The position numbers were made by a program, and so were the translations under genes. A stretch of DNA of 64,000 nucleotides. It comes from Tachypleus tridentatus. Lineage: Eukaryota > Arthropoda > Merostomata > Xiphosura > Limulidae. The number at the start of each line of letters is the position of its first letter. Within the stretch, counting starts at the first letter, position 1. The notes under the pieces are model-generated. The model saw nothing but the letters and a program-made list of their open reading frames with translations. It was not told the origin of the DNA and searched no databases. The stretch is taken from NCBI RefSeq assembly GCF_004210375.1, contig NC_134828.1:25722400-25786399 (forward strand), given 5' to 3'. Positions 1-64,000 of the stretch are shown one piece after another.

Positions 1-580
1 ACTGGAGGGGGACAAACAGATTTTAAAGGAGGTATTTATTTTACTTTTATTAGTTCCACGCGCACCATCGAGAAAGTGTAGCTGCTTTGTTTGTGTTGTG
101 ATTTATTTTAGTGAATAAACTTCATGTATTGATAATTTATACCACTGTCGAGTCCTTCTTCTAGACGATCCAGTGATTTCTCTATAGTAAAATCGCTTTA
201 CCTAGAATATCATAGTTTAATAACTCATTTGAGTTTGAACAAAATGCTTTTATGTTATAAATGTTGTTTAATTTTATATGGTTATTCATAATTGCATTTA
301 AAAAAAAAAAATAGGGTTTATCAATTGAATGTACTGCGCAACTCTTCAACATTCCCATCACTACACTTGTATTGACTACACATAACATATTGTGTGACTT
401 TGGGCCGAAACTAATCAAACAAACAAAATTAAATTAAAAACCTTCACAAAATTTCTAGATATTACGTATGATAATTTCCTTCCTTTACCAACAAAAATAG
501 CAAGTTTATAGAAAACGTTATTGATATATTACATGAAAAAATATGTAGAAACACATAACAGGTTACTCTCATTGTGGCAG
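1..580. other. AT-rich intergenic sequence
   Basis: No recognisable gene or repeat. A short poly(A) run lies near 300-311. Confidence 0.5.
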
Positions 581-860
581 GCCCGGCAAGGCCAGGTGGT
601 TAAGGCCCTCGACTCGTAATCTGAGGGTCGCGGGTTCGAATCTCCGACGCCCTAAACATGTTCGCCCTTTCAGCCGTAGGGGCGTTATAATGTACGGTTA
701 ATCCCACTATTCGTTGGTAAAAGAGTAGGCCAAGAGTTGGCGGTGGGTGGTGATGACTAGCTGCCTTCCCTCCAGTCTTACACTGCTAAATTAGGACGGC
801 TAGCGCAGATAGCCCTCGTGTAGCTTTGTGCGAAATTCAAAACTAAACAAACAAATAAAC
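581..860 (+). repeat. tRNA-derived SINE, full length
   Basis: Head GCCCGGCAAGGCCAGGTGG, a tRNA-Thr-like anticodon arm (GACTCGTAATC), B box GGTTCGAATC, then the family body (CACTATTCGTTGGTAAAAGAG, CTAGCTGCCTTCCCT) and the AAATTCAAAACTAAACAAAC tail. This is the reference copy for the long SINE family (SINE-A) below. It is a retroposon, not a functional tRNA gene. Confidence 0.92.
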
Positions 861-1186
861 AAGAAAACGTAAAGTGAACTTCCTTACATTACAGTTTTAA
901 TCCCAGTTTATTCTATTGTTTACAATAAAAAAATAGATAAATCTAAAAGAAACACGTGATCTATAAATAATTTTAAATGATTTGTGAAGACAGTGAAAAT
1001 TAATATTGAATTTTAATTTCATAATGTGTATAAAAACAACAACAAAATAATTATTTTCTTAGCTGAAAGCACGCCGCGATGAATGAATAATGATATTAAG
1101 TTTTCTTAGTCCTTTTCTCTCTGTGGTGAGGACTACCTGTAAATTATGCTGTCTTAACGATTGAACTTGATTTCAAGTTATATTAA

Positions 1187-1237
1187 CACTCCTACGAAAA
1201 GACGTTTCTGGTCCTGATTTCTCCAAGCCCGTTCCCC

Positions 1238-1272
<35 letters not shown>

Positions 1273-1403
1273 TGGGAATCTCGTTAATCCATTCATTAAT
1301 GGATTTAAATGGCAATTTCATTTAAATACAAAATTATTAGCCTAATATTAATAACATTTCAAGTTGCTCTGGGGCCTATTAGGCCCCACTTTTCGTAGGA
1401 GTG
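1187..1403. mobile_element. piggyBac-type MITE, 217 bp, TTAA target duplication
   Basis: Perfect terminal inverted repeats, CACTCCTACGAAAAG on the left and CTTTTCGTAGGAGTG on the right, flanked by TTAA at 1183-1186 and 1404-1407. A subterminal palindrome GGGGCCTATTAGGCCCC lies beside the right end. No coding capacity. TTAA duplications are the hallmark of piggyBac transposition. Confidence 0.88.
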
Positions 1404-1746
1404 TTAAAGTAACTGAGATTGTCACCTCCCTACTCAACAAGAGTGGTACGATATAAGGTGCAGTTTTGATATTTCAATTATTCGGTTATTCCTCACGAAA
1501 CCTTTTTTTATTTCTACCATTTAAAGTTATACTAGACCCATTCTGTACACTAATATATATAAAAGAAGGATCTGCTAAGTTTTTGGCTTTTATTTTTGAA
1601 AGGTAAAATTCGCTTTAACAGGATAATTTTTTATGGATTGAGTACACGTTGCGTCCCATAGTGGATCAGAATAAAGTTTGACAACTTAATACGCTAAAGT
1701 CCGGATGTTGATTCTTTATAGAGGATAGTATGCAATATAGCCATTT

Positions 1747-1789
1747 TTGCATATAAATTTCTCAACAAGTGGGTTTCTCGACATCACTG
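1747..1789 (-). mobile_element. 43-bp member of a short dispersed insertion family, 13-bp target duplication
   Basis: Read on the - strand it begins CAGTGATGTCGAGAAACCCA, the same start as the 138-bp insertion at 19847-19984. It is flanked by AATATAGCCATTT at 1734-1746 and 1790-1802. The following bases (TAGCTTTGTGCTAACAATAAAC) look like the tail of a short SINE. Confidence 0.7.
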
Positions 1790-2040
1790 AATATAGCCAT
1801 TTATGTAGCTTTGTGCTAACAATAAACAATTAAATATGGTAATTTCTTTGTGGCTAATCAGTAAGTTAGAGTGCCTATAAGGCTAAAATTCAGTGTTTCA
1901 TGCGCGTAGTAGACATATTGCAAGTAATTACTATGAAGTTTTTTGTTAAAAACAAAGAAAATATGTTGCGGAGATTATTATTTATCGCCATCTAGAGAAA
2001 CATTTAAGAACTATTCTCATCATATAAGAAACAAAAGTGC

Positions 2041-2102
2041 TTTCATTTATTTATCCATATATATATATATACATTTATTTATCCATATATATATATATAT
2101 AA
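2041..2102. repeat. Two-copy 28-bp tandem repeat with (TA)n
   Basis: Two copies of ATTTATTTATCC followed by (AT)n. The remaining 1404-3170 sequence upstream of PIGV shows no gene or clear promoter motif. Confidence 0.8.
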
Positions 2103-3170
2103 ATCCTTCTTAATAAGTTAAGGGAAGGGGGAAGCATTACTGAGATTTTAATTCAATCGATTTTTTTTTACATCATACCTGCAACGGAATCATACCATTA
2201 GAGAACTGACTAGCACATGTGATAAAATATTACTCCAAGATTTGTGAAGAATTTGCTTCATTGTTGTTAATCACAAAGTTACACGATGAGGCATCTGCGC
2301 TCTACCTACCGTGAGTATTTAAACCTGATTTTTAGCGTTATAAGCTCCCAGACGTACTTTTGAGTTAGTGGGGGTCGTTTGTAAAGAAAAGAGCTAAATT
2401 TAAGATATTTTGAGAGAGTTGTGGTTTATTTTTTAAAAGTTATAACCAAAATTATGAGTTATACTTTTCGTCATAAGAAAATCATGAAATTTTAAAACCA
2501 CAACAATAATTTATTTATTATCTGTTGAACCCACCGAAGGAAATCAAATGGCTGATTTTTGAATTGTAAATCCGTAGACTTACCGCTGTACTAACTGGGA
2601 GCAAAGTGGGGGATGAGGAGATAACTTTTACTGAAGGCTTTGATAAGTGTTCAAGTTAGTTGAAATATTAAAAAGGAGAAATACTATGAAAACATTCTTG
2701 TGTTTTTTATTTGTTTTCTTGTGGCTCTTTTATAGCTAAGTGCACGCAACAGAAGATAAATTCTATGAATCTAATTTTTTTAATTACTTAACATGTAAGA
2801 TCATAAATGAGCTGTTATAAATTTACTTATAGAAGTATTATAATTTATTAATTCTGTTTTTGAATGTATTTACTCTATTTTCAAACTATTTATTCACATG
2901 CACAGTATTTCCAATGATAATTGGTTTTGTTTTGTATAGTTTATTGATTATTTTACGCAAATGAAAAACTACATGTTTACTTTCATATTTGTGCACGTGA
3001 GAAGTAAATATTTCTAAAATACTGCTGATTTTAAAATTTGTTAACTTACGTTAAAAGCAAAGAGTAGGGATTAATATAAAGTTAAAATTAAATTGAGAAT
3101 GTTCGAATGTGTATGTTTTTAAATGTTTTAAAGCAGAAATTACAGAGGGCGCTAAGTAAATAAGACAATA

Positions 3171-3227
3171 ATGTGGAGTGTAATTAAAGTTGCGACGATT
3201 TTAAGATTATTGCTTCTAGTTTTACAG
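3171..3227 (+). CDS. PIGV: PIGV coding exon 1
   Basis: A 19-codon exon starting MWSVIKVATILR and ending VLQ at a GTATTATG donor. It supplies the hydrophobic N-terminal segment that PIG-V proteins have just before the F-N motif at the start of exon 2. It ends in phase 0, matching the phase-0 acceptor at 8905. It was too short to appear as a long open frame. Upstream in-frame stop at 3153-3155. Confidence 0.85.
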
Positions 3228-6200
3228 GTATTATGAAGGTTTTAATTCTATAATAATACCTGTTCCATAATGATCACCTTCTTAAAAGCTTGTTTTGTTA
3301 CAGATTTTAAACATAAAAGTCGTTTTGCTCATTAAACCTACAATTTTATGTTTCGTCGATACATTCAGTCTAATGTCAAATTGACTGGTATTGGTGCTTG
3401 TAACGCTGAATAGTAATACGTTTAACGCAAACTTCATTTTTTATGGGCTTATTGCAACTGGAATATTTGAACTTATTATTTTTAACAGGTCAAAAGCAAG
3501 TGGTTGTGGACTACTTTGATAATTTGTGCCATCTAATAAAATTCAAGTATTTTCCATCCACGATAAAATATATATAACTAATCTTGGTCTTACTAATTAC
3601 GAGTTGCGCAGTTCATCCAGATATTAGCTTATTCATATGTATTTATTATCATGTAGTAATATTCCAATATTCATTTGCAAAAAATCTGCCCTAACTACAG
3701 CGAAATTTGGACTGTTATTTTTGTAAATCATAATTTTTCTCATTGTAGTTTATAAGCATTAGGTCTTAAATTAAAGATTGGACTAAACAGTAAATGTATT
3801 TAACACAGAGAAAGTTAGTTTTACATGGTCAAAATGAGTTATTGTGGTAGCCATAATTTGCATTAGAGACGTATCTAATACAAGTTTTCATGTATCATCA
3901 ATAGTGAACTTGTAAAATAAAGTACATGCATTTATAAAAGTTTATTTTAGGTGTAATGGTTCATTCAGTTTTTTGTAGGATAATGAGTACAACATATAAG
4001 ACAAAAATAAGTAAAACAGCTTGTTTCGTAGCAACAACTTTTGGGGCGACAAGACACTTTTCAACAAAACACAGTATAGGATTATTTACAGATATTTAAA
4101 ACACCATAATATGCATAATTGATGTTTGCTATCATATAGTAAACATGTATTGTGTAAGGGTATGCCAAAATTCATGTGAATCATGTAACTGTCATTTCCT
4201 TTTTGCTGATATAGTATTTGACAATGACACTGCATATGAAGTCCTTTATTAAGAATGAAGGTTCAATAAGTGTTTGTTGTAAAGAAACCCCATTACTTAA
4301 CACTTTTCTTATTATATATATATGTATATAAACTTTTTAATAGAATATTTAATCTTATAAAGCTTGAAACAATTGTTCAATAAATGTTTGAAGGTGAGGA
4401 GAATCTATTAATTAACATTTTTGTTTATTCCATTTAACAGTGTAGCAATACAAGGCACAAGCCTTGTATGTAGACATTTTAATAGAATATTTCATTTTAT
4501 AAAGTTTGAAAAAATGTCATTCTTTTGTTTTTTAAATGTTGTTTAAAATGCAGTTAAAAATATCAACTTTCACCCTGTTCATTTGTTATCAGTTGCTTAA
4601 GGCAGAATTATTGAGGTAGAGAAAAAAAAATTTGTATCTAGGCCTACATGCCTGTTGTCTCTGTAAATGAACTATAGAAATATGGTATTGGGTGAGATTT
4701 TTACAATTAGTGATGTAAATAGTATTTTGAATTACTTAAGTTATTTGAAATTAGGATGAATTTTATAAAGAAGCTTAAAACTAGTTCTGTAATTTCATTT
4801 GTAGATAAGTTTTGTAGTTTTTACATTGATTAGAAAAAGAAATGAAAAAAATTTGTTTCCACATAATAACACTCTACATGCATACTTGTTTTAAGCTTAA
4901 ACCTTTCAATATGTTGATGGCAAATATTATTGTAAGAAAAACTGAGTGTGAATTTTGCACATTGTTTCAAGATACAACAAAATAAAATGTATAGATAATT
5001 AAAATGATGTTAAGATAACTTTTGAATATGAATTTTACTGTTTTAGTAAGAAGTTGTTTTCTGAGATTTAGAAGTAAATATAGGAAAAAGAAAATACTGT
5101 TATGATAATTAAATTATTACAGTTATTTGATAATGCTACTAGTTTTATGGTTGAAGATTCGGCCATGGATATTTTTTTTTAAACAAAAATTTTAATTTTT
5201 AAGCTGCATGCTTATGGAGTTGATAAAAAAAATAAGGGAAACTGAATTATTATTCGTATTATAAAGCAAAAAATTGTGGTATATAGTTTTCTGAATAGAA
5301 GAAAAAAAACAATCCAATAGTGCATGAGGTTACTAAAGTGCCATAGAAACCTGTTTCTGAAATTGTTTGTCATTTGTATGAATTATCCTCCTAGCAGCTT
5401 AGGGTTTAATTAGTTCAACTTGCTGGATAGTGTTCATACTGATAATTTCAGTAGACTAACTGATTTGTAAACTTTGAAATGTATGAAGTTGTATACAGAA
5501 ATTTGCAAAAGAAAACTCTTCTCTGAAAAAGAAATATAGAACAGAAGAGGGACCTTAGGTCATAGTTGTGGTGACTAGAACCAAGTATCTTGAGATTCAT
5601 CTTTAAATATTTGGAATCTGAGAACATTAATCCCTAAATTACTGATCTGAACATTGTTGGCTACCAGTGGAGTCTATATATATAAATTTTATGTTTATGT
5701 CTGTCATGTTGCTTATTGTATAGACTGGCCAAAAGCATCTGATGTAATTGCTTATTCTCTGGTCAAACACGTAGGAAATTTCAGCATTGATTAATGGGAT
5801 TAATTACAAATATTGATGGTATTTTTCTTTGTGTGTGTGATCTACAGAATTTCCTTAACCCAAAGATCACAAACTCTTGACCTTCTAGACCCTGCCAATT
5901 ATGGGGAAGAGACTTGTACACTTCAAGTTAAATAAAACAAGGTTATTTTTAACTTAATGTTTGCTAGAGATCTGTACTATAAAACCTTCATGCATACACA
6001 CACACACATACAAGTAGGTAAAGCAATTACGTTTACAGATATTTTGCATTATTACACTATGTAATATTACTAGAGATCTGCAAGTCACTTCTATAATTTT
6101 TAATATAAGATCTATTAGGTTTTTCAGAAATAAATGTCATTTTTGGACTGTGATGTTTGAAAAATATAAACCAGTGTTGTAAAATATGTTCTAACCAAAA

Positions 6201-9200
6201 TAAGCACCATTTGCTTCAACATACTTTTGCCAATGTGTAACGGTGCTGTTTATGTCTTTTCTGTTGCTGTAGAAATCAGAGTTTCTATGGTCGATGAATT
6301 CCCTGAAAGCTTCTTCTGCAGCTGCCTGGTTTTGAAAGCATTTATTCTTCAAAAAGTTGTCAAAGTCCTTGAAAAAATGAAATCTGTAGGGGAAAGGTCT
6401 GGAGAATAAGGTGGATGAGGCACAATCTCAATTCCCAATTCATTCACTTTTTGGAGCATCATCCTTGACACATGGGGATGAGCATTGTCATGAGGAAAAT
6501 AGGACCCCTTTGGTTGACCAGAGCTGGTTGTTTCTTGCACAACTTTTGATGCTTTTTGGCCAATTCTTGACAGTATTTGTCCTCTGTGATTGTTTCTCCT
6601 GGATTAAAAAAGTTGTAGTAAATGATGTCAGCTGCAGTCTACCATACAGTCACCATGACCTTTCTTTGGTGAAATTTGGGCTTTGGGATCAAACCATTAT
6701 GCAGATCATTTCCTATTGTTGTATGGAATCCATTTTTTTTTCATCACATGCTCTGTTCAAGAAATAGATCATTTCAATTCCACATTAGCAGCATAGAACA
6801 GGTCTCATATTTTTGATTTTGTTGATTTTCAGTCAGCTCATGTGGAACTCGCTTATCTTTTTCATCTTTTCAATCACATTCAGGTGGTTGGCAATGCTTG
6901 ATTTGCTTGTGCTTAGCTTTTCTGCAAGTTCATGTATTGTTGTACGAGTGTCTGTCTCAACTGCTTCCCTTAATGTGTTTTCATGGGAGGATGGCTTCCT
7001 TCCACAACCTTCGTGGTTTTCAAGACTTTCATCTCCATGTTAAAACCTTTGGAACCAACACTGAACTGTGCATTCAGTAACAAATCCATGGCCAAATGTC
7101 TGGTTGATGTTCTGTGTAGTTTTGGTAGCTTTTCATCCAAGTTTGAAGTCGTAGAGGAAAACCAGATGAAAGTCCTTCTTGTCCATGATGCCTTGGGGGT
7201 TGCAAAACTTTCTCTGAGTAGAGTTGAAACAGCAGACAATTAAGGCAACTTGTAAGCAACAAACGTTGGATTAAACCAACCAACCAATGATAAGTTACTT
7301 GATATTCAGCTTCTAAATGTCATCATGAGAGTTCCAACATTTATATCTGCACAATCTAATATTCTGTAGATTAGTAGTTGCATGAACGAAACAGGATGTT
7401 ACTGTTTGAGGAGTGTAGCAAGATCCTACTCAGGTTTTTGTTTGCAAGTGTGTTAATAATTGTGATTTTGTTTTGTAAGCTTGGAAATTATCACCCAAAC
7501 TTCTAGTAGGTAGCACTATTTGGAATAGCTTATTAGAATTGAGAATGGTATATATTTCTTATTTTGTTAATGTGAAAATATTTTACTCCTGAGGGAAATC
7601 TTCACCTGTCAATCCAAATTTATTGGTGTATATTGTGCTTGTTTTCACAAATCTTATTTCTCTGCCTGTAAGTTAAATTGTGTGACTGTGAGGCATAAAT
7701 AGTGTGGAAAGTGTTTTGAAACCAGTCAGGTTCATGCATTTCCAATTAGTAATTCTTCTTAAAAACCAACAAGGTCAATATGTGTTCCATCAGTAATTCT
7801 GTAGTTAATGACAGCGTTTATAAAGCTGTAGCCAGACTTCTTTTAGTTGTATTACTGTGTTTATATTTTGTCATGTTATGAATGGAACAATGTTGAGCTG
7901 ACAAAAGAAATTTCTAAAGAGGAGATACTGGAATGTTCATAGCTTAGAATTTATTTGTGTGTCTGTATGAGAAGATATTTTAATAGTTGCATCTGTTTTA
8001 GCTGAAGACTAGAAGAATTATGGATATCATTAGAGTTGGTTTTAAAGTATTCTTTTAGATGCTATGTTCACTTGTTGACTGATGCTTTAGGTAAATAATG
8101 GAAACTTGAGTATAATTAATGTAGGTCATGGTGACTTGTGTGTAGATAATATGTAATGTATTTCATTGTTATAGATGTTTTGTAAAGTCCACTTAAACTT
8201 TTATTTAGCTGGATGTCTTTTTGGTTGTAAAGTGCTAAATCTAGTTTGTATTGGTTGGTGGAAAGGGTGGTATATCATATGGACAACAAGGAACCATTTG
8301 TTCTTTCAAGGATCTCCTTGCACTCTTACCCTTGATAAAAGTAATAATTTAAGTCACCCATTATTTTCAGTAAATTCTTGATTCCTCTCTCAAGTTCTTT
8401 AGTAACTCATTCTAAACCTATCAGAAAAATTAAACAATACATCAGTTGCATGGCAGTCAGTGACAGAAAATGATACAAGCTGTCCAAAAAAACATCATTA
8501 GGTGGCATATTTGTCATCAATTTTAAATTGTACCAAATTCTTACTTGTATATCCATGTATCTAGGTTGATTCTAATAACTTCATGTTGTGTCTTAGTTTT
8601 GAAAACAAAGACAGTTATGATCTTTTTCTTTTTATCATAAAACTTCCAAGCTTAATTACCACAGTGATTCATACCTTTCACAGTGACATACTTCTGTTTT
8701 ACACTAGGGAATACAATTATTTTTTGTGTAAAGTAATAGAAAACAACAACATGTGCTGTACTTTTTGAAGTGTAACACATTTTAAAATGACCTGTTAATG
8801 TAATTGACTCTATAATTTACTATTTGGACTTGTGTGTTTTGTTTAATGTACAATAGATACATAAGATCTGAAATATCTTAAGTTGTAACTATTGTTTAAT
8901 TACAGTGGATCTTCAACCTTCTACCTGACCTTGAAAGTGATGTCTTTCACACCGTTGGTCAAGATGATGTAACTTCAGGAGATAAAATAGTTTCTTTCTT
9001 ATTTGGAGGCTTCAGACAATGGGATGCCCAGTACTTTATCCATGTTGCACAGTACGGTTATACGTATGAAAACACGCTGGTTTTTTTTCCTCTGTTTCCT
9101 TTTTTGACATACTATTTATCAAAGTTATTGTGGTGTTTGTTGCCAACACTATTCAGTCTTCATAGTGTCATTTTATTAGTAGGCATTTCACTCAATTTCT

Positions 9201-11925
9201 TCTGTTTTGTTCTTGCAACTGCTGTTTTATACAGGTTGGGAAACTTGGTCTTGCACGATAGAGAAGTTTCTTGGATTGCAGCATGCATGTTTTGCCTTAA
9301 TCCAGCATCTGTGTTTTTTAGTGCTTTTTATTCTGAATCATTATTCTGTTTGTTGACTCTCTGTGGGCTTGTGTGCGTAGAGAGAAAGATGATGTACAGT
9401 GCCTGTGTTCTATTTGGTTTAAGCACAATAACTAGATCAAATGGACTTGTCTCATCAGGCTTTGTTCTTTATGCTGAAACTAAGGTGATTGTGGGGCTAT
9501 TGCAGCTTTCTCAAAAGAAGAGTTTAGTATGGAAAATTAAATGTGTGTTTAATTGGGTGATGTCAGTTTCTCTCAAGTTAGTTGTTTGTTTTCTACCATT
9601 TTTTATGTTTCAGTTTTATATTTGGTTTAGTTTCTGTGTTTCTAATGACTTTGAGCATTCGTGGCCGGCCTCTGTAACTGACTTAGCTCACAGAAAAGGT
9701 TATAAGATTCTTAATAAAGAAAGGTCAGATTGGTGTTCTCACAGTGTTCCGTTGTCCTATAGTCATGTTCAGAGCTCACACTGGGATGTTGGATTTTTAC
9801 GTTACTATCAGATGAAGCAAATTCCAAACTTCCTTCTAGCTGGTCCAGTTGTCATACTAATAATGTATAGTGCGACACAGTATTTGGTGAAAAACAAAGA
9901 CTTCTGCCTGCATCTTGGTCTAAACTCGTGGAAATTCAGAAAAGAAGATTTTCAAACAAGGAAATACGTTTTGGATAGTGCCCAATGTTTTGTTTACATG
10001 GTTCATGCAGTAGCTTTAACAACATTTTGTTTGCTTTGCATTCATGTTCAGGTAAGGATTATCAGGTGGATATATTTGATATTCTGTATTCCAAAAAAAT
10101 CACAAAAGAAATTTAAGATTAGAATTACTTTCAGTGGAAGAAACAGTATTTCTCATTAAAACACCTAAACAATGTTGCTTCAGTTTATTTATTAATTGAA
10201 TAATTAAACTTCAGTTAAGAGAATAATTTAAAGACATGATGAGTAAGAACTAATAAATGTATTTATTTTCTCTCTCTCTTTTTTAACTGCAAATATAATT
10301 ACTGTATTTTTGTTTTTCATGAATTGTGTTTTTATTAGAAATGCCTATATACCTTCACTACCAAATGTATAATCAATACTCAGTGTGGTCAGCCATAAGT
10401 GATTTTATTTACAACCAAATGTTAATTCCTTTGTTTTATCATCCCTGATTTGTTTAAATTGTAGTTAAGAAAGTAACAGCTTTTTATGTGAGATTTATCT
10501 GAAAGTTTACAATATGTGGACACACACTTATAGATTTGTGGTCTGTATGTATATAATGGCTTAGAGTGTTAACAGCTAATTATTTCAACATATTTTAGAG
10601 GTGTTTTAAAATAATATCTCTTTGTGTCTTCGAGTATTATGGTGTTAATAAAACTAAAAGGACATTTTTAGAATAAAGAATAGAGTTATACATTATTTTC
10701 CTTGGTAGCTTATCTTGCATGTTTGTCTTTACAGTACCAATGTCAAATTCTGTTGTTAGAGAGTTTCACATTGTAGTTACTTATCTTGAATGTTAAACTA
10801 TTCTTAAGGTTCATGGTTAAAGCTTTGCAATAGGCTTTATTTGATCAGTAGACACTGTTTGGGGGATTGTATAGTGTTTTATGTACACTGTTGTCATGCT
10901 TTTCAGTTGACGGGGAATTTGTGATTATGCATGAAACAAGCAACAAGTTAATTTTTTTTCCCAAGCCTATTATGATTATGACTAAAGACTAAGGTAAAAA
11001 AAAGACTAAACCTCATAACATGCCTTTTTCTAACCCTAACTTGAGGATACAGCCCCAACAGTCCTGTCTTAAACTGCTCTTGATTTTAGTGATGTTAAAA
11101 TGTTTAAAACATACATATATTTAATTTTATTATGTATTATTATTATTATTTTATATATGGGATATAAGACTAACCTTAAACCTCCGATATTGTTCAAACC
11201 TGGTGAAATAATTTTAGATTATGGTTGGTGGTAGGATTTTCGAGGCCACATGTGGGGGGTCAGTTAGAAAGCCTCCTGTGTGACCTTTGTGCATGGTCCA
11301 TTCACAATCTACATGGCTAAATTATAAATGTATGAGAAGGTAAGTCTCCTTACAAGGTTTTATGCACTAACACTGGGGGACCTGCCTGATGAATCACTGC
11401 ATGTAATTACTACAAATAGGAATTGGTTTCTGATATATATGGGCAGGTAGCTTTCTTTGATCAAGAACTGGTAATAATAATTTTGTATTTTGTTATAGTA
11501 TTTCATATGTTCTTCAAAACTTAAGGCTTCTATGTTCTAGTGATAAATAGCTATAACTTATTTGTGTGATTAACATCTTTTGAATATTAAAAAAAAGTAA
11601 TACTTTTGTTGTTGTTTTTTCATCAGGTAACAACAAGAATAGTGGCATCTTCATGTCCAATTTTATATTGGGTGGTTGCATCACATCTTGTAGAAAATAA
11701 ACTGATGAGAGCTAACCGTGAGAAATGTAGCCAGGAAATCTCTCATAAAACCTAGATCACAGTGCTTTAATAAAATATTCTTCATACACTGTTAATGGTT
11801 TTTTCACTTTCCTGAAAGAGCAGTTTCAAAATAGCAATGCCTTAAATCAGTTGTTAATTTTATATTTTGTTATGTATTTTCTGCTTGGTACAATGTTGCA
11901 TATCAATTACTATCCATGGACATAA
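3171..11925 (+). CDS. PIGV: GPI mannosyltransferase 2 (PIG-V), 3 coding exons, frame break in last exon
   Basis: Exons are 3171-3227, 8906-10051 and 11627-11925; all introns are GT-AG and phase 0. PIG-V is a multi-pass ER-membrane GT-C mannosyltransferase that adds the second mannose to the GPI anchor precursor (known for the family). Seen here: FGGFRQWDAQYF at about residues 52-63, whose Asp59 matches the GT-C luminal acidic residue; GYTYENTLVFFP; CLNPASVFFSAFYSES (about 149-164); TRSNGLVSSGF (about 195-205); and many hydrophobic segments. Met at 3171 follows an in-frame TAA at 3153-3155. As written, exon 3 stops at TAG 11753-11755, giving 443 aa. The next frame continues to the family-typical ending LGTMLHINYYPWT and TAA at 11925. 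A one-base loss in AAAA (about 11747-11750) explains this; the total would be about 500 aa, close to vertebrate PIG-V (about 490). Identity is certain to me; the cause of the break is not. Confidence 0.93.
4260..4515. repeat. Imperfect tandem duplication in PIGV intron 1
   Basis: GTTCAATAAGTGTTTG...TTTTAATAGAATATTTAATC (about 4260-4373) is repeated as GTTCAATAAATGTTTG...TTTTAATAGAATATTTCATT (about 4375-4515). The second copy has an extra stretch containing the palindrome CAAGGCACAAGCCTTG. Confidence 0.65.
6191..7186 (-). pseudogene. Mariner-family transposase remnant
   Basis: About 330 codons long, the usual mariner size, but broken by several frameshifts and stops. The start MDKKDFHLVFLYDFKLG lies at about 7186-7136. 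Downstream are HDNAHPHVS and PHPPYSPDLSPTDF (second and third Asp of the DD34D triad), and the C-terminus HWQKYVEANGAYF followed by a stop at 6191. The N-terminal half is the most damaged. I could not place terminal inverted repeats confidently. Inserted antisense in PIGV intron 1. Confidence 0.88.
8906..10051 (+). CDS. PIGV: PIGV coding exon 2 (catalytic core and most membrane spans)
   Basis: 382 codons, from acceptor ATTACAG (8905) to donor GTAAGG (10052). It encodes about residues 20-401: the luminal loop with WDAQYF, the FFPLFPF segment, and successive hydrophobic helices with NPASVFFSAFYSES, TRSNGLV and VPLSYSHVQSSHWDVGFLRY. Near its end it carries the conserved VYMVHAVAL and CIHVQ segments. 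Reading past the donor gives a non-conserved tail (RIIRWIYLIF), so the splice at 10051/10052 is preferred. Confidence 0.92.
10052..11626 (+). other. PIGV intron 2
   Basis: 1.6-kb phase-0 intron, GTAAGG...CATCAG. AT-rich; a somewhat GC-richer stretch at about 11215-11420 may be an old repeat, but I could not classify it. Confidence 0.75.
11627..11925 (+). CDS. PIGV: PIGV last coding exon, with apparent one-base frame disruption
   Basis: Follows acceptor CATCAG at 11626. The first frame encodes VTTRIVASSCPILYWVVASH, a good match to the family, and stops at TAG 11753-11755. The frame offset by one base is open from just after TAA 11746-11748 through TAA 11923-11925. It encodes a hydrophobic helix (LLILYFVMYFLLG) and the terminal LHINYYPWT. 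The switch must fall inside about six bases around AAAACC. Possible polyadenylation signals (AATAAA) lie near 12587. Confidence 0.82.
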
Positions 11926-13700
11926 ACATAGTGGGCTAAATGTAGAAAGTTATATGATCAAATTGATGAATATCCGTAATCTTTCCTATATCCCAGTCTT
12001 AAAAATAACAGTGTTCACTGTTTGTTATAAGTAGTTGTGTACAAAGTGAGTACTTTGAAATGGACTTAATCATGTAATGTTGTTCATAAGTTTAATTTAT
12101 ACATTGTAGTTTAGTTCTATGTTTAACAACCATCATCACAAGCATTTTATCAGGTGTAGGATTTTATGAAAACAAAAAACTGACAGAATATTCATATGTA
12201 AATTGCAAGAGGTTTTTAGTTGTACTTGCATTTTAGCAGTTTGTGACACATTAGGGAGGCGGTATGTAGGTCCCTGATATTGTAAAGGTTTGGGAAATGC
12301 TAGTTTAAATGATTTTGTGGAAACTTATTGATCTCATTTGGATTTTCAACTATCTGCAACAATGTATATAGTTTTGTATTATTTGATTTTGAATATTAAC
12401 TATAAAAAGTGTAATATATGCTAAAAACACTTGTAAAATATTCATTTTAAAACTACAAAGTTTTCCACATTATATTTTCATATGATACAAAGATATTATG
12501 TTTGTTATCTCAAGTCCAATAATTTAGGTTCTTGTTGGAGAAGTTATTTGACTTAATATAACTTTTGTAACTGATATAACTTTGAAATAAATAAATATAT
12601 GTATATATGATTATTACTATATCTTATGTGCTGTTGGAGGAGTCTTTTGGGTTATTTGAGTTTTAAAAAGTTCAAATTCTAGTCTATTTACTCATAACAA
12701 AAAATATTTTCTTCCTTTAGCTACAAGTTCTTCAAGTTAACTGTTCACTAATAGGCTTCAGTCCACAGAATATACCAATACAAATACCACTATTTTTTTT
12801 TTATCTTGTACTCTACACAATATATATATATATATGATCTTCACCCTTTGATGGAAAAAAAAACAAATTGAAATTTCTGTCAATGAACTGACTGGCTAAT
12901 TGGTAGATAAACTGACCAAATCATGTACTAGCTGCTAAACACAAATATCAATAATGATGTACTGTATGTTAACATGCATTTTATATTACTGAAACTGTGA
13001 AGAAAATTCCAAACATTAAGTCACCTATCATTCATTCTATATCAAAACTCCACTGGCTAATCAGCAATACATAGTAGCTTAACTGGGAAAATAAACATTC
13101 AACATTCTTTTATTATTGTTTTTTTACATATTTTAAAAAGCTTACAAACATAAAATGCTTTAATCACTTTAAAATCAATGTTTCTGATAAACCTGCAAAT
13201 TAAAGCACTTGACTTTGTATACTTATAAGCTAATATCTTCAAAGCCCTAACTATTAAAAAGAATGAATTTTTTTTAGATAGTAATATTTAGGTTTAAAAA
13301 GGAGTTGTAGCAAATAATCTTGACTGTTTTTAAAGAGATAATACTGATATTGCTGTGTCCATAACAACCATATCAAGAACTTGGATAGTATAGGTATATG
13401 TGTCATTTGTTCTGAAAGATTTAAACTCTTTTTGTATCACCACTTATATATTGTAACATCTATTTATTTATTTCAAGCGGTTTAAATTACATCCAGAAGA
13501 CGTTTTGTCCTGAATAATTCACATTAAGTGTGACGCTGTATGTAGAAAGCCATTGTTTTGTCGTGTTGTGTGCTGTAGTAACCCATAAAATTGGCTTTAT
13601 CAAAGTTTAGTAAGTATTCTTTAAAGGAATCATGAAACTGTACATGAATTTGGGAGAAAATATAATTGCGTGTTTGCTACACACCAGATGAAATTTTATA
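11926..13700. other. Intergenic sequence downstream of PIGV
   Basis: Contains AATAAATAAATA near 12585-12600, a plausible polyadenylation region, and (TA)n at about 12823. No other feature recognised. Confidence 0.5.
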
Positions 13701-13714
13701 TCTGACAAAACTAC

Positions 13715-13850
13715 TTTATCTGCAGCCATCCCTAATTTTAACTACTGATCAGAAGAAGGAAGGCAGCCAGTTATCAACACACTGCTATCAAACTAAGGAA
13801 CTGAAAGTCGCTGTTATAGCACACTCACACTTAAAGTGGAGTGAATACTT
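13715..13850 (-). repeat. Highly diverged SINE piece
   Basis: CAGCCATCCCTAATTTTAAC and GAAGGCAGCCAGTTATCAAC match the reversed SINE-A body (GCCGTCCCTAATTTAGCAG, GAAGGCAGCTAGTCATCACC). The open frame over it (13666-13920) is therefore unlikely to be a gene. Confidence 0.5.
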
Positions 13851-14381
13851 TATGATTAATGTATGGTTTCAAATTCAACTTGCTAGAAATTTAAAAAAAA
13901 AATGTACGAAATGTCACTGAGTTAAAAGAACTATGGTATTTTGTGGGAACAAAGTGGTTCAAGTTTTACTGAGTAAAACTAAGTAGATGTTAAAAGAATG
14001 ATATAGCAATCTTAAAAATATTATCAGTAATCTGTTTTTTTATTACATACAAGAATTATAAAAAAAAATTGTACTCCTATTTTGAAAGATATAACTTAAT
14101 ATCAGTGCATGTAGATAGACATCTATTGGTATTAAAAGTATTTTGCATGAAATTATCCATTATTGAAAAGTGTTTATTTTAAATAATTTGAAGAAATAAT
14201 AGAGATAAACATTTAAACCTTGCAAGAGAGCTCGTATTATTTTTCTTACGAGGGCATTGCCGTATCGTTGTTTTTCATTCACAGCATCTGACACTGTAAG
14301 AGACAGACATTTTCCACTCAACCGGCAAAAGATGTCGCAATTGTTGATCCTTCTGATGCGCAAAGCGGCTTATACTGTAAC

Positions 14382-14650
14382 GTTTGTTTGTTTGTTTTTT
14401 GGAATTTCGCACAAAGCTACTCGAGGGCTATCTGTGCTAGCCGTCCCTAATTTAGCAGTGTAAGACTAGAGGGAAGACAGCTAGTAATCACCACCCACCG
14501 CCAACTCTTGGGCTACTCTTTTACCAACGAATAGTGGGATTGACCGTAACATTATACGCCCCCACAGCTGGGAGGGCGAGCATGTTTAGCGCGACGCGGG
14601 CGCGAACCCGTGACCCTCGGATTACGAGTCGCACGCCTTACGCGCTTGGC
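14382..14650 (-). repeat. SINE-A copy, left arm of a head-to-head pair
   Basis: Starts with the reversed tail GTTTGTTTGTTTGTTTTTTG and runs to the reversed tRNA head (CGCACGCCTTACGCGCTTGG). It abuts a + copy head to head at about 14645-14651. Confidence 0.93.
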
Positions 14651-14918
14651 CAGGTGGTTAAGGCACTCGACTCGTATTCTGAGGGTCGCAGGTTCGAACC
14701 CCCGTCGCACCAAACGTGCTCGCTCGCCCTTTCAGCCGTGGGGGCGTTAGAATGTTATGGTCAATCTCACTATTCGTTGATAAAAGAGTAGCCCAAGAGT
14801 TGGCGGTGGGTGGTGATGACTAGTTGCCTTCCCTCTAGTCTTACACTGCAAAATTAGGGGCGGCTAGCACAGATAGCCCTCATGTAGCTTTGCCCGAAAT
14901 TCTAAACAAACTAACGAA
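14645..14918 (+). repeat. SINE-A copy, right arm of a head-to-head pair
   Basis: Head TTGGCCAGGTGGTTAAGGCA, B box GGTTCGAACCC, complete body, tail AAATTCTAAACAAAC. It shares the short palindromic TTGGCCA with the copy on its left. Confidence 0.93.
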
Positions 14919-14957
14919 ACTTCTCGAGAAAAATAGATACAATTTAATATAAAGATT

Positions 14958-15232
14958 GTTTTTTTTTTTGTTTGTTTGGAAATTTCGCACAAAGCTACTC
15001 GAGGGCTATCTGTGCTAGCCGTCCCTAATTTAGCAGTGTAAGACTAGAGGGAAGGCAGCTAGTCATCACCACCCACCGCCAACTCTTGGGCTACTCTTTA
15101 CCAACGAATAGTGGGATTGACCGTCACATTATACACCCCACGGCTGGGAGGGTGAGCATGTTTAACGCGGGCGCGAACCCGCGACCCTCGGATTACGAGT
15201 CGCACGCCTTACGCGCTAGGCCATGCCGGGCC
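14958..15232 (-). repeat. SINE-A copy with target-site duplication
   Basis: Full length, reversed. Flanked by TAATATAAAGA at 14945-14955 and 15233-15243, an intact retroposition duplication. Confidence 0.94.
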
Positions 15233-15280
15233 TAATATAAAGAACGAAGTCAACTTCAACCTTTTTTGAACAACGTTTTT

Positions 15281-15559
15281 ACAAAATAAATAAAAAATTA
15301 GAAATTTAAAAACCTGCAAACAGGGATCGTGAAAAAGAAAGTAAATAAACAAGGCTAGAGATACTTCAGGTATTATTTACTCAAACTATAAGCCCCTATT
15401 TCGGTTTCATGTAGTTATCTAGAATTCATTTTATGGAATCGAAATACGAATTTGTAGTTTGAATAAATAATGTCTACAGTATCTCCGGCCTTGTTTTCTT
15501 ATTGTTTTACGATTCCAATTTGCAAATTTTTAAATACCCATATTGTTATTTATTTTGTT
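15281..15559. repeat. Long foldback (hairpin) element
   Basis: The left arm (ACAAAATAAATAA...AAACAAGGCTAGAGATACT...TTATTTACTCAAACTA...TATTTCG) is the imperfect inverse of the right arm (CGAAATACG...TAGTTTGAATAAATAAT...AGTATCTCCGGCCTTGTT...TTATTTATTTTGT). Arms are about 120 bp; the loop is about 30 bp, around TTATCTAGAATTCATTTTAT. It looks like a foldback MITE; no coding capacity. Confidence 0.78.
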
Positions 15560-17223
15560 TATGGGCAAATGATAACTTAGAATGGTAGCTAACCTCATAC
15601 ATTGCAGCATTAATAAACATACGGAGTAGCTAACTAATACGGTTCATGATGATTTACTGTAGTTATTGACTATTTGATATTATTCGTTTGAGATGCAAAA
15701 TGTTAAGCGTTAGCTGGTGATTGCGATGAAAGTTCGTTTGAAAATATATTGAGTATTTATAGTTTCTGTGTTACTAAATTCTGTATATGCCAAGACAAAG
15801 ATACAAATCTCTCGAAGTACGTATAAAATTTTATATGTAGAAAAGCAGCCTGTTCAAATAAAACATGTATGTCTAATATATTGCTTTAAATAAACCTTTG
15901 TGTTCTTTAAAGTAAATATTATACGAAAGTGTATTATAAAATTTACTATTATATGTATTGATTTCTTTCTACTCCTTCACTTCATACATAATACAGGGTT
16001 TGGCTCTCGAAGGTACCATTTGTGCAGTGTACAAAACATTGAGTACCTGCGTATTATAGTCATCTTATGTCCATCTATTATTTGCTAGTAATTTCCTGTT
16101 TCACACTATATTTAAGCTTTTTAAAGGAACAACTTATATGTGTAAGAAAGCTAACTTCAAGGGATAAAGATAACATCGTTTATGCTATAATTATGATGTT
16201 TTTAGATTATGTAAAATATAAAAGAAACAAATCGACTTTTCAATACACCTACGATTTTTGCAGTACCTTATTTAATATTCTGCAAAAGGTTTGAGTGCAA
16301 TACATCAAACTACTTTTGTTGTTGGCTGGCAAGAAAATAAGATTTACAAAAGGGCCGTTTTACTTTTTGTAAGTCTAACAAGTGTGCTTTTTTGTATATT
16401 TCTATGTGCCCAGCTTTAGCAGCCAATAGCAACGTTTTTAAAATGTTGTTTTAACTGAATCTTTACTATTTAATTAATTTTGTTCTAACTTTTTATTATG
16501 GTTTTGTGCAATTCCTTGCGACTCATATTATGAATCACAATCATGGGTCACGACACCAAAACCGCATGGAAACTAAATAAAAGACAATTTTTAATTGTTA
16601 TGTTACTGAGAGCAGGTAATAGACACATATGCCAGCTTATCATATTAAGAATACTGGTTTAAATTTTTAATGTATCATCTATTTTGTTCCCCCTTGTAAA
16701 AAAAGAAATGTTCTTCTTTTAAAGTTATTTATTAGGGATGACAGCTTGATTTTAAAAATTACAAAGATGGGAACTTATTAAAAAGTCAATAATTGGATAT
16801 CTTGAATTTTAATAACAGTTAAGTTAAAAGTCAATTGTATTAAAAATTTTCAACAAAAAATACATTTTTCTCTAAATTATTGGGTCTTGAGCTTTGATGT
16901 ATTGACAGAAACCCACATCACCATGAGAGTGATGTCACAGCTAATTACATTATTTTAGGTTGTTTTATTAGTAAACTTCAGTGTTATTGTTTTAACTGCG
17001 CAGGCTTGGTATGTCTGAGGGTTTGTGTGCTCAGACTTTAAATTAGATGGTTCATGGTTAGTGGCCCGTTGCCACAAAAACGAGCTATCAAAGTGACAGT
17101 CAAATCACAAGAGTTGGTTGTGGTGTGTGGATGCTGTTGACTAGCTTTCTTCTGTTTCGTCTTTGATGTTATAAGACTGCCGTACACTGACAGATCTTTG
17201 TGCAGCTTTGCACAGAAACTTTA
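15560..17223. other. Intergenic sequence
   Basis: AT-rich. About 17030-17165 has weak similarity to the SINE-A body (GGTTGTGGTGTGTGGATGCTGTTGACTAGC-like order) on the + strand and may be an old copy. Nothing else recognised. Confidence 0.45.
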
Positions 17224-17441
17224 GGTTTGGTTTGAATTTCGCACAAAGCTACACGGGGTGTATTTGCGCTAGCCGTCCCTATTTTGTAGGGTAAGAGTAG
17301 AGGGAAGGCATCCATCACCAAGTCTTTTACTAATGAACGGTGTAAGATCGACAGGTCGCGGATATTTGGTGTAACGAGATTTGAACCCGTGACCCTCATA
17401 TTGCGAGTTGAGTGCCTAAACCAGCTGGCCTTGACGGGCCC
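17224..17441 (-). repeat. SINE-A copy, internally shortened
   Basis: Reversed tail GAATTTCGCACAAAGCTACA, body with an internal deletion, and a tRNA-like end with AACCCGTGACCCTCATATTG and CCAGCTGGCC. Confidence 0.88.
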
Positions 17442-17919
17442 CTAAAACTTTAGAACAAGAAACTTAGATACGGTTACATAAAAAAAACTAAAAATATGTT
17501 AGTGTAAGCTTTAGCATATGCTTGTAAAAATAATTTTAGAGAGAGTAAATATTACGGGTAGTAAAAAAATTAACCATAAAATATAAGAAGCAATATAACT
17601 TCTTAAAATTTTCACTGACTCATCAAGAGAATAAACCAAAACATATTTTTAATACTTTACAGTTACGCTTAAACATACCTAGAAATTGTAAAATAAGTGG
17701 AACATCTATGCGATATTCAGAAAGAAAGAATATTAATCGAAATATTTATCAGAAATCTCTCTACACTTCCTCCAAATCATTTACCACAGATGTTTTGCGG
17801 CCTCTGGTGGGTTTATCCTGTGAAATGTGGGAAGGAGGCAGCATTGGAAATACGTTGTGTGTATTTTCAAATTCATAGTAATATTAGTATTAAATTTAAT
17901 ATTATTGACACTTGCAGTC
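17442..17919. other. Region upstream of PINX1 start codon
   Basis: Should contain the PINX1 promoter and 5'UTR; no TATA box or initiator stands out. A slightly GC-richer stretch lies at about 17795-17860. Confidence 0.4.
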
Positions 17920-17992
17920 ATGTCTATGTTAGCTGAACCTAAACGCAAAGTTACATGGAGTTTAAATCCTCGTGGGAAACAGTGGTCTGAAG
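17920..17992 (+). CDS. PINX1: PINX1 coding exon 1
   Basis: Encodes MSMLAEPKRK followed by VTWSLNPRGKQWSE and one base of the next codon (phase 1); donor GTATCA at 17993. The MSMLAE start and the W-x-x-x-P segment are family hallmarks. A CTTGCAG just before the ATG (17911-17917) could be the acceptor of a 5'UTR intron, but no upstream exon was identified. Confidence 0.9.
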
Positions 17993-20900
17993 GTATCAGT
18001 ATTATTATTACAATTATGAAATATTATGTACTTTATTTTACTTTCAGCTTATGTGACGATACATGATGTTATTAAGCCAAACTCAATAATTGGTTAACTT
18101 GGATAAGTTGTAAATGTTACTGTAAGCAGTCTATAGACATAGTTTAAAAAATACTTTCATTTTCAACTATAATTTCTGATTTGTCCATGTGTGACGCGTG
18201 TATTATGATTGAAATATACGAGTTTCTGTTTATTGACAATGGTTTACTGTTGTTTCTCATTTGTAATTGTAAACAGTTAAATGCGTTTTGAAGAAACTGG
18301 TTCGTACTCGTATTAACACTCATTAGTTGTTCAGGAAAAATTATTTTAATTGATAAAAATGGTGTTTAGAACACATATTGTGGTAATTGTTGTGTTCCTA
18401 CTGGCTTGGTGGGTGTCTTGTTGGTACTGAATATGGTAGATGTAGTCTGATTAACATAATACATTCTTATTTGATTTTGTATTTTAAGAATTAAAATTAT
18501 TGCAGTTGATTGTTTGGAAATAATGTTAATAGTTTGTTCTGATATTATATAATACTGAAAGGTTTTTACTAATGGACTGCACCTATCTAGGAAGTGTTTG
18601 ATGATATTTTGAGCTACTATCACTGATTTTTGTCAGGGAAAGATATGCTCGAGCAGCTGAGAACATTGTACAAAACTTCCTATAAAGATGTAGTCAGTTG
18701 TACTTTAGTTTTTAAAATATACTCCTCTATTTAAACCTTTTCTGAAACAAGATGTTGTATAATTCTTGCAGTTCAAGTTTATTTGGGAGTAGATAGAAAA
18801 CTGGACAAGCATATTATTACCTTAAAGGGGAAGTTAATGCATAATAACCTATTTTGGGACAACATAGCACTCACAGGTCCATTTTGAATGCTCCATACTC
18901 TAAATTAGCTTAAAAACTTAAAGCCATCCATTATCATAAACAGTAAAACCTGTCTAAGGCAGAATTGCATGGGATCAAGTAAAATTTCCAGCTGAAGCAG
19001 GTTTTCTGGTTTAGACAGTGAATATGCATTTCCTTAATTATATATAATTTTTGAGCCGAACATTATACTTTCTTGACTCAAGGTAAGTAAGACGTTTATG
19101 AATAAAGTTATTATACTGTTTATGCTATATTTATTAGAATAAAAACAAAAATAGACATTCAAAATATATATAAGTACACAAAATTTTAAATTTATTTGAA
19201 GAAAGTATCTAATTTCAACTGTTTTTTTAATGGGCTCTCTAATGAGGTTAAAAGAGAATGCCAATTCTATGGCCTTTTCAGGAAGTTTATTTTCCCCCTT
19301 CATTTTTGCATACAATTTGATAGCATTAATATAACTTAACATTTGTGATGAAGTTCCTCACCATTTTGTTTATTTTCTGAATCTCTCGCTCTCTTACCAT
19401 TTTACAATTCTATTATAGATTTCAAATCAGTTTCTGTTAAAACATTCTTGTCAATGTTCACAAAACTTTCCACATTTACAGAATCATCTGCATCAATCTT
19501 CTCAAATCAGAGTTTGGATTTCGCTAGAATTGTCATAACAAACAACTTCTCCACAATCTCTGCCATTATCAAGAATAAACCCACAGTTTCAAAAGCACAT
19601 TCGTCTTTTACACATTTGATTAAATGACTTAAAAATACAATTGCATCTAACATGTCAATTTTCATGGTAATTTCAGATGCTCTCTTACAGTGGTCCATGT
19701 TTGCAATAATATGCTGAAGCATCAATTTTCTGTATTTCAATTTTATACGCTGTGTAATTCCATTATCTAGTGGCTGTAGAACTGATGTTGTACATGGAGG
19801 TAGAAAGACTAAATAAACATTTGAAAGTTGAACTTTTGGGTGACAATCAGTGATGTCGAGAAAACCCACTTGTAGAAAAATATATGTTTGTGAACCTGAC
19901 AATGACTGAAGAAGGTCAAAACGTTGTTCACTCCTCTACGTAAAAAATTTTCTCAACCCAAACGAACCGTTTGTATATATATATTTTTGGGTGACAAGTT
20001 GTATTATCTAGGAAAAGTAGAATGTTTCTATTTTCTTGTTCCATTCTTTTGTTTATTTGAACTGCAAAAATAATAACAGCAGAAAAAAGAACAAAATATT
20101 TAACTAATGTCCAAGAATTTATTAATATTTAAAGAAATTATTAATTAAGTAAATTAATATTTAATCAAAAATATTTTTTCCAGCTTACTCAGGTTTTAAC
20201 CCTACTTGTTGATAGATGAGGTAGGTGAAAGAGTTTTCCATCTGCATTATGCAGGTTCTGCCATATAGAGGGCCTTTCATAACAGAAATTTTAAGCTAAT
20301 GCTGCAAAATTTGAATATTTGTGGCTTGTAAAGGTTTTTGCCCTATGCAGTTTCCAGCTTAGACAAGTTTTACTGTATATACTAATCAAGCATTTTTTAA
20401 AACTTGCTTAAATTTACTGTTTCTACATCTGATGGCATCCTATTCCAAAGGCCAACCACCATGTTAGAAAAATAAAACTGTCTTAGCTGGAGATAATTCC
20501 TACTCTGCTAAAATTTATACTTGTGTCCCCTAGTCCTGCTATTTTTAATGTTAAATATAAAAAAAACAACAATGATTCATTAACATTGTCAGTTCCTTTA
20601 CAACCTCAAACACCTTAATCCTGAGGTCCTCAAACTGTGGTCCATGATAGTACTTAAGGGGGCCTGCAGTAATACATCAAATATATATATTAGTTTTATA
20701 ATGTCTTAGCATTTTATTTATTACTTTTTCAGTAAATGGTAATTTCATAAATTTGACTTTCATTCAGTATATCTGTAGATAAAACCCGTTTGCCCTACTG
20801 CTAGCAAAAGCAGCACACTGTTAAGGTTATTCCCATCTAAGTTATAATTTAAATGTTGATAAGTCATATGCATTATCTTGTATATAGTTTAATGAAAAAT

Positions 20901-23900
20901 CCATCTGTCATGTAATAGTCCTTGATGGTGAGAAAACACTTGTAGAGAGAAACATGTATATGTAAAAGTGACTGGTATGGGTTAAGAAAATTCTATGTAT
21001 ATTTATTTGCCCAACTTATCTAAATCCCTTTGTAAAGCAACATCCTCTTTACAGTTAGCAACACCTAATACCTTAATTCCATCTGCAAATTTAAGTAATT
21101 TATTGACTGTTTTTTATGTCATCAATGTAAATCAGAAAGAGCAAATGCCCTAAGAATGAGCCCTGAGGCATCCCACTTGTGCCATTAATCTAGGTTGACA
21201 GAACTCCATTTGTAACAACCATATGTGTCTTCTGTCAAGTTATTCTTCTATCTAGTTTGCTAACTTATCCCTCACACACATATATAGACAAACTTTTTTA
21301 CAAGCATTTTATATGACACCTTGTCAAATGCTTTCCACTGTTTGAACTATCCGTTTGAACTACCTGTTAGTGTTCCTGGTGAGTTATTATTATAATTTTG
21401 CTACACATCTTTTAAACCTTTTTATTACTTTCCTTTTAAAAATGGCCATAATATCAAATACCTCGGAATTAGGACTGGAAAGGCGAACTTCAGGTGAGTG
21501 ATGGTGGTTTTTGTACTTACCTGTTAGTCTCCCTGGCAAGTTATGATAATTACAATTATACTACAGAAAGCCCTTTACAACTTTAATTACTGTAGTTTTC
21601 CATTAACGTTGTAGACTAGATGTAAACATTGGTCTTATGCTATTTATGTTTTTGTTTTACCTTAATTTCCTTTCATGAATTTTACTAAATTTACTTTTTA
21701 CTGGATGTTTGGCACAGATAGCCTAGCTGCTTTGTGCCATAAAACACTAAATCAACCAACCAACCAAATGCTTTTCAAAAATCCAAGTTCAATAAGCATA
21801 TACATCAGCAGTAACCTTTTCAAAGAACATAAACAGGTTTGTAAGACTTGATTTTCCCTCAGTGAAATTGTATTAACTATTTAGTAAAATTTTAAACTTT
21901 GTTAAATGACTTTGGAAAGCATCTTTTAACTGACTTTCCAAAACTTTTTCTACAACTGATGTAAGACTAATGAGTGTATAATTACTGGGACAATTTGTAT
22001 CACTTCTTTTGTAAAGAGGAGTTACATTAACTAACTTTCCTCTGGTATCTGCCCACTATTCTAGGACTGAAAAAAAAATTGTAGTGTCTCACGTATCAAA
22101 TCTATAATCTCCTTCAAAACCCTTGGGGAAATATCTGACCCAGGAGCCTTATTATTCTTTAAAATTATTCGCTTTATTCTAATCATTTCAGAATTAATGT
22201 AGTTATCTTGTTTGAATTTGTTTCCATTTATCAATCATTCAAGATATGGAATACTGCTTAAATGTTGTTAGTAAAACACTGAAGAAAAAGCAAAATTTAA
22301 AAACCCAACCATCTCAAAATCATCATATTCTAGGCCTTCCTTTCTTATTTCTCAAGGGTCCTACCACAGTAATAATATTTTGTTTACCCATAATGTACTT
22401 AAGGAAATCCTTTTAATTTTTACAATTTCAGCCAACCTTTTCTTATGCATCCTTTTTGATGTTCTAATTTCCCATTTCATAAACCTTCTTGATATTCTAT
22501 AATCTTTTAAGTCTCCTTTCACATCATTTGTCATTTGATTAATCCAGCTTTTCACCTACGATAATCTGTAAAATATATTTCCAAATCTGTTAGTTTTTTT
22601 TTCTAATAAAGAATATCTCCAGACCAGCACTCATTTGTTTGTATTGGCACTTAAGTAAATGTCGCATTTTGTATACTACTTGATTACTCCATTTCACCTT
22701 TAGAAGTGAAAAAAAATTGTTTTCAAGTCTGTCAGAGGTTTTCTGTTATGTAGAGTAAAATAATATTAAGCTGTCGTATATTTGTTAGAGGCTGTTAATT
22801 GAAATAGTGATATTTTATATAGCATTTGATTAACCCAGTTTTTTTGTATACAAACCTAAGACAATTGTTTTTAAATCTATTATAGTTTTTCTTTAATATA
22901 AGTACAATAATTCTGGACCACCATATATTTATCCAGATGGGACATTTAATGAGGACTGACTGTCATATGTGATTTGATAATTTACTTTTTTTTGTATAAT
23001 GCTTAGGGAAAATTATTTTGTGATATAAAAAAAAAAAAAACTTCCAGACCAGCAAAAACTTACTTGGAGAAAGCACTTAATCAGTTGTACATTAATCAAG
23101 AAAGATATTAAACATAATTTTACTACCAACAACAAAGCACTGAGTCAGTTATCCACCACTATGCTAAGATATTTTTGTTTAAGTGCAATATTGAGGGTGT
23201 TTTAATTAAGCATGGTATTCAAATACTGATAATTCACATATATTATTAGAGGTCATTTACTAACTACTTGTCTGACTTACCAATTGATCTATAATACTTT
23301 AATAATATTCTCAGTACAGCTAGAAATACCTAGGAGTTTAATGTGGCCAGCAGTCATTACCAAGTTATTATGTCCATATGCATCTTATCCACTTATAAAT
23401 AGCAAGCATTTGCTATCAAGTTAATAACAAGTGTCCAGTTTGTTTGGACTCCATTCTTCTACTTTTTTCTGTCCAACCAGTCTTTCCTCAACATTTATTG
23501 ATATGATTTTCTTAATCTTTTGTGTGGCACCCATCAGACCCTTTCTGAAAATTTAAATACATCATATTAACTATCTTTCTTACAGATTATAACATTCTCA
23601 AAAAATGATAAATTAGTAAGACAAGAGCTCACTTTGGTGAATCCATCTTGGTTTTTTTATGATATATTTCACTAAGTTATTTTATAAAAGTTCTTTGTCA
23701 GAAGATGGAATTTTTCCTACTGTAGAAATGAGACTTGTTGACCTAAAATTTCCAGGGCAATATTTATCATCCACTTTAAATTGTAGTAATATTAGTAACT
23801 CTAATCTTCAGACATCTGCAAACTGTATGCTGGCCTACCAGAATGAGAGGGGGGGGGGATGTTATATGTTATCTTTGACCTACTTTAAAACTCTGAAGGA

Positions 23901-26900
23901 AACTGCCTTGTATTCATGTCAGTGTATATTTTATTGACTTTCTTGTTGTATAATAAATAATATAGTTTCATTGTACAAGGTTTGAGGTATATTCAGAAAT
24001 TTTTCAATTAAATGAGACAAAAGACACTGATTATATATGGTGATTTTTAGTAGTCTTTTATTCACCAAAGTGAAGCTATATATATATATAAGATCTGAAT
24101 TATTCATTGGACTGTTTAAGATACTTAAAGTAGATATGAAGTCCAATCTATCATTCAATTCACTGCTTGTCGTTGATTTATACCATTTTCAGGTAATTGC
24201 ACCCCTCATCAGTATATCTTAAAAGCATACTGAAAAAACAGGCCTAGGATTCTTATAGGATAAATCAGTTCTTATACACATCTCCATTCAAATATAGAAA
24301 AAGGTTTTATTTGTAGATGCTGTTGTCATGGAACTAACAGAATTGTTATAAAAAAAAAACTTGGGTGGAAGTTATTACAAAATATTGATATTTATTTTGC
24401 TGTTTATGTTGTTGATTTTGTATACATTTTTATCTGATGTCTTTTCAGTTAAGTTTACTAAATGTGTTTTGGTTACTTTTGATTAAAATTGTAAATTGAT
24501 AAAGTTTATAATAATTCTGTCTCACATAACTTACTCTGGTTTTAAAATTCAGTTGTAGTTTTTGAAATGAATTTGTTTTTATATTTTAAAATTAACAAAA
24601 AATGGATGTCACATGGTTTTTACAAAGTTATAAAATGGTTTGATGGAAATTATTTTTCTAATATTTCAATGTTAATGCACCATGTTGTTCAAGAAACAAA
24701 ATTTAGTATTCAGCAGCAAACTGTTCTGAATGACCAGTATTAACCTACAACTGTTCCTACAGGTTCATAATTTGCATATAAACTTAATGGAGGAAGAGAG
24801 TTGTCAAATAGTCCATCCTTATTCTGCAGTCAACTAGTGCTACCAATCACTAGCAATTAGCTCATTTAATATTCTTGAAATGGGAAAAAGTTTATAAGAG
24901 TCCTAATTAACAGATTGAGGCCATATCTCAATGGAAGAACTTCAGTAATTGTTACCAAAATGCTTTGTAGATGTTTCATATTGAAGCTTCAAACACAAAG
25001 TACATTACATTAGTTTATCAAGTGTTTTAGGATGTTACCATGGAGAGCTAATTAATACTTTTACCTTCTTGTCATATATTGACTGCATTTTTAACTTTAA
25101 AACTAGTTCAGATGTCAAGGTTTTTTGGTTGAAAACTGTAGTTATGGTATAGAGTTGAGTAAATAAGAAATCAATATTGAATGTTTTGCCATTTTTAAAT
25201 ACTAATTTGGAGTATACACATGATATTAAACAAAAAATTGGTTTATAATTAATAAATTGTAATAACATATCTCATTAACTTTGCAGATAATTCTAAGTTT
25301 GGACAAAAGCTTTTAGAAAAAATGGGATGGACAAAAGGAAAGGGACTTGGAAAAAATGAAGATGGCAATCTGGAGCATATCAAAGTCTCGTATAAAAATG
25401 ACAACACAGGTAATATGATGACTTTCAACGTATCAAAGTCTTGTATAAAAATGACAACACAGGTAATATGATGACTTTCAACGTATCAAAGTCTTGTATA
25501 AAAATGACAACACAGGTAATATGATGACTTTTAAGTATGTTGTTAAAACTTAGAATTCAAAGGTGAAAATTAGAATAGTAACTAAATTATAGCCTAATTT
25601 TTCATTACAGGTTCATAATCAGCAATGTTATAGTTTCACTTTCTGTTCACATGTGGGCTCAAAGAGTGCAAACCACAGTCTCATACAAATTACTATTTAA
25701 CATGGTATTGTGTACTTGATGTCAGTTATGAACTATTCATGTTATCCTACATTGCTGATTTAGTGACAGTTCGTAGTAGATTAAAAACCAGAGGCCTAAA
25801 GTGGCCAGGTAGTTAGGGTGCTTGATTTGCAGTCTCAGGCTTGTGGGTTCAAATCTTCTCACCAAACATACTTGCCTTTTCAATCATGGGTGTATTATAA
25901 TGTGATGGTCAGTCCAACTATTTGTTGGTAGAAGAGTAACCCAAGATTTGGCATTGGATTGTGATGACTAGCTACATCTTCTCTAGTCTCTCATTGCAAA
26001 ATTAGGGATGGCTAGTACTGATAGCCCTCATGTAGCTTTGCTCAAAATTTGAAATAAACAAAACATTAAACACTGCATACAACATACAGAGAAAAAGAAA
26101 CAAACTTAAAATTTGAAGGTTCTAGAGATTATGCAAACTATAAGATGGGCAAAAAATATTTTTTGTCATACAAATGTCACCTTGTTCTCTGACACGTCAG
26201 AGTCCAAATCAAACTGGTGTTATTAATTAATTCATTATCTTGAGTACAAATGCTTTTATAATACATCTGATTTTTTGTGTACAATAGATTTGTAGAACTT
26301 ATTAAAACCTAAACATATTTTGTGTAAAAACACTTAGTGAATGTGGAATTACAATCCATGTTTCTGTAAAGGACCCATGTTGCATCGTATCAAAATTCAG
26401 GAACACCCTTGGAACTTATTGTTTATCACATTGAAATATATTACTATGGATAAACAATTATATTTAGTTTATGGAATAAGATTGTTAGCACTATGTTGCT
26501 AATTTCTTGGATGTTGAACAAGTTATTGTAATGATTCTACAGATATTTTAAGTTTATAAAGGAAAATCTTTAAGTAAAGCACTCTGCACAGATATGACAC
26601 ATTAGAGATGTGTTAATTATCTCAGCTTAACCCATGTCATCATGAGTGGATGAATCACTAGCACACCGAGATTAACTTCGTAAGTAGCAAATGTATGGAG
26701 GAGGCTTCAATGGGTAACGAAGAAAACTTTTAATATATATTTTGACAAAATTATGCCATTATTAGGCTTTGCCAAAACATTGTTCCTTTATTACACATTC
26801 AAGCCCATCTTCAAACTTTTATTTGCCAAAAAAGTAGGTTCTTTTTTATTAAATTCAAATTTTAATTCAGAGTTTGTTTTGGGTAACGTAATATTGTGTA

Positions 26901-29900
26901 TATTATGAGTAATGTAACACATGTTACAAGTGCTCTTATCATTTAATTATCTTCTTGTATGGGAAGACTTGCATTAATGATCTCTAAACAACACAAAGAA
27001 GTGTAAAAATAGTTATGCTCTTGATCATGGTCAGTGTGGCTGGTGTCTCAGTTATTTACCATAAGAGTGAGGCTTGCTATATCGTTATATACATTTTACC
27101 TTATTTCAGAGCTAGTATAATTCCATGCATGTAGCCCTCTGATTGGTTGAAAGTGAAACAAATATATTCATGTTTATTATTTAAAACACAGTTTTATTCA
27201 GCCTATGTCTGGAAACTTGGATTTGTAAATTTATAATGATAGACATGTCACTAAGTCTGCAATGTGCTGTGTGCAGAAGGACAGATGTGAAACTCCAATC
27301 CCACAGTCTCACTAAAACACTGAACTTGAATTTTTACTTGTAAATGTAGTGTGTGAAATGCTCATAAAAAAAACATATCTTTATTATTTGGGTATCTGTA
27401 TGACAAACTAATAACTTTAATGCAGAAAGTTTAATATTTTACGTTTTTGATAACATATTAACTGTTTGTAATTCATGTTGCAAGCACTAATTCAAAACTA
27501 CATGCTACTTTCCAGTAGTTGACTTAGGTAGTAGGATTCTTTTTGTAAAATAGAAAACTGAGTGATTTCAAATGATTTATAGCTATATTTTTATTATTGT
27601 TTAACAAATGTTAAGCCTACTTCATAATTTAAAGCTACTCGATTTTTTTGATATCTTAAAGCCTGTAAAAAAAAAATGAATTAGGTTTTCCAGATATTGA
27701 TGTTTCTAACAAGTGTGTGGAAAACAATATGATTAAATTTATAATTTTATTTAGCAAACAAAACTTTGTTTTACAATTTTTTAAAGTTTTAAATATAGTT
27801 CCTGACTTAATTACAGCCAGTTCTCCACAAATTATTGCAATCATATTTTAAATTGTTTAACTAATATCAAGTACTTGCCACAATTTCAAATTTTTTGAAA
27901 TTTATTTTACTAATTCATGCACACAAATGTACTAACCTTTGTCTTTCTAACAGGTATTGGCTACAGAGGTTATGATGACACTTGGGTCACTTATCAAAGT
28001 GATTTTAATTCAGTTCTTGCAAATCTAAATGGACATGAATGCAATTCTTCCACATTCTTCTCTGATGGCATCACCACAAACAACAAATTTCCAAGTCTGG
28101 AATCAAAATCCAAGAAATCAAGAAATAGAGTTCAGTAAGCTATGAGATTTAAAATTTTGTTTTGGTTTTCATGTGATTTTTTGTAAATTATGAAAAAACA
28201 AAAATGTGACTTAAGGACAAGCAGTGTTAACCATTCACTCTCCAAGTAACCATAAAGATCACCAACGTAGTCTAAACCTTTGATACTTGTGATAGGCATA
28301 ACACTGATGACCTGTTGTTTAGTTTAGTACGTGCAAACTAACACTCGTTCAGTTTTTTCAGGTGTATGTACCACTCCCTATGTTTATAACTTTAATTTAA
28401 TTATCGTTCTAGGGGAGTTTAGTATTGGCCTTCCTTCCTCCATTTACAGTTGGTAGTGTACATGAAGGTAGTGTGGTGCCATTCCTAATTTGAAACTGGA
28501 AATCATTTTTAATTTTTACTTTATTATTACTCACAGCTTTAACATTTTTGGTTAAAAATAAACAAGTATTCAGTGCAAATAAGATGTTAATACTATTACA
28601 TCTGCTACTATTATGTGATTTAGGAAAGATTCTTTTATGACTATTAATAACTTGAGAACAGATTTTTTCCTCCTGCAAAATTCTCAAGGTTTTTAGTTAT
28701 TAGTCCTAGTTCATTTATGTTTTAGTAGCTCCTGTTTTTTTCACCTTTTAAAGACGAGGGAAATTAACTAAGCCAAAATTCATGTTTTCTCGATTCACAT
28801 GTTGTGTTATACACTAAATATTACATACTGTACTGTCTGTTAAATATTTATCTTTTAAGTGTTATAATGATAAGTAATAAGATTTTCATTTTATAGATTG
28901 AATGTTTAAAAATTACCAAATGTATGATGATTCTGTGTGTTAAATGTCTGTTTAGAAAAGTATTAGATTTTGCCTAAGAATAAGTGACTTGACAATTTGG
29001 TATTTATTTATTACATTATTTCATTTTTCACTGCCTATACCTACTCCCAGTGGCAGAGATGCCAAAAACCAGGTTTCAATATTTGGGCAGAGCACCAGTA
29101 ACTCATTGTGTTGCTTTGTGCAGAACTACAAACAAACATCATTTTTTTTTGTTCAAACTGATCTCACATGAGCAGATTTAGTCAAGAGAATCAAGTTATC
29201 TTTAGTTTGTCTACACTTGAGGTAGGAGTGTAAAATTAAAAAAGCAAACTCTGAACTAGTAGCATTGGTTTGATAGTTGATGTTGATTACAGAATGAAGA
29301 TTATGATACTTACCTGGTGAGTTCCAGTATACTGTCCAGAGGTAAAATTCAGGTACTTTTCATAATAACAATTTTAAGTTCAGTCATTAATTACTTTGAT
29401 AACTGTCTCTTGACGATAACCATCTGTAACAGTTGTTACATTTTTATTTTATAGTAAATTTAGATATAGAAAAACCTACAGGTTCGGATAAAAGACATTA
29501 TGCAGCTATGCATTTGGTACTATACAGTTAGTATCATTGGTATTATACAGTAGGTACTATATGGTTAGTATCATTAGTATTATATAGTTGGTAGTATATG
29601 GTTAATATAATTAGTATTATATAGTTGGTAGTATATGGTTAGTATTATTAGTATTGTACAGTTGGTACTATACGGTTAGTATCATTGGTATTGTACAGTT
29701 GGTATTATGCGGTTAGTATCGTTAGTATTATACAGCAGGTACTATACGGTTAGTATTATTGTATTATATACGATTAGTATCATTCTGTCGATATTCTAGA
29801 TAAAAAAAATTTCCAATATTATTATCTGTACAACCCTTCAGAGGAGGGAAAGAAGAATGTACGAATAAAAAATGTACATTCTTAAAAAGGACAAGAAACA

Positions 29901-32900
29901 GCTTTCTACCAATAAAGCCAATTCAAAGAATGCTTCTAACAGCATTCCTTTTTGTCATAAAGAAAATGTTAAACTGTTCACCAAAATCCCTTTATCTCCT
30001 AATGAACAGCCTGAAAAACACAACTAATACACTTAAGCCTTCTCAAACTAACAGATCTGTTGAAAATAACAGTAACCTTAAAATGTGCAAATAACAATGG
30101 ACAACTCCGACATATCTCTAACATTGTTAATATTTCAGACATAACTCTCTCCAAATGAGAACTCAGTCTACTTAGTAAAGGTCTCGGCTTCTGCCCAAAT
30201 AATGTCTATATTAATGAGCTCAAACTTTTCTCTGACTTTCATAAATTTTCTAGAAAATTAAAGACTTTGTGAAGTTTTTCACAACAAACCCAACTGAAAA
30301 TCAACATTCACCTAACTTTAAAGAAAGGTCCTTATGGATACCAGCACCAAACAGAGAACCACTTCTCGAGAGCTATGTTAAAGTTGTAGAAAATGACATA
30401 ATACAGACCTTAAAATCTTCCAAGCAATGTGTTAATAACGTTAACCAAAATAAAAGAAATGCTTTAAACAATCTTAAATCGAACAACAATATCATAATAG
30501 AGCCAGCAGACAAGGGTGGAGCTATTGTTATTTTCAACAAAGATGACTATCATGGAAGCCAACCAGCAACTAGAGGATATTAATTTCTATAAAAAACTCT
30601 TGCACGATCCTACAACTCAGTTGATTAAAACCATAACTGATAAACTTAAAGAACTCCTCAAATACAATAAAATTAACAAAGAAACCTTTCAGTATCTGGT
30701 ATTCAGACAAACTTTTCCTGATAATTTTTCTCTTACCTAAAATACACAAACCAAACAATCATGATCAACCCATAATTTCAAATATAAACATGGCTACTGA
30801 AAAGAGAACATTTTAACAGTCATAAGTCTTCTATTAACATCGATAAAGATCTCCCTGTCGCTCAACACTTCAACCAACATGGTTACTCTATTAACAATGT
30901 TACCCTCACTGACATTGAAATAGGATCCAAAACTAAAGCAGATAAAGAAACTTATTGAATTGTCAAGCTAAACACTGATCAAACTTTCAGAATTATTCTA
31001 GATCCAGGAATCAGTGATCTCTGGTGGTCATTAGTTTCATCTCTGTTAGAAAAAGAAAAATAACTTTTCTTATTTTTGTCATGAAATAGCAAAGTTGATT
31101 TTTTTAATTGATTAATATAGCATATCTTTTTCAATCACTCTCCAGGTATTATCTTTATTTTATTTTACTTAAACACCTAAGTTTATTTAAAACAAAACAA
31201 TAAACATACATTTTGCCATTTCTGAACTAAAATATCACTAACACCTTTTCACATACACACTCGCCATCAGCTATATTGCACCGGAAATGAGACGCTCACA
31301 ACAGTACACAGAGAAATAAACAATTCCTGAAAAACCGTATTACCCCCATGGTGTCACTAAACACCCTCTATATATATTACTCGTCTAATCACGCTACCAC
31401 TCCCAGTTTGCGCCTGAAGAAGAAAGGTCCATATTTTGAAAGCACTCTGGTTATAGGGTTTCTATTTCATTTTTATCAAGACTTCTTGGATTTATGTGTT
31501 TTTAGAACATCATGGTAAGTATCATTAGTATTATATAGGTAGTAGTATATAGCTAGTATCATTGGTATTGTACAGTTGGTAGTATATTGTTAGTATCATT
31601 GGTATTATACAATTGGTACTAAAGAAAGTATTGCAAATTATAAGAACTCGTGGAGCATATTAAAAATGAATGTAACAACGTTTCAACCACTATACCTTCT
31701 ATATTCAGTGCTGAGGGGGGTGTTTTAACCCATTCATGACAGGCTATATCATCATAATTATTGACTCCCATTCAAAATTTTATTTAACTATTATTTTATA
31801 AATTAATGTCAGTAAATTTGGTATCAAATTATAGATTATGATTCAAACTTTAATATTATATGAGTTAACTTCGTAATTTAAAAGTAAATAGTAAAATAAC
31901 ACAAATATGGGTTTCAGTGAGTCACATGGTATGTTGGATGTTGCACTATTTAAAATTAGATGTTTGTGATGTCAAAATACTAAGTCTGTGGTTTCATACA
32001 AATTAGGAACAAAAATTACTAGTAATATAAAGTTAGAATATAAAGTAAGAACTTCATATTGTTTTTATTTTGTTGAGATATGGTTTATCTACTGAATCAA
32101 ACACAGTTGCCCTGTTCACCCTGTTTCATTTTTGGAAATGGTTCCTTATATACATTTACTTCAATATATGATGTGAATAACCTATTGAATACTTCTAATC
32201 TCTCCTTTGTGGTTTTATCTGCCATTTTAATCTGTCAAAAGACTACCATGTTCTTTCAAACCAAGATTTAAAAAGGTAGGTTGTGTCTTTAGTCTATTTA
32301 AAGTTTTGTATTTGTTTGATCCTAAAATACAACTTGGTTATTTAGCTTGATAAATTTTTATGGAATTCTGTGGTATTGGTATAATAATTTATGATTTTTT
32401 GGTTATTCAGATATATATACAACCTAAAAAATATTTCGCATTCTGCCTGTGCAAAATTTCAAAAGGCATAATGATCTATGTCCAGCAACAACCGAGTTCA
32501 AAGGTCATAGTTAGAAGAGATAATTGTTTACTTTACTTCTTTATTTATTGTTGTTATATTTAAAAAAAAAAAGTTTAATTTATTTGTAGATAGTAATAAT
32601 CTGTGTATATATGGAAGATATAATAATTGAAATATGACAGTATATCACAAAATACTGGTCTACTAAAACACAGCCAAGAGAGGTCAGTTGTGTATTATGT
32701 GACGTGAGTGCGTGCGCACCTCATCAATGCAACTTACGTAATGTTAGCTAGATATGACTGGAGGGTAAATATAATAAAAATATACAAATATATAAGGTTA
32801 TGAGACTCAAGCTATTTAGTTTAGACATTTGTATTTGCATAATTTTTAGACATTCTAGCATGAAAAAAAGCTTAGTTTATGCTTCTTTCTTAATTTTTTA

Positions 32901-35900
32901 TGATGGTTATGAGGTCGGTCAAATTGACAGACCCACACAGTTCAGGGAGAGAAAATAACAGTCAAAATCTGAAGCTTCACTCAAAAGAAACATTTGAAAT
33001 GTATTTAGGAAGTTTTAGAGAGTACACAAATAATATTTGAGATTTTTGGGATGAAGAATAGTTTTTAATCATAACATGAAAATCACTTTATACTCTAGTA
33101 ACAAAACAGACTTGATATTTTCACAAACAAATCTTTAGTAAAAATACTTTGGTAAAAATTATGATTTTCTATCTACAAAAAACTTGTCATCCTTACTAAA
33201 AGTACACAAAATTTTGTGAAGGTACACTTCCTGAATCAAAAGTTGTAGTGTAAATATGTAATGTATGCAAATGTATATACAAAGTTGTGTATATTATACT
33301 AAGCCCATTGTGAAAGGGATGATACCACAGTTGATTGGGCAGTATAGGTTAAGATGCTATTTATATAATCAGTGTATAGCATGGCAATGTAACTTTGTGG
33401 ACATTAATTTGGAAGTTAGTGTTGGAAAACTACAATATTTTAAGTTCACCCTAAGATATCTGATAAACTTAAGGCCAAGTATGAATACATTTGGATTGTA
33501 AAATTACCAAAAGTGAAGTTTATCATATTAACTTTATAGGATCAAATATTATTTGTTACACAATATTTCATTTGTGTATATTTTACATTTAAAGTCACTA
33601 ACATGTTTTGAGCACCTCCAGTGACACAGTGGTATGTCTTCAGACTTGCAATGCTAGAAATAGGGTTTTGTTACCTATGGTGAGTGGAGCACAGATAACC
33701 CACTGTGTAGCTTTGTACTTTAAACTAAAACATATTACAGATATTGATCAGAATCAGAAGTACTTGGTCTGGCATGGCCCATTGGTTAGGGCACTTGACT
33801 CAGAATCAACGGGTTGTAACCTCAAATACTGTTTGTGAAAGTGTTCACCCTGACAGGTTTGGGAGCATTATAAGGTGATGGTCAATCTAACTTTTCTTTG
33901 GTGAGAGAGCAGCCTAAGAGTTGACAGTGGATAGTGTTTACGTGCTGCCTTTCATCTAATGTATCACTTCAAAATTAGGGACAGCTTCTGCAGATAGAAC
34001 CCTTTGGTAGTTTTTCACTAAATTCAACAAACAAATTATCAAGATACTTGAAATCAATTTAATTATTGTTTTAGAGTGATAGCTAGAGATTAAACTATTT
34101 TCTAGGTAAAATTAATGTACGCTATCTTTTGCCAAATCCTGTATATCCATAGAATATTTGAAAGACCATGAAAAAAGTTTCATATTGTTATTTTTAAATC
34201 AGATATTGAGCTTACAATTGCACTTCATCAGAAGTTGTTTTAAACAATATTCTTTTGTCCATTTTATAAGAAAACATTTATCATATTATTAAAGTTTTGT
34301 GTGTGGAAAAAACGTGTAACAATTCCAAATGAGTCTTTTTAACCCCTCAATTATTTTCAGTTTAATTTTTAAATAGATATTTGAGTAAACATCCCCTGAA
34401 GAGAAAAAATTTTTTTTCAGCTACCACAAGTTTATTAAGGGAAAAGATGTCAGTCAGTACAGTTCAGATGACATTGCATCAATTTTTGGAAACAAAAAAA
34501 AGAAAGCTGTTGATTCTGCCTTTGAAGAATCATCAAAGGTATGGCCTCTCTCTTCCTTTTTTTCCCTGACAGAATATGTTATTTCTTGTGTGTCTATTTT
34601 AATCCACATTAGTGTCACCACGAAACTAAAAGTTTGTAAAGTTGGTATGAACTATTTCATCTGGTGATAATTTATTGATTCATTGTATTTCATGATATGT
34701 TACACCAAGTTAACTTTATTAGTCAGTTGTATTTTGTTCTTTACCTCAAGTTGGCCTAAGGTGGAAATGTTGCAAAAGTAAATCCACCTAGTCTGAAGTA
34801 AGTTTGCTGTGAAAGCTAGTGGGATGTTAATTTGCTAGAGTTGTGAGGAAGCCATTGAAATTACAGTCTAGAAGACCAGGAATCTTGCCTGGGGAAGAAT
34901 ATGATCATCTTGATCTCTCTTTTTCCATAGTTATGAATTAATATTCATAAACAGTTTTAATTGGTTATAGCAAACCTATTAACTAGTTAGGAAAGGTTTT
35001 AAAAATTTCCATGTGTGATTAATTTTATTTTTTTGTGATACATTTTTTTTCATCAGGATAACTCTGATGTAGAAAATATATCAAATGGAATGGAACTCCA
35101 GGATAACATTAAGACCTTTCACAGTGGGACAAGTGTTCAAGATTATTTTGCTAAGAAAATGGCAGAAATTTTAAAAGGAAAAAAAGAAAAAGCTGGTAAG
35201 AATATGACTAACATGTCTTTTTGTGCCTATACTTCAGGGGTTGATTGTGCTTTGTGTGTGTGCGTGCGTGCACATACTTTTCAGGGGTTGATCGTACATA
35301 TTTTTTGTGTGAGCACTTACCCACTTCAGGGACCAATTGGGTAGTTTTTATTTGTGTACATTTGTACTTTGAAGAGAGAACAGAAAATATTAAGATGGGG
35401 AACCTTTTGTTTTGAAAGAAGAAACAGTAATACTTCTAAACCTGTTTTAAAACCATGTCAAATAAGTATTATGTATAAAAGATTTATTGTGATTTTTATA
35501 TATACACACACATACGCACACAACTTTTGTAGGTCTTAACAAATGGCAAAATGCATTTTGGTTACAGTTATTTAGATCAATGTTCTGTTTAGTTATTTTG
35601 CTTTTGGCAGTTCCTTATAATTTTAAAACACCATTTGAAATGTATATTCAGTTTTTCTTTATTGTTTGTTTTAGCGTTTTAATTCAGTGTTTAACATACA
35701 TTTATGTAGATTATATCATATATACCAAATCAGTTAACCTCTTTAATCAATAATCTCACTGTTACAATTGCAGAACTCTGTTCAGAAGAAAGAGAGACAA
35801 ATGGAGTGGGAGCAAACAATTCCGGAGATGATACATGTAGCGATGAACATTTAAATAGATCTCTGGAAGCCAGTTATGATGGATCGATGAAATCAAACGG

Positions 35901-36984
35901 AGAAAAATTAAATGTGCAGAAGCAAAAGAAAAAAGTGAGATTTCTTGATATCTACTTACAGGAACAAGAAAACAATAAGAAATTAACCAATGAAATACCT
36001 ACAGAAGAAATTACTGACATGAACATAATGAAAGCAGGACTTAAAACTGATGACAGTGAAATCTATACTTTCAGCTCCAAAGAAAATTCTACTGTGTTAC
36101 AGACTAGTTTAATTCCTACCTCATCCACTTTATCTGATTTACAAAGGAAGAAAAAAAGGAAAAAAGAAGCTGTTGAACCTGAGTTACCGAGACACGAAAC
36201 ATCTGAAGAGCGTAAAGAGGGTGTGGAAATCACCGACGATCATAGTTGTAGAACACAAAATAAAACCTTAAAGGAGACTAATGACTTTAGTGAAAGAATT
36301 GGAGAAAAGAAAAAGAGTAAGAAAAGAAAAGAATCATTTGAGGTTAGGCCTCACAAAGAAGACGTAAAAGAGATTAACAACTTGAATAGTGTGATAGAGA
36401 GAAGTGAAGCTAAGGATAATGCAGAGGTCATGGGTGATGATAACACTTTTTCCAGTAAAAAGAAAAAGAAGAAGAAAAGTGTAAAAGATGTGGAAGTAAA
36501 ATCTGATCAAATACACAGAAATAGTAATGAATATCTGTCAGTCACCCAAAACCAGATACCAACATTGACGTTGGAGAATACTGATAAAGATGTTATTGGA
36601 AGTGGTTCTTGTAATGCCAAGAAGAGTAGGAAACGAAAATGTATTAATGACAGCTGTGAAGATATGGTAAACGTTGAAACTGGTGAGACGTGTGAAATGC
36701 CAGTTTCCTCGGGATATTCGTGTAGTGAAAAGATGGAGAGTGATGATTTAACTCTCACAGAAAAACAAGATGTGTCCACTGTCTCTCAACTTTCAGAATC
36801 TAGAATCAACAAAAAATCTGTTAATTTAGAGCATGAAAGATTCACCGGGGTTAATAAAAATGACTTTGAATTTTATACAAAAGTAAATAAATTGAAATCT
36901 GTTGATAAGTTGTTGAAAATAATAAAATCAAATAAGGTGCTTCAAACCACAAACTTAATATCAGTCAAAGGTTATGGTATATGA
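17920..36984 (+). CDS. PINX1: PIN2/TERF1-interacting telomerase inhibitor 1 homologue, G-patch protein, 6 coding exons
   Basis: Exons: 17920-17992, 25287-25409, 27954-28134, 34421-34538, 35057-35195, 35774-36984; all introns GT-AG, phases consistent, 615 codons including the stop. PINX1 is a nucleolar G-patch protein that in vertebrates and yeast acts in rRNA/snoRNA maturation, activates the DEAH helicase DHX15/Prp43, and in vertebrates binds TERF1 and restrains telomerase (known for the family). Seen here: N-terminal MSMLAEPKRK; G-patch at residues 25-71 (KMGWTKGKGLG); KSRNRVHYHKFIKGKD; SVQDYFAKKMAEIL at 191-204; then a long Lys-rich tail. The start is the first in-frame ATG and matches the family's MSMLAE start. 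At 614 aa it is nearly twice human PINX1 (328 aa); the excess is all in the last exon. Confidence 0.93.
19190..20060 (-). pseudogene. Tigger transposase fragment (DDE domain end), interrupted
   Basis: From about 20060 leftwards, NILLFLDNTTCHPK carries the second catalytic Asp. After a 138-bp interruption come VQLSNVYLVFLPPCTTSVLQ and PLDNGITQRIKLKYRKLML (third acidic-site region of Tigger/jerky DDE transposases). A weaker C-terminal region with SYINAIKLYAKMK lies near 19340-19270. Frameshifts and stops are present. Confidence 0.85.
19847..19984 (+). mobile_element. 138-bp short insertion inside Tigger, 13-bp target duplication
   Basis: Flanked by TTTTGGGTGACAA at 19834-19846 and 19985-19997. 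Begins TCAGTGATGTCGAGAAAACC, contains GACTGAAGAAGGTCAAAACG, and ends in (TA)n. It shares its start with the 43-bp insertion at 1747-1789 and resembles about 20928-20985. No coding capacity. Removing it rejoins the Tigger transposase motif. Confidence 0.85.
20618..20690. mobile_element. Possible hAT-type terminal sequence inside the LINE
   Basis: CCTGAGGTCCTCAAACTGTG resembles the CAGGGGTCCTCAAACT ends of hAT elements. No matching second end or 8-bp duplication was found, so this is tentative. Confidence 0.3.
20925..20995 (+). repeat. Diverged relative of the 138-bp insertion family
   Basis: TGATGGTGAGAAAACACTTG and the following bases parallel TGATGTCGAGAAAACCCACTTG of the 19847 insertion, then diverge. 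It lies in the LINE interruption. Confidence 0.5.
21335..21764 (+). mobile_element. 430-bp SINE-like insertion splitting the LINE reverse transcriptase
   Basis: Flanked by CAAATGCTTT at 21325-21334 and 21765-21774. It ends TTGGCACAGATAGCC...CTTTGTGCCATAAAACAC and then CAACCAACCAACC, which parallels the tail region of both tRNA-derived SINE families in this window. No coding capacity. It interrupts the KAFDKV motif region of the LINE. Confidence 0.8.
23460..23830 (-). mobile_element. Second CR1-like LINE reverse-transcriptase fragment
   Basis: On the - strand: CPGNFRSTSLISTVGKI, then SSCLTNLSFFENVIICKKDS and a degenerate VPHKRL. This is the same motif order (PxNYRPxSL, SCLTNL, KAFDxVPHxRL) as the LINE at 20.4-22.6 kb. 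Frames change several times. Confidence 0.7.
25287..25409 (+). CDS. PINX1: PINX1 coding exon 2 (G-patch core)
   Basis: Follows acceptor CTTTGCAG. Encodes DNSKFGQKLLEKMGW, TKGKGLG and HIKVSYKNDNT, the first two thirds of the G-patch that contacts the DEAH helicase in this family. It ends ACACAG with donor GTAATATG. The last 32 exon bases and the donor are part of a 53-bp tandem triplication that runs into the intron. Confidence 0.92.
25378..25536 (+). repeat. 53-bp tandem triplication spanning the PINX1 exon 2 donor
   Basis: Units start at 25378, 25431 and 25484 (TATCAAAGTC(T/C)(C/T)GTATAAAAATG...). Each holds the last 32 exon bases and the donor ACACAG|GTAATATG. Units 2 and 3 are nearly identical to each other and differ from unit 1 by a C-to-T change. 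Only the first donor keeps the PINX1 frame. Confidence 0.95.
25410..27953 (+). other. PINX1 intron 2
   Basis: Phase-1 intron, GTAATA...TAACAG. Holds two extra copies of the exon 2 end and an old SINE-A. The part 26064-27953 shows nothing recognisable. Confidence 0.8.
25792..26063 (+). repeat. Old SINE-A copy
   Basis: Diverged copy with TGGCCAGGTAGTTAGGGTG head, TATTTGTTGGTAGAAGAGTA body and CTCATGTAGCTTTGCTC tail. CpG sites have largely decayed to TpG/CpA. Confidence 0.85.
27954..28134 (+). CDS. PINX1: PINX1 coding exon 3
   Basis: Follows acceptor TCTAACAG. Encodes GIGYRGYDDTWVTYQSDFNS (end of the G-patch and the conserved W-x-x-x-Q-x-D-F segment) through KSRNRV and two bases of the next codon; donor GTAAGC. 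The phase fits exon 4, where CA+C gives His, as in the family's RVHY motif. Confidence 0.92.
29050..29142 (+). repeat. Short tRNA-like SINE (SINE-B) copy
   Basis: CAGTGGCAGAGATGCCAAAA, then GGGCAGAGCACCAGTAACTC and GTTGCTTTGTGCAGAACTAC. Matches the approximately 110-bp family whose best copies are at 55908 and 56306. Confidence 0.65.
29516..29784. repeat. 37-bp minisatellite, left part
   Basis: About seven diverged units of GGTACTATACGGTTAGTATC plus ATTAGTATTATACAGTT. The array continues at 31515 after an inserted element. Confidence 0.88.
29785..31514 (+). mobile_element. Penelope-like element, internally deleted, inserted in a minisatellite
   Basis: + strand coding remnants: LSKGLGFCPNN (about 30172), WIPAPNREPLLESY and NNNIIIEPADKGGAIVIF (about 30320-30535), the N-terminal reverse-transcriptase region of Penelope-like elements, then LPKIHKPN-like PISNINMATEK (about 30735-30800). 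It then jumps directly to NSHKSSINIDKDLPVAQHFN (about 30810-30880), the end of the GIY-YIG domain. So the catalytic palm and most of the nuclease are gone. Frameshifts occur near 30270 and 30540. The 3' part (31030-31514) is non-coding. Confidence 0.8.
31515..31621. repeat. 37-bp minisatellite, right part
   Basis: Three more units (GTAAGTATCATTAGTATTAT..., GTATCATTGGTATTGTACAG) continuing the array interrupted at 29784. Confidence 0.85.
33437..33560 (+). repeat. Dispersed repeat, copy 1 (paired with 37524-37650)
   Basis: TTAAGTTCACCCTAAGATAT ... GTGAAGTTTATCATATTAAC. Matches 37524-37650 at about three quarters of positions by eye. Each copy is followed by SINE sequence. Confidence 0.65.
33612..33731 (+). 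repeat. SINE-B copy
   Basis: ACCTCCAGTGACACAGTGGT head, GGTGAGTGGAGCACAGATAA, then CCACTGTGTAGCTTTGTAC tail. Confidence 0.78.
33766..34036 (+). repeat. Old SINE-A copy
   Basis: GGCATGGCCCATTGGTTAGG head; body GTTGACAGTGGATAGTG and ATTAGGGACAGCTTCTGCAG; degenerate tail ending CAACAAACAAA. Confidence 0.82.
34421..34538 (+). CDS. PINX1: PINX1 coding exon 4
   Basis: Follows acceptor TTTTTCAG. Encodes YHKFIKGKDVSQYSSDDIAS, then IFGNKKKK, ending in phase 0 at AAG with donor GTATGG. The KFxKGKD...D-x-x-x-IFG pattern is diagnostic for PINX1. Confidence 0.92.
35057..35195 (+). CDS. PINX1: PINX1 coding exon 5
   Basis: Follows acceptor CATCAG. 46 residues (166-211) carrying SVQDYFAKKMAEILKGKK, which matches the family's conserved IQEYFAKRM segment. 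Ends in phase 1 at GCT G with donor GTAAGA. Confidence 0.92.
35228..35345. repeat. Degenerate three-copy repeat in PINX1 intron 5
   Basis: CTTCAGGGGTTGATTGTGC, TTTCAGGGGTTGATCGTAC and CTTCAGGGACCAATTGGG are spaced about 50 bp apart, with GTGTGTGCGTGCGTGCAC between the first two. Introns 4 (34539-35056) and 5 (35196-35773) contain nothing else recognised. Confidence 0.6.
35774..36984 (+). CDS. PINX1: PINX1 last coding exon (long Lys-rich tail)
   Basis: Follows acceptor ATTGCAG. About 403 codons to TGA at 36982-36984. The sequence is acidic/Ser-rich with spaced basic blocks: QKKKVRF, RKKKRKKEA, EKKKSKKRKES, SSKKKKKKKS and KKSRKRK. These look like nuclear/nucleolar localisation segments. Human PINX1 has a shorter Lys-rich C-terminus ending in KKKKK; here the region is expanded and then followed by about 75 residues (NDFEFYTKVNKLKSVDKLL...) with no block of that kind. 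Telomerase inhibition by this tail cannot be inferred from sequence alone. Confidence 0.88.
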
Positions 36985-37523
36985 CAAAAATTATTCAGTT
37001 TGTGCACTGTATCAGCTGATTAATAATCTATAATTCTTTTGTATCATAATATTATCAGTTTAAGTGATTTAAGACCAATATATAGTAGTAGTGTATATTT
37101 TATTTTAAGTTTTGTATTCTTAGAATTGTACCTAATCATTAACAAATAAGATGTTTCTGATTGGATTAAGTTCCATGGCTTGTTGAAATAGTCTATGTAG
37201 GGTTTGTCTGATTGGTACGTTCAGTATACAAAATCTGAGGTTTCTTCTCGGAACTGAAATTACTATATACTGCAGTTATTTGTCTTTCACAACTTAGTAA
37301 TGTCATGTTGGCAAACATTTTAAAAACAATGGCTAAATACATGTTGATTATTGGTCCATTTTATGTAAATGTAAATTTGTGAAAAGCATAATTCTATTGT
37401 TATTTTTCAAAACAAAAAGAAAGAGGTAAGTTTTGTGTAAGTTATGTATTTGGCCTGAGCTGTAATTTCTATAAAACTGTAGGAATATGAATTTGAAATT
37501 ATGTATTAGCTAATTGTAGCATT

Positions 37524-37945
37524 TAAGTTCACCCTAAAATGCCTATAAAAATTTAAGGTCAAACATGAATACACTTAGACTGTAAAAAATACCAAAACTG
37601 AAATAGTGAAGTTTATCAGACTTTATAGATTCAGTGATTATTAGTTATGTGTCATGTCACTTATGTTAGGGTACCCAACTCTCAGTATGTGGGTTTAATT
37701 CTGTCATCAGATTTACTCACTGTCTTATGTATAGGGAATTGGTGTTGACTGTTTTTCCTCTGATCTAAAGTAAGGAGAGCTATTGCGCATAGCACCTAGA
37801 AGCTTTACATAAAATTCGGTAAAAGAAATAGACTTCTCCAGTGATATGTTACATGAGTTAGAGAATAACTGATGTATCATATATGTTCAAGATGCCATGA
37901 AAGAAGTTTAATGTGCACTGCATTGAAATACCCCAGTTGCACCTT
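37524..37945 (+). repeat. Dispersed repeat copy 2 with attached SINE-like part
   Basis: TTTAAGTTCACCCTAAAATG ... GTGAAGTTTATCAGACTTTA matches 33437-33560. It is followed by a decayed SINE (TTAGGGTACCCAACTCTCAG; AGCACCTAGAAGCTTTACAT) and then CATGAAAGAAGTTTAATG, which parallels 34168-34190. It lies just downstream of PINX1. Confidence 0.55.
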
Positions 37946-40360
37946 TTCCTTGATGGTACCAGCGACTAGTCTGTAACGGACTGACGCACATGCTTATCAA
38001 AAGGTTTGGTGACTGGATTGGATCTCGACACAAGTGAACAAAAAACCGGATAAATCCTGGTTTTATCTGTCTTGAATAGTGATCGAGGGTTAAGCTCTCA
38101 TCTCAAATTGGCAGGTTGACAGGTAGTTATATATACTCATTGTTTTATGAATCTAGTACTCTTGTATTCTTATTTCCCAAATTCTGGGCCAAATTTGAGC
38201 CTTGAAGGCTCTGTTGAATATTTTGGTTTGGTAAATGCAGTGAATTAACACTTGCAGGCAACAGTTAACACTATATGATTGAACTGTGTGATGAGTTTCA
38301 GAGAATTCTTTTTAAAAATGAAGACAGTTGGCTGCTGAGGAATTAAAGGTATGAAATATTATATTTAGAATAACTTGCATTATTTCTACAGTACAAACTT
38401 TTTAAACATTTGAATTCAAAATGAAGCCTTTGTTAGTGTTAACCTCTCAAAACGTGGAGGAAAAAAGTCCAAGTAACTGGATGTTGACTTAATGTATATC
38501 AACTGGTGATAGAATCGGCTTTATTAAAAATAAACTAAAAGATCAACACACAGCTTAGCAAATTGAATACAGTTTGACGATCTTTCATTCACATGTACTA
38601 GAATTAACACTTAAAAGAGCTATTCCGTAAGAGCAGAAACGTTCATCCATTAGAAACGGCCATAGACGTGTGTGTTTCTGGTAGTTTATTGGACACTGCA
38701 GTCAAGTTTTATACATATTAGCGCTCAGTACTTCGTACGTTGTTTAATAGCAAAAATTATGATTTCTAAAGTTAATAATTTTTAATAAATGTTTACGCGG
38801 TTAGTCTACTCAGTGTGAAGGTTTATAATGTTAGTAAGTGGGTTTGGATAACCCGTGGTGGACACGGCATAGATAAACAGTTGCGGATTTAAGGTTGTGT
38901 AGGCCCAGAGGTTAATAATTTTTGTGGGCTTTACAACCCATGTAGTTTTACATAGAATAAAATTATCAATGGGGCCTGGGGCTGACCTCCATCTAGCCCC
39001 TACCCAAACACGCCACTGCAGATAGCCCATAATATATCTTGTACTTGATAACGAAAATTCGGTCTGTTATTCGGACAATTCAAAGTTTCGAATGTAATCT
39101 TTTAAAATATTAGATTGTCTTCTGAAATTGGACAAATGTTCCCGACAATACTTGGTGTTAGCTATTAGTCTTTCTTACTCATAAATGTATGACTTGGTTG
39201 CTCGTATCTTTTTTATATTTTGTTATTATTAACTAGACGAATTTTAGGTGTGATGAAACATGATTTATACAAATTTCACAAAACAGAAGATTTATCATAC
39301 TTTTGGTTCGTGAATTAAAGTTATAACTTCTAGTATAGAGTGAAGGATACATCTAAGTGGAGCTACAATAACTACAAGCTAACATTTCTATAAAATATAA
39401 GTACTATTAAAACAACAAAGTACTTTGATGAACTGGCAGGAATAAATATTTTAAGGTAATTGTTGAATGTCTCGTACGATGGCGACACTGTAGTCTTGTA
39501 TGTTTGTTAAAATTGTCATTGTTGGTGATGTATACAATCATCTAAGCGTTATTAGTTAACTGTCAACAAATAATTACTGATTTTATATAACCTATGTTTT
39601 CGGAGAAGAACTGGAACCAAGCCCCTAACACCTTCCTGACAGTACGATTATTTGACTTGAACTAATAGAAAATGGGGATCGTGTTTATATTGTTGAGATA
39701 GTTTTTGTTTAGACTACTAGGTGGTGTATTATACGTCTTATTCATCGTACAAACGTTAGAAGTAGCAAGCAATAAGTCTTCAAAATTACAGTGTAAAAGA
39801 TTAAAATTAAGCCACTAAAATATATACAAACTAAGAGTTGAGACAATCTACTTTGAGAGTGGCAAATATTGGGTATTTCCAGTGACCTACATGTGAACAA
39901 AATTTAAACCGTTTAAAGTAACTTTTTATGGAAATCAGTGCGCGCATGTTTCCGTGAAAATAACGGACAATTCCTACATACTTCAAAGAAGGAAGCGCAT
40001 GGAAACTCGAAGAATAATTTTAAAATTGTGGTAAGTTAACGACAACATTACAAATTCAGAAATTCGACACGATTATTAGGCTTAGCAGAGTGATTAAAAC
40101 AATTTTTGAATATACAAAGATATTTATTTGTATATATGTTCTGAATTAATTACCTTCAGGTTGCAAACGACGATTTCTTGTTTGCAAGTGATAGCTTCAT
40201 GATATTTCCAACCATTTGTGGTTGAAGGCTTATATCACTAAAATTAGTTTAGATACCCGCGGTGGACAAAGCAAGAATTGCTTATGTGGCTTGGTGGTTA
40301 ACAACAGATCTCCATATACTTTCTAACATTAAAATAAATGTAAAGAATCTTGGTAGGACA
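37946..40360. other. Intergenic sequence
   Basis: No gene. Pieces such as ATAACCCGTGGTGGACACGG (38849) and GATACCCGCGGTGGACAAAG (40252) are fragments of SINE-B. The rest is unrecognised. Confidence 0.5.
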
Positions 40361-40361
40361 G

Positions 40362-40452
40362 CAGTAAATTGACGGGCTTGCAACCATGAAACCGGGGGCT
40401 CAATTCCCTGCGATGGACACAGCAGACAGCTTCATGTGGCTTTAAAACAAGT
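40362..40452 (+). repeat. SINE-B copy
   Basis: GACAGCAGTAAATTGACGGG, CAACCATGAAACCGGGGGCT, GATGGACACAGCAGACAGC, then TTCATGTGGCTTTAAAAC. Confidence 0.65.
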
Positions 40453-40799
40453 AAGTGAACGTAAAATGATAAACTAAATGAAACTATTATAGAAATTCTT
40501 TAGGTTTTGTTCTCCGATATTAGTGTGTGTGTATCTTTGAGGCTTGACTTTTTGGATCTGAGTTTATTCACATCTTGCGAGTATGAGGATGATGTGGTTT
40601 TAAGTATTTAAAAATGGGCCTGTTGTTGTTTAAACATGTAATGTTCTAAATTTGGATCAGTGTCAACTTAAATTGATGAGAGGTGTAACAACGCTGGAAA
40701 TGTTTGTAGAACATGTGGGGATAAAGGTTGAGCTCATTAAAGAATAACATTTATACAGTATTACAGATGCATCGTGTGTTTTCAAACTGAAACCCACTA

Positions 40800-41075
40800 G
40801 TTTGTTTTATTGTGAATTTTGCTCAAAGCTACACGAGGGCTATCTGCGCTAGTCATCCCTAATTTAGCAGCGTAAGACTACTGGGAAGGCAGCTAATCAT
40901 CACCACTCACGCTAATTCTTGGGCTACTCTTTTCCCAACAAATTGAGATTGACTGTCACATTATAATTCCCCCACGACTGAAAGGGCAGGCTAGCACGTT
41001 TGGTGTGATTGAGATTCGAACCCGCGACCCTCAGAATACGAGCCGAGTGCCTTGACCACCAGGCCATGCTGAGCT
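40800..41075 (-). repeat. SINE-A copy
   Basis: Reversed tail GTGAATTTTGCTCAAAGCTA, full body, and reversed tRNA head with GGGTTCGAATCTC on the opposite strand and CCACCAGGCCATGCTGAGC. Confidence 0.93.
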
Positions 41076-41076
41076 A

Positions 41077-42490
41077 AATAAAACCTTCTTGCTGTTACTG
41101 TACAAAACGATGCTTCGTACTTGCTAAACCCTAAGTTAATATGCAATTTTTCTTCAAAATTATTGATTCTCAAAGTCATAAGTTTGTATATTGATATTTG
41201 TTCAAGCATCATCTTTTAAAGTGTGCCAGTTGTTGGTTCGCTAACTGGCAATTTAACTGACTCTCCTGCACGGGAAATAACACGTGACGTTCGGAAACAG
41301 AAAATTTATCTTTCATGTTGGCGTATCGGATAAGGGTCAAAAGCATCCAGGCACCAGAATTCAACTCTCATAGAACACAAATGTTGAACTTGAGGTATGG
41401 TTCGTGTGCAAACATGGCTTTGTGCTTTTTTTTTTTTTTGGTATTTAATGACAGGTTTGCCACTGAAGGCGTATTATTGAAGGATTTTTTGGACTTGCAT
41501 ACAAATATAACCTTTAAATATATTTTAGCCATTTCGCATAGCTTTTTAGCTTTTGCAAGTGTGTTTTTGTCTTGCGGAAACGTTTGGAGTTAGCTTTTGT
41601 GTTCCTGTTAGAGTAACTTATGTTGAACTTGTAGTTGTCTTATGAGAATCAAAAACTTATTTGGGTCTTATTTTCACTTTCCTATAAAATTAGCCTTTAG
41701 TCTAAACTAATTCTGAGGCTTAGGTTTTAAATTAGCTTTCGGATCTTAAACCTCCTTTTATCACTTCTATATGTGCCTTTATACACTTGCATTTTTTAAC
41801 AGTTGAGTGTTTTGTGAATGAACATAATTGTCGATCCTTGCATCTGGACGTTGTGGATATGAAGGACCACAGTAAGGTTATCGAAATTAACTGAAAAATG
41901 ACCTGCGACAAAACCAGATTTTGATTTAAACTCCTAAAGATATCGAAGTATTATAATCTAACAGACCTGACATTTGTGATAAAATTTCATGTAAACTCAT
42001 AATTCTATTTCTAACATTTTTTGTTAAGTTTTTCGTTTCGTATTCAAACGGATTAAATGTCTTTAATTCTGAACACGAAATGAATAAATTAAGAGGAACG
42101 TGAAAAAAATAATAATTGCATTTTACGTAATGTTTATTACTGTATTTCATATGATAAAAATTATAAATAATTTATTCAGTTTACTGTGCTAATGAATGCA
42201 CCTTGCGTATTAAGTTAATATACCTAAAAGCCATACTCGATATTTGGAATCAGTTTGTCAAAATCATTTGAACAGAAATAAGCTCTGAAATGTATATATT
42301 TAGAAAATTGTAGACTTTTTAGATATCTCGAGAAGTTTCCTTCGCGCTATTGTCAAAAAATGATTAGAAGTTAATTAGAAATCTTCCGTGTTTGATAAGC
42401 CACGTGAATATGAAAAGCTGCCTAATTAGATATAATTTTAAGTGAATTATGGATGTATTTTATCTTGTTTAATTTTGGGAAACTGAGATG
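41077..42490. other. Intergenic sequence
   Basis: No recognised gene or repeat; a poly(T) run at 41428-41440. Confidence 0.45.
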
Positions 42491-42499
42491 TTAAGCCTC

Positions 42500-44350
42500 G
42501 ATGGAAAGAGACCACATTTAAGATTACTACTGACGAGTCACAATTACGTATTTTCTTTATTTCGTATTTGAGTGTTTTCTATGGTTATGTTGTGTTTATT
42601 TGACTTGCAGTGTTCGAAAACGTGTGAAGGTGACTTTTTATGTTATTTGAATCTGGTTTCCATTTTTCTACTTGTTTCTCCAATATAAAAGTCGTGGCAG
42701 TTATCACATTGTATTTTATAAATAATGTTGGTGTGGTGTTTGTCAGTGTAGTTTTTACATAGTATAGACCTCAGTTTTGTGCCTGGTTTTTGAATAAATG
42801 TGGTATTAACTGGGATGTCATATTTTGTTACTAGTTTTTGCGAAATGTTGGTTATTTGTCTGCTGATGTCGGGAACATATGGTATGCAGCAGTATATGGT
42901 TTCGTGATTTTTTTGATTCGTGAGATATATTTACTTTTGTTGGTTGATTTTGCTTTCTGTCTAGGTGTGTGCGTATAATGTTTTCTATGGTTTGTGGAGG
43001 AAACTTATTGATGTTGATGAAGTATTGTTTTATTTTGTCTAATTCATCGTTAATTTAATCTGGTGAGCATAGTTTTATGGCTGTGTTTATTTGGTTTCTT
43101 AGTATGTTGAGTTTTTGTTTTGTTTCATGTGCTGAGTCCCAAGGAATGTATAGTCCAGTATGGGTGATTTTTCGGTGGATTTCTGTTTTGAATTGTGTGT
43201 CGGTTCTTGTAATTTTGAGGTTAAGAAATGATATTTAATTGCTTTTTTTCTGTTCACATGTGAAGTTAATGTTGGGATGTATAGAGTTAATGTGATTGAA
43301 AAAATTAAGTATGTGTTCTGTAGATTTGAATCCCGCAACCGTGTCATCTACATATCTGTACCAGTATAGTGGTGGATGTAATGCTGTGTTAATTGCTTGT
43401 GTTTCAACTTGTGTCATAAAAATATTGGCTAGAACTGGTGATACTGGGTTGCCCATGCTTAGGCCATTTGTTTGTATATAGTTTTGGTTGTTGAACATGA
43501 ATTTTGTCTTAATCGTGGTAAATTCTATAAGGGTTGCTAATTGGTTGCTGGGAATGTCTATAGTTGGGTTAGGGTCTCGGATATAGAGTTCTAAGGCTAT
43601 CTTGCAGGCTTCAGCGGTTGGAACTTCTGTAAAGAGGGATATAACATTGAAACTGGCCATTAAGGCTTTATGATTAAGTTGATTTAGATTAGACTTTAAA
43701 TTAAAAGAGTCTTTGATGAATGAGCTGGCTGATGTTACATATTTGGAGAATGCCCATACTATGTATTTACCAAGATTGTAATTAAACGATTCATATGTGG
43801 ACATTATTGGTCGTAATGGACAATCTGGTTTATGAGGTCTGGGGATGCCGTATATTTGTGGTGTGCGTGAGTCGGTCTTGCGTAGGTATGAATAAAGTGT
43901 TTGTGAAATTGTGTTGGCTTTTTTCATTTTTAGTAGTATTTTGTTTAGTTGCGTGTTGTGTGTCTTTGTTAGATTTGTGTGTATTGGTTTAAATTTGTTC
44001 GTGTCTGATAGGATGTTCTTCATTTTTTGGATGTATTCATTCGTGTTCATTATGACTATAGCGTTGCCTTTATCTGCTTTTAGAATTTTTATGTTTTTGT
44101 CTTGTTTTAGGTTTTTAATGGAATTAATTGTCTCTTTTTGTAAGATTGTTTTTTAGTTTTCTGTTTTGTGAAATTATGTTAATGGTTTTGTGAGAAAATT
44201 CTTTGAAAAAATCGTTTAAAATATTGTTTTTAGGTGTTTCTGGAAAATATAAATTTTTAATTTTACCTGGGAAGTTTGGCTGTTGGATGTCAATAAAATT
44301 ATCTAAGTTGTATTTTCTATTAAAATTATGTGCAAATGTACAAAAGCACT
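42500..44350 (-). mobile_element. Penelope-like retroelement with reverse transcriptase and GIY-YIG nuclease
   Basis: Encodes, from right to left, an N-terminal region (FPGKIKNLYFPETPKNNILN, about 44290), KADKGNAIVI (about 44085-44055), IYGIPRPHKPDCPLRPIMS (about 43850), FNVISLFTEVP, GLSMGNPVSPVLANIFM (about 43465-43415), YRYVDDTVAGF (about 43370-43335), a connector, KPGTKLRSILCKN (about 42770), then CDNCHDFYIGETSRKMETRF (about 42710-42650). The last is the GIY-YIG endonuclease typical of Penelope-like elements. Few disruptions: stops near 43236, 43058 and in the GIY-YIG helix near 42645. Element ends and duplications not resolved. Confidence 0.9.
43235..44050 (-). pseudogene. Penelope-like reverse transcriptase, uninterrupted part
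   Basis: 271 codons open from Met at 44050 to a stop at 43235, covering the fingers and palm including the catalytic YVDD. The upstream coding sequence is in the same element but another frame; the downstream connector resumes after the stop. The stop after CEQKKSN looks like a point mutation, because coding similarity continues (NLKITRTDTQFKTEIHRK). Confidence 0.88.
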
Positions 44351-44408
44351 AAAAAGGGCTTTAATATTCACTCGATAAGAAATCAGTATTGGAAATCTTT
44401 GTTGTTGT

Positions 44409-44656
44409 TTTTTGTTTGTTTGTTTGTTTTTTGAATTTCGCGCAAAGTTACTGCACTAGCCGTATCTAATTTAAGTGCAAGACTAGAGGGAAGACAGCTA
44501 GTCATCACCACCCATCGCCAACTCGTGGGCTACTCTTTTACCAACGAATAGTGGGATTGACCGTAACATTATAAAGCCCCCACGAGCATGTTTGGAGCGA
44601 CCGGGATTCGAACCCGCGACCCTCGAACGCCTTAACACACTTGACCATGCCGGGCC
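44409..44656 (-). repeat. SINE-A copy with 13-bp target duplication
   Basis: Flanked by TATTGGAAATCTT at 44387-44399 and 44658-44670. Reversed tail, body and head all present, with small internal deletions. Confidence 0.94.
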
Positions 44657-44849
44657 ATATTGGAAATCTTAACATAATGTATAGAAATAATACTTTTATA
44701 AGAACTTCAATACTTCTGTAAGAATAATTTCCAGAGAGTTTTACAATATGGCTATTTATTTTATTAATTCATTTTATTATTGCTGAACTGCTAGTCACTG
44801 CAATCGAAACCACGTATTTTTTTGTGTTTCTTAAAAGCTCAGAGTTATA

Positions 44850-44948
44850 TCTGCGGATTTACAACGCTAAAAACCGGGTTTCGAAACCCATGGTGGGCAA
44901 AGCACAGATTGCCCATTGTGTAGCTTTGTGCTTGATTCAAAACAACAA
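44850..44948 (+). repeat. SINE-B copy
   Basis: TCTGCGGATTTACAACGCTA, ACCGGGTTTCGAAACCCATG (B-box-like), GGGCAAAGCACAGATTGCCC, ATTGTGTAGCTTTGTGCTTG. Confidence 0.82.
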
Positions 44949-45301
44949 CTTAAAATCTCATATTTCACTTGAAGGGACCAGCTTTTAAATATTCTAAATA
45001 TAGTATAAAATCTCAGTGAAACTAATTTTCTCTTCCAGTGATTTTATTAACCTATCATCGTATTTAGATGTTTTCAATACTTCGTTTTGACACTTCTTAT
45101 GATTCTTTGTGACAAGAAACGGTTTGTAGAAAAAAATGTTATGAATATAAATCATGAACAAAGAAAATATTCCTTTGGTAAGAAGAGTATGTAGTGACAT
45201 CTATACTCAGGGAGCGGCAACATCACACTAGTAAATCAAAAAGTGACATTGTAACGGAAGAAACAGTGATAGAGGTGAGAGTAGGGTAGATCTCCTCAAT
45301 A

Positions 45302-45530
45302 CACCATGACGGATAAATAAGGCTCTCGACTCTTAATCTGAGGGTCACTGGTTCAGATCTCCTTCACACCAAATATGATGGTCAATCCCACTATTCGTTG
45401 TTAAAAGAGTAGTCCAAGAGTTGGTGGTGGGTTATGACGACTAGACGCTTTCTCTCTAGTCTTACACTGCTAAATTAGGGATGGCTAGCGCAGATAGCCC
45501 TTGTGTAGCTTTGCATGAAATTCAAACCAA
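45302..45530 (+). repeat. SINE-A copy
   Basis: CACCATGACGGATAAATAAG head, TCTCGACTCTTAATCTGAGG anticodon arm, body, and tail GCATGAAATTCAAACCAACC. Confidence 0.9.
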
Positions 45531-46350
45531 CCCATACACTATGAAAATTATAAAATTTTGGTTCACAACTTATATAATTCACTGCAAGCTATGGCTTTTT
45601 TTTTTAACAGAGCAGTTTAACTGAGGTCAATTTTATAATTTTCACTAGTGATAAATCAATTTTAGGTGGTAGGACTATGTCATACATAATGAAGAATCAA
45701 TAATCATGTGTAAGCATGCGCATAGACAGTTTTACCTATTGGACAAACCGGGGGATTGCCCAGGGTACCACAAATGGAAGGGTTCTCGATGCTATACCTT
45801 TTAATCTGTCTTTGAGTTTTCTTATCAATATGGGTTCCCTTTTAATGAATTCTACCTGGATCTCCACAATGACCAACGCCATCCATGAGTATGCCATAAT
45901 TTTACCTACTTCAAAAAAAAAAAAAGTTATATATGTGTGTGTGTGCGCATAAGAGTAACAGAATTTAAACAACGTTCCATCAACAAGCATAATCAAGACA
46001 TTTCGGCTATGTTCTTGTTTTGGTTTAGGCCTACTTCTAAACACAAAGGCAGGTCACATGTATATGGACTAACAACACCCTATTACCATTACCACTAGAC
46101 TAGAGTTGTGTTCTCCACTCTTCTCGTTGGGTGGAGGGGGCGACGGAGCACGTAATCGGCTGTGACAATGGACACGTTGAAAACAAGCAGTTAATGACAA
46201 ATGTTCGCTGGCTCTGATTTTGTTAATGTAGAAAGACAATGATGTGACCGTACTTGTGACAAGAATATAGTTTCAACTTCTTTAATTTTCTTCGAAGTTC
46301 TGATTACGAACTGTTGCTTGGTAGGACGTATACTATCAAGTATTGAAGGT
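45531..46350. other. Intergenic sequence
   Basis: Two overlapping open frames (102 and 78 codons, about 45716-46044) show no recognised domain. (GT)n-like stretch near 45930. Not called as genes. Confidence 0.45.
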
Positions 46351-46354
46351 TGCA

Positions 46355-46530
46355 GAACATGGCCCAGTGGTTAGTGTGAAGATATAAAAGTGTAGGCCGA
46401 ACTTTGGGACTATGGGTGCGTTAGAAGTATGACAATCAGATTCGACTATACGGTAAGACAAGAGTATTTCAAAAATTAGCAGTGGGCGCTGTTGACTAGT
46501 TTGCTTTTGCTCTTGCCCATCAGTTAACAA
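46355..46530 (+). repeat. Old SINE-related sequence
   Basis: ACATGGCCCAGTGGTTAGTG head, GACAATCAGATTCGACTATA and GCAGTGGGCGCTGTTGACTA. Same order as SINE-A but strongly diverged. Confidence 0.5.
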
Positions 46531-46544
46531 AGGGAACTTCTCAG

Positions 46545-46690
46545 TAGCTGCGGCTGTAGTTAGATCTCAGATCAGTCAAGAGATGGAGCTATGAGCTAAA
46601 TGTTCATACTTGAAAATAAGAGGGAATCATCAACACTCGTGGCTGTAGTCAGGTCCCAAATCGGCCAAAAGATTGACCTTGAAAAAAAAC
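46545..46690. repeat. Imperfect duplication
   Basis: GCGGCTGTAGTTAGATCTCA...TCAGTCAAGAGATGGA is echoed by GTGGCTGTAGTCAGGTCCCA...TCGGCCAAAAGATTGA about 80 bp later. Confidence 0.55.
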
Positions 46691-46797
46691 CCAACTCGGA
46701 ATCATTCTATGAACTGCTATGCCGTAACTAAAGAGCCGGGACGATTAGGGTGGGTAGACGCGCAAATATCAAACGGTAAGATTATTATAATCGGGTT

Positions 46798-47009
46798 TTC
46801 GTTTGTTTTTTGAATTTCGCGCAAAGCTACACGAGAACTATCACAGCCAACTTTTGAGCTACTCTTTTTACCATTGAATAGGGGGATTGACCGTTACATT
46901 ATAACGCCCCCACGATTGAAATGGCGAGCATGTTTGCTGCGAAGGGGATTCGAACTTGCGACCCTCAGATTACGAGTCGAGCGCTCTTATCCCCTGGCCA
47001 TGCCAGGCT
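46798..47009 (-). repeat. SINE-A copy, internal deletion
   Basis: Reversed tail TGAATTTCGCGCAAAGCTAC, most of the middle body missing, then CCACGATTGAAATGGCGAGC and a reversed tRNA head ending GGCCATGCCAGGC. Confidence 0.92.
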
Positions 47010-47552
47010 TTAAGAATTATATATCCAAAACCAAATAAACAGAAAATGTTGAAATACTTTATACAAGCCACTTGTTACAATAATAACTATTATCAAAAAT
47101 GTAACCCAAATAAACTAGATTTTTGACAAGGCTTAATAATGAAGCAAATCTACAGATAAAACGAAATTAGTCGTGAAGAATTTAAGCCTTATAGTAGATA
47201 CAGGTTTCTTTGAAAATAATTACTTTTTGCTTCATTAACTTGAAGAAATCGCCTTATGGCAGATTGGAAGTATTTCATTTTACACTTGTTTGAGAAATAA
47301 CTGGTTATAATTATATACATCTTAGGAATGATAATAATACATATAAAAAATATATAAACTGCTATTTGTCTAATGCGATCTAACCCTGAGACATCAACTG
47401 ATAGAACTCTTGCCTGTCACTCAGTGGTATGCCTGTCTAAAATGTTAAATTCATCCGCCAGGAATTGTAATGTAAAAAAGTTATATAACACATGAACAGT
47501 TCGGCGGGAAAGGCTTGCATCTCAGTAGGGTTAACAAGCAATTAAGCTAAAT

Positions 47553-47845
47553 AATTACCTTGATTATTACTAGTAATTATAAAATAAAACTGAATTATAA
47601 CACTGACTGTTATTAATAATTAAAACTGAATAACTTCACTGAACATTATTAGTAATTACAAAAATGAATTACTACTCTGATTATTATTAGTAATTACAAA
47701 AATGAATTACTACATTGATTAATATCAGTAATTACAAAAAATGAATTACTACCCTGATTATTATTAGTAATTACAAAAGTAAATTATTACATTAATTAAT
47801 ATTAGTAATTACAAAACTGAATTGTTACCCTGATTATTATTAGCA
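47553..47845. repeat. 38-40 bp minisatellite, about 7 units
   Basis: Units of TGATTATTATTAGTAATTAC plus AAAAATGAATTACTACCC. Very AT-rich, with internal dyads (TAATTACTAGTAATTA in the first unit). Confidence 0.88.
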
Positions 47846-48320
47846 TATCATTTGATATATCTCGCTATACCTGTAAAATTATTGGTATACAAGCCCGACT
47901 TACCGCGGAGTAAAAACTTATTTTTACAAGTAGCAAACTGCTTGTGACACATCAATGGATAAATAGATACAATATTTCTTGCCTTTTAGAGACGGCAGAA
48001 ATCAAAGCGAGCTTCAACTTCACATAATTCTGCCAACACAATGGAACTGAATAGCTACTAAAACAGCTTGTATTCAGCAGGTGTAATATTACACTTTGTG
48101 TTATTATGACCCGAGAAAAAGTGTAAGGGTTACCAGCTGTTCCTTGTTGATATATATATATATCAACATTAAACCATGTGAATACACGCAAAAAGTATTC
48201 CAAAATTCGAAAGTAAAAGCAAAACAAGTAATCGTTAAAAGTCTGATCCGTTTGTGAGTTCTGACTAAAATCAAAGGTTTAGAATTAAATGTGTCTTTGT
48301 TAAATTAGTTGCTGAAGTCA

Positions 48321-48431
48321 GGGTGGTAATGACTAGTTGCCTTCCCTCGAGCCTTACATTGCTAAATTAGGGACGCCTAGCGCAGACAGCCCTCATGTAG
48401 CTTTGCGCGAAATTCAAAAACAAACAAACAA
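48321..48431 (+). repeat. SINE-A 3' half
   Basis: AGGGTGGTAATGACTAGTTG through GCGCGAAATTCAAAAACAAA. The head is absent (5' truncated). Confidence 0.88.
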
Positions 48432-48442
48432 GTCAATTGTTT

Positions 48443-48642
48443 CTGACCTGGTAGCTAAGGCGTTTCATTTGCAATTTGTAGCTAGCGGTTTCAAATCCTG
48501 GTTTCACCAATTATGCTCGCTTCTCAGCCGTGGGGGGCGTTATAATATCACACTCAATCCCACTATTCGTTAGCAAAAAAGAGTATCACAAGAGTTGGCG
48601 GTGGGTGGCGTGCAGCTTTGCACGAGATTCAAACCAAAACCA
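48443..48642 (+). repeat. SINE-A copy, internally shortened
   Basis: GACCTGGTAGCTAAGGCGTT head and CGTGGGGGGCGTTATAATAT body; jumps from GGCGGTGGGTGGCG to GCAGCTTTGCACGAGATTC, losing the central body. Adjacent to another partial copy. Confidence 0.86.
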
Positions 48643-49180
48643 AATCGTTAAATTACCTTCGAGATAAGAATTGAACGTTCTTCAAATACATTAGTTTAGT
48701 GCAGTTTTGTTTAAACTTGCATCTGTGTGTGTGTGCGTTGTTATTATTGCATCATAATTACATATAAATAAACTGATAACTTGAAATACACATACGACAT
48801 TTAAAAGTAGTTTCTCTTCACTTTCCAGTTAGGTTTATTGTTGTACGAGAAGACAGTAGCAACTCATTATAAGCAACAAAGCCCTGATGATGCCAAGCTG
48901 AGTGACGGTGTAAGGTTTAGTGAACTAATGCATTTTAGATTAAATTAGTGTGATAGACTGTAATTAATTTTACATTATATATTTCCCGTAAGTATGAAAC
49001 GGTTCTTAGGGCGAAGTAACATAAGCTTACGTGATAATATATTTACTTAGATTTTCCACGATACATTATGAAATAAATGGCTTTTTGAGTTTAGAAATAT
49101 AAGGAGTTAGTCCTAACCTTTTGTGCGCTATATATCAAAGAGACAAAAGTATGAAAAATGTGGTTTTGAATTTCAAGCTC

Positions 49181-49396
49181 CTGTCCCCGTCACACCAAAC
49201 ATGCACGCCCTTTCAGCCATGGGGGCTTTATAATGTGATGGTCAATCCTACTATTCGTTGGTAAAAGAGTAGTCCAAGACTTGACGGTGGGTGGTGATGA
49301 CTAGCTGCCTTCCCTCTAGTCTTACACTGCTAAATTAGGGATAGCGCAGATAGCCCTCGAGTAACTATGCACGAAATTCAAAACAAAACAAACCAA
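49181..49396 (+). repeat. SINE-A copy, 5' truncated
   Basis: Starts after the tRNA head at about TCCCCGTCACACCAAACATG; complete body and tail (ACGAAATTCAAAACAAAAC). Confidence 0.9.
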
Positions 49397-50008
49397 TCAA
49401 GCTCCTACTATGCAAATAAGGAAAAACTTTATTCTTCAGATATTTTACATAAATTTAAATTGTTTTTTTATGTAAAACCATTTCACACAATCACATATAT
49501 ACACACAAATTTTGTTATTTTTAAATATTTACGAGTTTATTAATTGTCAAAAATAAATTTAATATAAATGTTTTTCATTTTTAGTTACACTGTGTTTGAA
49601 ACATTATAATGTTACACACATAATTCGTAAAATTCCTAACTATTTATAATACTCCAACCTTTTTTAATGTACATGTAATATGATTTTGTGCTCTACAAAT
49701 GAATGTAAAGTTGATTTATATAACTATCCCCATACTAAAAGTCTACAATCTAAATAAATTGTGCTTAAGCATAAGAAACCATTTTTAAAACGATCAACCA
49801 ACAAATTTTCTTATGTAATACATTTTGAGAACTAACATTTTGTTTTATTATGATATTATCAACCAGTGGTTTTGAGTTAACTTTACAACTATAAATTCCA
49901 ATATAATCTCTTTATTCTACCAAAGTATAAAATTAATATACTAAGTTTTCCGAACAATTAAAAATTAAATAGTTATTTATAAATAAATTCTTATTTTTAT
50001 CCACCCGT
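49397..50008. other. AT-rich intergenic sequence
   Basis: Nothing recognised. Confidence 0.45.
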
Positions 50009-50016
50009 CCTTTCTA

Positions 50017-50293
50017 TTTGTTTGTTGGTTTTTGAATTTCGCGCAAAGCTACACAAGGGCTATCTGCGCGAGCCGTCCCTAATTTATTAATGTCAGACTA
50101 GAGGGAAGGCAGCTAGTCATCACCACCGACCGTGAACTCTTGGGCTACTCTTTTACCAACGAATAGTGAGATTGACCGTTACTTTATAACGCCCCATGGC
50201 TGAAAGGTCGAGTATGTTTGGTGCGACGGGGATTCGAAGCCGTGACCCTCAGATTACGAGTCGAACGCCTTAACCACCTGGCCATTGTGGGCC
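50017..50293 (-). repeat. SINE-A copy with target duplication
   Basis: Full-length reversed copy, flanked by CCTTTCTA at 50009-50016 and 50300-50307. Confidence 0.94.
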
Positions 50294-50350
50294 CTGTGAC
50301 CTTTCTAATAGAGAATATTTCCTGAATATGTTAAAGCCGTATCAGCTATG

Positions 50351-50557
50351 AAGTTCGAATTCCCGTCACACCAAACATGCTCGTCCTTTCTGTCGTGGGA
50401 GCGTTATAATGTTACGGTCAATCCCACTATTCGTTGGCAAGAGTTGGCGGTGGGTGGTGATGACTAGCTGCCTTCCCTCTAGTCTCACACTGCTAAATTA
50501 GGGACGGCTAGCGCAGATAGCCCTCGAGTAGCTTTGCGTGAAATTGAAAACAAACTA
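50351..50557 (+). repeat. SINE-A copy, 5' truncated
   Basis: Starts AAGTTCGAATTCCCGTCACA (B box), small deletion in the body, tail GCGTGAAATTGAAAACAAAC. Lies 58 bp from the opposite-strand copy at 50017-50293, forming a second inverted SINE pair. Confidence 0.92.
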
Positions 50558-51455
50558 AATTCTATTCGGGGTTTCACCTTCCAGCGGTGTGTTGCGCGTG
50601 TGGTTCCTTAACTACTGATATTCAGTAGTAATATTTTATCAATTGTTACATTTTACTTCTGATTCATTTCTTTCTAGTTTTTCCATTAAGAATTTATGTT
50701 TTATTGTGTCGAAGACTTTTTATGTCTAAGAAATTCATCGAGGATATTAAATTAATCATTAATTTTTATGAAACTATAGAAGTAAAATCTCATATTGCAT
50801 TTTCAGTAGCCGTATGTTTTCTAAACCTAAATTGGTTAGCGGAGAAACAGTTAAAAACACAATTTTTCGTTTAACAACTTTTTCAGTCATTTTCAAGAAA
50901 ATCGAGAAGGAGAATGGTTGGTAACTTTCTAATAGTTTAGTATCACCTGAGTACATTAACTTTATATACAGGAATTACTATGTCAGTTTTTAAAATGTCT
51001 TTCTGAATGGTAAGTATATACAAAAGAATTATGTTCTTTTGATTTACTGATATACAATTATTTATTTATTATAAAATCCGTTATCTGATTCATTCCAGTT
51101 GCCTTTCCAAAGTGCAACTGCCTTAACCTCAGTTTTAGAAGAAATATAGAAATGGTTATTATTTCAACATGTTATCTTTTCTTAAATAAACTGTATCAAA
51201 ATTATATACCCACAATACTTCCCTTACTTTCATATAATCTTCACTAAATGCTTTAATGTTTACTGGTGTATCTCTTTCCTAAGACTTAATTGAGATTTTT
51301 ATACAATATTTCATTAGGAAAATTATAATTATTTTTAGGTCGACCGCAAGCTTTCCATTATTTGTTTGTTTGTTTTTTTGACGTACCTCGTATTGGTGTT
51401 TTCTAAATACCAAGGTTTAATCGTGGATCAATTGATAAAATAGTTCGTCACTCGT

Positions 51456-51574
51456 AATATTATTACACGAGATGCTAATAATTTTATTATACAAGATGCT
51501 AATAATTTTATTATACAAGATGCTGATAATATTATTATACAAGATGCTAATAATTTTATTATACAAGATGCTAA
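51456..51574. repeat. 24-bp tandem repeat, about 5 units
   Basis: Units of ACAAGATGCTAATAATTTTA plus TTAT start at 51491, 51515, 51539 and 51563, with a diverged first unit (ACACGAGATGC). Confidence 0.92.
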
Positions 51575-52400
51575 CTTCTTAACTCAAATCTTCTTTTACG
51601 CTGAAAGGGCAGAGCATGTTCGCAACTTATCTAACCTTGGATCTTTTGATCCGCAGCGTGACACATTTACCACTAAACAGTTTTGTCAGTATGTAAAACT
51701 ATAACTTATTATAACACTGATTTGTTTTTCTCACTATAAATTTTGACTTGTGTTGTTGTTTTTTTCAGTGCAAAGTTTCACAATGGACTATTTGCATTCT
51801 GTCCACTACAGAGAACCACAATTTGGATTTTTGAGCTTTGAGTCCGTAAATTTACCCGTGATAATCTGTGGAGATTGTTTCACCAGATATAAGGTAGTGT
51901 TGCTGTATATATTATCGTGGTAATGTGGCTCAGATTTATGCCGTAGCTAGAGACGAGACTTGGAACTATCTTAAACGTTTAGTCTTTTCTTATGTTGTAA
52001 TTAACCCTTTGACTCATTTGGCCCCAACTTTTAACCTTCTGCAATCTTGGTTTTCAAACTGTTTTCTATTCTGAGTTTTTGATTCTTTGAATTTTGTCAT
52101 TACTTTCTTTAACCTTTAATTCCAATTATATAAGTAATATTTTTAAAACCGGTTTAAAACGATACATGCACTCAGGTTTGAAGTTCTTTACATCGTCTGT
52201 TCTCTAGTGGAAAATATAGACTACAATGTGTTTCTGTATATCATGTACGTGGATTTGACGTAATTTTCAATAGGTGAACATTTTTTATTATCCAATACGA
52301 AATATAAAAAAAAAATGGACTGGACGCTACCGTTGCATACTGAAGTGAAACTAACGTTCTTTCTACATATGTGCCCCCGACCTTACATTTATGTTTGTAC
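51575..52400. other. Intergenic sequence
   Basis: No gene recognised. Confidence 0.45.
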
Positions 52401-52515
52401 TCGGTGGGACAGTGGTAAGTCTATGAACGTATAACGCTAAACTCCAGGGCTCAATTTCTGCGGTGCCCACAGTATATAGCCTAATGTGGCTTTGCTTTAA
52501 CGAAACAAATAAATA
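52401..52515 (+). repeat. SINE-B copy
   Basis: CGGTGGGACAGTGGTAAGTC head, ACGTATAACGCTAAACTCCA, GCGGTGCCCACAGTATATAG, AATGTGGCTTTGCTTTAACG tail. Confidence 0.75.
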
Positions 52516-52761
52516 ATTTGTTTTTTTGATCAGCTGTTTTTGAGGTTAGAGTGTTATCACATTGTGCACATGTTAGTAAAGTTTACTTTTTATTGAAGAT
52601 ATATTACGTAAATAAACACATATACTCTTAATGAGCGAAGATATCACTAATTATCTCCACGTGCCTTCGTTTTGAACAGCTTACCAGTCTGTGTAGTCGT
52701 TTCATTTTTAACTAAAACAAAATTTCCACGCAACCGACTTTTACCACTTTCAGTCTTCTTA

Positions 52762-53036
52762 GGCCCGGCACGTTCAGGTGGGTTAAGGCATTAGATTCGT
52801 AATCCAAGGGTCGCGGGTTCGAATCCCGGTCGCACCAAACATGCTCGCCCTCCCAGCCGTGGGGGCGTTATAATGTTACGGTCAATCCCACTATTCGTTG
52901 GTAAAATAGTAGCCCGAGAGTTGGCGGTGGGTGGTGATGACTAGCTGCCTTCCCTCTAGTCTCACACTGCTAAATTAGGGACGGCTAGCGCAGATAGCCC
53001 TCGAGTAGCTTTGCGCGAAATTCCAAAACAAACAAA
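52762..53036 (+). repeat. SINE-A copy, near-consensus, with target duplication
   Basis: GGCCCGGCACGTTCAGGTGG head, GGGTTCGAATCCCGGTCGCA, intact body and AAATTCCAAAACAAACAAAC tail. Flanked by TTCAGTCTTCTT (52749-52760) and TTCAATCTTCTT (53037-53048). Among the youngest-looking copies here. Confidence 0.95.
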
Positions 53037-53311
53037 CTTCAATCTTCTTTTTTTACAGTTTGTTATTGTAGTATTTTAATATTAACTAAATAAAATATGC
53101 ATTGTATAACGTAGGGTCGTATATGCTATTATGTTCTTTTGTCATATGTATTCAAAATATATACACTATTACGGGCGTCATACTTTTAAATGTATTAGTT
53201 AAAGTTACAATGCAGATAAACACATTAAAGCTTTTTAAAAATACTAGTATATCAAATGCTACTATGAAACATTTGTAAACATTTGTTTAATGTAAAAGGA
53301 AAAAGACAGAG

Positions 53312-53408
53312 AGTTACATTTTGAGCGCAGAGCTACACAATGGGCTGTATGGGCTGTGCCTGTTTTGAGCGTCATGAGTTTTCAGATTTACTGCTAAGCC
53401 ACTAGGGC
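53312..53408 (-). repeat. SINE-B copy, reversed
   Basis: TTTTGAGCGCAGAGCTACAC, ATGGGCTGTATGGGCTGTGC, TACTGCTAAGCCACTAGGG. Confidence 0.65.
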
Positions 53409-53439
53409 CAAAAGAAAAAAGAAAGAAACAAGCGTTTGC

Positions 53440-53525
53440 TTATATTTGTGTACATAGAAACACAATGGGCTATCTGTGTTGTGCTCGGAACCCGGTTTTT
53501 AACGTTAAAAACCCTTGGATTTACT
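53440..53525 (-). repeat. SINE-B copy, reversed
   Basis: ACACAATGGGCTATCTGTGT, TGTGCTCGGAACCCGGTTTT, AACGTTAAAAACCCTTGGAT. Confidence 0.65.
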
Positions 53526-54711
53526 AATGAGATATTCTGGGTACCAGAGAAGGAGATCACAAAAACAAATAATATCCTAGTATTTAAACATAAAACTATA
53601 TACATCATGTACTTTCATACTGTGGTGCACATAAGAAGCTCTGTGAAAGTGAAATAAAAACTGAACAGTGTTAAGTAATTTAAAGTTAACAATTTATCCA
53701 CCAGAGTTCGTGGAGCTTAAGTATGAAAGGAAGAACTTGTTAATACTTTAAAGAGTTACTACCGTTTAGGTTAGATAATTAATTTTTGACAATAACGCAA
53801 ATTTAGAGTCATTTTTAGTTTTGTTCATAAAGGCGGTAAGTGTTTGGTGTCCAGAGCTCAGTGGAAAAAAAAAAAAAAGTCAACTGTAAATAAGTGGCGC
53901 TGCCGATGTCACTGTCAGTAAGCTATACATTTATTCTTTACTACCAGAGGACGCTAGAAGGCATTACACAAACCCATACCTATCATTAGCATGAATGCAT
54001 CAACCTTCTTTGAAAGCCTAAAAACTTCGCTGTTCATTCCACATATAATCGTTAAACTGTCACGTACAGATTTCCTTTTGTAGATTTCGAGCTGATTCGA
54101 ATCTACTTCATGGTTGTTTTAGTCGAACCGAATAAAAGGCTGGAGCGTTGGAACAACTAGCAGACGATTAACGGTCGACTTATCATGAGTTTGTTTTAAA
54201 ATCTTCCAAATAAAGTTATATTAAATGAACGCTTCTTCTGACGGTTAGGTACACACACAAAAAATTACTTCGTTAAAGCTTTATCCGAAGTTCATTAGAA
54301 CGTAATCAGATAACAGCATCTTATTATTTATCTTTGTCTTGGCTGTAAAATTACCGAAATGAAAAACAGTAACTTCGCGTATCTCGAGACCTCTGTAATG
54401 ATTTTATACGTTAACTAATTAGACTTTATCGTAATCACGTTCCATTATTTGGATTAACTGTTGAATATTTTTATTGTTTTGAGAATGTTTTATTGAATAG
54501 ACTTATAATTATCTCATGAGAAAAGTTTTGATTGTTGTGTTTTTGATTTTTTATAATAATTATGCTTACAAGAGTTTTTATCTTTAGCCAATTTACAGGT
54601 TATGAAGTCGTTTATCACACTTTGACAATGAGTAGTCTGGGTAGAGAGATAAAACGGGTTAGAACAACCTACTGTTATTTTTTATACACGATGTTTAAAT
54701 TCATTATTAGT
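53526..54711. other. Intergenic sequence
   Basis: No gene recognised; poly(A) run at about 53866. Confidence 0.45.
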
Positions 54712-54981
54712 TCTTGGCTTGGTGGTTAAGGTACTCATCTCGTAATCTGAGGGTTGCAGGTTCGAATCCCCCTCACACTAAACATGCTCGCCCTTTCAGC
54801 CTTGGGGACGTTATAATGTATGATCAATCCCACTATTCGTTGGTAAAAGAGTAGCTCAAGAGTTGGCTGTGGGTGATAACGACTAGCTGCCTTCCCTCTA
54901 GTCTTACACTGCTAAATTAGGAACGACTAGCGCAGACAGCCCTCGTGTAGCTTTGCGCGAAATTAAAAATACGAACAAACA
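54712..54981 (+). repeat. SINE-A copy with target duplication
   Basis: GTTCTTGGCTTGGTGGTTAA head, GCAGGTTCGAATCCCCCTCA, full body. Flanked by TCATTATTAGTT and TCATTTTTAGTT. Confidence 0.93.
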
Positions 54982-55096
54982 ATCATTTTTAGTTTATTTA
55001 TTATTATAAAACCTCTTTACACTAAGTTTACAATGTAGAAATGAGAGAACTGCTGTGCTTGAAATTAAGAAACAGAGATCAAATCTGCAGACTGTG

Positions 55097-55117
55097 TGTG
55101 TGTGTGTGTGTGTGTGT
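55097..55117. repeat. (GT)n microsatellite
   Basis: An uninterrupted run of about ten TG dinucleotides. Confidence 0.9.
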
Positions 55118-55126
55118 ATTTATTAT

Positions 55127-55290
55127 ACCAAAGGCTCGTCGGACTATTTGCTGTGTCTATCAAGGGGAATCGAGCCCCCACTTTTAGTGTTGTAAGCCCA
55201 AAGACTTAACGTTGTCTCACTACCGATCAAGAGTGCAGATCGTTGTTCGACATTATAACAAAGCAACCAAACGCAAACCAAGCCTGGCCA
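55127..55290 (-). repeat. SINE-B-like copy, reversed
   Basis: GTCGGACTATTTGCTGTGTC, GGGGAATCGAGCCCCCACTT (reversed B-box region), GTAAGCCCAAAGACTTAACG. Confidence 0.55.
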
Positions 55291-55468
55291 TAGCAATCTA
55301 GTATATGGTTTCCGAAATAAGCACATTAACCTAAGTTAACCATTGAGCTTAATTACAATATTTATAAAAAGTTAATATTAATTGTAACTTTTTTTTTCAA
55401 ATTAAAGTTGTTAAGAAATAAATCCTATAAAGGCAAAACCAGATGCTTTTTATCTTTTAAGTGCAATA

Positions 55469-55585
55469 TATTTCTGTTTGATTATTGTACCCAAGTAAAG
55501 GGACATTTTTCTGTTTGATTGTTGTCGCTAAGTAAAGAGGTGTCATTTTGTTTTATTATTGTAGCTGATTAAAGGGGTACCTTTT
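55469..55585. repeat. About 40-bp tandem repeat, three diverged units
   Basis: TTTCTGTTTGATTATTGTAC...AAGTAAAGGGACAT, TTTCTGTTTGATTGTTGTCG...AAGTAAAGAGGTGTC, TTTTGTTTTATTATTGTAGC...TTAAAGGGGTACC. Confidence 0.75.
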
Positions 55586-55907
55586 ACTTCAGTATTTTTG
55601 TCTGATGGTTAAAAAACAAAAGTACATTACATACCTTTTAAATTCAATTTCAGTTTCTACCAAACTGCACCATAGATGAATATATGAGGTTTAATATCAT
55701 CAGTAAGTTCGTACAGTCTGATATACATTTCTGATTTAAACTGGCAATGTTTCAGAGAAAAAAGATACAGGATTGGAAGTCTTAAGAAAACATGACAATC
55801 TCACGAGACATGCAAATTCTACTCAGTTCTCATACATCTTTAAATTCATTTTATTCCAAAGTGAAAAGAAAAGACGACAGAGTCAATCTGATACAATACG
55901 CCCCCCT

Positions 55908-56036
55908 GGTGAAACAGCGGTACGTCTGCCAACTCACACCGCTAGAATCCTGGTTTCGATATCCGTGGATGGCAGAGCACAGATAACCCATTGTGTAGCT
56001 TTGTGCTTAATTCTAAACAACAGCAAACAACAACAT
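55908..56036 (+). repeat. SINE-B copy, well preserved
   Basis: CTGGTGAAACAGCGGTACGT head, CCTGGTTTCGATATCCGTGG, GGCAGAGCACAGATAACCC, ATTGTGTAGCTTTGTGCTTA, AATTCTAAACAACAGCAAAC. Together with 56306-56420 it defines the family. Confidence 0.88.
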
Positions 56037-56305
56037 TGATACAATATAACTATCAAGGCAAAAAAGATTGTAGAATAAAGATAATCCTAGGTTTTCGACC
56101 ATATAATTTTTTGCATTAAAAGTTGTGAAACTGCAAAAACAACCGGACCATTTAGATAGAATACGGAGGTAGTCATCTGACTTGACCCCAATTTGTCCAA
56201 GCTCGTGCTGAACCAAATACTGAGACCCATTTATGTTCAGCACGGTGAGATTTTTAAATCAATAAAATACACTACTTGAAGGACCCAATATACTGTGTCG
56301 AGGGA

Positions 56306-56420
56306 CCCCACTGGCACAGCGATATGTCTGCGAACTTACAACATTAAAAACCGGGTTTTCATACCCGTAGTGGGCAGAACACAGATATCCCAGTGTGTAG
56401 TTTTGTGCCAACAAACCAAT
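56306..56420 (+). repeat. SINE-B copy
   Basis: CCCCACTGGCACAGCGATAT head, TGCGAACTTACAACATTAAA, ACCGGGTTTTCATACCCGTA, GGGCAGAACACAGATATCCC, GTGTGTAGTTTTGTGCC. Confidence 0.88.
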
Positions 56421-56534
56421 ATACGGTATGGGCATTAAAAAGTAGGGTTAACAACAGTGTAGTTTATGTTTATTTGAATAACTGTTTCTACTTCGTTTCT
56501 TAATTTAAGGTTACAAGGAAACAAACAGCTTTTT

Positions 56535-56660
56535 GTTTGTTTTTAGTTAACCATAAAGCTACAGAATAAGCTATCAGTGTTGTACTCACCACGGGTATTG
56601 AACAGGTTTTTTTCAGACTTATGCCTTTAGTCTTACGGCTGAACCACTGCGGTCAAACAG
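56535..56660 (-). repeat. SINE-B copy, reversed
   Basis: GTTTGTTTTTAGTTAACCAT tail, AAGCTACAGAATAAGCTATC, CTCACCACGGGTATTGAACA, GGCTGAACCACTGCGGTC head. Confidence 0.8.
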
Positions 56661-57170
56661 TATTTGTTTTGTATTTTAATCAAAACAAGTGTTTTCGTTG
56701 GTTTATTTTTTTCTTAGAAACGTTACAATTTATTATTCAGAATGATTAAAAGATGTGCAATGTGTACAAATAGATCCAGTGGCTTTTTTTTTTTTTTACA
56801 ATTTACTTGAATATAAACGGCTAAGCCTTACAAGCAGTTTATTTCCAAGTAACATCCAGAGTTCTTATATTTAATCATAACGATGGGTAATTTACCTGTA
56901 CATGTGATTCGATCCGGAAGAATTTCTTTTAGGAACACGGTCATTGAACTGGTGATTGGTTCGCCACTGGCTCCTCTTGACATTTTCTGTGGATCCGGTT
57001 TTTATTCAAAACAGTAGGATATCTTGTGACAGCCATTCACTCAGCTAGGCTGTTTACACAAAAGCCAAACAAGATCTGGAAAATGAGCATTTCCTTTAGA
57101 CATTCATAAAACCGTTTGGTTTTCATCCAGTCACGTTTTCCTGTTGTTTAAGATTGAACATTAGTTTTAT

Positions 57171-57249
57171 AATTATAATATCCTTTTTCAAGGATTTATC
57201 AATATTAACTAATTATAATATCCTTTTTTAGGATTTATCAATATTAACT
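57171..57249. repeat. 40-bp direct duplication
   Basis: AATTATAATATCCTTTTTCA...ATCAATATTAACT at 57171-57210, repeated at 57211-57249 with a one-base deletion and one substitution: a recent slippage-type duplication. Confidence 0.93.
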
Positions 57250-57307
57250 TTAAGAATGAAAACAAATTTTATATACTAAAGTAGGGTGGTTTCCTCTAAA
57301 AATTTGG

Positions 57308-57522
57308 TCGCACCAAACATGCTCGCCCTCTCAGCCGCGGGGGCGTTATAATGTTATGGTCAATCCCACTATTCGTTAGTAAAGGAGTAGCCCAAGAGCT
57401 GGCGGGGTTGGTGATGACCAGCTGCCTTCCCTCTAGTCTTACACTGCAAAATTAGGGACGGCTAGCGCAGATAGCTACCGAGTAGCTTTGCGCGAAATTC
57501 AAAACAAACCAACCAAACAAAC
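57308..57522 (+). repeat. SINE-A copy, 5' truncated
   Basis: Starts GGTCGCACCAAACATGCTCG just after the tRNA head; body and tail complete (GCGCGAAATTCAAAACAAAC). Confidence 0.92.
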
Positions 57523-58079
57523 AATTTACTATCGCATTGGCTTTTTTTTTTCAACCTAACCATTACTTACTGATCCAGGGGAATTTTTGCGTGAGGTTTC
57601 CTGTAAACACATGTTGGAAAAGCCAGGTACGGAAGTCAGTAGAGTGAATCGTCACTCACAACAGTTGAAAAATATAATATGGTAATCGTCTGCTGTTAGA
57701 AACAGTCACATAAAACCACATAACTACAAAGTACAGCAATGAACTCGAGAAATGATGAATTCTCAACTTGACAATTCCCAATTAGTGCGCTATAAGTTGC
57801 AAAACGTATTCTCCAATCAATGTCTGTTAGTAAAACACGGAAATATTTCATTGGCAGAAAGTGAAGGGCAGGAAAAAATTCTGTAGGGAGAAAAAAACTA
57901 AGACCCTTGAATTAATTTCAAAACTAACCTATGACATACTCAGTACTATATTTATTATTATTGTCCAGGTTTTAGTAAAATATTCGTAGCCGTTTTTTAT
58001 TTAGCGACTTGTAAAACTGTCATAAGTAATAACTAGGCTGGAGATACTGATATAAATATGAACTTCATTTACTCTAATA

Positions 58080-59331
58080 TCGGGTCATCCCATAAGTAAT
58101 GTCCGAATATTTAATACAGAAAGTGCATCATCATTTCTGTCTTTGTAGAAGGCTTTAATGACTAAAATATGTAGTAGGACGTGTATAAAAATGTTCAGAC
58201 AGATAAAATAAACTAACCCAACTCCACGTTTTCAGATTAATAACCAAATAAACCTTCATGAAGATGAATGTACTTGAGTAGCATATTAGGCATATAATGT
58301 TTTATGAGTTTAAAAAGGCAATAGTGCAGCAGAAACTACACGAAACATTCAAGGTGTTTCTGGTGCGGAGTCTCTCAATGAAAGAAAATGTCGAAGGTGG
58401 TTTCAGAAGTTCAGATCAGGTTAGTACAGCTTAAGTGATTCGCTACATTCAGGTCATTCTGTTGACTTGTTGCTGGCTGCACTTGATGAAGATTGTGCTG
58501 TAACAGTTGAAGAATTCAAACCTTTCAACAGTTCACCGTCATCTACAACAGCTTGAAAAGGTGTCAAAACTTGGGAAATGGGTCTTCCATGATTTGACAG
58601 AAACCAAACTTAGAGCAAAAGTGGACATATGCAATTCTATTCACCTTCGTGAACGTAACTCACCTTTTTTGGACAGGTTAGTGACTGGAGATAAAAAATG
58701 GATATCTTATAAAAGTTTAAACGCTGAAGAGAACAGCGTAAAGCAGGTAAACTGGCTAAAGCACAGCCCAAAATGGACCTCCACCCTAGGAAATTCTTGT
58801 TAAGCGTTTGGTGGGATATTGTTGGTGTGATCCATTTTGAGTTGCTGCCACTCAATGTAACGTTTACATCAGACTTCTATTGCCAACATTTAGAGTGCTT
58901 GAATGTCGCACTGAAAGAAAAGAGGCCTACTTTGATTAATCGTAAAAGTGTTGTGTTACACCAGGATAATGTACGGCCCCATACAACAAGGATCACATCT
59001 GCAAAGATTGAAGAGCTAGACTGGGAAAACTTCCTCATCCTCCTTATTTTCCAGACCTTGTCACATCTGATTATCATCTATTCCAAAGTTTGCAGAACTA
59101 TCTTGATGGAAAAGAACTTGGAACACATGAAGATGTCAAACTACCCTCTCTACATTCTTTTCCTCCAAACCCCAAGAATTTTATAGAAGTGACATTTAGA
59201 AGCTTGTGAATCGTTGACGGGAAGTAATTAATAATAATAGAACATATTACTGATTAAATAACATTAAAAGCGTTTGAAATCCTTTCTCTTTTTTGAACCT
59301 AAAATCGGACATTACTTAAGGGATGAACTGA
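58080..59331 (+). mobile_element. Mariner element with inverted repeats and TA duplication
   Basis: Left end TCGGGTCATCCCATAAGTAA then TGTCCGAAT; right end, inverted, TCAGTTCATCCCTTAAGTAA then TGTCCGATT. TA at 58078-58079 and 59332-59333. 1252 bp, the usual mariner size. Intact ends, dead coding sequence. Confidence 0.93.
58296..59215 (+). pseudogene. Mariner transposase, multiply frameshifted
   Basis: HIMFYEFKK (about 58288) begins the helix-turn-helix region; WFQKFRSG (about 58400); TVHRHLQQLEKVSKLGKWVF (about 58530-58590); PFLDRLVTGDKKWISY (first Asp, usual TGDEKW); LSVWWDIVGVIHFELLP (about 58800-58850); VVLHQDNVRPHTT (second Asp); PHPPYFPDLVTSDYHLF (third Asp, in another frame near 59030-59085). 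The three catalytic Asp residues survive but lie in three different frames. Not functional. Confidence 0.92.
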
Positions 59332-59333
59332 TA

Positions 59334-60140
59334 AAACAAAGTGTTTCCGATATGTATCGAATGGAACATTTTCAGTTATTATAACGGTGCTTAAATGGCT
59401 TCAAATGTTTATGTTGGTAGTGAAGAAGAACTTAGAAAATTTTAGAGGATGAAAACATCGACTTTCAAGAACCAGCTTAAAAATAGCTGTACAACCTTCG
59501 CAGGAGTTTGTTTAGTCGCTGTGCATAGGTTTAACTCAGTGTACCGAGCTGATTTTGCAGTATGTCTCGGTGCTTGAATGGTTTTGAAGAATAACTTGGT
59601 CAGTAGCAATGGAAAATAAACTATTAAAATCTTTCCCCGTGTTTCAAAAATTGGCATAAAATAGTCCTATAACCTGCACAAGAGTTTTTTTTTTATTGGG
59701 TTTGGCCAGGTCTAAATAAAATATTCATAGCCGTATTTTTTTTGTAGGCTCGTGAAAAAAAAATGAATATTACTGATATGAAAAACAAATGGCTGAATAT
59801 TGTCTAACAATCATATAATTGATGTATTTGCTATTAGCAGTATTTTAGCATTTTTAACCATAAAAATAGGAGGTCTTGAGTGTTGTTTCAGGAACAAATG
59901 TACTTGTTAAGATAATCTTTGCTCGTATATTCTATTAACATTTGTGTGATGTTCTTGGGCGAATCCTATTAAACACTACTATTTAATAATGTATTCATTC
60001 TGAATATTTTGTTTGTTTGTATTACGAATCCATTTTCACAACATGTTTATATCAATGGGCAGACTTACAAAGATAATTGAAGGTATATTAAAACAAATTA
60101 AAATGTATTTGCGTAATATTCTACACTGGTCCTGTGTTGT
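59334..60140. other. Intergenic sequence
   Basis: AT-rich, nothing recognised. Confidence 0.45.
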
Positions 60141-60145
60141 TTTCC

Positions 60146-60241
60146 AGTGGGTTAGTGATGCCTTTACAATCTTACAACGCTAACATTTGGGGTTCAGTTT
60201 CCCGTGGTGGGCACAGCGTGGATAGCCTATTACAAGTGTTT
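60146..60241 (+). repeat. SINE-B copy
   Basis: CCAGTGGGTTAGTGATGCCT, ACAATCTTACAACGCTAACA, GGTTCAGTTTCCCGTGGTGG (B-box-like), GCACAGCGTGGATAGCCTAT; the tail has been lost. Confidence 0.78.
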
Positions 60242-61125
60242 GAACTTAAGAAAATTCGACTCTATCAGACCGTTTTCTTCTGATATATTAACGGTTTTTC
60301 TGGTAGTGACAACGGTCTTTTGCGATGTTTTAATGATTTCTCACTTTTTAATGATTTTATTTCCATGAAATCAATAGAAACTGAAAGGATGATTTAAACA
60401 TGCAGCTCAAAGTGATAAAATTGCACTAGGAATGCAAAATCCGAACAACTAGCTTTCTTCTTACAGAAAAAAAAAAGACAAAATATTGATTACATCTATT
60501 GCAGCTCACGTGTAGTTTGCTCCATCGGTCTAACCTTCAGGTGCATTACAATCTCTGAAATGATGAAGCAAATAGTACCTTGTAAACATTTAGAATTTCA
60601 ACTTTTATCGGAATTTTACGGCAAATATTGTTTAAGGCTTTGAAAAGTTCAAAGGTTCAATATTGCCGCAGAACACGACTTTACATGGAACGTCTAGAAA
60701 ACTAAAGATGGAGAGAGTTATCAAAGTAGCCAATCAGACACATTGGTTAATTGAAAAGTTTTAGCCAGTTAGAACACAATCTTTTATAAGCACATCTATA
60801 AATCGATGGTGACAAAGTCTAAATCATACACCCGATTATCCAATAATTTCAAGATGTTCCAATGGCAAGAGATACAAGTCAATGACGTCATCGACTTCTA
60901 AATATTTCCTGTGTAATTTCTATTGTTCTCTACCGTACACATTCAGGCAGATTGTTTCGAGTTATCTCAAGAAAAAATATCCACAGTTTATTTAGTATAA
61001 CACTGTTAAAAGCATAAACAAATGAGACTTTGTAAGGACACAGGTCATGCACAACTTGGTGTACATCTTACTTGTTATAAACGTCATATATATATATATA
61101 ACTTACAATTAGTAGAGGACGTTTA
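60242..61125. other. Intergenic sequence
   Basis: No gene recognised. (TA)n at about 61087-61100. Confidence 0.45.
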
Positions 61126-61129
61126 CTAG

Positions 61130-61310
61130 CTTACTTGTAGGCGAGAATTTGTGGTTTGCACCCCGTTGGCTCAACAACACACTCTGCGCTTTGGGGTCAT
61201 AGGAACGCTCTAATAATGAAGGTCAAATCCCACAATTCGATCACGTAACAGTAGTCAATTATTGGCAGTAAGTACTGTTAACTATCTGTTTTCTATCAGA
61301 TCAACACGTG
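61130..61310 (+). repeat. Old SINE-related sequence
   Basis: GGTTTGCACCCCGTTGGCTC (B-box-like), GAAGGTCAAATCCCACAATT, CAGTAAGTACTGTTAACTAT. Same block order as SINE-A but diverged and tail-less. Confidence 0.45.
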
Positions 61311-61345
61311 CAAATAATTTACTTGTGTTAACTTCTAGGCCACAT

Positions 61346-63153
61346 TTGGCCCACTTCCAAAGAACAAAAATTGCATATAGTTCCGACTTATGTAATGTGT
61401 GACATTTGTTTCATGGGTCTTGTCAGGTTTTTGTATAGGGCCAGATTCTTTACAGTAGGTATCTGTGATCTGCTGGCGATAAATTTCAACAACAAACGGA
61501 CAGCACAAAATCTATTTGTTTTAAAATAATATGTATTCAAAACAACTCAAATGTATGTACAAAAAATTCGTTACACTGTTGTTTACCACAATTGAATCTA
61601 GAGTTCTAAATGATTTAACTGTTCGTCAAAAGTCTACACTGTGGTTTAATTACTTTAGAACCTCATTGAAAAGAAGAATTATTCTTCCTGTAACAATACA
61701 GTCTGTGATAATTTCAGTTCAGAAGTTACCCGTTACAGCTAAACTGGCACTCACGCAGTCTATCTTTACGTTTTGCATTTTTACTTTCGCTAACTTACCT
61801 TAACTTCTTCCTTGTATTTGCACGTATTTATAACATGCAACAGAAAAATCTAGAAATATCTAGCCCTCTAGTAACAACAATAATAAACGTAACGAGAAAA
61901 ACTTAGAAGCTACGAGTAAGATGACGTCATCAATATTACAACAGTCTAGTAAAACAATCAAACTGAGCACGCAATGTGCGATTCTTATAGTTACATGACG
62001 AAACTTGCCATAACTATTACTTTCAAAATAATTAACCTTTAATACGTATTACGTATCTAAATACTTATTTAGTATTAGATCACAAAATAAACTAAGTAAT
62101 AGCTATTCAACTGAACAGTTTTGTATATCCAACAGGAATTATTCACTTTCCGCCCACAAAGTTATGTGAATTTTAATACAATGATTTTTTATCTACGTGT
62201 AAGTGTTTTGCGTTATGGTCAATAACACTTGTAGTTAAAAATACGATATTTTTTTCATAGGACAAATTTCTATATAGTTTTTGTGTATTCGATACATAGT
62301 TGCATTTGTTCAATGAGAAAATCATAGCCAGCCATATTAAAGTTTCCCGCAGTCTTCTGTTACATTTTGAGGGTATATATATATATATATATAGCGTGGC
62401 CAGGATAGGCATATATGTTGTTGTTTTTTCCTTATATTAATTAACGAAATATAAGTATCCTTTAGTTTTACGAAAGTAATTTAACGGTTTTATTACCTCG
62501 TAGCTAAATGTGGTATTTAGGTACATTTTAAACATTTACACGCTGTTTCATTAACATCATAAATTTGTATTCGCCAGGTGACAGCACCATAGTGCAGATT
62601 CCAAAGGGCAGCTGATACTACTTTAACGTGCAGAATGTGTATAGTACTAGTTATGCGTTTCAAACTCTACACATTTAATATCTTAGTTACTCTGAAGCAT
62701 ACAAAATATAAGATAAAAGTTAAAACCTCTATTTAGTGAGATTATAGTGTTTATTTAAAATAGCGTGTAACCCCAACAGTACCACAAGTCAAACACAACA
62801 AAGATCCGTTTTGAAAAGGTCACTCACTGTCCACAGAAACTTCTGTAAACATTGGTTTCTGTTACATCCATTACACGGTAAACCAGGCAGTGGCAAGACT
62901 AGTCAGTTAACATCTCAGTAGCATGAAAATAAACGCCGACAAAAGAAAAATTGCTTGTCATCTGATTTCCAAGGAAAAAGAAGATAACTGGGAAAGAGGT
63001 CGATAAATAGGTTAGGGTTAGTGACCTGGCTCTGAACAAGAAAACCTAGCCTGAAGAATATCAGTTTAAAAATGGGCCTTTGTTTATGTCGTCGAGTGAA
63101 AAAAAAGTATAGCATTTTTTGTCTAGTGACATACAAATAAATATTTTACATGA
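61346..63153. other. Intergenic sequence
   Basis: A 90-codon open frame at 61531-61803 shows no recognised domain and is not called. (TA)n at about 62374-62394. Nothing else recognised. Confidence 0.45.
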
Positions 63154-63428
63154 AGCCCTGGTATGGCCAGATGGTTAGGGGATTCGACTAGTAATCTAAA
63201 GGTCGCGAGTTTGAATCCCCGTCACACCAAACATGCTCTCCCATTCAGCCGTGGGGGCATTATAAAGTCCCGATCAATCCCACTATTCGTTGGTAAAAAC
63301 AGCCCAAGAGTTGGCAGTGGGTGGTGATGACTAGCTGCCTTCCCTCTAGTCTTACACTGCTAAATTAGGGACGCCTAAAGCAGATAGCCCTCGTGTAGTT
63401 TTGCGCAAACATTCAAAACAAACAAACT
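63154..63428 (+). repeat. SINE-A copy, full length
   Basis: GCCCTGGTATGGCCAGATGG head, GCGAGTTTGAATCCCCGTCA, body, and tail ATTCAAAACAAACAAAC. Confidence 0.93.
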
Positions 63429-64000
63429 TGTCAGAGGTATCTGTGCATAGTCGCCACTAATTTTAGATTGATAGCCTAGAAGAATTTTAGATAATAAAAC
63501 AATTCCCACCGTTAGTTCCTGGACTACTCTTGTATGATCGAACAGTGGGGTTCGACAGTTACTTTTTCAGCGTATTCACACGGGGCACGTTCTTCTTGCA
63601 ATGAATTACTAAGAATGAGCTATTTGATTCATAGTGCGAGCAAACTAGAAACTAGGGTCACGCTCTCCTTATTGTAATTTCAACAAATGAAAGTTAACTC
63701 TTGAATGATCTGACCAAAAGAGAAATCTCCACAAATGAGACAACGACGTGTGAGAACTAGACACTCTGTAACACACCAATAACCCAAGAAAATTATTAAC
63801 TTTCACTTATAGAAAGACAGAAACACAGGAAAATCAGCCCATATTAATCACCCTAAATTGAGATAGACATTGTTATGTAGTTTAACGTATTTATTATCAT
63901 ATATGTGTGTTGAGAAATTCCCGCTCATTCTCTAAATCTTTAGATTTTCGAGTGCAAGAATCAGCAATATATGTTTTACGAAAGCACTAGCGTATCTTCA
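63429..64000. other. Intergenic sequence at window end
   Basis: 63430-63580 keeps faint SINE-like order (GGACTACTCTTGTATGATCG, AACAGTGGGGTTCGACAG, reverse-oriented to the copy before it in part). No gene. Confidence 0.4.

Follow-up and report, generated by a model that had tools for sequence, protein, structure and literature searches.

A plus-strand PIGV gene carries its own C-terminus in the reading frame next to the one that encodes the rest of the protein. PIGV is known as a GPI-anchor sugar transferase, the enzyme that adds the anchor's second mannose. As assembled, the gene encodes 443 residues and is ended by a TAG at 11753-11755. In exon 3, frame 2 stays open from a TAA at 11746-11748 to the next TAA at 11923-11925, its product ending in ...LHINYYPWT, and it is in this neighboring frame (11749-11922) that the last ~56 PIGV residues sit. 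An earlier note on this DNA had placed the two facing stops and the AAAACC between them at these same positions and in these frames, correctly. We put the chances at about even that the deposited sequence (assembly or read consensus) carries a one-base indel that causes the break, in which case the true protein would have ~499 residues. We infer that the base is missing from the data rather than from the animal.

Identity and exon-intron layout of the PIGV gene

In the window, by which we mean the whole 64,000-nt stretch of DNA that was analyzed, the gene lies on the plus strand, with coding exons at 3171-3227 and 8906-10051 and a third from 11627 onward. The features discussed here are as follows.

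3171-3227, plus strand: PIGV coding exon 1 (MWSVIKVATILRLLLLVLQ), donor CAG/GTATTA
3228-8905, plus strand: PIGV intron 1, 5678 nt, GT-AG, containing minus-strand transposase gene remains
8906-10051, plus strand: PIGV coding exon 2, 382 codons, stop-free, phase 0 donor CAG/GTAAGG
10052-11626, plus strand: PIGV intron 2, 1575 nt, GT-AG
11627-11755, plus strand: PIGV exon 3, frame 1 part, terminating at TAG 11753-11755
11718-11755, plus strand: candidate GT-AG stretch, 38 nt, donor ACC/GTGAGA, acceptor CTAG, whose removal restores the frame
11747-11752, plus strand: AAAACC, the sole site where a single point indel joins both frames
11749-11925, plus strand: exon 3, frame 2 part with its stop, encoding the last membrane helix and the family C-terminus LHINYYPWT

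The 418-residue open reading frame (ORF) containing exon 2 matched Pfam family PF04188, Mannosyltransferase (PIG-V), with an E value of 2e-77; the curated cutoff for this family (Mannosyl_trans2) is 22.4 bits. Exon 3 begins at 11627, preceded by TTCATCAG, and carries on the same protein. Exon 2 joined to the frame 1 part of exon 3 reached 291 bits, covering profile positions 48 to 403. When the 499-residue PIGV was read across the break, with an X at the junction, the score was 307.4 bits and the match ran from position 4 to position 443 of 443. The complete profile was covered only when the frame 2 tail was joined; the assembled frame ends at 403-404. Read across the break, the protein shares with PIGV (GPI mannosyltransferase II) both the full profile and the family's form, a long hydrophobic multihelix protein with its last helix near the C-terminus. 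In contrast, the assembled protein has only 443 residues and ends short of the last helix. A Kyte-Doolittle scan of the read-through placed that helix at residues 472 to 495, although 11 separate helices were not resolved. No further stop or frame break was seen across the 1499 nt of PIGV coding sequence. These results bear out the earlier assignment of the gene to PIGV as well as the forecast of about 500 residues (499 with the tail versus 443 as assembled).

PIGV is listed as CAZy GT76 in published work (PMC6801728). A PDB sequence search returned one weak match, the mycobacterial-type arabinosyltransferase 7bvf (E value of 0.021). Pattern scans for relatives in two collections, viral_contigs and genome_contigs, which cover viral or prokaryotic sequences only and are silent on animals, gave 3 and 29 pattern matches, respectively, and 0 relatives.

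Exon 1 was assigned by its contribution to the profile match. With exon 1 placed ahead of the opening 160 residues of exon 2, the PF04188 score was 122.6 bits instead of 115.1, and the match began at profile position 4 instead of 47. The candidates tested were 4 of 36 from one list plus one further open stretch (7778-7855), and 3171-3227 gave the best gain among them (7.5 bits); the other upstream candidates (n = 4), joined to exon 2, scored 119.2, 116.6, 115.1, and 114.7 bits. The stretch at 7778-7855 on the plus strand (MCSISNSVVNDSVYKAVARLLLVVLL) resembles the PIGV N-terminus and scored 119.2 bits with exon 2 (+4.1), but it has no GT at the join and was rejected. It is the only serious competitor for exon 1 despite the absent GT donor, and its likeness to the PIGV N-terminus is probably due to chance.

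The window holds several other features. Within PIGV intron 1, transposase remains in several frames lie on the minus strand at 6349-7239; the matches are weak (DDE_3 with an E value of 0.00083, below the curated cutoff, and a weak HTH), and we take the element to be mariner-like. Further fragments include a Transposase_1 (mariner-type) fragment in overlapping frames at 58504-59186 on the plus strand (E value of 8.5e-19), a reverse transcriptase ORF of 305 residues at 43235-44152 on the minus strand (RVT_1, E value of 3.5e-11), and a DDE_1 transposase fragment at 19507-19935 on the minus strand (E value of 5e-12). A second gene lies downstream of PIGV on the same strand (25286-36984) and contains a G-patch exon (PF01585, E value of 3.9e-15), with open stretches after it at 27953, 34389, 35039, and 35710-36984. 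From its layout this gene is presumably PINX1; its first exon was not found, and the phase of the 25409/27954 junction was checked by eye.

The frame 2 tail is the C-terminus of PIGV

To test the tail, we attached it through an X, standing for the break, to the 98 C-terminal residues of the frame 1 protein (final T removed). On this 3′ part of the gene, the true tail raised the PF04188 score from 54.4 to 66.8 bits (+12.4) and extended the end of the match from profile position 404 to position 443 of 443, and the result was repeated. None of the 12 controls (two tails read in a wrong frame, nine shuffled tails, and one reversed tail) gave a notable gain; they scored 52.4 to 54.6 bits, with a largest gain of +0.2. 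Individually, the frame 1 tail scored 54.1, the frame 3 tail 52.4, a shuffle of the whole tail 54.3, and the reversal 54.6 bits, while eight shuffles that kept the helix block intact as a block scored 52.6 to 53.5 bits. Three controls reached profile positions 431, 440, and 435 with no gain in score, so score, and not reach, is the valid test. Since the true tail gained 12.4 bits and all 12 controls failed, the tail is genuine PIGV sequence. The frame 2 tail is PIGV's own C-terminus, as the earlier note had claimed.

Removal of the last nine residues of the tail reduced the score to 53.3 bits, indicating that the signal comes from the conserved C-terminus LHINYYPWT and not from hydrophobicity. 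The 58-residue tail by itself matched no family in Pfam; joined sequences were therefore required. Other properties of the tail were less informative. The chance of an equally long open frame is 0.030 given the composition of the tail and 0.009 given that of intron 2, which is weak evidence. In codon usage the true frame was the best of three yet negative (-11.0 versus -45.7 and -20.7), and codon usage gives the tail no absolute support. Codon-usage log-odds were also tried for placing the switch between frames and were useless, as the sign for 11717-11752 flips with the training set. The G+C content of the tail (0.292) is close to that of intron 2 (0.296), unlike that of exon 2 (0.369). Tail hydropathy peaks at 1.84 over 19 residues.

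Candidate causes of the frame break

In the favored explanation, the deposited sequence would have slipped by one base at or close to 11747-11752, through an indel introduced during assembly or read consensus. Such a slip would make the annotated frame stop early and push the last helix and the family C-terminus into the next frame. The locus looks like a single-base frameshift in a gene model, with one break, the rest intact, and a downstream frame that keeps the family signal, and it differs from that pattern in nothing. The gene is otherwise whole (all exons, GT-AG introns, profile positions 4 to 443), which counts in favor of a sequence error. Lone indels turn up in long-read consensus sequences far more often than essential single-copy genes carry a frameshift. 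Moreover, because the tail still bears the family end signature, the gene is unlikely to have spent a long time free of selection; a long-unselected gene should show further lesions, which suggests that the break is recent or absent from the animal. Residual homopolymer errors and gene-breaking frameshifts are reported to persist in long-read assemblies, in work that concerns bacterial or small genomes (PMC8812927, PMC12007338).

What speaks against a sequence error is that the run at the break is just four A's. We counted 84 homopolymer runs of at least 4 nt, 35 in PIGV and 49 in the PINX1-like stretches (the exon limits of the latter being estimated), including two of length 8, and among them only the AAAA at the break coincides with a frame break. 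The earlier note had offered an assembly error or a truncated allele as the cause. Both still lead and are not separated by the present data, but the idea of a homopolymer error is weakened by the four-A run.

A real frameshift is the second candidate. Here, one allele, or one copy after whole-genome duplication, would truly lack a base and encode a 443-residue PIGV; we regard this as a serious possibility while leaning against it. Such a copy would probably be inactive, with the other allele or copy doing the work. The layout, one lesion with everything else intact, is what a fresh null would show. Horseshoe crabs are reported to have undergone three genome duplications, and the same report describes deletion of the Unpg-A1 paralogue in 9 of 10 Hong Kong Carcinoscorpius, a loss within a population (PMC7815833). 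If the animal is a horseshoe crab, then with these duplications and the loss of a duplicate seen in a population, a redundant PIGV copy could be in the course of being lost. The published model gives PIGV 11 membrane helices and places its C-terminus in the lumen; for most GT-C enzymes, that luminal end is described as carrying family-conserved residues (PMC6801728), so loss of the last helix should matter. Against a real frameshift, the tail is undecayed, and there is no second copy of exons 2 or 3 within the 64-kb window, where matches beyond the exons themselves are at most 40 nt. Human PIGV defects are reported to cause disease (PMC7254680), and a single-copy null should accordingly be rare.

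It is quite unlikely that the truncated form is normal in this lineage and the tail a 3′ untranslated region (UTR) relic, or that some other, unlisted cause applies. The assembled frame does end at TAG 11753-11755, as this explanation has it, but the tail ends at the final PF04188 position and scores as the family end.

Splicing offers another way to join the frames. The earlier note held that the switch must lie at AAAACC, which stands for a single point indel; it ignored splicing, and removing 11718-11755 does the same. If this 38-nt stretch were spliced out as a mini-intron, the protein would read ...LMRANHHSALIKY... in one frame, the assembly would be right, and the gene would be intact. 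The stretch has GT-AG ends, its removal restores the frame with no stop, and the spliced protein scored 65.3 bits against PF04188, practically equal to the 66.8 bits for the point indel, so Pfam is unable to separate the two. It also holds one yUnAy branch-site-like word, CTCAT. Nevertheless, we consider a mini-intron improbable. Usual animal introns are much longer than 38 nt, and the remaining introns of this gene are far longer (5678 and 1575 nt). The G+C content of 11718-11755 (0.395) is exon-like, unlike that of intron 2 (0.296). In all, 27 GT/GC-AG pairs of at least 21 nt connect both frames stop-free, most of which delete conserved sequence.

The internal geometry of the stretch also argues against splicing. 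The only branch-like A lies 27 nt from the donor, with 10 nt between it and the end. For human EMD intron 5, the minimal productive donor-to-branchpoint length is reported as 46 nt (PMC11291888); the 38-nt length and the 27-nt donor-branch distance both fail this minimum, a human benchmark that is not binding for this animal. Human introns of 43 nt (ESRP2) and 49 nt (NDOR1) are reported to splice, but these are G-rich (PMC4463651). The stretch at 11718-11755 shares with these ultrashort introns its GT-AG limits and a frame-restoring length, whereas it is only 38 nt and is not G-rich. A true mini-intron at this position would be shorter than the published 43-nt human example.

Recoding, by minus-one ribosomal frameshifting or transcriptional slippage at TAAAACC, appears very improbable. 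The two frames do overlap from one stop (11746) to the other (11753), a requirement for recoding. However, an X XXY YYZ slippery heptamer is absent from frame 1 of exon 3 (11627-11752), which upholds the earlier statement on this point. Pseudoknot-free folding of the 100 nt downstream (11756-11855) was compared with that of 200 shuffles as a test for a stimulatory structure; this segment folds like the shuffles (z score of -0.47), 63 of which were equally stable or more so. Four A's are also short for polymerase slippage.

Consequences for PIGV

Both leading causes, a one-base sequencing slip and a recent inactivating mutation, are of ordinary kinds. The matter is mostly one of annotation hygiene: a gene caller would log a PIGV that lacks its last helix, although the next frame, 4 nt away, still encodes both that helix and the family C-terminus. 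If the break is real, the product would be a truncated PIGV that lacks the last helix (read-through residues 472 to 495) and the luminal end, and judging from this loss, the truncated protein would be expected to be inactive. Should the break prove real and also polymorphic, in a genome that has been duplicated, the locus would offer a minor instance of the ongoing loss of a GPI-anchor gene copy.
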